64,000 bases of DNA, from NCBI GenBank assembly GCA_947359465.1, contig OX375880.1:23822714-23886713 (forward strand), read 5' to 3'. A program made the translations under genes and the position numbers. Origin of the DNA: Metellina segmentata. Taxonomy: Eukaryota; Arthropoda; Arachnida; Araneae; Tetragnathidae. Positions 1 through 64,000 of this stretch are shown here, one piece after another (position 1 is the stretch's first letter; each line of letters starts with the position of its first letter). Under the pieces are notes generated by a model, which was not told the origin of the DNA, made no database searches, and saw nothing but the letters and a program-made list of their open reading frames with translations.

Positions 1-3000
1 AGAAATAGTACTAGATTGATTTGGAGAGTTTTTTCCACCTAAAATGCATAGATTTTTCGAGGCACTATCGTTCGTGGTGCAATTCTCAGAAGAATTACTA
101 CTTCCTCTGATGTCATTTTTCACCCAACACAAGTCCACATCACATTTCTGTTCGCCAAGCTCACCAACAGAATTAGAGTTACTAACACAATCAAACTTAG
201 TGTCTGCCTTCGAAAATCGAAGATATGAGAGAACCGGGGATACATAGCCTTCACTGGTTTTGGATGAACCATCGTCCACTTCCAATGGTTCTTGGCCATC
301 AGCCACTGGAGGTGTCCAAGAGGTACTGCACAGCAGCATCCCTTGCCTATCACTTTCAGAAAAGTCATACTCAGATTTTATTTTGGGCTTTTTAACAGCT
401 GATGGATCACAGTCTGAAGTTTTGCTTGGAAGAGAAGAAATGTCGTCTGTCTTTTTCTTTAGTTTGTGGGATTCGGGAGCAACAACAAAAGGCCCATTTT
501 GAATGCACTTTTTCTTGTGCCTCTCCTTCTTTATGTTATTTGATTGTTTGGGCAAGTCGTTTGACTGAACCCATTGGCACTTGGTTCCAGAGCCACTGTC
601 TTGCTGAGCATTTAATTTAAGTACTAAGCGTCCCCCTAGAAATGAGAAAAAGCATTTATTATCAACGCACTAACATTATCTAGCAAACTACAAAACAAAG
701 TACAACATATCACAATATCACGTAATTCAACAAAACTTAGCAATGATTGCAAAGTACAGGGAAACGCCGATTTTATGTTTCTTGCAATTTAACTGTGCAT
801 GAAATTTTTGAGCTACGTAATACCACCAAACTTACAAGGTGGCATCAATAAACCAAAACAGTTAATTGTTACTCTGTTGTAATTATATAAAATTAACCAA
901 GCATGAATGATATATTTAACTATGTAAATACAACTTAGGCTTAATAAAGCAAGGCAGAAAGCTCTTCTGAAAATTGTGAGATAATTAATGCAAGAATAAA
1001 TATCTATTATATGTTGTACTAACATTACACGCATGGCATTGCCTGTGACAAATTTATGCTTTTAAAAAGTTGACCTCACCGATTCCGACAAAACCAAACT
1101 AAACAAACATTGCATAAATGATAAAATTTATCACTATACCTTCAAAAAGTCTTGAAAGCCAAAGAAAATAGCAAGAAATAATGACATGGCAGAAGTTATA
1201 CACAACACTACACCTTACTGATTCCAACAAACAATGTAAATCAAAACAAAATAAAGATAAAATATTTCACATTCCCTCATGAATGGGGGAAAAATAAAAT
1301 AAAAGAACCAATAAAAATCAAAGTAGAATTCTGATTTCAGCAACCACCTTTAGAGCAGTCAAGAAAAAAGTAAATGAATTATAAATGTTCTAAACCATTT
1401 CATTCAAAGGAGAATCGGAATTCAGATGGGACAGTGATAAAAAAAGCAAGACACAAATATAGATTCTGACTCAAATCAAACAGAATGCTAGGAAAAGAAA
1501 ATAATAACATTCCACTAATGACATCATTGAGGCCAAAGCTAAAGAAAAAAAAGCAAGAAACAAATACATTCAATGACTTTGTGCGCATCCCAACACAATC
1601 ACTGTGGACAAAAAAAAACAATCCATGATTATGAAAGGAAAGAAAAATAAAAGAATCAATGAAATCAAAGAATCAGCGAAAAATAAACTAGATTTCACAC
1701 TGTTGCCATTCTTAGGAAATAAAATAATAAAAGACCAATAAATTAATTAAAAATTTTCTAGATTAAATTTGAATTTTAAAATTCTGGCTTTGAGGTACAT
1801 TCAGTCATTTTTAGGACTACTTGTGTGCCAAATTTCAGGACCGTAAGTGGTATAGATTTGTCTGAAAACGCAGACAGGCACACAGACATTACTTTTTATA
1901 ATAGTAGAGATATAATCTATCATGGGGCAGTACATGTTCATGGCAAAAAGATTTTCACCACTTTTTAGAGGTGAAAGACAGTAAAACAACACAGAAAAAC
2001 TTCCAGGAAATTAAAGCTCACATCAGGAACAATGGGGTTGGTTTGGGTTTTATGGTGCAAGGTCCAAAGAGAGACATGCTGTTTCCTCTTTCAAAGACCC
2101 TTTGAGGTACTTATTGACCTAAGAGAGGAATGGAAAGAGGAAAACTACAAGCTCACAAATGGAGACATTGTGTGGTACACAGATGGCTCCAGACAAAACG
2201 AAAAGGCAGGTGCTGGAATCTGTGGGGTCAGACCTAAGGCAAGGATTTCCCGAAAATTAGGAAAACATGCCACAGTATTTCAAGCGGAACTGCTTGCTAT
2301 CATCTACTGTCTACAAGAATGTTCTAGAAGATCCTACTCAAATAGGAAAATCTACATATTCAGTGACAGTCAAGCAGCCTTAAAGGCAATAAACTCATTC
2401 CAAATAAGCTCCAAACTTGTTTGGGAATGTAGGAACCTTCTACATGACTTGGGGACCCATAACAGGATCTTTCTTACTTGGGTACCAGGGCATACTGGTG
2501 TAGAAGGAAACGAAAATGCAGATAAGTTAGCCAAACTGGGGACTGTAGACCTACCTTTAAGCCCTGAGCCTTTTTGCGGGATCACTAAGACTACCGCAAA
2601 AAGGGTGATAGGAGAAAGAATGCTTAAAGAAACTACAAAAAAGTGGAAGCAAACCACCGATCAAAAACATGCAAGGCTTATGATTCAAGAACCTTCTATG
2701 AAAACATATCTCAGATCCTTCGTCTTAGCAGGGGTAAGATGAGGGTGATAGTTGGATTTCTTACGGGCCACTATCACCTAAGAAAACACCTTCATAGGAT
2801 GGGAATCTTTAAAGAAGAACCTCTATGCAGAAAATGCAATATGGTGGAGGAAACTGACCACCACATACTTTTTGAATGCGAAGCCCTGCTTCACATAAGG
2901 CACTCAAGTCTAGGTCTTGGAACAGAACTTGATACAATTCACGAAGAACCTGTCAAAAGCCCTTTGGCCTTTCTCAAGGAATCTGGCTTTCTCTGACAGG

Positions 3001-6000
3001 AGTATCGAAAAACAATGAGGTTTGGTGCAATATTCCCTAGTGGAATCAGCACCTAGGGCTTTCCTGACCTCCCCACTCTATATGACTATGACTATTACAC
3101 GCTGTGCTAACAGTAACAATGAAATTTTAGACGTTTTGAATTTAAAAAAATATATTGATAGAAACTTTACTTCCAAGGAAGCGAAACAATAAATTCAGAT
3201 CAATCCATTTCCATGTAAAAATAGTTCCTGAGATTATTTCTCTGTATGAAACTGGATATTTTGCCATATACTTTGAAGGCACTTAAGATACTTATCTATA
3301 ACGGTTGGATTTTTAGTGTGGGGCACAACTATAAAAATTTTAGGGACATTTTAAGTTTTGAGTTTCAATAAACATTATTTACTGAACAAAGTACAAGCAA
3401 ATTTTTAAAAGTAATGATAAATAAACAAAACATTTACCTAAAAAAAAGTTCAAACTCCCAACAGTTGAGGAGGCTGTAAGTAAATCAGTATCATTTACAG
3501 ACATCTTCAACTCCGAGGGTGATGCTCTGCAAGGGTCAGTGACTCTGGTATTTTCTAAAAAATTAATTGTATCTTTTGGAGTGTCTTCCACATTGGAACT
3601 GCTTTGGGGTTGGGGCTCTTCTGGTGATGCTTCTTCCTTCACACATGCCTGAAAGAAAATTAAGAGAAGAATACAACATACAATTTTTGAATTAATACTC
3701 CAAATTTTAAAAAAGCATACCTAAAAAGAAAGTAAGATCATTTGCAATGGTTATTTGGGAGGTTTTATTGCAGAAAGTCCATATTTTGGCCAAGTTGTGT
3801 GCCAGACAACATCAAGTAAAATGGCACACACACACATGGAACGTTTTGCTAACACAGAAAATAGTTACAAATACACACAGGAATTAAAGCTAAGAGATGA
3901 ACCCGTTTTGTCTACCACTATCTGGTTAATATGGCATTGGGCATACCCTACCTATGAGCCGCCATTTGCAATAGGAGAAACTTATCTATCTTGAAGATCA
4001 AATTTTAAGCATTAAATACATTATGATTGATGGTATCCCATTTAGTTTGAAATTTCTAATTTTGTACCCAGTTATGAAAAATTTCTAACACATGCTTATG
4101 TTAAATTATTAACAGCCCAGGTTACAATAAAAAATATTTCACGAATGATCTTGACTCAATATGGCTGGTGATTTTAATGGGACATTGATAATATCCTAAC
4201 AAGTTTATAACATAAAAAGATTCAAATTCTGTCATGGGAAAATCAAACTTTCAAGAATACTTTTAATAAACATATAACTAATGAAACAAACACAAAATAA
4301 TTAAAGCACTTCTGAAAAATAGTTTCAAATTAATGAACAAATACTATTAAATATACTAATACATCAATTAGTATTTAGAATAGTAATTTATTCAAAGCAA
4401 ATGGACTTTTGAGCATTTTTGTAAAACACAGCAAAACATCTCAAACATACTTGTTCTTCATTGGAACTAGAAGGGCCTGGAGTTTCTTCCTTTTTTAGAG
4501 AAAGTTCATCAGAAGTCTGAGTCTCGGAGGGGGTTTCCGATTTCTCACTTTTACCCTGATAATAATATTCGATAATGCTTCTAATAGGTTTCCATGGTAA
4601 CTACGAAATTCATTAAATAAAAACAGTTAAAAAAACTGCCCAATTATTAAATAGATATGTTATGAGTAAAGTAGCAGGAATGTATTTTGCTAAACAAAAT
4701 ATTGATTCAAAAGCAAAAAGTTGACTATTTCATCAGACAATAATTTCATTTGAAAAAGCATAACTAAAGTCAACAATTTTTTAAAAATTCCAAAAATCTA
4801 TCGATGGCAATATTTTTTAAGGAACATGTATTGATTAGTAGTTTGTATCTATTATCTATTGCCACATAACAAAAGAATATCAATAGAGATAAATACATAA
4901 ATTAAAACAAAAAATTGTTTTCAAAAACATATTACATAAATTTTGAAAGATTAAACGAAAAATGACTAAAATTTAAATTAGAATTTTTACACTTGAATAA
5001 ATATTATTTGGTAAAATATATTCCTGGTATCTTACTCAGAACAGATATTTTAGAATTCATTAAAAGCAAATAACTTACATATTCTTTTTTAATTGCAGAA
5101 AAGTTCTTTCCACATGCTTCTAGAGCTTGAGCAAACAATTGAGCTTCAGATGGAGACCAGTCATTTGATGTAGTGGGCTTAGAAGACTCACCAGATGAGG
5201 ATGGGCTGGCAACTTTACAACCATCATCATGATGACAGGGGTGATGAGAAGTAACAAATTCAGACTAAGAAGTAAATACAATTATGTGACAAAATCTTAA
5301 TTTTAAAAACAAATTACAGCAATATGATATTTTAAATTGAATAAACAGAAATATACTGAAGTTCTACGAAATTTTAAACAAACTTTCTTACACTAAACAT
5401 TTTAAGAAAAGTGTTTCTATTATATTGTGAATCAAAATTAACTAAATTCAATGTCCTGAAATTCTGTTTTAAACTTAATAGGCGATTCAAGTAATTTTGT
5501 AAAGTGAAATACCCATCAGAAAAAGTACACCAGTAAAGAAATCACATATTAAGCTTTGAAAATAAGGATATTACAAAATAATATTATGGTATTTATAGGT
5601 ATAAGAAGTTAACTTTTACAAGGTCCCCATTTTAACCTCTATTTACATTGCTAGTTTGAAAGCTTTGAGAAATGCTGCTTAATTCTCATGCACAATTCAT
5701 GTATTAGTAACAAGTACTCTGTTTTTGATAATACCTTAAGAATACTTTACTTGATATTTAAAAATTTATCATTTGAGGTTTTTAAACACTGGTGATTTTT
5801 TTATACAATACAAAACATTTGCCGAGTAATATTTTTGTCAAATTGAGGCAGTTCAAGCATGCAATTTAAAAATAGACCATACTCAAACTGAAATGCATAT
5901 AGAAAACTCAATTTATTTAACCCACTAACTGATTTTGAGGCTCTTGCAATGAATCATGAAGAACTAAAATTTATATTTCCAATTATTTCAACTGCAATAA

Positions 6001-8630
6001 TTATTATTATAATAACATTCATTTGGCATCATAACTATTCTAAAATATTCTCTTTCGTTAAAATGTTGAATGAAGTTATGTTAAAATTATCTATATAAAA
6101 TTTGAAAATTTAATATGATTGAATAACATATCCTAGAGATCAAAATACACATAAGAATGTACTCTAACAATAAAAAAATTGATTTAATTAATCTATTATC
6201 AATACAAGTTTTAGTCGTCATTTTATGTTCTGCATTTTGGTTAATTTCTTAGAATAAAGATTGAAATATTAGATATGGATAAATTATTGAGCTGCTATGT
6301 TTTTTCAACTGGAATCAACACAGCTGCATTTGAATCATTAGTGATATAGAATACAGCTTTATGCTTCTTCTGCTAACACAGTAACAAAACTGTCTGGATT
6401 TATACAAGTCCACAGTGAGCTCAAAATGCATTCCAATTATTAATGTTGAAATTTCTGCACAAAACATAGCAGAGTTGGTACAAGATGCAAACTCTACTCT
6501 GTCCATTGAGATGGCAGTTTAAGCTTGAGTTCAAAAACTGGGGATAACCTCCATATTATGATTTCCAAACAGATAAAACATTTTTTGTCAATCATTTGAT
6601 GCTTCATTAAATTTGGATACATAATACATGTATATTACAGTTCATAGAAAATAAATAGTGAGATAAAATTTCATACCAATCCTTTAATCGCTGACTGTAA
6701 GGAGTTCTCTGACTTTTCAGATGGCTTAGGGCTATCTAGAGATTTAGAAAACAATCCAATGCCCCTAAAGAAAAATACATTTTTATTTAATAGATATGTC
6801 TACGAAGTCAAATTCTTTTGTTTTATGTTGGGCACATGGTTATACAAGTAACAAAATTTCTTTCATTGCATAATTAATCAGGAGATAAAGGTATTTAATC
6901 AAATAAAATATAAAAATGAGTTCCAAATTATTATTAAGATAATTTCACACACAAAAATGTACAAAATATGTAACATTCTACTATTATTACAACTATGCTT
7001 TAAGATTAAAATGTGAAGAAAAGCTATGAATACTAACTTGGCCATAGACAAATACTCTTCAATCGCTTGGTCACTTAACTGATCCGGTTTCCATTTTAAA
7101 GTTTCCAATTCCTCACTTTTTCTTCCATCTTTTTGGCCTAAGATATTTTAATATACAATAATTGTAATTCAACAACAAAACACAACAACAGTGATTTAGA
7201 ATACAGACCATTTTTCAGGGATATAATAAAATGTCTCACAAATTTTTTTTCAGCAACGAGTGATTAATTCTAAATCTAACGCTGCCTTAAGTAGTTTGTT
7301 TAGTCTGAGGTTTTTAAATAGGGTGAAGATATTTGTATATCTTAGGATATCACACATAATGAAGTCAGAAAAAAAGTTCAAGCTACCATTATCAAATGTT
7401 TTTTTTTTTTTTTTTTAATCCTACGCCCAGCTCAAGGTCTTTCGGCCATACGCTGTCTTGCCGTCCAATATAGCGAATAAAGTCATTGGGGAGAAGTATC
7501 CCTGGTGTCAATGTCCTGTAAACTAGAGCACTCCGCAAGGTGTTGTCTGTTCATAAAACCATCGCTACAAAGCGGACAGATCGGGAAGGTAGCCACCACA
7601 ATCTTATGTAGGTGTTGTTGGAGATAGTCATGTCCGGTTAATAAGCGGAAACAGGCCACTCCAATCCCTCTTGGTAGATCAGTAGGGATTCTTCCCTTGT
7701 TACTCAATAGGCAATCCCAACTCCTTCCCTGTATATCCCTCTGATACTGCAGTTTTCTTTGTTTCTTAAACTGAGAATTTATGTAAGTCCTGCAGTTCCG
7801 CAAAGGGAGAGGTGGAGAAGGTTGGGGCAGGGAGAGGGCCAATTTAGCCAATCTGTCAGCTTCCTTGTTACCCTTTATCCCACAGTGACTTGGAATCCAC
7901 TGGAGAACTATCTCACCACCACCCTCAATGAGGCGACTGATAGTTTCTTTGCATTGTGCCTCTGCCATTGAATACACGTGGTTTCTATTAGTAAGAGCCT
8001 GAATTGCTGTGGTTGAGTCGATAAATAAAACAATTTTCTTATCCCTTCTAGTGGCAAGGGATTATCAAATGTTGCAACCCATGAAAGTTGATAATTAAAG
8101 AATGTGGTAACTTGAACAAAAGTCATTTATCCCACTATTAAAACTTGAACACATCCAGATATTTTTACAAAACTGAAAACATGTTAATTTTTTCATACAT
8201 GGAAAAAACTAAAACTTAATTTTGAGACAAAATCTATGTCAAAACTTTTATCTAAACAAATTGATTAATGAGAGTTTTGTTTATTCATACACAGGTAGAA
8301 TATTTTTTAAACAGATTTTTCAAGTATTAAAAAATCGACGTAAGAAACAAATTACAGCTTGAAACAACAAACATGAAAAATCCATACAAAATCATTTCTC
8401 ACAATACACTTACAAAATTATAATCTAATGCAAACAAGCATTTTTAAATAAAAAATTTCTACAAATACAATTCATCTAGAAACCTCATAATCTACTAAGT
8501 AATTAAAAGAAAAAGTAATTACCAGGCTTTAAAAGTGGAGGTATAGTAGCTTGATATTGTCGACCGACTCTTATTCTATTTCTATTTTTGTTTTTGGCTT
8601 CATAGTCCCAATATGAATCAAACTCAGCAT
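1..8630 (-). CDS. MTA-like ELM2-SANT chromatin protein, 3' part (7 exons, partial)
   Basis: Exons read on the minus strand: 8630-8523, 7137-7038, 6764-6677, 5264-5079, 4600-4451, 3648-3438 and 635-1 (open at the window edge). All junctions have AG/GT borders and matching phases (1,2,0,0,0,1), giving about 492 codons. The ELM2 domain begins with IRVGRQYQATIP (exon 8523) and continues through LETLKWKPDQLSD and AKGIGLF. A SANT domain follows (WSPSEAQLFAQALEACGKNF, then LPWKPIRSIIEYYY). ELM2-SANT pairs recruit class I histone deacetylases; the DGR..LET and LPWK..SIIEYYY patterns are those of the MTA (NuRD) family. Odd points: the usual basic stretch after YYY is replaced by a Ser/Glu-rich linker, and no BAH or GATA-finger exon is visible. 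The tail is Lys/Ser-rich. The start codon and first exon were not found. MTA membership is inferred from remembered motifs; CoREST or MIER relatives are less likely. Confidence 0.78.
636..1989. other. intron of the MTA-like gene, part repetitive
   Basis: AT-rich intron with no exon seen. Around 1795-1925 lies a short dispersed-repeat-like stretch (loses a 'tgtgtgccaaatttcaggaccg' style core, then paired 'cagacaggcacacagac' and a tail ending in ataatagtagagata), of a type common in arthropod intergenic DNA. The remainder is unremarkable poly(A)/poly(T)-rich sequence. Confidence 0.4.
2032..3100 (+). mobile_element. 5'-truncated non-LTR retrotransposon, RNase H end
   Basis: Frame 2032-2742 encodes a retrotransposon RNase H domain. 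All four catalytic acidic positions are visible: YTDGS, the E of FQAELLAI, the D of IFSDSQAAL and the H...D of WVPGHTGVEGNENADKLAK. A one-base frameshift near 2690 moves the reading to 2643-2996, which carries the C-terminal zinc-knuckle-like region (CRKC...HHILFEC). The copy ends in a TATGACTATGACTATTA-like simple tail around 3075-3100. It lies in an intron of the MTA-like gene in antisense orientation to it. The domain order (RNase H then CCHC-like motif) is that of jockey/I-type LINEs. It is not expressed as an intact protein. The 5' boundary and target duplication were not resolved. Confidence 0.85.
3101..4450. other. introns around the 3438-3648 exon; nothing recognised
   Basis: AT-rich intronic sequence flanking the seventh-from-start visible exon junctions of the MTA-like gene. 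The open frame at 3755-3994 on the plus strand has no recognisable domain and is judged random. Confidence 0.4.
5265..6676. other. intron of the MTA-like gene; nothing recognised
   Basis: AT-rich intron between the SANT exon and the exon at 6677-6764. No coding motif, repeat end or RNA gene was seen. Confidence 0.4.
7401..8060 (-). mobile_element. 5'-truncated LINE with poly(A) and 13-bp target duplication
   Basis: A 660-bp insertion flanked by the direct repeat ATTATCAAATGTT (7388-7400 and 8061-8073). The minus-strand 3' end is a poly(A) tail (T-run at about 7401-7416). The minus reading frame runs open from the truncated 5' end (about 8058) to 7483. It encodes the second half of RNase H (D of FIDSTTAI; IPSHCGIKGNKEADRLAKLA) and a C-terminal zinc-knuckle-like motif (CPLCSDGFMNRQHLAEC). 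The 5' truncation, poly(A) tail and target duplication show target-primed reverse transcription. It is a different LINE family from the copy at 2032-3100. It lies in sense orientation inside an intron of the MTA-like gene. Confidence 0.93.
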
Positions 8631-10990
8631 CTACATAAACAAAACAACTAAACTTTAAAAGTACATAAACATTCTTACAAAACCATTAACGGCATGCAAA
8701 TAAAATCATTGTTCTCTAAAGTTAGAACACAGAAAGAAACTTTTTGTTACCTTACAAGAATGCTGGTTTATCAAAATTATACATTAAAACATACAAATAA
8801 CCACCAATAAAGGAAAACATTCATACATTGCAACAAAGCTTAGAAAATAATGCATGGAATCATTAAACTAAACCATTAGCTTTCCCTCAAACCAGAGGAT
8901 GACAGAAATAAAAAAAATAGGGGAGCCAGGACCCTTGCAATACATATAGTAATATTTTTTCAAATGCCGAGTCTATCGCAGAATACACATGTGTATAGCA
9001 AATAATGTGCTATTTATAGTGTAACTGAGGTAATAAAAAATAACATTTTTACTATCTACATTAAACATTTTGCTCCATTTTTGACCTAAAAATCAAATTT
9101 TTTTTTCATGAAAAATAAACATTTTGTACAGAAACAGAAAATCTAAGCGCAAGACCACATTTTTTAGACACCATGGTGGATTTGTTTAGCCTTGCTTTAA
9201 ACATAGCACATTTTAAATTACACATATTGTGGAAAAACAAATAAATTGACATTTTACACAAAATTTCCAAATTATTTTTTTTTAAATAAAATTTTTAAGT
9301 TATAAATTTTGTCAAACATATCTTGCAACTTACGAGAGTAGACAGTGAAAGGACATTTCGAATAATTTAGGGAAAATTAACGTCTTTAACTGTTAAAATT
9401 CAATAAATTCATCTTCATAAATAGTTTGGGAATTTTGTCAGGGAAACAGAAAAACATTTTAGACTCTGAAAAACTTGTTTATTAGTCTGTTTCAACATTT
9501 ATAAGGAAAACTCCTCAGAAGTGTTAGAGATTTTCAAAGGCTATAATTCTTGTTTTGACTTTTGTGAGACAGGAAAGCCAATGAATGTAAAAATAATTTG
9601 TTTCAATAGCATACTTTAAAAGTAAAATTATATTTTGTAACCAAATTAAAACACTATACACATAGAACAGTTAGAAATTGATTTAACAAATCATTTATTT
9701 CATGATGTAATTTTCTCACTTTATACAAGAGTTTGTCACAGAATCTTTTCAATATTGATATTAAACATTAAAGATTCTACGAATGGATTATTTATAACCA
9801 TGATAGAGAAGATCATAAATTTAAACTTTTTGGAGATGCTGAAATATAAGAAAAACATTAAGTTATCTCTCAATCGTATTTCAATAGCATTAGAACAATG
9901 CTTACTTGGAAGACAAAGCAGATAACAAGAGATAATTTGTACTATTATCAATCCTTAACTGTTATGAGTTGATTCTTTAAAAATACATCTGTTTCCAAAA
10001 AGGTAGTTAGTTTTCCCATTTTGATTCAAAAAATTAATAGTCGAATATTACTCCAAACATCAAGCACAGAAGACTTTTGGGAAATACTTTATCAATATTT
10101 AAACAGCACCACCATTTGAAATTGAACCATGTAGTTAAGATAAGATTTGAAAATAAACCCCTTATTGACTTTTTAAGTTTTTTAAAATGAATATAACAAA
10201 CTAAAATAGTCATAAAGTGATTTCCTTGAGATAAGAACTCCAATCCATAATCATATCTCGTTTAACTAATCGTCCAAAAAGCTGTTTAATGAAAGAAAAT
10301 TTAACAGAAATAAACAAATCAAATCACACAAAAATTCTGTGGATATAAAGGTCTTCAACTGTCATTACACCCAAATTGCAATTTTCTTCAGCGAAGAAAA
10401 CACAAATTGTCAATCATATGGTAGTTCTGTTATGGCGCGGTAGATTTATTGCGTTGTTATGAATCATAACAAACCGATGTCAAAAACAATTTTAGATCAA
10501 CAGATCATTATGAGTTTTACTTTTGGCAAGATCAACATCAAAAAGACTACTAATCCATTATTTGTTTTTCAGCTATAAAAATTCACGCCTCCTGGAAGTT
10601 TACGATCGGATATATGAAACACCACCTTGTCAACATTAACGGGACATGTTTGTTTCCAACTAATTAGAACTACAGCAGAGTATATTGACACTATAGAATG
10701 TGTTATTAAGAAAGTCTTAATCTAATTAGCGTGAAATCATAAATGAAACATGATCAACCAACAACATTTTAGATAGATAGCCAAGAGATTTATATCACAC
10801 CTGAGCTACATTTATCCATCAAAACTAGTGTTCATTTGGTTTGTGCAGTCTATACATCGTACTCAAACTTCCTACGTAGTTTACTATTAGCAGAAATAAT
10901 TATGATCATAATTTTGATATTGTTTTAACCTCCTCAATGTCAATGACTGGTCCACTGCTTAACGCATCGGTCGGTTCAGACGGGCGAGGT
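8631..10990. other. 5' intron(s) of the MTA-like gene; first exon not resolved
   Basis: AT-rich sequence upstream of the ELM2 exon. The upstream exon must end in phase 1 (the 8630 exon starts with the last two bases of an Asp/Asn-type codon), but no convincing start exon was found. A GC-richer segment at about 10925-11040 reads as a hydrophilic peptide on the minus strand, but it has a stop at its upstream edge, no ATG and the wrong exit phase. Confidence 0.4.
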
Positions 10991-11566
10991 TTTCGGCCAG
11001 TTTGCGATTACGACTGCACAGTTTTCAATACAATGCAATAGTTGATTGGAGGCGCTTTTCATCTGCTAATTTCTGAACTATTTGGTTCTTCAGGGTGGCA
11101 ATGTTAAATTAAGAAAAATTCTGTTGAATATTTTTTAAATACAATACATTTTAAGAATTTCATCAGTGTTCTGTAATTCCATTTATCATTGATAAACTTC
11201 ACCGTCTTGTTTCTCTTCTAATGCCAGTGATTTATGAATATAGCATTAAAATTAATTATGCTCATTAAATGATAAGAAATATTTCACATTGCACTGTAAT
11301 TTGTCCTTTTTTTCATAAGATTAATAAATCGACTGGAATATTGGAATTTAAATCGGTACTTTTGAGCCTGGAATAAAAAGCTCTTAATGAGCAGCAGCGA
11401 TAGCTATCTCTCAACTTGCTGTGAAAATGCAAACGGAGTTGAACTTGCTTGTTTCATTTTGCTTATGCCACGTCTAGATACTAATTTTATGGATAAATAT
11501 TTTACTGTATTAATCGTTTGATACTGTATTCAAAGACACTTATTTGTCAATTGATAATTGTGCATC
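10991..11566. promoter_or_regulatory. probable divergent promoter, MTA-like gene / TMED10
   Basis: The MTA-like gene is transcribed leftwards and TMED10 rightwards. The GC-richer block at 10925-11060 and the TMED10 start at 11567 bracket an interval of about 0.5 kb that must hold the TMED10 promoter and may also serve the minus-strand gene. No TATA box or initiator could be assigned with confidence. Confidence 0.35.
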
Positions 11567-14500
11567 ATGTACACCTTTCAGCAGGTTTTTATAATCGCCT
11601 GCTCTTTCGTAGCGGTGAATTGTTTGATGTTCCGATTACCCGCTAACAGCAGACGGTGTTTGAAAGAAGAAATTCATAAAGGTGTTTTGGTTAGTGGCGA
11701 ATACGATCTAAGTGATGCACCTGGTCAGAAAGCAGATTTAATAGTAAGTTTGTAAATTTTGATATTTGTCAATCGTCACCTAAAAATTCAAAGAGGAACG
11801 AAATCATTGAACTTGGTGCGTTGAACGCAACATAAATTTATCAATTAACAGTTAATATGTGGTCCCACAATCAAAAATATCTATTCCTTTTGTTACTCTG
11901 CTTATGTACCTATCACACCCGCCTGTTGCTTTTCTGCATGTAACTAGTAGTTTGGAAGCAACGAGAGTCATAACTGACAGCACTGCAAAACCCCGAAGGT
12001 AGTTGGCCTCATTGCACCTTGCTGTTGATCCAAAGTAGTCCAACTTTACTATTACTTTAAATTCATAGAAATTAAAAGTATGATTCTGATATTGTTTAAT
12101 TATGGGTTTATTTAAATTTCATAAACTAGTAAAGTGTAGGTCAGCAATTTAGCTTCCAGACTTGCTGCACATATGCAATCAACCAGGTTGCTTATAGCCA
12201 TCTAAAAAGTATCGTTTAACAGCTTTTATACGACATCAAAGTATAATTTTCTTTTTAAGTGTATTGATAAGATTGTTTTGCTGTTTAATTTGTTAAATCT
12301 TTAAAATTTGTCACAAGTTTTATGCATGATTGTACAAATTAAAAGGGTAATACTGACTGATATGTTTGTACGAAAAGTTCTAATGTATTCACATAAGAAA
12401 ATTTTCTGACAGTCTGATTTATGAAACTGGATTTCAAAACATTGTGATATAGACAGTGTATGGTCCATTGTGATATAGACAGGTAAAATCCTGCATTGTG
12501 GCATCAATTTTTTTGTTGCCAAATTGTAATTGTTTGTGATAATTATAAGACACTAACTTCTGTGACCTCGCCATTAACCATATATAGTTTTGAATGAAAA
12601 GTGGTGTAACTCTGCGATTCATTTTTAAATATTTTTATTTCTGAGTATAAATCAGGCTAAGTGTAGTATTATAAATCTGTGTACTCCTTTCATCAGATTC
12701 ATTTCACTAATCTGTATTTGAACTGTGCCAAAATAATATCTAGTAATCATTTTAAATACAAACTCTTTTCACTAACTGACCTAGCAAAACTCTAAAAAAA
12801 AGGTCTATGGTGTCAATGTGTACTAACCAGAACTTTCTTGCCACTGAGTAATAACAGGAAATGCAGGTACCTACAGTGTAAACAAACATGTATTGACAAC
12901 ATTTTGGCATTGGATTTTTAGAGTTCAACGCCACGTACATTTGCAAAGGACTGCAGCCTCGCCTGGCTGTATGTGAAATCCTTTATTTGTTTATATTGTA
13001 TCTGGCCTGATGTTTTCTCTGGTTTTGCTACTGTGTGGAAATAGCTTAAGATAGGGGATTGTTGAGACTGAGAGAAGGGATTCCCTGCACTGGTTGTTAG
13101 TGGGAATGATCATTGAACTGGCTGGTCGTCAAGTTAGGAGCACCAGCAACAACTACAGTTGTGAAAAGAACCTAAAAATGCTAAATTGTTTGGAAGTTCC
13201 TTTTTGTTTTCTCTGAAGTTTATTATGAGACGGCATTTCAACGTAAATTCAAGTCAGCTGAGCCTGTTAAATTAGTTGCTGGTCATAGCACTTGTCTGCC
13301 ATTCGATGGGTCGCAGCTTCGAATCCCAGTTTGTAAGCGCACGGATGTTAGTGATTGTCCTCATTAAGAGTAGTGGTGGTCCACCCATTATGTAAGTACT
13401 CCTTTCATAAATAGCAGTCAGTTTGATCTTTGTATAGGCCGAGTTTGGAAAAAAGTACAGTTGAACTCCAAATCAATTGGGACCAGACCCTATCCTGATA
13501 ATCAAATATCCAGTTTGAAAAATTCAAGTTAAAAGATTGTTTTTTAGTAAAAAAATTTAATTTTACTTTGGTATGTTTTCAGTTATTAAATTACAATACA
13601 ATTTTGCTTACGTTTTGTACTTGCATACTGTATTAAAATGTATTATTGCTTGAACATATTGGTCAAAGTCAGTTGTTTCGCACTCATTTCTCTGCAGCCT
13701 AGTCTCGCATGCACTTGATGGTGAGTAGCTATAGATGTTCGCACCACCCTATCCATTTTAGTGCTGTGTCAAGGCACTCAAATGCCTTACTAGCTGACGG
13801 TCCTGTATGGTTCAGTAGCAGTGTCGTCATCTGCTGAGTCACCAATGAGTTTTCACACTTTGAATGAGTTTATCATCAGTGAAAATTTGGAATCAAGGGT
13901 CTGAAGAATCACACACCAGCCACTCATCTATGTCCTCTGCACTGCACTCTGAATATCCAGGAATGTCCTCAACTGACACTTCGTCCTTTTCGTTTTTATC
14001 ATTCACCAATAAGAAACTTGAAATGCTAATTTTACTGATTTCTTTTTCTCAAACAATCTGGATAAATGGAGTTCGTATAATTGAAGTTCTTCTGTACAAA
14101 TAATTTTTAAGCAAATTGGATATCACATGCTATCTATACAAGTAGACATTAAAATTTAATCAATTAATATTTAAAATTCATGAATCATTTTGTACCCTAC
14201 TACTTGAACTGTCTCAATGGCAGACAGTTCAAGCTTTCCTTAATCTGTTTTCACTGCATTTTAAATATTACGTAATGAACATCTAAATTATTTTATTTAT
14301 TGAAATTAAAATTATTTTCCATTTTTGTTTATGTGTATATTATTCTATACTTATCTGGGAAATTCATTTTACTTTCTCTACTTAGGTTACAGATACAAAA
14401 GGACATATATTAGTTTCAAGAGAAGATGTAGACAAAGGAAAATTTGCTTTTGTTACAGATGATTATGACGTGTTTGAAGCTTGCTTTGTTTCAAAATCGC

Positions 14501-17500
14501 CTGCAGGTAAAATGTTAATTCTTTTTAAGTTTATTATATTTGAATGTTAACATCTATTTTAAATTCAAAATGTTTTTACCTCATTCAACACCAAAGTAGG
14601 GATAGATTTCCTTTACTTCTTCTGCAGCACGTTTCTACACATGTATGCTTCTGTTTTTATGTGTATATCTAATCTTCAGGGCAACTTAATATGTATAATT
14701 TACTATTTACAAAATCAATTATAGTATATCCTCACTTGCATGTGCTGTATACAACCTGTGTGATTACATGTTGGAGGCTTATATTTAATTATACATGGAA
14801 ATTGCTATGTTTATGCCAAAATACATAGGCGCTGTTTACATCTTATTTAATTGTTTTAGACCCAAAGTCTTGTAGCTTTTTTAAGCTGCTATATATTGTT
14901 GTTTTACTATCAAAATGTTTATGGAGCAATAAAAAAAATCTAGATTTCTAACCAACCAGACCAGATAGACTAAATTCTAGACCATTTATGAAATGCATGA
15001 TTTAAAAGTGGCTAATAGATGGCTTTTGTAACTAATATTTGCTTATGAGTTTTTGAAACAAGTTTAGTAAGTATATCTGTAACATTAATAACATGAATTT
15101 GCAAGGTTTTGATAGAAAAATGACGAAATATCTTTATTTGGAATTTCTCAGCTGATTCTAAATTCAATTTTGCCAAGTTTTTTGACAAGATCAAAACATT
15201 GAAACCCATTGACAAGATTTTTGTTTCAGTGTATTAATTTTAGTTCCAATCAGAATAAAAGTGTTTTATAAGACAAGCAATAAATTAAAAGTTGAAGTTT
15301 TTAATGAAAAGTTACCTTTTTTTATTTAACAAATTGTTGGGTTCGTTTTACCCCACTATTGATTTATTGAAATGTGATTGCTTCCAAGATTTTATTTGTG
15401 TGTTGATTTAACTAATCAAAGCATGTTAAATAATCCAATCTTGATGAAAATCAAAAACCATTTTATCTTAGCGAAAATTAGCTATCATGTTTGTTGATAT
15501 ATATAAAGTAACATTTTAATTTTCTAGCTAACATCACAGAAGGTAAGTCATTGGAATTTGGAAAGGTGTATGTTATTTGGGTTTGGGCTTTAAAGTTAAA
15601 AAGCAAAATTATATTATAAGAGTGGTGTTTTTCCTCTTTTCTTTTTCCAAAATTGAAAAAGGTTTGTTGGTACTCTCATTTTCTTTGATATATTGTAATC
15701 TTGATATTGATGTTTTCTCCTTTTTAAATGTATTTTAATGCAATAAATGTATGCAAATATTTCAGAAGTTTCGTAATAGATCATCAGAGTTAAAGGTGGT
15801 AAAAGGCTATTTATATCAATAAATTATTCATTTATTGTATATCTTTTTATAGTTCTGAAGCTGTTATTACTGTTATTTTGTTTTGTAAAAAGGTTTGGAA
15901 TATTAGCCTATAAATGGGGCTCAGTGGGCATGCCAACTGTGCTAATAACATTCGAGTTATAGGTGGCACATGTTCAATTCTTGTTAGATGCATTTCCCTT
16001 GGGTGTATTTCTCTTATGTGTCAGTAAAACTTTCATTGTGTGTGTTTGTCTTCTTGATATTGCATATCTTGTGTCTGACGCAGCATGGCCAAGTATGCGC
16101 CCTTGCACCATGAAACCCTAACAAACCAATTGCCTATAAACACAACTGAGGGGGCCAAATTGCCCGTTGTCTAAGTCCCGCCTACGTGATTGGGGACCTG
16201 GTCGCTGGAAAATTCCTTTGGATTCAAATAGTGGACTGTATGAGGTACTAGAAATAGCTACTAGGTATAACTAAAATTTATTTACAATTAATAAACTATT
16301 TACACGAATATTTGGATTGGGGCAATCCCCTTTTCCATACAAGAGGTTGGGAGCACAATAGTGCGTCCGCTGAGTTCGAATGCTATCTAGCGTCTGCCCA
16401 AGACGGGATATATTTTGGTGAAGCTATCGCCTCATTGGCGAGCTTGCAGCTCGCCAATTCAACCATAGACACCAGGCTCCAACATCCCGCCCGGCGTTGC
16501 AATGTTTACATTCAACATGAGATACAAAACAAGTACTAAAAATGCAACAATACAGAAAAATGAATAGTAAAATATGTACATCACACTGGCACATAAACAA
16601 TATTAGAATAAGGAAACAAGTGAAATACTAAAAAACCTAAATTTGTAAAATTATTGTGTTGGGTATCCGTAACACATACTTATTACTACATGAATTAAGT
16701 TGCATTATTAGGTAACCTATGTTCACAATACCATGTGAATATTTCAGTTATCATGAGATATGGGTAAAATACAAATTTTAGAAATACACCTCTTGTAAAG
16801 GCCACTTGGTGTTTGTACCTTTACAACTCTCACCCTTTGATCAGGACCTGGTATGACCTCCATAATTCTTCCTAAAACCCATTTACAAGGAGGGAGGTTT
16901 TCCTCCTTTACCAAAACTAATGTTCCTATAGTAATATTGTTCTTTTCAAATTGCCACTTCGAGCGCTGTTGAAGGTGGCTTAAATAATCACGGTGCCAGC
17001 GTTTCCAAATTAATTGAACCATTTTTGTAGTTCTCTTCCACCTAGATAATCTATTATCGGCCTGTGGAACGATATCTGGTTCGACCAAAGCATTTATGGG
17101 GCGACCAATAAGAAAATGCCCTGGAGTTAGTGCGTTAAAATCATTACTATCTGAGGACAGAGGCATTATTGGTCTGGAATTTAGAATTCCCTCTATTTGA
17201 ATTGTTACAGCATAAAATTCTTCCCAAGTAAGGGTTGAATTTCCAACTGTCCTTCGCAAATGGTACTTGAATGATTTTACGCCTGCCTCCCACAACCCTC
17301 CAAAATTTGGGGCTCTAGGAGGAAGGAATTTCCACTCAATCTCCTCAGAGGATAGGTAATCGGCTAGATTGTCATCAAGATTTTGTACAAGATTGTGTAG
17401 ACGTTTTAATTCCAAATTGGCTCCTACGAAGTTTTTAGCGTTATCCGAGTATAATTTAGCAACCTTACCCCTTCTAGAGAAAAATCTCTTCAAAGTCGCT

Positions 17501-20500
17501 ATCAATGCTTCGGATGTTAGATCCGAGACAACTTCTAAATGAACTGCCTTTGTTACAAAACAGACAAAAATGGCAACATAAACCTTATGTAAAATCCCCT
17601 TTCTTTGGCCTTTATATTATGAGAAATGGACCACAAAAATCTATTCCACTTATATTGAAGGGTGATCCGGGATTTACTCTATCTGAGGGTAGAACTCCCA
17701 TGATTTGATCCATAGTAATTGGTTTCTGCCTAAAGCACGTTATACATTCTCGAACAACACTTCGAGCCAGATTTCTGCCATTAATGAGCCAAAATTTTTG
17801 TCTAACTGAATTGAGCAAAGTTTGAGGTCCTACATGCAAGTTTCTAACATGGAAATATCGCACAATCAATTTGCTCAAAATATGCCTTGCTGGCAAAATT
17901 ATTGGAAATTTAGTATCATATGGAAGATTTGATTGATCAAGACGTCCACCAACTCTCAAAAGATCGTCTTTATCTAGGAATGGGTTTAAAAATCTTAACT
18001 TACTCTTTTTGGAGATGGACAAACCCTTTCGAATTGACTCAATTTCTACACTGTACTCTTCCCTCTGGACCATGCGACATAAAACTGTCTCAGATTCCCT
18101 TAATTCCGACCCTGACAGGGGTCCATCAAATTTTTGTTCAGGTTTCCTGGAATTGTGAATGAATCTGAAAATAAAGCTTACCATACGAATCAATTTCAAA
18201 TAACTATTAGAGGATTTAAGAATATCGATTAGAAAGCAATTCTCGTTAGTCAAAGTCAATGTACACTGTGGTGAAAGTTTCAGTTCCTTGAGATATGCAC
18301 TGTCCTCAGTGCCACGAATATCACCTTCAGAAATAGTTAATTCTTGTTGCAAGAATTCTGGACCATTCCACCACTTCTTGTTTTGAATTATGTCCTTGGC
18401 ATCTAATCCACGAGAGATAATGTCAGCAGGGTTGTTTTCAGAGCTTACATGCCCCCAATGATAGTTCGCTGTTAGTCGCTGGATGGTGGCAACACGATTA
18501 CTCACAAATGTCTTAAGTTGATGCGGTGATTTCTTGAGCCATGCGAGCACTATAGTAGAATCACTCCACAAGAATACACGATCAACCTCCATTCGTAACT
18601 AATTCAAAACCCGTTCCATTAGTTGTGACAACAGGACAGAAGCGCACAATTCCAAGCGAGGAATGGAAACTGTCTTTAAGGGAGCTACTCGAGATTTGCT
18701 ACACAGTAGTGTTGAAGTAATTGTGAGGTCTTGAGAGATCACCTGCACATAAACTGCTGCTCCATATGCTAAGGATGAAGCATCGGCGAATCCATGAACA
18801 ATAATTCGGCCTCCATATCGAATACATCTAGGAATCTTGATATCCTCTATTAGTTTCAATGCTGAGACGAAACAACTCCATTCACGTGACATGTTTTCTG
18901 GGAGCCTTTCATGCCAGTCGATTTTTAACAGCCACAATTGCTGCATAAAGATTTTCGCCCTTGTAATGAGAGGACCAAGTAACCCAAGAGGATCGAATAT
19001 TTTTGCTATGGTGGAGAGTACTGAACGTTTTGTGAGGATCTCCCTTGCATCAATTTTAACTCGATAGGAAAAGCAATCAGTTTGTGGTTCCCACAACATT
19101 CCTAGAGTTTTTATTGGTTTTACTTCAGTGGGATTTGAAGAGTGAAAAAGGTATTCTTGATCTTCTGTTGGAATATCCTTCAACAGTTGAGGATCATTGG
19201 CACACCACTTGTGCAATTTCATGCCTCCTTTTTTCAGCAAATGAACCAATTGGGATTGCAATTCCCTTGCGGTTGTTAAGTCCGATGTTCCGGATAAGAC
19301 GTCATCCATGAAGAAGTCTGTCAAAACAATTGGTGCAGCCAAGGGAAAAGACGTGTTCTCATCATGAGCAAGTTGTTGAAGTGTTCGTGTAGCGAGATAA
19401 GGCGCATTCATGGTGCCGTAGGTTATGGTGTTAAGGTTATACACCTTCAAAGATTCCTCTGAGCTATTTTTCCACAAAATCCTTTGCAGGTTCCGTTGGG
19501 ACGGATGTATCCATATCTGTCTACATTTTTTCGACGTCAGCTGTAAATGCATAGGCGTGTTTTCTAAAGCGTAACATTATTGAAAAGAGGTCTTCTTGCA
19601 ATACTGCCCCTTTCAACAGTACATCGTTCAAGGAAAACCCACTTGTAGTTTTAGCAGAAGCATCAAATACTACACGCAACTTAGTTGTGGTCTTTTCCGG
19701 TTTATACACCCCATGGTGTGGCAAATAATACGGTATTTGAGAACCAACTTCTAGGTCAACCCTTTCCATATGATGCAAATCCAAGTACTCCTTCATGAAA
19801 TTTGCATAAAGGGTTTGCATTGTTGGTTCTCTTTCTAAGCGGTTCCAAATCGAATTTAATCGCCTGGATGCGATACCCTTGGAACATCCTAAAAGCTGAA
19901 TTCCATTCTCTTTCATTGGCATCTGAACTACGTAACGTCCGTCTGCATTTCTTTGATGAGTGCGCAAAAAATGTTCCTCACAAAATTTTTCTACCTCGCT
20001 GAGTACCTGTGTTGGTTCATCGACACTTTCTATTTGCCAAAAGGTTTGCAATGTTGCATCTAACGAGTTCGTTTCTAATGACAAGTGACAGTATCGCCTT
20101 GTAGGAGTGTCACTAGGTAGCGACCCTGAAACTACATAGCCAAAAGCAGTTTCTTGAAATAACAAGCTCTCATCATCAGTACGAATTCTTCCCTCTCTCA
20201 TAAGTTCAAAAAATAATTCAGCCCCAATCAACAAATCGATTCTACCTGGCTTAAAAAAGTCGGGGTCAGCTAGATATATATTTTGATTTAACCGGACGTG
20301 CTTGATATCTAAATATGTTGCAGGTGTGACGTCGGTTATTTTTGGTACGATTAAGAATTCTACAGTTTTTACAAAATCTCCAGTTGCGTTCGAAATATTT
20401 CCAGACATTTTTGTTTTTACAGTGAGGGAAGAACCATTTAAACCACTGATTTGCGCATTCCCAGGTGGCGAAACTTGCCATGGAACCCAAATCCAAAAGA

Positions 20501-23500
20501 GCCCTAAAACTCCGTTTTTCCCCGTTCGAATCCAAGACGTAAATCATTGCAGTACTCAACATTACAGTCTTGGTGAGATAAGCAAGTGGGGAACTATTCG
20601 TTAACGAAGCTTGTGCAGCTGCGACAGTCGATTTTACGATTTCACTTCCCCTCAGCGGAAAATTCCTCTCTGCCAAGCATCCTTCCCTTTCTTGCTTTTG
20701 TTGTTCTGTGGGGTAGGGGTTGGTTGTATTAGGTTTCCTATGCAACAAGGAGTGGTGCTTCTTGGCGCAAAGGGAACAGTTCAATTTTGATCTACAATCG
20801 GAAACCCTGTGGGATTTGCCCAAGCAGTTGAGACACAGGTTTTGTTTCTTAACATGCTCGAATCTCTTGGAAAAATCCATTTTTTGAAACATTTGACATT
20901 TATGTATTGTATGCTGGCCCTTACACAGTACACAAGAATTAAAAGAAGCATTTGAATTGGCAAACAAGTTTTTTGATTTGCTAGTTTGGTAGGGCACATT
21001 CATATTAGAGATATTTAAGGATGCATTCCTATTTAAATTTTCTAGAATTTGACTTCTCTTTTCCAAGAAATTTAAGAAGTCGTCAAATGAGGGAACTTCA
21101 TTGGATGTCAAAGTCAGTTCAAATTGTTTAGCTGATTCGAGATCCAGTTTCTGGAAGATTATGTTCATTAACAGAATGTCAGACAAATTATTTCTTTCGA
21201 ATTCCAATATCTTCAGAGCTCTAATGTTCTTGCGTAAACAATCAATGAGGTTTCTCACCTCCTTAGCTGATTCATTCATTAATTTGGGATAATTTAATAT
21301 ACCACGAATGTGGGTATCAACTATAACTCTTTTGTTTTCATATCTATCTTCCAAAGCTTTGAGCAAAGATGAATATGTGTCATCAGACGTTTCGATTTGT
21401 CTGGCAACTCCCTTTAATGATGCACGCAAATAATACAATTTTTGGTTATCAGTTAATTGAGAGTTATACTCTATTAGGTTACGAAATTGAAGTTTAAAAC
21501 TTCTCCATTCATCATATTCGCCGGAAAATTGAGGCAATGGGATCTCCGGCAGCTTTACTGCAACTTTCAAATGTTTGTTAGCATCAAGTTTTGATTTTGA
21601 TTCATCTAATTTCAAGGCATTTCTATTTTATCAATAAGGTATTTCAATCTTACCTCAATTTGTTCAAGTCTGCTGTCCAGTTCATCTAGGGACTTGTCGG
21701 TTTCCGTAAGGTCCACTTCCTGGGGAAGTCTGTAATACCGCGCACGAAGTTGTTCCACACTATTTTGCACATCCTTCTTGATGTCCAGCTTCACATTCAG
21801 TTCAATTAGACTGCCTGAATGTTCTTCAAAATTGGAAATAAATGTTTCTAGCTTAATCGTTTTGTTTCCTAAGGCATCCTTTTGCCTATTCAAACTAAAG
21901 ACTTGGGTTTGAGCCATAACGAGGGCTGCTTCGAGAACAATTCAATCCAAGGATTTTCAATCAAATTCAAATAATGTCCGTCAAACGAGCTCCGGCTCAC
22001 TGGAACAAAAGATGAGGGGGCCAAATTGCCCGTTGTCTAAGTCCCGCCTACGTGATTGGGGACCTGGTCGCTGGAAAATTCCTTTGGATTCAAATAGTGG
22101 ACTGTATGAGGTACTAGAAATAGCTACTAGGTATAACTAAAATTTATTTACAATTAATAAACTATTTACACGAATATTTGGATTGGGGCAATCCCCTTTT
22201 CCATACAAGAGGTTGGGAGCACAATAGTGCGTCCGCTGAGTTCGAATGCTATCTAGCGTCTGCCCAAGACGGGATATATTTTGGTGAAGCTATCGCCTCA
22301 TTGGCGAGCTTGCAGCTCGCCAATTCAACCATAGACACCAGGCTCCAACAACAACAATACAGCTATGTATTATACTCAGTAGTACAGACAAAACTTAATG
22401 TGGTAGGCTTTTTATGTAAACTCGGAGTGTAAGAAAATTGCTCATTTATTTTGTTGTCAATAATGGTAGACATGTAGTCCACCAAGGTGACTGTTCCTCT
22501 TTTAATACATTGTATTATCTGTACTAGGGAAGCCCGCCGCCTGCTTGTTAACGCTCGCCAATCTCCGGAAGATCGATTTGCAATCCTCATTGGTTCGCTT
22601 GCATCAATGTTTACAAAATATATTCCAAAAAATATATTTTTCAAACATAAATTTGTTGTGCTACAGAAAAATTATACAGTACCTCTGGAATCAGAATTTG
22701 AACAAATTTTTATTTTAAATGTGAACGCTGCTTAGGAAAATAAATACCAAGCATGTCGTTTGTAAGCTGCAACAGCTAGAGTAATATTTATTTATTCAAT
22801 AGAAGTTTAGCCGATAACGCTATAAATTCAATTGAGGCACGAGGCTTCGTGTTAAACAAACAATCGTACAGTGTTGCCTAAACCCGATAACAAATAACGT
22901 CTTTTTGCATGCCACGTAAGCAAATTATTATAGTTATTTATGTTACGTATTTTTATCAATAATTTGGCTGTATTTATTTTATCTTTGTCCATATGCTTGA
23001 TTCAGATTTTCAGAATGACTACTTGTGTAAATTTTGAGCAATCTCTTCCAATTTAAAAGGAAGTGTTTGTTTCGCGGTAACAAAATCCTGATGATATATG
23101 GCACTTACAGCAATGAGATTTGGCACACAGATACTAAAAATTATTTGCAATTTTTGGGTCGTGGCTAATTTTAAAATTCAATCTAGAACATTTTAAAATG
23201 AAATTAATAGTTTTATTCTCCAACGAGTTCTTCAACATGTTTGTACCAGAGGGAGAAGAAACACAGGAATCTAGACTTTTCTACCCACATGACCTTGCTG
23301 TCAAGCTTTGGAATCATGCCAAGTTTTTTTAATCACGGTAGATTCTAAACTTATTTTTTCCGCTTTCATTTTGTGCAAAGGAATGATTTTCCACCAGAGG
23401 ATAAATAAAAAGTTTTAACTTTAATTACGTAGTTTTTTTTTCTATCTCCTAGACCGTTAAAGATAAGCATAAAAAATTCAACAGATTTGAAATCTGCGGA

Positions 23501-26500
23501 AAATTTTACCTTAATCGATACCTAAAAATATGATTTTCTTTAAATAAATCATTTTTAAATTGAAAATATCTTTTATATTTTCGAAAGAGATTGTGACATT
23601 AAGTGAAACAGACTGCATCTTCTGCCCTTCGTGTTAAAAAAAAGTAACAGATTACATTTCCTGTCCTATTCCATTTCAGGGAATGAGCAAAAAATAAAAA
23701 ACACTTTGACTGGGGTTGTTAATTCTTTTTTGTAAAATCGGAATCGCTAAAGACAGATTGAAAATTTCAATGGATTTGAAATCTGCTGGAAAATGTACAC
23801 CAGATTAATAACTTGCATCACGGCGTCGCCACGCTGTTTCTAGTGATACATAATGACTGAATTGACCCTGGGGAGAACCTTTTACCAAAAATATTGCAAC
23901 ATATGTTGGTATGTTTTTATAATAATAATTTTTTTTGGCATATTAAATTTTTCTTTTAGTTATTTGCAATCTAATTAAGTTAAACCCATGATTGTAAAAT
24001 GTTTCTAAAATATTTACTAGAACTTGATATTTTCTAGTTTTTTTATTTTAATCATACAAAATAAAAATTCAAAGTTAGCAACTTGTAGATTTAATGCCGT
24101 ATATCAGTGGTCCCCAACCCCCGGGCCGCAGACCGGTACCGGTCCGTGGATCAAATGGTGCCGGGCCGCCTAAGAAATATTTAATTATTTCCATTTTATT
24201 TACTGTAGGGTATTTATCTCAGGTTTGTGTGGTTCTTATCTATAAAATGTCCACTCAAATTAGGAGGCGTTAATCAGAACTTAAAATTTGTACTGTTATG
24301 TTCAATTATGATTTCGGAATTCTGTATGTCTCTATTTTACAATTTTGACAAATGTGACGACTGTTTTCAAGATGGCAGACAAAGTAGCTGAATTTAAGGC
24401 CAAACTGAAGTTTTGGGGACAGCGTGTAAACAGAGGCATTTTGGACATGTTTCAGATATTAGCGGGGATTTTAGGCGAGACTGAGCCTAAATATTCATTC
24501 TCCTAGTTGGTGCACGATCACCTGTCTTTGCTTTTAAAACAGTTTGAGCGCTTCGTGGGTATTTTGTGGTTGGGAAACCAAAAAATACCCACAAACTAGT
24601 AAGGAATGGATCCGCAACCCATGTGTCAACAAATTAGGTGAATCTAGCATGTCTGTGCAAGAAGAAGATCAACTGCTGGAGATTGCAAATGAAGGCGGCC
24701 TTAAAACTACGTTCGAGACAACAACTCTGCCGGTGTTCTGGATTAAAGTCATGGCGGAATACCCTGGGATTGCCACCACAGCACTTAAATCCTTATTGCC
24801 ATTTCCGACAACCTATCTGTGTGAAGCGGGGTTTTCTGCAGTGACAGCAACCAAAACAAAACGACGGAATAAACTGGACATAAGCAACACACTTCAGGTG
24901 TCATTGTCTCCTATTACCCCTAGATGAAACTGTCTCGTTGCAAAGAAACAAGATTAGGGTTCTCATTGATTTAGCGTTCTAGTGAGTTAAAATGTTAAAT
25001 CCCATTATATTAATTTTTTGGTGTAACTGTATTTTATTTTGAAGGCATGTTTAAATACAATTCAATTGAAATTATTAAATCAACGTCCCTTTCCCTCCCC
25101 CCCTCAGCGGGCCGCGTTAAAATTATCAAACGTTGATCCGGTCCGCAGCGATAAAAAGGTTGGGGAGCACTGCCGTATATGATACAATACTTTCATTCTT
25201 CATAAAACCAATCCACCTTAAATGGAAAATAAAGCTAGGATATGAACTCAAATAGCTAATTTGACGTGTAAAAGATTGTAGCTTATCATACTTAAGACTT
25301 CTTTTCTGAACCATCAACAGTCTGTTTTTAAAAAATGTTATGATGGAAAGACGTATTTTTTTAAATTTTCAATAGACAAAGCTGTTGAAGTTTTAAATAT
25401 GTTACAAGGTTCGATTCCTGTTCTGTGAATAATGAAAAATTGTATGTTTCTTATGTGTTTTAAAATTAATAATTGTGCTGTGCCTCATGTAATCCTTTAG
25501 ATTGTCAGAATTTTTGTGACAAAATTTTATACTAATTATAAGTAGTAATCAAAAGTGCTATTTTTATATACTATAGGCCAAAGAACTCAAGACAGAGATG
25601 TTGTGTTAAATTTGAAGCATGGCGTTGAAGCAAAGAGTTATGATAATGTAAGTAAAATATCTGTGACTGGTTGTAAATATATATACATTGAAAATTGTTA
25701 AAACTGAATTAATGTTACTTAGATTAAGCACCGTCTGCAGCACATCTCCTTTAGGAGTGTTTGAGTTTCATGAACTCAAGACACTTGTGATCTTCTTTCC
25801 CCTGTGGGATTTTCTTGTGTTTGGTACAGCTTAACCAAATATGGCCCTTGCGTCATAAAACAAATTACCAATGAAAGCAATCAACTAATCTTAGATTAAG
25901 CTTGACGGTTTTTCCCCTTCAGTTTATGAATTTAAATCACTGCTGTAAATAATTTGTTTCTTAGCTGAATTAGCTAATTATTTCAATTTCAGATCGCAGA
26001 AGTCGGCCGCCTGAAGCCATTGGAAGTAGAGTTACAGAAGCTTGAAGATCTGTCTGAATCTATCGTCAAAGATTTTGCATACATGCGTCAGCGAGAAGCG
26101 GAGATGCGAGACACGAATGGTAATTATAATTTAGATCTTTATTATTTGTAAATAACCTTAGCATGGAGCATTTCTTTTTCTGAATTATGATACAGTTAAT
26201 TAACCTTTACGCTACGGCACTTGGATTTTTTCAATCGTCTCTTTGGCCTGACTCTCCGATCCCCCTTTCATAGTATTGCGTGGCGTGAGAAGATATATCA
26301 CAGGAGCGTCTTTCTGCCTTTCCCACAGCGTTCACACCTCATGGTCGATAGGGTAGGGGGGGCACCGAACGAAAGGAGGGCCCCTCTAGAAGGTCAGTTG
26401 CAGACAGCTGGTAAATGGTGATGAATACCAGCCAAAGGGGGTAACATCCACAGTACACAAATCTATACCATGCCACTGATGTAAACTAAATTTTAGTGGT

Positions 26501-27945
26501 AACTATTGTTTACCTGCCGTAATGTAAAGGTTAAGAGTATTTAAGATTACAGTAAGTTCGCGATTTGAGCCATGTTATAACTTTGAAATTCGTAATTACT
26601 TTGTGGCTTTCTTTATGACTTGCCCTCAATTTTAAATGGCCTCTACAAGGTTACATTCTACCTCACCCTACTTTACTCTAACCCTGGAAGAGTCCCAACT
26701 GATCGATGCACTAAACTTGTTTCCTTACTTCATTTAAGGCTAGTGATTCGAAATGTACACACGAAATGGAAGTAAAATGGGAAAAATTGGCAGTTAAACG
26801 GTGGGTACTACCAAGGTAATGAGATAGGGGTGTCCTTGAGATGCTTGTTGAAGAGTGATGGTTTATAGTATTTTTTCACTGCACAAATGGATTTTTTTCG
26901 GAAAATGATGACTGTATTTTTTAGAAAACTTGTATACGTCCAAGTTTGAAATCCTAGCAAAACCCTCAATAGACATCAAGAATAATAGCTTATGAGTTTT
27001 TAAACAGAAACTTTTGAACTTAAATATAAAGGTAGGTCAGCTCAATTCCTGCCAAGTTCGTTTCCACCCTGAGTATATTTCACTCTCTTGTGTCAGTAAA
27101 ACTTTCAAAATATAGCCCTTGTGTCGTAAAACTTTCCCAATCAACCATTATTTTAAAAATTTCCTCTTAACTGTTAAATTTAAAAAAAAAGGAATTATAA
27201 GTGATATTATTCACAGGCTATGAATTACTGGTACAAAAATACAAACTGTTCAAACGTATTGATATTCATAAGCCCAAAGGGAAGTAAAGTTGGAATAAAT
27301 TATTTTTTGCACTTCACAGTTCTACTATTGAAGGATATAGTTAGGACATGAATCCAAGCAACTCTTTAATATTTTAATATGAAAACAACATTCAATAAAC
27401 AAACAGCCAATATCAAAGAATCAAGATATCGTCAAGCATAGAATATGTGAAAACCGAAAAAAATGAAACAAATTGATCATTCCGCATTATGGCAATTTGA
27501 TTGGGAAACTAAGAACTGCTTCTTCCCATCTGCAATATTCTACATGGGTGTTCCTTCCTACCCAACATGGGTGTATCTTCCCCTCTGCTATATTCTACTG
27601 GTACAAGTATCAACAGCAGAGTGCTTACCATTATGGATTTTTATCTTCAAATGCAGAAAATCATGAAATTGTTGCTGAAAATCGTACATGATGTTAAAAT
27701 GGTATGGTTGCCAAACAATCGCCAAATTCGTGATTCATCGTCCTTTTTTCATAAGTGGCCTAATGGCACTTTATAGCAATTAAAAAATTCCAATTCATAT
27801 TTTATCGGCGTTACATCTTTTCGGCTCATTATCATCAGTGACTTGTCAAAAGAAAATTTAAAACGCAGGAAATCTGTAACTTTAACTAGGATTTTGGCAA
27901 AATTAGAGCTAAAATGGAGGAAAATCCTGCACATACAGGAATTGC

Positions 27946-27999
<54 letters not shown>

Positions 28000-30724
28000 G
28001 TGTACAGAACAAATGTTATAATTAACTTTAATGTTCCGAACTTTAATGTTTAAAGTATTGAAACTGCTTCAACTACAGCATGAAAATTTTTCAGTTTAGT
28101 CTCAATTTTTATGTGCCTCCTTTATGGCAGTGATTTTTTAAAAATCCAGTTTCTGTATTTCATTACAAGAGCCAGTGTGGTAATTAATCAATGTCATCTT
28201 ATGTTTATAACTTCTGAATTTAAAAAAAAAATATGATTTCTTTTTAAGTAATTTATTTTATTTTTTGATAACTTTTACAGTTGCAAGTCTAGGCAAGTTT
28301 TCACCTTTTCTATATTATTAAAAATATTTGAGGCTATAATAAAATATGTTTCTATTTGAATAGAGAGAGAGAAATGATGTTGATGTTATTGTTTGTATTT
28401 ATTTAAGAGGTAGTTTACAGTAGAATATTGGAAAATTTATCAGATTATAGTTGAACTGTGTTATGAGAATAGTTCATTCTTAAAGTAATTTATTCAGGCA
28501 AAAAGCAGCCAAATTTATTATGTGTTTTCCTTACATAGTTATTTTTTACCCTTAATCTTGGTTAAAATGTCATACGTATTGAAGTAGTTAATTAATTTAA
28601 TACTATAGGAAACGCTTCTGAAAGTCATTTTACTGTTTCTTGAACCATCATATTGAATTTTAGCATGCCTGAGTGTTTTGCATATTGATTGTAGATAAAA
28701 GTGTGGATGATGAAACTATCATGTTTGCATCAATGATAATTAAAATGCAGATTTTTTTGAATGAGTACATTATTTGTCATCTATTTCTCTACCACAATGT
28801 CTGGAATGGCTCAATTATATATTAACTATGTTTCAACATTTCTGTCCTCTTTTCATTAGTATGTAGACTGTTCCTGTCCAATTTATACTTTATTATATAC
28901 AAATTAATTAAATTGGGTCCATCTTTTTGAATAACCCTGTATTTAGATATTAATCATATTTCCGAAATTCAATGTAATTAATGCAATTGTGGGTATCGAT
29001 ACTGAAAATTAATCAATGCAGTCGGTTGAAAGTTTGCATCTCTACAGCTCAGCAGGGTTGACGAGTTCTAAGAAAATTTATTTTGCAAATCGATTTTGGG
29101 AAACAGGGTTTCATTGCATATTGTGAATGAAAGACCAGTAGGAGACATTTTATTTAGAAAATTAAAGTACCAGCATTGGAATCAATTGGTGGGTTGCTAG
29201 CAAAATTTTGATTTGGGCAAGCTGATTGAAACAAGGGTCCCTCGCATATTCCAAGTCTTATTATGTTCACTTTGCAATGCTGAGAAGAATTTGAGATTTC
29301 TACTAATAGTGAAACTGCAACTTGATATTGTTATAAAGTTATTGCTATTAAAAAACTATAGTATGTATAGTAGAACTCCAATTATCCGAACTCCGACTAT
29401 CCGAATCGCTGATTATCCTAATTGCTTTCAGAATTTCAGAAAAAAAATTAAAACAAGCGTACTGCGACTCGCAAAAAAAAATGATTCTGGGTTTCAAATT
29501 CTAAATGATGATGAACTTATTGAAAGTGTGAGAGAGAAAAAGTGTTGAGGAAGACCTTAATGTCGAAGTTGAAGCAGACACGGGACCATCTGCTAGTGAA
29601 GCATTTGCCGACCTTAAAACTGCGTTGAAGTGGATGGAGCGTGAGCCCTAGTGTGACTACATGTAACTTCTCACTGTCAAGCGGATGGGCGACTTGGCTG
29701 CCCGAAAACGGATGTAGACAGTCAAACAGCTTACTTTGACTGAGGTGTGCAGCAAGCAATGACTTTCATTTACAGTACGGTACATACATGTAAAAGTGTT
29801 GCTGTTACATTTAATTAGTTAAAAGCTCTTTTTCTTAAAAAATAGTTTTTTTCTCCCATTTTCAACATACATACAGTAATTAATTAAAATACATACTAGG
29901 CCCTTTTTTCGGAAAAAATCCAATTATCCGAATTTTTGATTATTTGAATGGGGTCTGGTCCCAATTTATTCGGATAATTGGAGTTCTACTGTAGTTTCGA
30001 TTTGTTTTTAACATTTTATCTCTTGTGTGTGTCTGAGATATCTGTTATAACTTCAGTATGCTCACTTTGCTTTAGTTAAAAATCTCCCAGCCTTTTTATT
30101 CCTTGTAGGTTTCTCTTCTTTCTGACGCATAATGTCGGGATTTCAATAATCAATTGGTTCAGTGGTATTTTTATATTATAGTGTAACGAATACAAAAATG
30201 ACGATTGGAGAGATTTTTGAGTTAAAGTTTAATCCCTATTGTACACTATTTACAGATATAGAAAAAGATTACATATTAATACAAATCAAAACATCAATCA
30301 AATTAAGAACGCTTAGGTTCGTATTAAATTCAAATCAAGATTCTAACTGACAAAAGCATCAAGTGTGGGAGAGGAGGAGGGAAGGCGTATGACGTCACGA
30401 TGCCAACGACATCTAAGCTTCATATAATTTCCACACTTTCTAAGAAATGAAGCTTTTTTGTTTTCGTCATATATCTAAATATGTTAAAAAGAAGTATTTA
30501 TACTGCTTTGTATCATTGTGTATTTAAATTGTTTAAGGCTGTTATAATATTTAATCATGAATGTATTTACATTATGATTAACTATTTTCTCTCATCTTGT
30601 AGAATCTACAAATACCCGTGTACTTTACTTCAGCATCTTTTCTATGTGCATCCTTCTCGCATTAGCTACATGGCAAGTACTGTACCTCAGAAGATTCTTC
30701 AAGGCAAAGAAACTTATTGAATAA
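11567..30724 (+). CDS. TMED10: TMED10 / p24-delta cargo receptor, complete, five exons
   Basis: Exons 11567-11743, 14386-14506, 25577-25647, 25993-26119 and 30603-30724, all with AG/GT borders and compatible phases (0,1,0,1), give 205 residues, the usual length of the family. The product is the p24-delta type I membrane protein cycling between ER and Golgi, where it binds COPI and COPII coats and helps sort GPI-anchored and other cargo. Visible features: signal peptide (residues 1-21, hydrophobic [10 protein letters not shown]), GOLD domain start ([15 protein letters not shown]), luminal coiled-coil region ([16 protein letters not shown]), a transmembrane segment near residues 176-192, and the cytosolic tail [11 protein letters not shown] with the FF and KKxx coat-binding signals. 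Translation starts at ATG 11567. Introns 2 and 4 are 11 kb and 4.5 kb and full of transposons. The Drosophila counterpart is baiser. An AATAAA overlaps the stop codon at 30720-30725, but no 3' end was assigned. Confidence 0.96.
11744..13451. other. TMED10 intron 1, 5' half; one tRNA-like repeat remnant
   Basis: Mostly unique-looking AT-rich sequence. At about 13275-13390 there is a block with a Pol III B-box-like core (cttcgaatccc) preceded by 'tcgatgggtcgcag', resembling a decayed tRNA-derived SINE. No coding sequence was recognised. Confidence 0.4.
13452..14098 (-). mobile_element. Tigger-like (pogo superfamily) remnant
   Basis: The left end reads tacagttgaactccaaatca and 'gggaccagaccc'; the right end reads tataattgaagttcttctgta. 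These match, as inverted ends, the better preserved copy at 29363-29998 (cagtagaactccaatta.../...ggataattggagttctactg). The interior is strongly decayed and shows no intact transposase. It lies in TMED10 intron 1, just upstream of exon 2. Confidence 0.7.
15528..15542 (+). other. candidate 15-nt in-frame microexon of TMED10
   Basis: Fifteen bases (CTAACATCACAGAAG) are preceded by a pyrimidine tract ending in TTTTCTAG and followed by GTAAGTCA, a near-perfect donor. Exon 2 ends in phase 1 and exon 3 begins in phase 1, and this block keeps that phase. Inclusion would insert Ala-Asn-Ile-Thr-Glu between SPA and GQRTQ in the luminal domain, creating an N-glycosylation sequon (Asn-Ile-Thr). The exon is predicted only from splice signals and frame. 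Confidence 0.45.
15905..16140 (+). repeat. decayed tRNA-derived repeat, family 2
   Basis: A tRNA-like head (gggctcagtgggcatg... and a degraded B box atgttcaattc) is followed by a body ending 'gcgcccttgcaccatgaaaccc'. Related ends occur near 25830-25870, 27110-27150 and 53840-53890 (gcccttgcgtcataaaac and similar). The BEL element inserted at its right end. Confidence 0.45.
16147..16484 (-). repeat. 3' LTR of BEL/Pao element
   Basis: 338 bp, TG...CA, the same sequence as 22013-22350 as far as I can read. Being on the minus strand, this copy is the 3' LTR. A purine-rich stretch (GGGCGGGA on the minus strand) lies directly inside it and is the likely polypurine tract. Confidence 0.95.
16744..20450 (-). 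pseudogene. BEL/Pao pol: protease-RT-RNase H-integrase, frame-broken
   Basis: Open stretches on the minus strand: 20408-19521 (protease tail and start of RT), 19552-18602 (RT with FFMDD as the catalytic box, then RNase H start FADASS), 18592-17612 (RNase [12 protein letters not shown] and [10 protein letters not shown]; integrase zinc module H-x4-H ... CITC; core GIDFCGPF) and 17505-16744 (integrase [18 protein letters not shown] and C-terminal domain). All domains typical of BEL/Pao are present and collinear. They are separated by frameshifts near 20470, 19530 and 17610 and one in-frame TAG at 18599-18601. The FMDD box replaces the more usual YVDD/YMDD. As assembled it cannot make one polyprotein. 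Confidence 0.9.
20460..21917 (-). pseudogene. BEL/Pao gag and protease start, frame-broken
   Basis: Starts at ATG 21917 (MAQTQVF...). After about 100 codons the frame ends at 21612 and continues one base off from 21615, so a single frameshift splits gag. The second stretch carries the Pao-type gag region ([14 protein letters not shown], then YYLRASLKG) and three cysteine-rich zinc knuckles ([40 protein letters not shown]). The protease active-site region [10 protein letters not shown] follows. Gag packages the RNA; the protease would process the polyprotein. A second frame break follows at about 20470. Confidence 0.88.
22013..22350 (-). repeat. 5' LTR of BEL/Pao element
   Basis: 338 bp, TG...CA, the promoter LTR for the minus-strand element. 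The primer-binding region should lie immediately inside (21990-22012, minus strand TTGTTCCAGTGAGCC); I could not assign the tRNA. Confidence 0.95.
22356..24104. other. TMED10 intron 2, repeat-rich, no gene
   Basis: Two related blocks share a core 'gatttgaaatctgc(t)ggaaaat' (about 23460-23520 and 23745-23810), and the block near 23095-23160 has a 'gagatttggcacacagata' core like 1820-1870 and 63010-63035. No protein domain was recognised. Confidence 0.4.
24105..25172 (+). mobile_element. internally deleted hAT element with perfect 8-bp TSD
   Basis: The terminal inverted repeats are CAGTGGTCCCCAACC (24105) and GGTTGGGGAGCACTG (ending 25172), with one mismatch in 15. The flanks are a perfect 8-bp direct repeat CCGTATAT (24097-24104 and 25173-25180), as required for hAT transposition. 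Subterminal sequence is rich in CCGGGCCG and ACCGGTACCGGT motifs. The interior retains only the end of the transposase. It lies in TMED10 intron 2. A second, differently deleted copy surrounds the palindrome at 33408-46572. Confidence 0.95.
24374..24924 (+). pseudogene. hAT transposase C-terminal remnant
   Basis: A first piece from ATG 24374 ([20 protein letters not shown]) ends at a stop near 24505. After a frame change the 24544-24924 stretch carries the hATC dimerisation region ([40 protein letters not shown]). This matches the ZBED5/SCAND3-like branch of hAT transposases. The BED finger and the catalytic middle are missing, so it cannot be active. Confidence 0.85.
25735..25880 (+). repeat. 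family 2 tRNA-derived repeat remnant
   Basis: Contains 'gtttggtacagcttaaccaaatatggcccttgcgtcataaaac'-type sequence (25835-25870), shared in part with 16085-16120 and 27105-27140. It lies in TMED10 intron 3, between exons 3 and 4. Confidence 0.35.
26204..26530. mobile_element. piggyBac-type MITE with TTAA duplication
   Basis: A 327-bp element bounded by TTAA on both sides (26200-26203 and 26531-26534). Inverted ends: CCTTTACGCTACGGCA at the left, and at the right TGCCGTAATGTAAAGG, whose complement is CCTTTACATTACGGCA (two mismatches in 16). TTAA target duplication is specific to piggyBac. There is no transposase. It lies in TMED10 intron 4, immediately after exon 4. Confidence 0.85.
26535..29362. 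other. TMED10 intron 4, no gene; family 2 repeat and AT satellite
   Basis: Contains a family 2 repeat remnant near 27060-27150 and an AT microsatellite at 27949-27997. The short open frames near 27463-27776 lack any recognisable domain. Around 29090-29260 two related 30-bp phrases suggest a local imperfect duplication. Confidence 0.4.
27949..27997. repeat. (AT)n microsatellite
   Basis: About 24 uninterrupted AT dinucleotides in TMED10 intron 4. Confidence 0.97.
29363..29998 (+). mobile_element. Tigger-like (pogo) element, internally deleted
   Basis: The left end agtagaactccaattatccg and the right end ggataattggagttctactg form inverted repeats, with TA at both borders. The interior retains the C-terminal part of a Tigger transposase ([15 protein letters not shown], then after a frameshift [15 protein letters not shown]), in the expected order and strand. 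The DDE catalytic core is absent. Located in TMED10 intron 4. Confidence 0.88.
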
Positions 30725-33180
30725 ATTAATTTTTTACTTTTCATTTTCTTCATTGAGGATTTGTTAAAGTGCTGCACACTGATTTAAGAGAGCTCAAATT
30801 TAAATTGTTACTTATTTATTACAAAAACTGTAATCAATAGGTTTTCTTAGTTCTAGAATTATCAATTCCATCATAACAGTGTCATTTTTTCTTGGTCCAC
30901 GCATATCAAATTTTGATACCACCTTAATCACTTCTGGAAAGCGTAAATTGAAATCAATTCTACTCTATTGTGATTTGATGGGAAGTTATTTTTTAATAAA
31001 ATATTACCTTATATTCAATGCTTGACTTCAGCATTATGAATTTCCAGGCTTCAAAAACTGAATCAGTATTTCATTAAAAACGTTAATGTTGCATGTGCAT
31101 CATGCATGGACACTGGGTGTGCATTTGATTTGAACGACGATCACTTGCGTAGACTCAAAGAACACTGAAGTTTTAAAATATTAGCACTAGCTGACTGAAA
31201 AGTCTAAAATGTTGTTTGTGTATTTAGTGCCTTTAAAGATCATACTTTTCTCTAACTTTTAAGGCTGCGAATGTTATCACTTAGTTTTACCTTTTCATAT
31301 GTGTTGTGCATTAAGTCATATATTAAAGAATTATTAATTTTCTTTTCATAAAGAAATAACTCACATAGCTTAAGATGAAGTTGGTTGTATATATTTTGCT
31401 TGTATTTTGTTAAATGGCTTTCAGTTTATAAAATGTATATAGTTATAAAATTGTGTTGAGGAAAGTGCGTTAAATATTCGACCTTGGTCAATCAGTACTC
31501 CTGTCTTGTTATTTAAAATATGTATGTTGATATTGCTAAGCAACACAATACAAATGCATTTTCTTGTGTGAATTGGTACATTTCTATACTTAATTTATTT
31601 TTGAGTATGTCTCTAGAAAAAAAAAAGCAATACCTTTTTAGCATATCTTATATTCGTGACCATGATCTTACTTTAATAATTTTCATAAACATTTCCATGA
31701 AGATATGTGTATGTAGTATTTTATTTTTAATATGGTACTAAGGTAGCAATGATAATAAAAATCTTCTGCTATTGGACCCAAATTGGAGCTGCCTTGTAAA
31801 ATTGGCTACTACAATATTTATGTGTAAGGAGAATCTTTATATTCTAAAGATAATAAATTGACATTCTTGCCTTTCAATCTAATTACCTGTTAAATCTAAT
31901 TTAAAATCATAACAAAAGCATGACCATATTGTCATCTAAGATGTGATGTCTTGTAAGTGCAAAATACGAATTTTACAGGAGCAAAAAACTGTATGAAATT
32001 GAATACTAAGTATCACTAATGTACATTTCCCCATCTTTTTGATCTGACTAATATGAGGTATCACTTCACCTATGCGAATATTTTTGAGGAACTCTTGAGT
32101 TTGAAAACCCTTTTTTCAAAAAATTGGCACTTACGAGGAATTGCATATAAGCTGATGATATTCTATATCAAAATAGTATTTGCATATTAAATTTGATAGC
32201 TTTATGAAAATAATTTTTATTCCTTAATTACAAGATACAAGCAAAATATTACAAATATAGTTAAGTAAATTGCAGCTTATTTGTTCTTTATGTTGGTGAT
32301 AAAATTAATAAAGGTTAATAGAGAAAGAAAAAGGGGAAAATTCTCTTAGTATAGTTTTTTAAGATATATAATTTTAATCTAGTTTAAATGATTCATGGTG
32401 AATGATTTTAAGTAAACAACATTTCTTTTTCTATTGTCTCATGTGTGCAATTAATACTTGTTTTACATATTAAAATATTTAATATTAAATTCCATATTTA
32501 GTTTCATCTGTTTCGAAAGGTTGTGTTAAGATCTCTAAGACAAGGAATGTGATGCTTTAGCTAAGTGCCTCACAAATTCAGAGAATGCTGATCTCTGGTG
32601 AACACACATGCTAGAGTCTATTCAGATCTTAAAAAGACTTGTGAGTGAACTGTATTAAATAAAATTAATAAAAGTCCACATTTTTTGCTTTTCTCTTACT
32701 GTTTTTCATACATAGATTTTGAAATTCATTTGCTAACATTCAAACAATTGCTCAATAATTTTCATTACTACCTTGGAAAATAAGCTGGAATAATTTTTTC
32801 CTTTACTTCATCCTCGAAATATTTAAACTCTGATTTTATTCGATATTTAATTAATATGATTGACTCTAAATTAGGCTTGGAATGTTTTATATCCACGATT
32901 GCAAAGCTAAATACACCACGTGAAAGAAAATGTCATTCTTTAAAATGTACAAATAAAGCTTGTTCCTATGTAAATTAAATTAACGCTTTACTGGTTTTAT
33001 TTCTGCCATTGAGATAAGCAGTCACAAATCTAATTTGATATGAATTTGAATTAAGCTTATTTACCTCTTGATTTGGCTTTGCTTATTTATGTGGGAAAGA
33101 AGATGGAAAATACAACACGTGCAGTGTATGAAGTAAGCTTGTATTTTTATCTGTAGTTTCTCCAACATGGTACAAGGTAA
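30725..33180. other. TMED10 3' flank; no gene recognised
   Basis: AT-rich sequence downstream of the TMED10 stop. It probably includes the 3' UTR, but the poly(A) site could not be chosen among several AATAAA-like hexamers (for example near 31000 and 32660). No open frame resembles a protein. Confidence 0.45.
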
Positions 33181-33407
33181 AACGCTGCAGGCTTCACTGG
33201 CAGAGAAATACGCATAGGGAGGAATTGAACCAAGCCCTCCTGTAATTCGCACTTAGCTAGCACAATAGGCAAATCCGTGGAATCTTGGCATACTGCCATC
33301 CTTGTTTTAAGCCTGATGTAGGAGTTGAATAAACATCACACTGGAGCAACACAATGGCTATTGGTGACTGTCTTGTATCAATCCCGAAGGGAAAGATCAA
33401 AAGGGGG
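33180..33407 (-). repeat. tRNA-derived SINE remnant (family 1), minus strand
   Basis: Holds 'catcacactggagcaacacaatgg' and 'gtatcaatcccgaagggaaag', the antisense 3' body of the SINE family found intact at 47431-47757. It joins directly to the truncated end of the second hAT copy. Confidence 0.6.
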
Positions 33408-34018
33408 GGGGATATGTTGATTGTTTATATTTTAGATTGTTTTGATTTAATAATTTTAATTTAATTGGATATTTAAACATGCCTTCAAAATAAAATACAG
33501 TTACACCAAAAAATGAATATAATGTGATTGAACATTTCAACTCACTAGAACGCTAAATCAATAAAATAGTTTCCCAACCACAAAAAAACCCTCGAAGCGC
33601 TCGAGCTCTTTTAAAAGCAAAGGCAGGTGATCGTGCATCAACTAGGAGAATGAATGTTAGTAGGGGGATAATAGGCATCCTGGACCATGTGGATTATAGA
33701 TTATGGTGAGAGAATTGTTGTATGCACTATCTTGTGGGTGGTGGAGGGGGTGGTAAATTTCTTGGAATTTACAATACCCACTTACTTTGTTTGCGTAATA
33801 TGACAGGTAGCGCCATCTAGTGAGGGGATGAACAATTAAACGAACTTTAGCGAATAAATATAAAATTAAGGAAACTACGGTATTTTCTTAAATTAAAGAC
33901 TAAATGACTGGTACCGCCACCTAGGGGTGTAAAAAGTAACGATTAGTTTTAAAAGATTTATTTTCTTGCTGATACTTTAGAATTAAACGGAGAATTATTT
34001 GAAAGAAAAATAATAATA

Positions 34019-34097
34019 CGTGGATTCGAACCCAGCAAAAGGTAATCGCGGCCAACCGTTTTTTCACAAGCTCTTAAGCCGTTCGGCCACGACCACC
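34019..34097 (-). tRNA. tRNA-like sequence, left arm
   Basis: Minus strand GGTGGTCGTGGCCGAACGG... carries a good Pol III A box (TGGCCGAACGG) and a perfect B box (GGTTCGAATCC) spaced as in a long-variable-arm (Ser/Leu type) tRNA. The acceptor and T stems pair imperfectly and I could not assign an anticodon, so it may be a decayed tRNA or a tRNA-derived promoter rather than a working tRNA gene. Confidence 0.4.
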
Positions 34098-34618
34098 TAA
34101 ATGATCGTGTTATATTTAAAATAGTCTATCATTCTGTTAATGCGTATAGTACATACTACCAAAGATTGAAAAAGTCTAGAAGCTTCTGGAACGGGTGACT
34201 AAGAAATAGTAGTGCCTAATACATGAGTAATGTTGTACCCATAAGGCAGTAAGATAACAGAGTTAAACACTGACTAGACAAAAATACGTAGTATCAAAGA
34301 TTGAAAAGTCTAGAAGTCTCTGGAACATGTGATAATATGACAAAGGATAATATTTTTGCACGTGTAGGTTAAAGAGAAGGAACGGAATTATACAAGGAAT
34401 CATCGATAAAAGTGACTCAAAATAAAATTAAAGATTAGCTTAAACTACCGAAGTACACGTGTTGTGGTATCTGAAAATGTTAGGAACCAAACAAAAGAAG
34501 GTGATTATACTGTTTGATAACTAAGAGGCTTTTAAAAGCGTAGTTGAACTTGTTTCTTGGGTCTTTGAATAACTTTGCTTCTCTGGATTTTTGCCCTTCT
34601 ACTGTTTTTAGATACATC

Positions 34619-35254
34619 ATGGATTCTAGTGATATTAGACCTACAAAGAAAATGCGTACAGACAAAGAACAGTGTTTCCAGAAATACTGTAAAGATTCTT
34701 TATGCTATGAATATGGTAAATTGTTTACAGATTGTGATGGTTGGTCATATTTCCGTCGATTGGAAAACGAATTAACGTATTTAAAGAAAGAGGAAACTAC
34801 TATAGAAATTTCCGGTAAAAAACATACTGTGCTTCGACAACTTGTAGCATACGGAGACGAATTTATAAGCTATACCTTTAGTGGATCTTGTATTGCAGCC
34901 AAGCCCTGGTCTCCTTTAATGTTGGAAATAAAGGGTGAAGTGGAACGAATAATTGATGCAAGATTTAATTTTGTGTTGGTGAACCGTTAAAAAGATGGTA
35001 AGGACTATATAGGTGCACATAAAGACAACGAGAAGGACTTGGATCTTAATGCACACATAGCGTCTGTTTCATTTGGACAAAAAAGACAGTTTGTGTTTTC
35101 TAGAAAGAACTACAACTCTTTAAAAATTGTTCCGGAAAATGGAAGCTTACTTGTAATGATATATCAGACAAACAAATTTTGGTTGCACAGCTTGCCCCGC
35201 GGAAATGCATTATGCCCTAGAATTAACTTAACGTTTCGAAAAATTATTGTATAA
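34619..35254 (+). pseudogene. AlkB (ALKBH2/3-like) dioxygenase, nonsense-broken, left arm
   Basis: ATG at 34619, preceded by ttctactgtttttag, which looks like a splice acceptor. The 34619-34990 part reads SISGKK-type N-terminal half with YGDEFISYTFSG and KPWSPLMLEI. An in-frame TAA (34988-34990) interrupts it, and the same frame continues to 35254. The continuation holds the iron ligands H-x-D (YIGAHKDNEKD) and the second His (FWLHSLPR), then PRINLTFR with the 2-oxoglutarate-binding arginines. AlkB enzymes reverse N-alkyl damage in DNA or RNA by oxidative demethylation and occur in cells and in several viruses. Apart from the stop the catalytic set is complete. The identical stop in the other arm shows it predates the duplication or was copied by conversion. 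Confidence 0.88.
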
Positions 35255-36749
35255 GTTAGTGATAAACACCATATGTACCCCCTGAACTGGAACACAGTGT
35301 AAATAGGGATGTACACTAAACGATATTTGGAAAACGTTACAATTAATATTTATGCCTTTGTGAATATTGTTTTTTATACTTACATCTTATTGTTATTTTA
35401 AGGAAACTTTTATTCGTGTCTTACCACATACACTGTATTTTGGATTTTTTTAAAATTAAATACTAATTTTAAAAATTGTGATTTTTACAATACAAGATCT
35501 GAGATGAAATTTATTTGCTATAAATATTTATGTTTTTAATTTAGATTCGTTCACTTAAACACTAATTATACATTAGATGCTATAGCACATATTTTATTGC
35601 ATGATTTATTTTCAAATACTGTACACTTAAATAAAAGTACAATTTTTTTTTTGGAAAACTTTGCAAGACCCATACTATGAACATGTTTTCTTGTAAAATT
35701 TTCTTTTAATTGGACAAGAGAAAACTCATCCATATTATTTTTTTATTTAAATAAATCTGTCTGAAATGTAGTGATTTTATTGTTTAGATTTGCAAACTTT
35801 TTAAAATGAAATTTTCTTTGATTTATTGTAAAATGTTAAGATGCTTTTACACACAAAAAATAGATACTATTACACATATTTTAATAATGATTTTGAAAAA
35901 ATATGATTGAAACATATAAATTAGCTATTATTACAAATTTTTAAATGCAGATTACAAAAAAAAAATATTTTCGATTTACTATAAAGACATTTAGCAGTTT
36001 GATTTCTTGAATCGTGTTTTTATGTAAGAAAAAAAAATTAAGAAGAAACCTGTAAAAGTAAAATATTTTTTACCTCTAGTTTGAAACTTTTCAAGACCCA
36101 TACTATGAAGATGTTTACTTGTACATTTGAAGTAGTGAAAATGAATATTAATAAACTTTTAGTCTTTGAAGTTCAAAATTAAATGTTCTTTTTTCTAATG
36201 CTCTTGCAAACAATACATTTTACTAAATAGATTAACTTCTTTTTATTTACTTGAAAACATTGTGTATTATATTATACACAGTTTAAATTGCGGAGCCAAA
36301 TGCCAATTTTGTACAAGTATTTTACAAGATACTTTGTATAGGTCTTTATAATTTTAGATATACTACATTGCTACGTTAAATGGATAGTAAGTGGGTTTTG
36401 TGATTTTTAAAATAATGTATACACTTCTAGGCTGCTAAACAAAATAATTTTTTTTTGCCCTTTCTTGATAGTTAATTCTAAAGATTTACTCACACCACTG
36501 ATACTTTCACACATGAGTAAAATTAAAAAACAACAGAAATTTTTAAATACTAATTAATTTTTAAATGAACAAATATCGTTGAAATAATGTTTAAGTATAA
36601 CTTCTATGTGTTCTTCAAACAATCTCTGCAAGAAACAAATTGTTCTAAAACATATTAAAAAATAATTCTAAAACATATTGAAAGAAATACTGAAACAAAG
36701 TAAACTATATAACACTTTTTAATTGAAAAATAACCAGTATTCATATATT
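35255..36749. other. AT-rich non-coding part of left arm with a 41-bp direct repeat
   Basis: No gene was recognised. A 41-bp motif (core gcaagacccatactatga) occurs at 35655-35695 and again at 36083-36123 with four or so differences. The mirror of the region is 43091-44584. Confidence 0.6.
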
Positions 36750-37360
36750 TTACACAAAATAATGCATTATAATAAAAACAAAAGAACTTATTTTATATAT
36801 GCCTGTATTTTTTAAGAGACATATATTTCCTATGAGCCAGTTATTAAATGTCGTCACCTCAGCTTTTGGGCAATGCAAATGATTGTTTTGATTACCGCAT
36901 GGTAGTTTTTGGATCTCTTTGTTGCTGCTAAAACACATAGTGCATCGAATTTTGGACACCCTTGGACTTGGAATTTTGGACCAAAGTGTTCCAAGTTGAT
37001 GTTCGGAATATTCAAGGCATCTAAGCGTTGTTTCTCAACACAATCACCTTTGTAAGCAACTAGGTACTGAGAGGCACTCTTTGTCTGCTTGTATGATTCC
37101 AAAAGTTTAGAGTATAGACTTTCTAAGGGATACACGTTTTCCCCTGCTATGGGACAGAAAGGAAGTCCACACACGTAATTTTCGACATATCGCACAGTTT
37201 TACGATCTTTGGCACTAACTTTATACTTATAAGGCGATAGGTTAAAACGAATACTTGAAGCTACTTGCGATTTTATAGCGATGTATCCGTATTCACGTAC
37301 TAAAAAACCTTCCTTAGTCTGAAATCCATCAAAATCCACAATTGCGCAAATGTTAAACAT
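36750..37360 (-). pseudogene. DEDD-exonuclease-like unrecognised protein, left arm
   Basis: ATG at 37360 (MFNICAIVDFDGF). The frame runs to 36854. A frameshift at about 36935 is suggested because the neighbouring frame (to 36750) continues with a cysteine/histidine cluster (LPCGNQNNHLHCPKAEV...FNNWL) that looks like the natural end of the same protein. VDFDGF, REYGYI and later YKG...EKQRL...INLE..G.PKFDAL follow the spacing of a DEDD (RNase T-like) nuclease fold, but the usual D-x-E active-site pair is altered, so activity is doubtful. I recall similar proteins as common in arthropod genomes and mobile or viral DNA; this is a memory, not a search. Family unassigned. Confidence 0.6.
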
Positions 37361-37653
37361 TGCTATTGAAAAGCGTTCTCTGTTTGTGGATAAATAATTG
37401 TAAACTGGAGACACAAAGAACTGATCTATATAACACTATACACTTACTAATCAGTAAAGTTAATCTTATTTTAGTCTTTTATCTTTTATGAGTAACAATG
37501 AACTCGTAAGTGAAGAATGTAGTAAGAAAACACGTGCTTGTGATAATGCGACGAGTAAAGTTTTATGTTGTAGTACAGGATTTTAACTAAAGGGGGGTAT
37601 GCTTAAATGTGCATGTAATTTGTTCTTTTTTTTTTTTTTGCTCTATCACGTAG

Positions 37654-37706
37654 ATGAGCTGAGTACAGTTCAATTCGATGTATCTCAACTTGAGCAAGAT
37701 AAAAAA
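37654..37706 (+). other. candidate small exon in left arm
   Basis: A T-tract ending in ctctatcacgTAG precedes 53 bases that read ELSTVQFDVSQLEQDKK and are followed by GTATGT. Upstream, ATG 37488 opens a 33-codon frame (MSNNELVSEECSKKTRACDN...). Together they could be the 5' exons of the BIR-like gene downstream. A mirror copy lies near 42134-42186. Confidence 0.3.
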
Positions 37707-38121
37707 GTATGTAACCAAATATAATTTATATTCGAGGAACTTGTTTTTTACTTTTCTTTAAAATATACTGATTTTTTTTTATCATGCTGTTTTATTTTTC
37801 TAAATTTACTTCAGCAAATTGAATTATTTATTTATGGGCACAAATCTTTGCCTTTTGTTGAACAGAAATTAGTATCTTTGACTAGTATCAGATTTTTTAA
37901 AAATTGACGAAGATAACTTTTATGAGGGATTTAACTCAATAGGCCCTATAATTTTACACTTAAGAGTAACAGAGCAGTATAGTTTTTAGGAAAATGAATA
38001 ACCATTGTAAAGATTCATCGAGTCCAAGAATGTCTTTTTGTGATTTATTTTCGGACATCAAACAAACAGTACAAACGGTACAACAACACAACAAACGATA
38101 ATATTACGGTGAGATACATAA

Positions 38122-38554
38122 ATTCAAGTTTCAAGAAAAAGGAGGGAGCTCATCAAGAAAGCTCACACCCGAAGCCGTGCCATTCAGGAAATCTTTGAAA
38201 TTGTTTTGAATCACATTACTTTACGAACGATCACGTGGTCTCGCCGAGAGTGTCAGCAAAAAGCTCCACTCTCAACAACACCCACGTGGTACATTCCTAT
38301 TCTCAACAACCATTATGTAAATTTGAAGCCAAAATTTCCAAGTATGTCTATGTTCAATAAACGCCTGTCTACGTTTAGAGATTGGCCACGCACAAACTTT
38401 GACATTTGGGACGACCTGGCCGAAAACGGATTGTTTTATACGGGTATATTGGACAGGGTCAGGGTGTTACTGGTGTGGCGAAGGGCTTGAAAATTGGCAA
38501 GAAGAGGATGTAGTGAGACACGAACACGTGGTAAAATTGTGTAGGAAAGACTAA
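38122..38554 (+). pseudogene. BIR-domain (IAP-like) protein, frameshifted, left arm
   Basis: An open frame begins after a TAA at 38119-38121 with no ATG until 38344. The BIR domain starts at LSTFRDWPRTNF and continues ENGLFYTG. A one-base shift near 38465 is needed to reach the rest, where the zinc ligands C-x2-C (CYWCGEGLENW), H (VRHEH) and C (KLCRKD) and the stop at 38552-38554 lie. BIR proteins bind caspases or related partners through this zinc fold, and IAP-type genes are recurrent cargo of large insect DNA viruses. No RING domain follows. The same break is in both arms. Confidence 0.82.
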
Positions 38555-38754
38555 AACCTCTTCTAAATATATTAAATATAATAACTATTTTACTTATTTG
38601 TTGTTTGTTCATTACACGCTAAACCTATTTTGGATAGATGAATTTTAAAATGCCTTAAAAAGTAGTTACAAATTGCTTTAAGAAAGATGTGTGTAAAATT
38701 ACTATGTGTTAATGCAAGAAATCTGGAAATAAATATTCATATTTTGAGATTTTT

Positions 38755-39235
38755 TCCTTTTTTATTTTCTAACTGATTTTTTACTGCATAACTTTTTCTT
38801 TTTTTATTCTTCTTGATAAACTTTACTTTGCTTTTGCCTCTTCTTTTTATTATTATTATTTTTTTTTAAATACCGTAATTTTTTTTTGTTGCTGCTTAAC
38901 TTTTGTTTCTTTTACTGTTAAACTTTATTTTTTATTTTTTACTGTAAAACTTTTTGTCACTTTGTTTCGTTACTACTTATTTTTTTTTTTACTGTTTAAT
39001 TTCTTTTACTGTTAAACTTTTTTTTTCCCTGTAAATCTTTTTGTTGCTTTGTTTTGTTACTACTTAACTTTTTTTATTTTATTAGTATTACTTTATTTTA
39101 CTGTTTAATTTCTTTTCCCGTTAAACTTTTTTTTTTACTGTAAACTTTTTGTTACTTTGTTTTGTTATACTTAACTTTTTTTTGAATTTTTTTTTTATTG
39201 TTTAACTTTTTTTAACTTTTTTTTAACAATATTTA
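38755..39235. repeat. T-rich low-complexity tract, left arm
   Basis: About 480 bp with extreme strand bias towards T on the plus strand. Phrases such as ttactgttaaactttttt and gttactttgttttgttacta recur several times. The mirror image is A-rich. Confidence 0.85.
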
Positions 39236-39431
39236 CAAAAAATACTATAATTGTTAAGTAGAATATTTTTTTCGACAACACAGGATTGAAGATTAAGTAG
39301 TTTTTGAAAACATAGGAATCGGTAAAACAGTTAATATAATTGTTGTAACATATCTTACAGGTCTTTTACATACATTTCTCTAACAGTATTTAAAATATCT
39401 GTTGTAATCAAATTCTCAAAAAAGTTATACT

Positions 39432-39933
39432 CTAATATATGTCACAAAAGTTTAACAATTTATTGCTCTCTCTTACAAAATGAATAGCAAACTCTTTCCA
39501 GTTAACTACACATAAAGCAAGGGTGAAAAATTCGCAAAAGCGTTCGTCAACACTCATCTTCATACATGTAGGTACAGATTGATTGACAATTTCATTCTTA
39601 CAGCCTAAGCAATCAAAAAGAATAGTAATATTTTTTACCACAATTTCCTTTAGGCACTTGCAGAGAGAAGCTATAACTTCTCTCCAACAATCAGATTTAT
39701 CAGTATCACTGCAGTAAAGTTTGTAACTTTCACCAGGAAAACCATTTTTAGATTTCCAGTTTCACATAGTATGACAGCAAATACGTCAAAATTGATATTT
39801 TCAATATATCTAACACATTAGCGTAGCATTCGCACAATTTAAAATACTGATCAGAATTCATAAACACACAATGGGGTGAGAACTGAAAACAATGGTCTTT
39901 TTTCTGAAATACACGTTGTAAAACCAAGTCCAT
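39432..39933 (-). pseudogene. unrecognised protein at the fold-back point, left arm
   Basis: ATG 39933 (MDLVLQRVFQKKDHC) reads across the spacer into the arm (FMNSDQYFKLCECYAN) and stops at 39748. The next frame continues from GFPGESYKLYCSDTDKSDCW to a stop at 39432, implying one frameshift near 39755. It is cysteine-rich and partly helical (TLALCVVNWKEFAIHFVRES). I do not recognise the family. Position and decay match the other cargo. Confidence 0.5.
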
Positions 39934-39934
39934 T
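39890..39934. other. asymmetric spacer at the centre of the palindrome
   Basis: A 45-bp non-palindromic centre. On the minus strand it carries ATG 39933 and the first codons of the left-arm copy of the central gene, so it belongs to the original gene's 5' end. The right-arm copy lacks those codons. The fold-back point therefore lies just inside this gene. Confidence 0.75.
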
Positions 39935-39962
39935 TTTTCAGTTCTCGCCCCATTGTGTGTTT

Positions 39963-40392
39963 ATGAATTCTGATCAGTATTTTAAATTGTGCGAATGCTA
40001 CGCTAATGTGTCAGATATATTGAAAATATCAATTTTGACGTATTTGCTGTCATACTATGTGAAACTGGAAATCTAAAAATGGTTTTCCTGGTGAAAGTTA
40101 CAAACTTTACTGCAGTGATACTGATAAATCTGATTGTTGGAGAGAAGTTATAGCTTCTCTCTGCAAGTGCCTAAAGGAAATTGTGGTAAAAAATATTACT
40201 ATTCTTTTTGATTGCTTAGGCTGTAAGAATGAAATTGTCAATCAATCTGTACCTACATGTATGAAGATGAGTGTTGACGAACGCTTTTGCGAATTTTTCA
40301 CCCTTGCTTTATGTGTAGTTAACTGGAAAGAGTTTGCTATTCATTTTGTAAGAGAGAGCAATAAATTGTTAAACTTTTGTGACATATATTAG
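39963..40392 (+). pseudogene. unrecognised protein at the fold-back point, right arm
   Basis: Mirror copy. It shares the sequence from FSPHCVF onward, with a Leu/Ser difference in CYAN-V/S-DIL, but lacks the original first codons. ATG 39963 (MNSDQYF) is the first start shared with the left copy. An upstream frame exists only by chance through the spacer. Confidence 0.5.
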
Positions 40393-40589
40393 AGTATAAC
40401 TTTTTTGAGAATTTGATTACAACAGATATTTTAAATACTGTTAGAGAAATGTATGTAAAAGACCTGTAAGATATGTTACAACAATTATATTAACTGTTTT
40501 ACCGATTCCTATGTTTTCAAAAACTACTTAATCTTCAATCCTGTGTTGTCGAAAAAAATATTCTACTTAACAATTATAGTATTTTTTGT

Positions 40590-41070
40590 AAATATTGTTA
40601 AAAAAAAGTTAAAAAAAGTTAAACAATAAAAAAAAATTCAAAAAAAAGTTAAGTATAACAAAACAAAGTAACAAAAAGTTTACAGTAAAAAAAAAAGTTT
40701 AACGGGAAAAGAAATTAAACAGTAAAATAAAGTAATACTAATAAAATAAAAAAAGTTAAGTAGTAACAAAACAAAGCAACAAAAAGATTTACAGGGAAAA
40801 AAAAAGTTTAACAGTAAAAGAAATTAAACAGTAAAAAAAAAAATTAAGTAGTAACGAAACAAAGTGACAAAAAGTTTTACAGTAAAAAATAAAAAATAAA
40901 GTTTAACAGTAAAAGAAACAAAAGTTAAGCAGCAACAAAAAAAAAATTACGGTATTTAAAAAAAAATAATAATAATAAAAAGAAGAGGCAAAAGCAAAGT
41001 AAAGTTTATCAAGAAGAATAAAAAAAGAAAAAGTTATGCAGTAAAAAATCAGTTAGAAAATAAAAAAGGA
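40590..41070. repeat. A-rich low-complexity tract, right arm
   Basis: Mirror of 38755-39235. Single-base length differences between the arms occur here. Confidence 0.85.
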
Positions 41071-41270
41071 AAAAATCTCAAAATATGAATATTTATTTCC
41101 AGATTTCTTGCATTAACACATAGTAATTTTACACACATCTTTCTTAAAGCAATTTGTAACTACTTTTTAAGGCATTTTAAAATTCATCTATCCAAAATAG
41201 GTTTAGCGTGTAATGAACAAACAACAAATAAGTAAAATAGTTATTATATTTAATATATTTAGAAGAGGTT

Positions 41271-41703
41271 TTAGTCTTTCCTACACAATTTTACCACGTG
41301 TTCGTGTCTCACTACATCCTCTTCTTGCCAATTTTCAAGCCCTTCGCCACACCAGTAACACCCTGACCCTGTCCAATATACCCGTATAAAACAATCCGTT
41401 TTCGGCCAGGTCGTCCCAAATGTCAAAGTTTGTGCGTGGCCAATCTCTAAACGTAGACAGGCGTTTATTGAACATAGACATACTTGGAAATTTTGGCTTC
41501 AAATTTACATAATGGTTGTTGAGAATAGGAATGTACCACGTGGGTGTTGTTGAGAGTGGAGCTTTTTGCTGACACTCTCGGCGAGACCACGTGATCGTTC
41601 GTAAAGTAATGTGATTCAAAACAATTTCAAAGATTTCCTGAATGGCACGGCTTCGGGTGTGAGCTTTCTTGATGAGCTCCCTCCTTTTTCTTGAAACTTG
41701 AAT
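41271..41703 (-). pseudogene. BIR-domain (IAP-like) protein, frameshifted, right arm
   Basis: Mirror copy of 38122-38554 with the same frameshift. Confidence 0.82.
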
Positions 41704-42479
41704 TTATGTATCTCACCGTAATATTATCGTTTGTTGTGTTGTTGTACCGTTTGTACTGTTTGTTTGATGTCCGAAAATAAATCACAAAAAGACATTCTTG
41801 GACTCGATGATTCTTGGACTCGATGAATCTTTACAATGGTTATTCATTTTCCTAAAAACTATACTGCTCTGTTACTCTTAAGTGTAAAATTATAGGGCCT
41901 ATTGAGTTAAATCCCTCATAAAAGTTATCTTCGTCAATTTTTAAAAAATCTGATACTAGTCAAAGATACTAATTTCTGTTCAACAAAAGGCAAAGATTTG
42001 TGCCCATAAATAAATAATTCAATTTGCTGAAGTAAATTTAGAAAAATAAAACAGCATGATAAAAAAAAATCAGTATATTTTAAAGAAAAGTAAAAAACAA
42101 GTTCCTCGAATATAAATTATATTTGGTTACATACTTTTTTATCTTGCTCAAGTTGAGATACATCGAATTGAACTGTACTCAGCTCATCTACGTGATAGAG
42201 CAAAAAAAAAAAAAGAACAAATTACATGCACATTTAAGCATACCCCCCTTTAGTTAAAATCCTGTACTACAACATAAAACTTTACTCGTCGCATTATCAC
42301 AAGCACGTGTTTTCTTACTACATTCTTCACTTACGAGTTCATTGTTACTCATAAAAGATAAAAGACTAAAATAAGATTAACTTTACTGATTAGTAAGTGT
42401 ATAGTGTTATATAGATCAGTTCTTTGTGTCTCCAGTTTACAATTATTTATCCACAAACAGAGAACGCTTTTCAATAGCA

Positions 42480-43090
42480 ATGTTTAACATTTGCGCAATT
42501 GTGGATTTTGATGGATTTCAGACTAAGGAAGGTTTTTTAGTACGTGAATACGGATACATCGCTATAAAATCGCAAGTAGCTTCAAGTATTCGTTTTAACC
42601 TATCGCCTTATAAGTATAAAGTTAGTGCCAAAGATCGTAAAACTGTGCGATATGTCGAAAATTACGTGTGTGGACTTCCTTTCTGTCCCATAGCAGGGGA
42701 AAACGTGTATCCCTTAGAAAGTCTATACTCTAAACTTTTGGAATCATACAAGCAGACAAAGAGTGCCTCTCAGTACCTAGTTGCTTACAAAGGTGATTGT
42801 GTTGAGAAACAACGCTTAGATGCCTTGAATATTCCGAACATCAACTTGGAACACTTTGGTCCAAAATTCCAAGTCCAAGGGTGTCCAAAATTCGATGCAC
42901 TATGTGTTTTAGCAGCAACAAAGAGATCCAAAAACTACCATGCGGTAATCAAAACAATCATTTGCATTGCCCAAAAGCTGAGGTGACGACATTTAATAAC
43001 TGGCTCATAGGAAATATATGTCTCTTAAAAAATACAGGCATATATAAAATAAGTTCTTTTGTTTTTATTATAATGCATTATTTTGTGTAA
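42480..43090 (+). pseudogene. DEDD-exonuclease-like unrecognised protein, right arm
   Basis: Mirror copy of 36750-37360, same start and same apparent frameshift. Transcribed outwards, opposite to the AlkB gene, so the two genes converge in each arm. Confidence 0.6.
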
Positions 43091-44584
43091 AATATATGAA
43101 TACTGGTTATTTTTCAATTAAAAAGTGTTATATAGTTTACTTTGTTTCAGTATTTCTTTCAATATGTTTTAGAATTATTTTTTAATATGTTTTAGAACAA
43201 TTTGTTTCTTGCAGAGATTGTTTGAAGAACACATAGAAGTTATACTTAAACATTATTTCAACGATATTTGTTCATTTAAAAATTAATTAGTATTTAAAAA
43301 TTTCTGTTGTTTTTTAATTTTACTCATGTGTGAAAGTATCAGTGGTGTGAGTAAATCTTTAGAATTAACTATCAAGAAAGGGCAAAAAAAAATTATTTTG
43401 TTTAGCAGCCTAGAAGTGTATACATTATTTTAAAAATCACAAAACCCACTTACTATCCATTTAACGTAGCAATGTAGTATATCTAAAATTATAAAGACCT
43501 ATACAAAGTATCTTGTAAAATACTTGTACAAAATTGGCATTTGGCTCCGCAATTTAAACTGTGTATAATATAATACACAATGTTTTCAAGTAAATAAAAA
43601 GAAGTTAATCTATTTAGTAAAATGTATTGTTTGCAAGAGCATTAGAAAAAAGAACATTTAATTTTGAACTTCAAAGACTAAAAGTTTATTAATATTCATT
43701 TTCACTACTTCAAATGTACAAGTAAACATCTTCATAGTATGGGTCTTGAAAAGTTTCAAACTAGAGGTAAAAAATATTTTACTTTTACAGGTTTCTTCTT
43801 AATTTTTTTTTCTTACATAAAAACACGATTCAAGAAATCAAACTGCTAAATGTCTTTATAGTAAATCGAAAATATTTTTTTTTGTAATCTGCATTTAAAA
43901 ATTTGTAATAATAGCTAATTTATATGTTTCAATCATATTTTTTCAAAATCATTATTAAAATATGTGTAATAGTATCTATTTTTTGTGTGTAAAAGCATCT
44001 TAACATTTTACAATAAATCAAAGAAAATTTCATTTTAAAAAGTTTGCAAATCTAAACAATAAAATCACTACATTTCAGACAGATTTATTTAAATAAAAAA
44101 ATAATATGGATGAGTTTTCTCTTGTCCAATTAAAAGAAAATTTTACAAGAAAACATGTTCATAGTATGGGTCTTGCAAAGTTTTCCAAAAAAAAAATTGT
44201 ACTTTTATTTAAGTGTACAGTATTTGAAAATAAATCATGCAATAAAATATGTGCTATAGCATCTAATGTATAATTAGTGTTTAAGTGAACGAATCTAAAT
44301 TAAAAACATAAATATTTATAGCAAATAAATTTCATCTCAGATCTTGTATTGTAAAAATCACAATTTTTAAAATTAGTATTTAATTTTAAAAAAATCCAAA
44401 ATACAGTGTATGTGGTAAGACACGAATAAAAGTTTCCTTAAAATAACAATAAGATGTAAGTATAAAAAACAATATTCACAAAGGCATAAATATTAATTGT
44501 AACGTTTTCCAAATATCGTTTAGTGTACATCCCTATTTACACTGTGTTCCAGTTCAGGGGGTACATATGGTGTTTATCACTAAC

Positions 44585-45220
44585 TTATACAATAATTTTT
44601 CGAAACGTTAAGTTAATTCTAGGGCATAATGCATTTCCGCGGGGCAAGCTGTGCAACCAAAATTTGTTTGTCTGATATATCATTACAAGTAAGCTTCCAT
44701 TTTCCGGAACAATTTTTAAAGAGTTGTAGTTCTTTCTAGAAAACACAAACTGTCTTTTTTGTCCAAATGAAACAGACGCTATGTGTGCATTAAGATCCAA
44801 GTCCTTCTCGTTGTCTTTATGTGCACCTATATAGTCCTTACCATCTTTTTAACGGTTCACCAACACAAAATTAAATCTTGCATCAATTATTCGTTCCACT
44901 TCACCCTTTATTTCCAACATTAAAGGAGACCAGGGCTTGGCTGCAATACAAGATCCACTAAAGGTATAGCTTATAAATTCGTCTCCGTATGCTACAAGTT
45001 GTCGAAGCACAGTATGTTTTTTACCGGAAATTTCTATAGTAGTTTCCTCTTTCTTTAAATACGTTAATTCGTTTTCCAATCGACGGAAATATGACCAACC
45101 ATCACAATCTGTAAACAATTTACCATATTCATAGCATAAAGAATCTTTACAGTATTTCTGGAAACACTGTTCTTTGTCTGTACGCATTTTCTTTGTAGGT
45201 CTAATATCACTAGAATCCAT
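44585..45220 (-). pseudogene. AlkB dioxygenase, nonsense-broken, right arm
   Basis: Exact mirror copy of 34619-35254, including the internal TAA. Transcription would run towards the centre of the palindrome in both arms. Confidence 0.88.
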
Positions 45221-45741
45221 GATGTATCTAAAAACAGTAGAAGGGCAAAAATCCAGAGAAGCAAAGTTATTCAAAGACCCAAGAAACAAGTTCAACTACG
45301 CTTTTAAAAGCCTCTTAGTTATCAAACAGTATAATCACCTTCTTTTGTTTGGTTCCTAACATTTTCAGATACCACAACACGTGTACTTCGGTAGTTTAAG
45401 CTAATCTTTAATTTTATTTTGAGTCACTTTTATCGATGATTCCTTGTATAATTCCGTTCCTTCTCTTTAACCTACACGTGCAAAAATATTATCCTTTGTC
45501 ATATTATCACATGTTCCAGAGACTTCTAGACTTTTCAATCTTTGATACTACGTATTTTTGTCTAGTCAGTGTTTAACTCTGTTATCTTACTGCCTTATGG
45601 GTACAACATTACTCATGTATTAGGCACTACTATTTCTTAGTCACCCGTTCCAGAAGCTTCTAGACTTTTTCAATCTTTGGTAGTATGTACTATACGCATT
45701 AACAGAATGATAGACTATTTTAAAAATAACACGATCATTTA

Positions 45742-45820
45742 GGTGGTCGTGGCCGAACGGCTTAAGAGCTTGTGAAAAAACGGTTGGCCGCGATTACCTT
45801 TTGCTGGGTTCGAATCCACG
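45742..45820 (+). tRNA. tRNA-like sequence, right arm
   Basis: Mirror copy of 34019-34097 with the same A and B boxes. Both copies would be transcribed outwards, towards the element's ends. Confidence 0.4.
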
Positions 45821-46572
45821 TATTATTATTTTTCTTTCAAATAATTCTCCGTTTAATTCTAAAGTATCAGCAAGAAAATAAATCTTTTAAAACTAATCGT
45901 TACTTTTTACACCCCTAGGTGGCGGTACCAGTCATTTAGTCTTTAATTTAAGAAAATACCGTAGTTTCCTTAATTTTATATTTTATATTTATTCGCTAAA
46001 GTTCGTTTAATTGTTCATCCCCTCACTAGATGGCGCTACCTGTCATATTACGCAAACAAAGTAAGTGGGTATTGTAAATTCCAAGAAATTTACCACCCCC
46101 TCCACCACCCACAAGATAGTGCATACAACAATTCTCTCACCATAATCTATAATCCACAATCCACATGGTCCAGGATGCCTATTATCCCCCTACTAATGTT
46201 TAGGCTCAGTCTCGCCTAAAATTCCCGCTAATGTCTGAAACATGTCCAAAAAGCCTCTGTTCACGTGCCGTCCCCACAACTTCGGATTTAAATGCAGCTA
46301 CTTTGTCTGCCAACTTGAAAACAGTTGTCACATTTCTCAAAATTAGAAAATGGAGACATACAGAATTCAGAATTGAAACTCTAGTAACAGAACAAATTTC
46401 AAGTTCTGATTTGCCGCCTCCTAATTTGAGTGGACATTTCATAGATAAGAACCGCACAAACCCGAGATAAATACACCAAAGTAAATAAAATGGAAATAAT
46501 TTAATATTTCTTGGACGGCCCGGTACCATTTGATCCACGGACCGGTACCGCCCCGGGGGTTGGGGACCACTG

Positions 46573-47430
46573 CTCTAACCTACCACACTGCCAAAGTAAG
46601 GACATTTTGGACCATGGCATTTAACATGTAATCCCCCATGTATATGATGATCTTTGGTCGGATCGTTTCGAACTCTCAATCCTCCGATTGGTAATCTGCT
46701 TCTTCCAACTGGGCTACCACAGCCCTTAAATGATTTGAGGTTAAACTGTGCAGACAAGCTCTGTTTTTATTACATAACAGCTTTACTTTTGGCATTTTGG
46801 TCTGTGCCTAGTGTTAAAGGGTAGAATTTTATCCACATGAACTGGGAGTAACTTGGCTATTCACAATGGCTTTTAGTGACTGTCGGATCAATCCCGAAGG
46901 GAAAGTTCCAAGAACACCGTGTACTTTTGAATCACGGTCAGATGATGATGTCAACGCCCGAGTTGGTACTCCAAACTACAACACTACCAAAGGAAGGTAA
47001 GGACATTGTAGGCCATGACATTTAACATGTAATCCCCCATGTATAGCATGATCTTTGGTCGGATCGTTTCGAACTCTCAATCCTCCAATTGGCAATCTGC
47101 TTTTATTTTCAAGCTCTGTTTTTATTACATAACAGCCTTACTTTTGGCATATTTTTGCAATTCGGTCTGTGCTATGTTAAATGGTAGAATTTTATCCACA
47201 TGAACTGGAGGAGTGGTTTGTCCTCTCACAATAAAATTAAGTTTCCTTTCTTTGCTATCTGAACATGTGTGAAAAACCCATGTTAGGTTAACTTTACTCA
47301 TAACTCCAACATTTTAGTGGCAATTTTTCTTTGCAAATCCACTTCAATCTGTTTTCAGATTGAACATTTTTTATTTTTCTGTTGCAGGGTGGCTAAAGCT
47401 CATAACCCCCCCCCCTCTGAGTGCACCTCT
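46573..47430 (-). repeat. old minus-strand SINE copies
   Basis: Two related blocks (about 46594-46740 and 46860-47110) share 'catttaacatgtaatcccccatgtat' and 'ggtcggatcgtttcgaactctcaatcctcc', the latter containing a degraded B box. The second is preceded by 'cggatcaatcccgaagggaaag', linking it to SINE family 1. No gene was seen. Confidence 0.6.
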
Positions 47431-47757
47431 CCTAGCCGACCAACCGGTATAGTGGTTAAGGTGTTAGCCTCTAGATCGGAAGGTTCCTGGTTCGAATCCG
47501 GGCATGGGTGTTTGTAAACGTATGGTGTAGAGGCGGCTGGTGCACCTTAAATCTGTCGTGGCCGAAAGTCCTCACGTTGGGTTGGCGTGGAAGTTTGGAG
47601 AGTGGGGTGCCAGCTCAGGTGTTGCTTCGTCATCTGACCGTGGTTCAAAATTACGAGGTGTTGTCCTCGAATCTTTCCCTTAAGGGACTGATTCCGGACC
47701 GTCGTCAATAGCCCGTTGTGTTGCTCTAGTACGACGTTAACTAAAATTACCATTACC
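47431..47757 (+). mobile_element. tRNA-derived SINE, full length, 13-bp TSD
   Basis: A tRNA-like head (ggtatagtggttaagg as A box; ggttcgaatccgg as B box), a body of about 250 bp and an (ATTACC)n tail. It is flanked by TGAGTGCACCTCT at 47418-47430 and 47758-47770. The target duplication shows LINE-assisted retrotransposition. This is the best reference copy of family 1. Confidence 0.93.
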
Positions 47758-47850
47758 TGAGTGCACCTCTACTTAAATATTTCTGTTTTGACTTCAAAAG
47801 CCATTCAAAGCTTTAATTATTCCTAATCATAACCCTCCTGAATACCTTGG

Positions 47851-48186
47851 GCCGACCAACCGGTATAGTGGTTAAGGTGTTAGCCTCTAGATCGGAAGGT
47901 TCCTGGTTCGAATCCGGGTGCGGGCATGGATGTTTGTAAACGTATGGTGTAGAGGCGGCTGGTGCACCTTAAATCTGTCGTGGCCGAAAGTCCTCACGTT
48001 GGGTTGGCGTGGAAGTTTGGAGAGTGGGGTGCCAGCTCAGGTGTTGCTTCGTCATCTGACCGTGGTTCAAAATTACGAGGTGTTGTCCTCGGATCTTTCC
48101 CTTAAGGGACTGATCCCGGACCGTCGTCAATAGCCCGTTGTGTTTCTCTAGTACGACGTTAACCAAAAATTACCATTACCATTACC
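47851..48186 (+). mobile_element. tRNA-derived SINE, full length, second copy
   Basis: Nearly identical to 47431-47757, with a tail of three ATTACC-like units. It is flanked by TGAATACCTTGG (47839-47850 and 48187-48198). Confidence 0.92.
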
Positions 48187-48221
48187 TGAATACCTTGGGC
48201 CTGTTTTCTAGTGTTATCCCC

Positions 48222-48414
48222 CCTCTCCTCACGTTGGGTTGGCGTGGAAGTTTGGAGAATGGGGTGCCAGCTCAGGTGTTGCTTCGTCATCTGACCGTGG
48301 TTCAAAATTACGAGGTGTTGTCCTCGGATCTTTCCCTTAAGTGACTGATCCCAGATCGTCGTCAATAGCCCGTTGTGTTGCTCTAGTACGACATTAACTA
48401 AAATTACCATTACC
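48222..48414 (+). mobile_element. 5'-truncated SINE copy with TSD
   Basis: Starts inside the body (cctcacgttggg) and ends with ATTACCATTACC. Flanked by TAGTGTTATCCC (48209-48220 and 48415-48426). No tRNA head. Confidence 0.88.
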
Positions 48415-48695
48415 TAGTGTTATCCCCTCCTCATTCAACTTTGTTATTTCATAAATCGTGATACGCGATCTGTATAAACACTAAAGAGTTGCGTTTATAC
48501 AGACAAGCCCCGTAGTTGTATTGCCTCATAGTTAAAACAAGTTGGTGTTACTATTAAAAGAACTAGTATGTCTAAAGACGTTAAGCAAATACTCGATCTA
48601 TTAATGTGTAATTTGAAGTATTTTCAAATGAAACAGTACCAGTTCACTACTACAGGACTTTTTAATTTCCCAAAACTAGTCACCAAGGTATAAAT

Positions 48696-48746
48696 AGTCC
48701 GTTGTGTTGCTCTAGTACGACGTTGATTAAAAAATTACCATTACCT
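48696..48746 (+). mobile_element. tail-only SINE insertion, about 51 bp, with TSD
   Basis: Contains only the last part of the SINE (cgttgtgttgctctagtacgacg and tail). It is flanked by AGGTATAAAT (48686-48695 and 48747-48756). An extreme 5' truncation. Confidence 0.85.
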
Positions 48747-48868
48747 AGGTATAAATTAAAAAAATTTAATTTAAAAAGATTGCATTTCAAACGGTTGGTA
48801 GGTTGATTTTGAACTGAGCTGCGATGAAGCCACACAACGGACTATTGGCAAACATCCGGGATCACTCC

Positions 48869-49188
48869 GGTAATTTTTTTAGTTAACGTCGTACTAGAGC
48901 AACACAACGGGCTATTGACGACGGTCCGGGATCAGTCCCTTAAGGGAAAGATCCGAGGACAACACCTCGTAATTTTGAACCACCGTCAGATGACGAAGCA
49001 ACACCTGAGCTGGCACCCCACTCTCCAAACTTCCACGCCAACCCAACGTGAGGACTTTCGGCCACGACATATTTAAGGTGCACCAGCCGCCTCTACACCA
49101 TAAGTTTACAAACATCCGGACCCGGATTCGAACCAGGAACCTTCCGATCTAGAAGCTAACACCTTAACCACTATACCGGTTGGTCGGC
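48869..49188 (-). mobile_element. tRNA-derived SINE, full length, minus strand
   Basis: Reverse-complement copy from the tail (ggtaattttttt) to the tRNA head (accggttggtcggc). Followed to about 49440 by an older minus-strand relative. Confidence 0.88.
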
Positions 49189-49615
49189 GTACTATCATCA
49201 GTGGACACCTCGTAGTATTGAACCATAGTCAGATGAGGTCAACACTTGATCTGGCACCCCACTCCAAACTTCCACACCACGCCAATATGAGATAATTTCA
49301 GACCACATCAGATTGAACGTGAACCAGTACCCACGTTCTCGATGGTCTTCGATTTAATCAAGTTTCCAACTCGCAATCTTAAGATTGCTGATCCGCGTTT
49401 CTACCAACTGGGCTACCGCAGATGTCGCATGGAATCGCCGTTTGATTGAACCGTGAAATTTGGAAGAAACGTTTAACTTTTTCGCTATCGCCATTTAGAA
49501 TCTGTTTCAACGATGAAATTTGGTTAAGCTGGACGCTATTTCTCTCTTTATTGACGCCGCTGTAGCAACGGGAAAATTTCGTGTTGAATCCAACCAAAGA
49601 CCGTCGACCAGAAAG

Positions 49616-50153
49616 GGGGCTGGTGCACGTTAAATCTGTTGTGACCTTAAATATCCACACGTTGTCTTGGTGTGGAAGTTTAGAGTGGGGTGTCAGCTCA
49701 GGTGTGACCTCGGTTCAAAATTACGTGGTATTGTCCTTTGAACTTTCACCTTAAGTTCGATCCAGGTTCGTCGCCTATAGCCCGTTGTGTTCCTCCAGTG
49801 TGATGTCAATTTAAATACCTAGCCGAAGTATATTGGCCGACCAACCGGCATAGTGGTTAAGGTGTTAGCCTCTATATAGGAAGGGTTCCTGCTTCGAATC
49901 CAGGCATGGATGTTTGTAAGCGTATGGGGTGTAGAGGCGGCTGGTGCACCTTAAACATTTCGTGGCCGAAAGTCCTCACGTTGGGTTGGTGTGGAAGTTT
50001 GGAGAGTGGGGAGCCAGCTCAGGTGTTGCCTCGTCATCTAGCCGTTCAAAATTATGTGGTGTCCTCGGATTTTTCCCTCTGGGGATTGATCCCGGACTGT
50101 CATTAAAGGCCTTTTGTGTTACTCTAGGACGACGTTATTTAAAATTACTTTAC
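49616..50153 (+). repeat. two plus-strand SINE copies
   Basis: 49616-49800 is an old headless copy. 49836-50153 is a full copy with head (gccgaccaaccggcatagtgg), B box (gcttcgaatcc) and tail. Both diverge from the 47431 copy by several percent. Confidence 0.8.
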
Positions 50154-50179
50154 CTTTCAGCTAGGTAATTAGCAACCCA

Positions 50180-50604
50180 CTGGAACATTACAACGTGCTG
50201 TTGACGACAGTCTGGGATCCATCCCGAATCGAAAGGCTCAAGAATTGCGCCTCGATTTTAAAACATGGTCAGAGGACAAGGTTAAAACCATAGCTGGCAC
50301 CCCACTCTCTAATCTTCCACTCCATGCCAACGTGAGAAAATTTGAAGTCACGACAGATTCAAGGTTTATCAGCCCTCCGGTACGCGCGGTCTATGGCTCG
50401 ACCGACTTTTGATCTTGCAGCGTAAAGGTTAAATCTGTCGTAGCCGAAAGTTCTCACGTTGAGTTGGTGTAGAGAGTGGGGTGCAAGCTTATTGGCGTTG
50501 CCTCGTCATCTGACCGTGGTTCAAAATTACGAGTTGTTGTCCTCGAATCCTTCCCTAATGGGATTGATCCCGGACCGTCGTCAATTGCCCGTTGTGTTGC
50601 TCCA
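50180..50604. repeat. SINE fragments on both strands
   Basis: 50180-50400 matches the body in antisense; 50435-50604 matches it in sense and is interrupted at 50604 by the hAT insertion. Its last bases reappear at 52378-52420. Confidence 0.75.
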
Positions 50605-52377
50605 TTAGTGATGCAAAAAACCCGGGAATTTTGGAAGAGGGGAATAAACACGGGAATTTTGTGGAATAAACCCGGAACATTGGGAATAAACTAAACCAAC
50701 CATTTTTTCACATTTTGTGGCTTCTTTTGGTTTGTTGCTAAGTAAAACTATAAAGAGAAAACCCCATATATATAAAACTACAACCTGGAAAATTGTTTCA
50801 ATAAAATTTAAATTCTCTTTTTTGGTGGAAAATATTGGTTTATTTTTATTGTATAAACAACATCAGCATTTATATCCAAATCCAGATGAATGTTGATGTG
50901 ATGGTTTTGTTCCGAGACCTAGCAGCAAAAAATAAGATGAATGTTTGCATCAAAAACAATACTTTTGTAAACATTTCATATTATCTTTATATAAAGCAGT
51001 TACAATTTACTCTCTACTTTATTGATGATTCAATTTGGCACCGGTACTTGTAAGCCTTTTATGAGGGATTAATAGCTGAAAAAAACAACGCAATATCAAG
51101 AGGATCTACTTGCAGATTCTGATAGTCCTGGATCCATATACATAGTTTCAACGTCCGTTATCACCTCTTGGAATACCACAATAACTGAAGGTTCATCGGA
51201 ATCTGCCAAAGAATAAATAGGAAAAGACATTATTTGGGAGTTTTTAACGCATTTTTCTAAATGCTTTGCCATCTTAGTAGCATTTGGTACCAGATACTTC
51301 TTGTGTGTGTGCTTCTTTAGCAGTCTTTTTATTGCCCTGACCAAACTCTGATGTGTAATGACTCCACACTGTTGAAGTTGGTCTTACCATTATCTGGAAC
51401 ACAAATCATCCCATTAGTATGAAATAGAACACTAAATTAAATTTTAAATGCTTGAGTTCCCAATTAAAAGTTGTCAAAGATACAAAACATAGCAGGTTAA
51501 AATTCACTAAGATGCTCTTAGCATTGATTGCATTATAAGTATTACTTATATAGATTGATATGAACTCATGAAATTCAATGTTTCTAGTTCATGCATGAAA
51601 CTGATGAGTAAAAACACCAAAATCAAAATTTAAAAACAAAATGCTCAGATTTCCAATAAATATCAAATTAGATTTTTAAATTTCCAACTAAACTTATACA
51701 TAGTAAAAACTTGATTTTATGTTGGGAAGATAGCTTTATCAATTGCTAATTGAAGTTTTAAAATTAGAATATAATCACATTCAAAGAGCTAGTCAAAGAA
51801 ACTTATTAATTTACTGGTATATCAATTTGCATAAAACGATGACAGTATAAATAGGAAACAGCCAACCCAGAGAATTATTCAAAGGTTCAGAATATATAGT
51901 CAGAACTATACAAAGGTTTGAATGCACACAAGGGTTCACTTAAAAAAATGTGTTCTTATGGCTCATTGGCAAAAAAGATTTAGCTCAAAAATATTGTCAT
52001 CGCATGCGCCTATTAGTACTAGTAATATCCATAAAATCTCATTAATATTTACCTTTCAATTTTTGTAAATTGCAAGATGGCAAAATTTAGGCATGAATGA
52101 TATTCTATTTCTTTAAGACGAAAATTTTCTAAAATTGATATGGTCAATGCAAACAGATGCTAGATCCCACCAAAAGAGTACACGTTTGAAGTTGCTGTTA
52201 TGAACTATTAAGGAGTTTCTAAAAAAAATATTGTTTTAAAATTTTCCAGACAAAACATTAAAAATTTTCAAAATTCCCGAAATTTCAAAATTATGGGAAG
52301 TTTTCAAAATTCCCTTCCCAAAAAACCGGGTTTATTCGCGGGAATAAACCGGGTTTTTTCCACCCTTTGCAACACTA
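50605..52377 (-). mobile_element. non-autonomous hAT-like element inside a SINE
   Basis: The left end ttagtgatgcaaaaaacccg and the right end (minus strand ctagtgttgcaaa...aaaacccgg) are inverted repeats rich in CCCGGG and GGAATAAAC. It splits a SINE whose bases GCTCCA are duplicated at 50599-50604 and 52378-52383, with neighbouring bases compatible with an imperfect 8-bp duplication. On the minus strand 51400-51100 reads as a decayed BED-finger region (RPTSTVWSHYT; then ATKMAKHLEKCVK in another frame). hAT assignment rests on the ends and this remnant. Confidence 0.7.
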
Positions 52378-52383
52378 GCTCCA

Positions 52384-53267
52384 GTACGACGGAAACTAAA
52401 AAATTACCAATTGTTACCGAAGTTTATTGTTGATTTGTTTTTATATCTAGCTGTTTTTGAAACAAGATTATTTTTTTCACTCATCGCATCATGTTGAGCC
52501 TCCTTTTAAATACGGCAATAATTCAACATGTTGCTTGCTCGAGATACAAACGCCCGTAGAAACACTCATTCTAATACCGCAGCTTTGAGTACATTTTTTT
52601 CATTCTAATACCGCAGCTTTGCTTGAGTGTCATAAATCAGATGGTTCCGATATTCTCTGATTTACTGTTCCCATCTCATTCGCATGATGATGTTCCATAG
52701 GATAATGGTACAGACTAAGAAAGTAAGATAATCCCGTTAAGTTGTGTGTAAAGTAAGTAACAAAACGACCCCTATGAGGTGCTTAATTTATCTGTAATGA
52801 TCTGTCGCCTGAAATAAGCTGTTATCAGGAATGAATTGACTTGGTATGCAAAAATGTCCATGGACATGCCTTTGGATTCATCAACAGTTATCGAGGGAAC
52901 AAGAGTGACAATGGAACATCCACACACTATTACCGCCGAGAAGTATAACACAGTGCTGCCTTTTTGGGATTTCGTGCTGCACAAACATTTGGTGTCGTCC
53001 TGGAGATGCTACAGAAATTGAATCGTCTGACCTTGCTGTGTTTACCAATCAATGGCAATGTCCGGTTTCGATGTTCTTTCGCCAACAGACGTCTCGCTGG
53101 CAACAATAGAACCTACATCAGTCTTTAGGTGCGGTTTAGCTGCCTCGCTCAAACCGCCCCCTCTTCTCAAAAACATTCGAATTTCTCAAAGAGCAGCCTT
53201 TATCATGCTCGTATTCAAAAAATAATTACTGATCTTAAGTCTTCTCCTTGTTCACTGATTAGGGTAT
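52384..53267. other. no gene recognised; small tandem duplication
   Basis: The phrase cattctaataccgcagcttt is present twice (about 52567 and 52600). Open frames at 52772-53021 on both strands show no reliable domain. Confidence 0.4.
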
Positions 53268-53335
53268 TGATCCCAGACCGTCGTCAATAGCTCGTTCTGT
53301 TGCTCTGTACGACGTTAATTAAAATTACCTTATCT
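53268..53335 (+). repeat. SINE 3'-end fragment
   Basis: Matches the last 65 bases of family 1 (gatcccagaccgtcgtcaat ... acgacgttaatt). Confidence 0.75.
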
Positions 53336-56300
53336 TACCCTGTTCACTGAATGCCAAACTTTTTTGACGTGAATATTTTTAAAGTAGGAGCATACATGAA
53401 AATTTAAGGGTTACAAAAAAGCGTCACAACTGTTACCTCTTATGATTTCAGAACTGAAAGCATCCAGAAGATAAGTACAGCATTCATGTAGACAAAGGAT
53501 ATCCGTCCGTGGCATGACTTTCAATCCGAGGGCGCAGTTGCACTGAGCGCGGGGGAGGGGTTCCGCAATATGTTGAAATTCTGTGGTGCTGGGCGATCTT
53601 TGGGCCAGTGTACATTTGGATTGCGTGAACAGCGCATAAGCAGTGTCCCAATAAAGAATCGTTCAAACTTCCTATGTCTGCTTGTCATTCATTCCACAAT
53701 CAAACATCAGGCACGAGTATTCACGTCAAAACACTAATTATTTTTATTCTCATCTACACATTTCACATGTATTAAATCTACCTTTATCTTGAACTCATTT
53801 TTAAATATACTTTTATTGGGTTATATTCTGTAGTGTGTTTGGCTCAACTTGTCCGCGTTTTGGACCTTACGCCATAAAACCCCAATTTCCAATCACGTCA
53901 AAACTGTTTGTCCTCGACTCAATCTACCAATTTTTTATACTGTTTTCATATCTGACGAATTCAAATGTATATTTTAAATCATTAAGTCTAGCCCCATGGT
54001 CTCTCCTCTAAACAAGCATGCCTTATGCTCTGAAAAAACGTAAATTAAGAACAAATTATGCAAACACAAAAATATCTTTTTACAATTGCAAAAAGAACCC
54101 ACGAAGACCAAAGAATAAATTAGATGCAGGAAAATTTATTGCTGAGTATGTTTATTTTAATTTGTAGGCAAGAGGACAGCCAATAAGAGATAAAGACAAA
54201 TTGTTTAGCATTTTCTCAAACGGGAAAAAGCTAAACGATTTGCATTGTAATCTGTTTTTTCTAAGTTTAAAATTTATTAATCTTCGTTGTATTTATGATA
54301 CAGTGGTACAGGTGTAGCGTATAAAAGTTAAAATATTGCAATGGTGCACGTTAAGCATTTTTGGAATACATATTTTTTCATTTAATTGAGGAACCCGTCA
54401 TCTGAACTAATATGGGAGGCCAAACAGCAGATAAGGTTTGGTAATCCTCTAAGTGGGGTCCACGACAAGACATGAAGGAAACGTTACATTTCACTAGCCA
54501 AAACAAAACTTTCAAGATAAAAATATCCATTTCTTTCCGATTCTTGTATGTTCTAAAATCTAAATTTTAGAATCTACAGCAGTTATGAGATTCTGTATTG
54601 ATATGAAATCGACTTGAGTTTAGAATGACTTAATATTGAAATGATCATACATTAAACCAAATATTGCTGAGCTAATTATCAAAAATGAGATTCATTATTC
54701 ACATTAAGATCGAAGTATACATTTTGATATCATTAATAAATATGTAGCAATGATGTATGCTGACACGGCTAGCTAACACTTAAATTGAATTTATTTACAT
54801 ACAACATAAACTACAGAAATTACAAGACTTTCACGCACACAAAATATAAGGGACAGGGACATGTTTACTATCACATGCTACAGCCTAGCTGCTGCTTGCT
54901 CCAGGGTTGGAGTTACACTGCGAAAGTTTTTGTTAGTCCGCTAGGGGGCGTTGTTGGTTTTGTTATAAATATAATTTTGCAAGTTAAGAGCCCTTGAGAT
55001 TTTAGTACATTTTGATAAAAAAGACTGAATAATAATTACTGTTTCAAGAACATTAAATAGTCATCCTTAATACAAAGTTTTCACTATTTTAAAATCTGTT
55101 ATCTAATCTGTTAATATATTATTCCCTATATTTTAAGGTGAAACGGGGATCTCTACAGACATGGAGATCTCGTGTTTGATTTAATTTTGTAATCTCAAGG
55201 GGTCAGTAAAAATTTTTAATTTTCAAGTGTGTTCTTCAATTGATAAGTCTTGGAACCACTGTTATAGTTCGTAGATATTCTGATGAGTGTTGATATCAAA
55301 TTCTGTTGCTTTCTCCTAGTTTGGTATCTGGAACATTTTGAACCTCTCGGCATTCTGATTACATCAAGAAGATTGCCGCGCATAAGTTAATTTGTGATTA
55401 GACCATTCTTAAAAAGTGTTGACACTTGCCTAAATAGCTCGACTATTTTCCTGCACATTAATGATTTGTAAATAGAAAAAAAATATTACATTGTTGCGAT
55501 CGACTGAGTTAGTTTACTGTTATTTTTTTTTCTAAAATTTTAAGTACAACATGAAACTTAGTGTTTACATTTTTAATTTGTTCACTAGCTAGCAATTGAT
55601 GATTTACACATTGAAAGATTCATGATTTATTCTGTTCTCATTTGATAAACTAGATAGCCACACGGGAAAAAAAAGAACCTTAGTTCAATCCCGAGCGCTT
55701 CTTACTTAAACATCTCCTCGTGAACTCAGGTATATTCACGTTAAATCCGTAGGCTGTTGTTCTCTCGACCGGTGAGTGTGTAGCAGGTGAAAATGTGTTT
55801 GGTATTGAAGACGATGGTACTAATATTAAACACTCTTCATTTGCACTCTAGCACAAAAATGTTGGAACGTGAGTATTATGTGATTATGAATTGTTATTCT
55901 CCACATTCCATGAGTTTATTTACCACACACAAAATGAATTTATGTCACTAATTTTCAAAATGCTATTTCGATTGAAAAACTCTTCTATAATTTTTCTAAA
56001 CGAATTTTTACTCACTCAAAATTGTTTGTCACAGCTTGCATTTAATTTTGTTGAATCATTTAACGTGTTGATTAATGATGGTAGAAACTGAACACAACAG
56101 GTTGAGATTATTCCTAATATGAAATCATAATTCCTTTTAGTCTGATTTGAAAAATTGATTTTTTTAAAATCAAATATATGAATAACGTAATTTTTATGTG
56201 GACAAACTGATATTTTAAAAATAGGGATAGAGTGCCTCAGGCTGGTATTCACAAGGGGGGGAAAATGCGGGAGGGGGGAGGGATGACCCAGTTTCCGTTT

Positions 56301-56700
56301 CATGTTTCCCTATCCAATCTGAATCGCCATTATTTCAAAAGAGCTTCTTCATCCATTGATTCGTTGATTGTTTTCAGACGTGTCTGTTTTTAACGGAACC
56401 GATATTTCAACAGCAATAATATTTCAATGCGGGCAACCCTTGAGTACTTTGGATGCTACAAGAAAGAATAGAATCTCATTGAGCAAAATGTGCTGTGTCC
56501 ACAGATTTGAATTTTTTCATCGAGCATTGAAAATTTGAGAAAATATTTTGTTCTTTAGCACAGGAACAAATGGGATAGAATTTTATCGAAGTCATAAACA
56601 TGCCATAAAAATTCCAAACTCCTAGATTTCAAAGGAAACTAATTTCTCGAACTGCAGTAGAGTAGAAATATCCGACGCTTTCGCTGTGTGGATCCCACTC
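53336..56700. other. intergenic; family 2 repeat remnant, no gene
   Basis: A family 2 repeat end lies near 53830-53900 (ttggaccttacgccataaaacccc). The frame at 54785-54997 and those near 55891-56303 have no recognisable domain. A short block with 'ccgctagggggcg' near 54935 resembles a dispersed repeat. Confidence 0.4.
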
Positions 56701-57110
56701 GCTATTTCGAACACCGACGTCCAATTGACGTAAACATCTACGACGAAAGACATTTCTTGGGTTTTTGTTTTGTTTTCTATTTATTTTTATCCTGGCTTTA
56801 GAGGTGACTCACGGCAACAGGAACACCTGGCGTAACGTATAAGACGAAAGACAGAGAGAGACGTCACAAACCGGTTGCGTCACCTGTTGTATGTAGTTGG
56901 GGGATCGTGTTCGGTCGGGAAGAAATGTTTCTCTTTCGAGTTTTTTACCTCGGTTGAGGGAGAAATGAGTTTTCAATAAATTCATTGTGCCTCACAACGC
57001 ATTACAATTGAAGTTCCAACCAACATTCTTCGATGGCGTTCTTCATCAAAATAGTTCTACGAATGTTCTAGCAGAATTCGTTTTCTGTGTCAAGTGAAGA
57101 GGTCGTTACG
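56700..57110 (+). promoter_or_regulatory. upstream region / 5' UTR of the RhoU-like gene
   Basis: Less AT-rich than its surroundings, with CG dinucleotides and CRE-half-like motifs (gacgtcac near 56860; gcgtcacc near 56877). No TATA box was assigned. The transcription start is not determinable here. Confidence 0.35.
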
Positions 57111-57294
57111 ATGACATCTTTCGGGTCTTCAAATTTAACACCTGCCGCAACATCAACAACGAATGAATGTATGAGACGAGTGAAATGTGTTCTTGTGGGC
57201 GATGGAGCAGTTGGTAAGACGAGCTTAATTATCGGATACACGACAAATGCTTATCCTGAAGAATACAGGCCAACGGCATATGATAAATACTCGG
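57111..57294 (+). CDS. RHOU: RhoU/Wrch-like GTPase, first coding exon (partial)
   Basis: ATG 57111 opens 61 codons ending at a GTAAGT donor (57295) in phase 1. After a 23-residue Ser/Thr-rich N-terminal extension comes [17 protein letters not shown], the P loop (GDGAVGKT) of Rho GTPases, then [19 protein letters not shown], the switch I effector region with its conserved Thr. The extension and the Y-P-E/T-E-Y pattern fit the RhoU/RhoV (Wrch/Chp) branch better than Rac or Cdc42. These GTPases regulate actin and adhesion. An in-frame upstream GTG/AGT-type extension exists, but ATG 57111 is the natural start. Remaining exons lie beyond the window. Confidence 0.88.
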
Positions 57295-58559
57295 GTAAGT
57301 TTCTTGCTGCTTATGAAATGCATTTTGAAGGCATTTGTTTATGTGTTTTCACAATAATAAGATTTAATATTTCAAAATTAGTGAACTAGTTTGTATATGG
57401 TAATAATTATAAAAACATTGTAATTATCCGTGTTGTAAATAACTAAAAACATTAGGTATTGTTTTTATTTTCAGTTTGTGTTTGGTTGTATATGTATTGT
57501 CTTAAGATATCAATTTGTTACGCCAGTGATAGTGGCGGAATCTTAATGAATACAAAAAGTAAATCATTTACAAATTTAAGTTTTAAAATTTAATTAAAAA
57601 ATGGATGATTAAATTTTTAGTTTCAATTAGACAAATCTGTTGGAAAAATTTTCTATATGAACGACGATCTTTTAAAAAATACGATCCGTATTGATAACTT
57701 TTTTAAGTGAAGTGAACTTTTAATTTTAAATTGCTATATTTGTGTTCATTATAAAATTTATGTACGTTAAAGTTGAACTAACCAGATAGGTAGTTGAACG
57801 TTTCGCCGAAGAAGTCTAATAGACCGGAACGGCAGTTCACGAGTTCAATTCATGTTTTTTCTAAAGGATTGTGATTTCCTGAGATACTAGGAACTTCTGA
57901 CATTTGTTATTTGAGGCTACCGAAACATTTGGAGATTTGGCAATATTTTATTCCCTGTCAAACAGAGATCTTTCCACTAGATACAGAGGCGTATATAAGC
58001 TTAGGCGCCCGGGGGGGGGAGGTGTCTAAAACGGTGGTATTTCAGAAATATTTATAAAAAGTGGAATTGGAAAAAGGTTTCAAAAATTCATTATTTTAAG
58101 CATATAACTTGATTCCTGTCACAAGTATTTTCTAGTGCTATGCTTGTGAAGAGAACGTGATTTCAAGCACTGTAATTTATAATACAACGCTTGAAAGTCA
58201 ATTACTTTAAATATTAACCCTACAATCGTATTGCTATTCCGAATAGAGAATAGATAAAGCATTAAAATTCGCTCCTCACGAACGTTTAAAGAGCACAAAA
58301 CATGACAGGGGGCGTCTTTTCTTACTTCCGTCCTGGAGATACACCAACAAAACCCGACCTTTTCTGCTAGTTTCTATGTATAGTTGCTAATTAATAACAA
58401 CGAAAAATTAATATGGGGAGCATTAATATCTCATGGAAAATATAGTATAATAAAATGGATCAAATTATTAAATTCAACAAAAATTATCTACATTTCAAAT
58501 ACGTAAATTTAGTTTGAATAGCATGGCATCAGACTCACTTCGCACTTCCAATAGCTTCG
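57295..58559. other. RhoU-like intron 1, 5' part; one dispersed repeat
   Basis: Near 57985-58090 a block 'gaggcgtatataagcttaggcgcc...ggtatttcagaaatatttat' is related to 63325-63415 (gtggcgtagctaaggagggcg...catttcaaaaatatttat). No exon was seen. Confidence 0.5.
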
Positions 58560-59640
58560 CTTTGGGTTAGAGATCCTCACTGGAGAATCATCCACCAACT
58601 TGGGTCTGATTGAGTACACATATATATTTGAGTTGATTCCAGCTTTGGTTCGGTGAAACGAACATCATCATCAATGAATGTAAATTCAGGACCCGTAATA
58701 CATCTGAAAAGTGTTCCAATATCTCGTAGATACCTTTTAAAGCATTAACAGTATTTTCTGTGAAGGTACTAAAATTCAGTGTACCTAATCGAAGCAATAT
58801 CTTCTGTATCCTGACTCTACTACTACCAAACTGGTCGTTTTAGTGTTGTTACTTGGATTGTAATGGGTTTCCTATTTTCTACAAAGAAAGCCGATAAAAA
58901 TATCTAAAATATTATTTGCACAATTAATACTTTAGTGGATGACAATGAGGAATTTCTCATCTCTTTAGCCTGTATATGTGTATATTGAATCTTTAGGTCG
59001 AAATATTCACCTGACTCGTGAGCAGATGGCTTGTGGAAGTGGAATTATTCCAAAGCACTGTCTTTATGAGCCTCGATCAAAATTCATTCTGTATTTCTGG
59101 CCACGCATATCCAAACAAGTCAAATCCCAATAAGGATTAGGTACGAGGATGAGTGCAACTAAATCTGGAAATTCATCGGTGATGATCACATTGTACTGGT
59201 CAAAGTTAAATTCCAATGTTCCTGAATCCAGTTTAAATAGGCAATCTGGCTTGCCAGGCAGAAACTGCTTGCCACCGGATGTGAAGATTAGCAGTTTGTT
59301 TTGAAATTCTTGCTCCTGATGCGATTGTCAGGTTGCCTCCTGCTGATTATACTGTCCTGAGAAGAATTTTCAAACATCGCCCTGTAACATCGTATGTTTA
59401 ACTCAAGACAACAATTCGTAATGTGGAATTGGAATCGTGAATGATTTTATACTGGCTGGTGTCTAGCCTCTCCTGTACTTTGAAACTTTCCCCAAAAACT
59501 AGACAACTGTTTGTTTGACGGTGGCTTTCCTTGTTCTCGTGACATCAGTTTATGACTGTCGTGAAGAGACCCTGGCTACTATTTTACCAAGCAACAACCT
59601 ATGGAACTTGGTGCATTATTTTATAATCAAAACGAAAACT
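58560..59640 (-). pseudogene. decayed unrecognised coding region
   Basis: On the minus strand an 87-codon stretch (59327-59064) has no early ATG but a strongly protein-like composition (LLIFTSGGKQFLPGK; DEFPDLVALILVPNPYWDL). Neighbouring pieces in other frames also look coding (TSQYKIIHDSNSTLRIVVLS upstream near 59410-59470; GPEFTFIDDDVRFTEPKLES downstream near 58640-58700). The pattern of adjacent open pieces in shifting frames suggests one decayed gene or retrocopy inside the RhoU-like intron. I do not recognise the family. Confidence 0.4.
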
Positions 59641-59785
59641 CTTTTCACGGGAACTGTAAGAAAATAGACTAGGATATAGTACATCTCCCTCGAGTTGGCA
59701 GCATGTTGAACGTTTGTATTCTTTAAATTAGTTTATAGATTGGAACGCAAACAAACCGCTTCCACAGCTGATACTTTAGCTCGTA

Positions 59786-61082
59786 CAGAGGCTGTTCGCA
59801 CATTTTTTAGACGATTTTGGTTAGCGGTAATAAAAAATCGTTTGCTGCAAAAGAAATAATTGCAGTTGTACTATATTTTTAAAAGTCAAAATTATCATCT
59901 GCGGCTTGAGAGGTTTGTTTTTATTCAAAATGGCGTTTTCAACGAAGCAGTGGTTCGAAGGCTGTATTTATGCTCTTTCCGAAGAGTAATATTCATATTC
60001 CGTTATCCAAAAACGATGGGAGAGTCATGGTTTTGTGATATCTAAAGTGTCGATAGGTAATATCGTCAACAAGAAAGGAAAAAAACGTCAAATTGGAGCC
60101 TCAAGTGGGACAAAAATTCCAAACAAGTATCCAAGGAAGAAACGGACCTCTTCGACTATTGCAAAGGTACGTTGTTTAATGTTAAAAGAAAATCCCCCTA
60201 GTCAAAGGACAGTTGCAAAATCATTAAAATGCTCGGTGTCCACTGTAAACAAAATGATAAACGTTGATTTAAATCGTAAGAAAGCGACAAAACGCAATGT
60301 GCATCGTCTTTCTCCAAAGCATATCGCTGAACGCAGGACACGCTGCCGAATTCTATATGAGAAACACTTATCCAAAGAAAAATGGAAAAAAAATTGTCAC
60401 AATAGATGAATCATGGGTGTATTTAAATGATTGCAACAAAAAAAGAGCCATTTATTATCATAAAAGGGGAGCAAAAAATTTAAGTACATGGTTCACAGAA
60501 TCGAAAGAAAGTTTTTCTAAGGGATTCTTGATTGTTGCTGGTTATAATGGCAAGTTAAAAATAAAGAGAGTGGGAAAAAATGTCAAGATTAGCTCCAAAT
60601 ACTATCAGGAACATATTTTATTGCCAATTTTTCTGAATGAAATACCATCGCTTTACCCACAGTGCCATCAATCTGTGGAACTCCATCAAGACAAAACTCG
60701 CAGTCACACATCAAAATCCACTGTAAATTTCCTAAAAGAAATGGAACAAAAAACCGGTATCAAGACCATACCCTTCACTGATATCCCTACTAAATCTCCC
60801 GATGTATCACCTATGGATTTTTGTGCTTTCGGACATTTAAAATCTGCATTATCCAAACGTCGTCCCACAGCCCTTACAGGACTCTGGAAAGCTGTTCAGG
60901 AGGAATAGGATAGAATACCTCTTCTGACACTTCAAAAGGCATTATTATCCTGGAAATTACGTTGTCGAAAGATAGTTAAGAATAAGGGCTATCAAATAGA
61001 ACATTTAAAACTCAAGAATTTTATGTAATTTAGTTTTGTGAATACAATATACATTGTCTAAAAAATGTGTGAACAGCCTCTG
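59786..61082 (+). mobile_element. DD41D Tc1/mariner element with TIRs and TA duplication
   Basis: A 1,297-bp element with inverted ends CAGAGGCTGTTCGCACATTT and, at the right, the complement CAGAGGCTGTTCACACATTT (26 bp, one mismatch), flanked by TA (59784-59785 and 61083-61084). The full-length transposase region is present but frame-broken. Located in intron 1 of the RhoU-like gene. Confidence 0.95.
59930..61027 (+). pseudogene. mariner-family transposase, frame-broken
   Basis: The N-terminal helix-turn-helix part (59930-60400; QRTVAKSLKCSVSTVNKMIN) and the catalytic part (60365-60905) are in different frames. Further breaks occur near 59990 and at 60906-60908 (TAG) before the C-terminal end (stop near 61027). 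Catalytic acids: D in TIDESWVY, D in HQDKTRSH and D in SPMDFCAFG. I count 41 residues between the second and third Asp, the DD41D spacing. With the breaks it is inactive. Confidence 0.88.
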
Positions 61083-61087
61083 TATTA

Positions 61088-61240
61088 ATTATCGTTGCAC
61101 TGGAGTAACACAACGGGCTATTGATGACGGTCCGGGATCAATCATGAAATGAAAGATCCAAGGACAACGCCACGTAATTTTCAATAGCGGTCAGATGACG
61201 AGGTCACCACCTGAGTTAGCACCCCATGGTGTGTTCTAAG
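61088..61240 (-). repeat. SINE family 1 fragment, minus strand
   Basis: Antisense body sequence (actggagtaacacaacggg; gacggtccgggatcaat). It begins directly after the mariner. Confidence 0.75.
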
Positions 61241-62088
61241 GTACCGAAAGCAATCACAGTTATAACATGTTAGAAAGTAAAATCCCTCCCACTTTTTAAA
61301 AAGTGTTGCCATTTTGAATTTTTGAAAGACGACCAGCCCTAGATTTTGCTTTGGCAATACCAAGGTCGACTGCTTCGGACCCGTACTATACTCAGGGCAA
61401 AGTAAACTGTATAATATTTTGTAAGCTTGCATGTCTGTGGTTGTTCGTTTTGGTTTATCGCTCGACGGAAATTTCTATGCTAATTGCATACTACAGATGT
61501 CACAAAAATATGACTACTTCATTAGTTTTAACCACATTCATTGGTTACTTCGAATGTTTCAACGATAACTTTTGTGGATGATATAAATACAAAACATTCT
61601 AAATGAGTGATTGAAACCAATGAAACAGCATAATTTACTTAACTTTAGGATGGCAGTGTAGTTAAACGTTCCTATGCCTATAAAATTTTAAGAATAAAAA
61701 ACGTGTCGACATTCGTGACGAATAAAACGGCTAATTGCTTCACCTGCTGTTACGTCACCTAGCGCTTTATAAGCGACTTAATACCGATAAGATCATGACA
61801 CTTAGTCATCAATCCTCTTGTTTCACAAGTTTTGTGATGCTCGTATCCTTGTGAAAGAAATGAAACCATCGTACCGTGCTCTCCTACTGGTTCTTTTTTA
61901 TGTTTAGAAAAGTATTTCATCCCTAACCTTGATGTGGGGGTGAGGTATTTGTGTTGAAAAAAAGACTTTTTCAATAACTGTAGGATGTGACCCACATAGA
62001 GGTTGTGATCTTCTGACAAAGGAAGTCGGCGTTTCAATAGCATTTCCATAAATAGTTGTTATTGGTTTCTCTATGATCTACTTACCAT
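61241..62088. other. RhoU-like intron 1; no gene recognised
   Basis: Short open frames on both strands (61181-61581, 61759-62049) show no recognisable domain. Confidence 0.4.
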
Positions 62089-62661
62089 GAAGTAGGGATT
62101 GTATTTTTTGCGCACGTGGAGGCTGGTACGTGTTAAATCTGCTGTGGCCTCAAATATCCTCTCGTTGACGTGATCGGTATGGAAGTTTGGAGAATAGGGT
62201 ACCAGCTCAGGTGTTTTTTTTATTCATCTGACCTCGGCTCAAAGGTTGACCACAAATGTTCCCACATTGACGCGGTCGGTGTGGAAGTTTGGAGAGTGGG
62301 GTACCAGCTCAGGTGTTTTTTATTCATCTGACCGTGGCTCAAAGGTTGACCTAAAATGTTTCCACGTTGACGCTGTCGGTGTGGAAGTTTGTAGAGTGGG
62401 GTACCAGCTCAGGTGTTTTTTATTCATCTGACCGTGGCTCAAAGATTGTACCAGCTCAGGTTTTAAATATTCATCTGACCCTGGCTGCCTCAAATGTTCT
62501 CACGTTGACGCGATCAGTGTGGAGAGTGGGGTACCAGCTCAAGTGTTACTTGGTCATCTGACCGTGGTTCAAAATTTCGATGTGTCCTCGGGTTATTTCT
62601 TTCGGGATTGATCCCGGAACAATAGATTGTTGAGTTGGTCCAGTGTGACGTTAATGCAACT
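62089..62661 (+). repeat. tandem array of SINE-body units
   Basis: About four units with a period near 99 bp, each containing gttgacgcggtcggtgtgg, tggggtaccagctcaggtg and tcatctgaccgtggctcaa, begin near 62164, 62263, 62361 and 62502. One carries an extra internal duplication. The array begins and ends with ordinary SINE sequence, so it arose by local expansion of the SINE middle. Confidence 0.85.
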
Positions 62662-62798
62662 ACCAACCACAAACTTTTTACTAGATTATCATCTGGTCAA
62701 AACACCCGATTGATTAACAGATCTGAATTGAATTGAGAGAGAGATGTGAAGGTTTTGTCGTGAAAAATGTATCGTTATTATATATGGGCGTGAATCTC

Positions 62799-62801
<3 letters not shown>

Positions 62802-62873
<72 letters not shown>
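62802..62873. repeat. (TA)n microsatellite
   Basis: About 36 TA units. Confidence 0.97.
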
Positions 62874-62878
<5 letters not shown>

Positions 62879-63537
62879 GGATGTGTGTGTGTTCTCTATA
62901 CAAATTTACACCGTTTGACCAATCCATACCTAATTTGGTAGACTTATACTTAAGAACACTGCGGAAAACATAAGCTATTTATTTCCTGTCTTCAGATCAA
63001 TTATGTAGCCATGAAAATTGGCACACAGGTTGTCCTAAAATTGCCCCTCGAAGCACCAATTTTAAAATCTAAAGTTTGTTTTTCTGCAATAAATGGACAT
63101 GGACAAGGAAACACGTTCTACAAGGTCTGTGTATTTGAGTCAACACAGGGACATATCGCGGTCATATTTTACCTGTCGCGGTAGGAAACACGTCCTACAG
63201 GGTTTGTGTATTTGAGTTAACAAAGGGAAATGTCGCCGTCATATTTGAAACCCGAGCAACGCCGTTTTCACACGTACAAATGAAAGCCCACTCTGGGAAC
63301 GGCTCCTGGTTTTATTTATTAGCAGTGGCGTAGCTAAGGAGGGCGACAAAGGCGTTCGGCCCCGACCACCAATATCTGAAAGGGCGGCATTTCAAAAATA
63401 TTTATTTAAGCGTTTTGCGGTTTTTCTCGAAATATTTCTTATACTTCTAAGAAAAATTTGCCTACGTCACAGAAATATATTTCAGTGATGCGCGCGCGAA
63501 GTCAATGCTTTCATTCACTCCTCGGCAGGTAGTTAAT
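62874..63537. repeat. dispersed-repeat-like sequence
   Basis: Next to the TA tract, 'ggatgtgtgtgtgttctctata' and a 'ccatacctaatttgg' phrase, then two related 60-bp phrases (gacaaggaaacacgttctaca... / ggaaacacgtcctacagg...). From 63325 there is a 'cagtggcgtagctaaggaggg' block like that near 57985. No gene. Confidence 0.5.
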
Positions 63538-63800
63538 TAACGTCGCACTGAAGCAATACAACGAACTATTGGCGACGGTCCAGGATCCATCTGGAAGTGA
63601 AAGATTCGAGGCCAACACCTAGAAATTCTGGACAACTGCCAGATGACGATGTCTACACCCCAGCTAGCATCCCATTAAAAATTCCACACTACGTCAAAGT
63701 AAGGACATTAGAGGTTTCGCCAGATTTAACGTACACCAACCTCAACGAAAACGATGGTGTTTGGACCGTTTCGAAAGCGCAACCCTTCTTTTGCTTATGC
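63538..63800 (-). repeat. SINE family 1 copy, diverged, minus strand
   Basis: Antisense body (cgcactgaagcaatacaacg; cagatgacgatgtctacacc) with the head side towards 63800. Confidence 0.65.
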
Positions 63801-64000
63801 GTCGTTCTTTGAGCCGGATTGTAGCGGTATGCAATTATTTTGGATGTGAAGTACACAGGTTTACAATTATTAATCCGTTACTCCTACAACTGGGCCACAG
63901 CGACCCCCACTCCATCTTCGGATACAACGTTCAACAACGAATCCTTCCTTTTGTGTAGAATCTCTACCTGAATCTAAAATTATCTTATGTATGTCTTCTT

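What the first reader, a model, noticed from the sequence alone, without database searches (positions are those of the whole stretch)
33659..46194. A whole mobile element that is one giant palindrome with Polinton-type ends
The sequence shows two arms of about 6.2 kb, nearly identical in reverse complement, joined by a 45-bp spacer, with AG at both 5' termini and a 6-bp direct repeat AATGTT outside. Polinton/Maverick elements are known by exactly this end structure (6-bp duplication, AG termini), but their inverted repeats usually cover only the ends. Here the inverted repeat is the entire element. I infer a fold-back (snap-back) replication product of a Polinton or adintovirus-like genome that was then integrated. 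Protein-primed replication is known to make such palindromes in adenoviruses. I know of no described family of this form.
Basis: partly seen in the sequence, partly recalled or inferred. Interest (0 to 1): 0.95.

Follow-up and report, generated by a model that had tools for sequence, protein, structure and literature searches.

The report
Maverick-like element folded into one palindrome
A 12.5-kb piece of mobile, virus-like DNA sits in what is probably a spider genome as one almost perfect giant palindrome, cleanly inserted and with ends like those of Maverick/Polinton elements; it may be a snap-back by-product of a linear virus-like element, but only this one copy could be examined.

Summary
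Window 33659-46194 is a 12,536-bp palindrome. Its arms (6,237 and 6,265 nt) differ by three substitutions and nine small indels. Its ends begin AGTAGG, and AATGTT is duplicated outside. I add an empty site: the flanks, joined with one AATGTT, align without a gap at the junction to a second copy of the same repeat at 24105-24578 (412 of 476 positions). So the palindrome occupies a clean insertion with a 6-bp duplication.
Each arm carries an ALKBH2-like gene broken by one stop, a BIR (apoptosis-inhibitor) domain broken by one frameshift, and an unknown 186-aa ORF. Both breaks are the same in both arms. No Polinton core gene was found in 45 of 45 ORF pieces of at least 45 aa.
Most likely it is a non-autonomous, snap-back (two-left-ends) derivative of a Maverick/Polinton/adintovirus-like element: a strand folded at AATGG/CCATT (34-nt loop), was copied back to its own end, and was integrated by helper proteins. 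The Polinton link rests on duplication length and end motif alone; the defining genes are absent. Copy number, a linear parent and reads could not be checked, because the genome search did not complete (17 tries). In-situ palindrome formation, another transposon class and misassembly remain open.

The parts
33653..33658 (+). left copy of the 6-bp target-site duplication AATGTT
33659..39895 (+). left arm of the palindrome (6,237 nt), 5' end AGTAGGGGG
39896..39929 (+). 34-nt unpaired loop at the centre, closed by AATGG/CCATT
39930..46194 (-). right arm (6,265 nt), inverted copy of the left arm, ends ...CCTACT-3'
46195..46200 (+). right copy of the 6-bp target-site duplication AATGTT
34544..35251 (+). 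ALKBH2-like dioxygenase gene (left arm), split into two ORF pieces by one in-frame stop; identical in the right arm (N-terminal piece at 44849-45295, -)
   Evidence: span identical in both arms
36854..37414 (-). 186-aa ORF of unknown family (left arm), no visible break; mirrored at 42426-42986 (+)
   Evidence: its 193-aa stop-to-stop frame exceeds the longest frame of 200 of 200 shuffles of the arm; no match; chance-level rows only
38122..38551 (+). BIR (inhibitor-of-apoptosis) domain gene (left arm), the two halves of the domain in two reading frames; identical in the right arm
   Evidence: (profile 1-38 in one frame, 39-60 in the other; both scores below Pfam's cut-off); span identical in both arms
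24105..24578 (-). empty-site paralogue: another copy of the repeat in which the element sits (hAT-like by eye), uninterrupted, with AATATT at the target

Best explanation
It is a non-autonomous, snap-back derivative of a linear, Maverick/Polinton/adintovirus-like element. Proposed steps: (1) a parent with AGTAGG-type ends carried accessory genes (AlkB, BIR, unknown ORF) next to one end, and two of them were already broken [breaks shown; linear parent inferred]; (2) during linear, probably protein-primed replication, a displaced or nascent strand folded back at a short inverted match (AATGG/CCATT, 34-nt loop) and was copied back to its own end, giving a molecule with two identical 'left' ends [match and loop shown; event inferred]; (3) both ends being competent, helper polymerase and integrase acting in trans replicated the palindrome and inserted it into a hAT-like repeat with a 6-bp duplication [insertion shown; enzymes inferred]. 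As it stands it works like a defective, interfering-type genome or a giant MITE: two good ends and no core genes.
For: Whole-element palindrome with identical ends. 6-bp duplication plus an empty-site alignment without a gap at the junction. Ends AGTAGG against the published (AGT)2 Maverick motif, published TIR sizes 46-1,447 bp and element sizes 12.7-24.6 kb (PMC8097293 passages). [quoted passage not shown] Virus-type accessory genes: ALKBH2-like (PDB sequence matches 1.6e-18 for the C half and 1.1e-15 for the N half) and BIR. Of the arm differences that are not homopolymer or tandem-unit changes, 3 of 5 lie within 83 nt of the centre (P = 2.3e-5 under uniform placement, or 9.4e-6 for 3 of 4 if the A/AA change at 38979 is called slippage; the 83-nt limit was set after seeing the data). 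This fits copying that began there imprecisely, or an imperfect inverted repeat already present.
Against: No Polinton hallmark gene in 45 of 45 ORF pieces, so the link to Polintons is end motif plus duplication length only; the match is 5 of 6 to a motif published for vertebrates, while this host is probably a spider. No linear parent and no second copy was seen, because the genome search did not complete. Both arms carry the same broken AlkB and BIR, so the step did not start from an intact virus genome, unless the arms were homogenised later. The window cannot tell a fold-back of one strand from fusion of two molecules. The clustering of differences at the centre would also arise if arm-to-arm gene conversion fails near the loop.
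Confidence: 0.52

Rival explanations
1. Palindrome made in place: an ordinary Maverick-like element with shorter terminal repeats inserted with a 6-bp duplication, and the host's repair (template switch at a break, sister fusion, or conversion between the two terminal repeats) later replaced one half with an inverted copy of the other.
For: The same end state results. The shared broken genes fit a palindrome built from a copy already decaying in the chromosome. Few arm differences fit a recent event.
Against: Needs a second event that ends exactly at the far terminal repeat, keeps the right flank and the duplication, and removes the whole core. Direct insertion of the palindrome needs fewer steps (inference).
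Confidence: 0.17
2. A fold-back DNA transposon of another class with 6-bp duplications that captured AlkB and BIR genes and has nothing to do with Polintons.
For: No Polinton core gene in the arm. Long-inverted-repeat DNA transposons with captured genes exist (recalled).
Against: The 6-bp duplication together with (AGT)2-type ends is the published signature of vertebrate Mavericks, met here in 5 of 6 end bases. AlkB with BIR looks like a viral accessory set (inference). Ginger-type elements have TGTNR ends and 4-5-bp duplications (PMC2836005 passages), and LTR elements end TG..CA (recalled), so neither fits.
Confidence: 0.17
3. Assembly artefact: the locus holds an ordinary or truncated element and the assembler closed it through a fold-back read or through another copy.
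For: Long palindromes are a known weak spot of assembly (recalled). No reads could be examined. Five of the arm differences are 1-nt indels in or beside homopolymers, typical of consensus error as well as of slippage.
Against: The two outer ends have different flanks which together reconstitute a second copy of the same repeat with one 6-mer; a fold-back read alone would repeat one flank. The arms differ by three tandem-unit indels and three substitutions, so they are not one sequence copied in silico.
Confidence: 0.12

Closest known systems
Maverick/Polinton elements (intact vertebrate Mavericks, PMC8097293, passages seen)
   Same: 6-bp target duplication; ends close to (AGT)2//(ACT)2; total length just below the published 12.7-24.6 kb; accessory genes flanking the core
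   Different: inverted repeat is the entire element instead of 46-1,447 bp; no polB, integrase, ATPase, protease or capsid genes found
Adintoviruses (recalled; the founding paper PMC8502044 is not held; passages of PMC8363768 seen for three Drosophila-associated ones)
   Same: integrase- and PolB-bearing animal viruses of 13.3-14.6 kb could supply suitable ends and helper proteins
   Different: none of their core genes is here; the words AlkB and apoptosis do not occur in the main text of PMC8363768
Adenovirus snap-back defective genomes with two left ends, and palindromic products of protein-primed phage phi29 amplification (recalled, no call)
   Same: palindrome with two identical replication-competent ends, centre at a fold-back point
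   Different: those are free DNA molecules or in-vitro products; this one is integrated in a host genome with a target duplication
MITEs and fold-back DNA transposons (recalled)
   Same: non-autonomous, mostly inverted repeat, mobilised in trans
   Different: 12.5 kb with virus-like genes and Maverick-like ends

Membership tests
Maverick/Polinton | 6-bp target-site duplication | tested here: met
   AATGTT on both sides; empty site without a gap at the junction
Maverick/Polinton | end motif (AGT)2 or (AG)3 at both ends | tested here: inconclusive
   AGTAGG at both ends, 5 of 6 to (AGT)2; the motif is published for vertebrates
Maverick/Polinton | protein-primed polB, rve integrase, ATPase, protease, capsid genes | tested here: not met
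   no such match in 45 of 45 left-arm ORF pieces of 45 aa or more scanned against Pfam (6, 10 each; two rescanned); shorter frames not scanned
Maverick/Polinton | terminal inverted repeats of tens to hundreds of bp enclosing a unique core | tested here: not met
   the inverted repeat is the whole element, 34-nt loop
Non-autonomous derivative mobilised by Polinton machinery | shares terminal sequence with an autonomous element in the same genome | not tested
   The genome search unreachable in 17 tries
Snap-back (two-left-ends) defective genome | both ends identical and arms identical to a short central loop | tested here: met
Snap-back (two-left-ends) defective genome | arm collinear with one end of a linear parent that continues past the loop | not tested
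   no parent found; IMG/VR scans and the protein database gave none, and the host genome could not be searched
LTR retrotransposon / Ginger | TG..CA (TGTNR) ends, 4-5-bp duplication | tested here: not met
   ends AGTAGG..CCTACT, duplication 6 bp

The most novel reading that the evidence does not exclude
Snap-back palindromes of Maverick-like elements form a self-propagating class in chelicerate genomes. With two identical ends and strands that refold into ready-made duplex origins, they out-replicate their helper as inherited defective interfering elements. Read through, they give a 6-kb hairpin RNA that could feed small-RNA silencing of the AlkB/BIR-bearing parent virus.
Probability: 0.15. 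Interest if true: 0.85.

Novelty: new variant of a known kind. Interest (0 to 1): 0.55.

Why it matters
If confirmed, it would be an integrated record of fold-back replication in a Maverick-like element, indirect evidence that these elements replicate as linear molecules whose displaced strands snap back as in adenoviruses. It would also give animals an inherited counterpart of viral defective interfering genomes. It can be tested with existing spider assemblies: look for the same ends around polB and integrase, and for more palindromes.

Tried and rejected
Chance inverted repeat: rejected. LTR or Ginger origin: rejected on ends and duplication length. A relative in IMG/VR: none confirmed by AlkB halves, one BIR piece, 186-aa ORF, 109-aa ORF or two end patterns (one of 8 scans left unused). 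End pattern in prokaryote contigs: none. Protein database: none for the 186-aa ORF (33 candidates, E up to 0.01) or the AlkB N half (3 candidates, E up to 0.001). The control query, the window's own BEL/Pao integrase, gave 3,152 hits, led by spiders among the named ones, so the database does hold spiders. Fold of the 186-aa ORF from one sequence: unusable, mean pLDDT 30.7; no fold search was made. My first guess that this ORF is a DEDD-type exonuclease rests on recall only and no call supports it. tRNA gene in the arm: only a hit at a relaxed ARAGORN setting (none).

Literature: titles and abstract starts listed (20 of 44 papers; 8 of 8; 0; 15 of 37; 2 of 2; 12 of 83) showed no palindromic Polinton/Maverick; most of those papers were not opened. 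Passages only were seen. The library is open-licence only, so absence from print is not established. Searches looked for adenovirus or phi29 palindromes and for BIR in Mavericks and listed nothing that I used apart from PMC4028283 (passages) and PMC11071308 and PMC10328495 (passages), none of which mentions AlkB or apoptosis in its main text.

Full report
What is there. Comparing the region with the window gives one inverted match spanning 33657-46196 (99.2% of 12,576 columns, 24 mismatches, the rest gaps). Careful alignment of the arms leaves three substitutions (34114/45725, 39812/40012, 39877/39947), one 1-nt gap near 39890, three tandem-unit indels (7, 7 and 16 nt, one copy more in the right arm each time) and five further 1-nt indels, four in homopolymers and one an A/AA beside a T run at 38979. 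In one search the last few columns before the loop are forced mismatches of the global alignment; I do not count them. The ungapped spacer is 45 nt. If the paired AATGG (39891-39895) and CCATT (39930-39934) are counted, the loop is 34 nt and the arms are 6,237 and 6,265 nt. The longest exact inverted match in 10 mononucleotide shuffles of the window was 15-18 nt.

It is an inserted unit. AATGTT lies immediately outside both ends. The left 500 bp joined to the right 500 bp with one AATGTT align across the junction to window 24578-24105 on the other strand: 412 of 476 positions identical, 16 gap positions, none at the insertion point. The target is thus one copy of a repeat, and the other copy shows the empty state (AATATT). 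The repeat ends CAGTGGTCCCCAACC, which I recognise from memory as hAT-like; no call names it. This is the strongest evidence that the ends are real and that the duplication was made by an integrase or transposase, and it speaks against an assembler simply mirroring one flank.

The ends. Both read AGTAGGGGGATAATAGGCATCC (2 matches in the window, at the two ends; none in shuffles). In PMC8097293 (passages seen) intact vertebrate Mavericks have 6-bp duplications, ends (AGT)2 or (AG)3 most commonly, TIRs of 46-1,447 bp and lengths of 12,723-24,620 bp. Here the duplication fits, the end fits in 5 of 6 bases, the length is just below that range, and the inverted repeat is far outside it.

The genes. 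34544-34987 and 34991-35251 are the two halves of an ALKBH2-like dioxygenase separated by one stop: residues 53-148 of the first match residues 11-106 of the ALKBH2 chain 4mg2 (E 1.1e-15), and the second matches residues 108-203 of the same chain (E 5.3e-18) and, best, 3rzg (E 1.6e-18) (Pfam PF13532, E 2e-15). A BIR domain is split between two frames, profile positions 1-38 in one (E 2.2e-4) and 39-60 in the other (E 0.018), both below Pfam's cut-off; the first piece matches an IAP structure, 1jd4, at E 2.2e-6. A 186-aa ORF (36854-37414, -) has no relative: no protein-database hit among 33 candidates, no Pfam hit at E 0.1 and only a chance-level one at E 0.12, no PHROG, no viral contig; the PDB list at E up to 5 holds two chance-level rows (best 0.2). 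Its stop-to-stop frame of 193 codons is longer than the longest frame in each of 200 shuffles of the arm (maximum 152). Its single-sequence model is useless (pLDDT 30.7). No polB, rve integrase, ATPase, protease or capsid match appeared in 45 of 45 left-arm ORF pieces of 45 aa or more; the remaining rows there, E 0.042-0.29, are chance-level. The AlkB, BIR and 186-aa spans are letter for letter the same in both arms, so both gene breaks are shared.

What the shared breaks mean. Either the palindrome was built from a copy that was already decaying, or the arms exchange sequence. In both cases the palindrome as we see it offers no unbroken AlkB or BIR gene and no replication or integration gene, so I infer that it was mobilised by proteins made elsewhere.

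The centre. Leaving out homopolymer and tandem-unit changes, 3 of 5 arm differences lie within 83 nt of the loop (P = 2.3e-5 under uniform placement; 3 of 4 and 9.4e-6 if the A/AA change is called slippage; the limit was chosen after seeing the data). That fits imprecise copying at the start of fold-back synthesis, or a pre-existing imperfect inverted repeat that served as fold-back point. It also fits weaker arm-to-arm conversion near the loop.

Host. The window's own BEL/Pao integrase, used as control, drew 3,152 database hits; among the 120 listed the best named ones are the spiders Uloborus diversus, Stegodyphus dumicola and Trichonephila clavipes at 64-67% identity (for the lineage of the last). 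The rows listed also include a scorpion and a flea, and many unnamed records. A spider, or at least a chelicerate, is therefore likely, but a retrotransposon is weak evidence of species. The same control shows that the lack of hits for two of the element's ORFs is not due to a database without arthropods, though the method needs shared 5-residue words.

Mechanism. A linear element replicated by strand displacement yields single strands. One that folds back at AATGG/CCATT and is extended to its own 5' end gives, after one more round, a palindrome with two identical ends. Such molecules are known from adenovirus and from protein-primed phage replication (recalled, no call). Two identical ends are a proper substrate for an integrase that needs two terminal repeats, and each displaced strand of the palindrome can refold into a duplex end at once, an advantage over the parent (inference). 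The insertion, the duplication, the identical ends and the loop are shown. The linear parent, the protein-primed polymerase, the integrase and the fold-back event are inferred.

What could not be done. The search of the window's own assembly was tried 17 times and never answered (last). Copy number, a linear parent, other palindromes and read support are therefore unknown.

Verdict. The titles and abstract starts listed by my searches of an open-licence library showed no palindromic Maverick (listings capped). As a kind of thing it is a new variant: a two-left-ends, non-autonomous derivative with Maverick-like ends. It is not a Polinton by definition, because the defining genes and the enclosed core are missing.

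Noticed in passing
16147-22350: BEL/Pao-type LTR retrotransposon (DUF5641 and rve matches) with 338-bp terminal repeats that are 100% identical, so a recent insertion; its coding region is split over several ORFs.
   Followed up: partly
47435-50607, also 61085-61226 and 62118-62654: Cluster of a repeat that looks by eye like a tRNA-derived SINE, in both orientations, some pairs 95-97% identical and others about 69-86%; neither ARAGORN nor Rfam named it.
   Followed up: no
62163-62453: Tandem array of a 100-bp unit, 2.9 copies, overlapping stretches related to the same SINE-like repeat.
   Followed up: no
24105-25083 and 33442-33658 + 46195-46572: Two copies of one repeat (hAT-like by eye) in opposite orientation about 9 kb apart; the second one holds the palindrome.
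   Followed up: yes
34011-34097 (-), mirrored in the right arm: tRNA-like sequence inside the arm, found only at a relaxed ARAGORN setting (called Val-AAC); not found at default settings or by Rfam.
   Followed up: partly
36854-37414 (-): 186-aa ORF, the longest open frame of the arm and without a visible break, with no relative in the databases tried.
   Followed up: yes
60273-60908 (+): 211-aa frame with a weak DDE_3 match (E 0.054, below cut-off), perhaps a mariner-type transposase remnant.
   Followed up: no
38879-39227, mirrored at 40600-40946: Degenerate T-rich tandem array inside each arm, with overlapping period estimates from 11 to 109.
   Followed up: no
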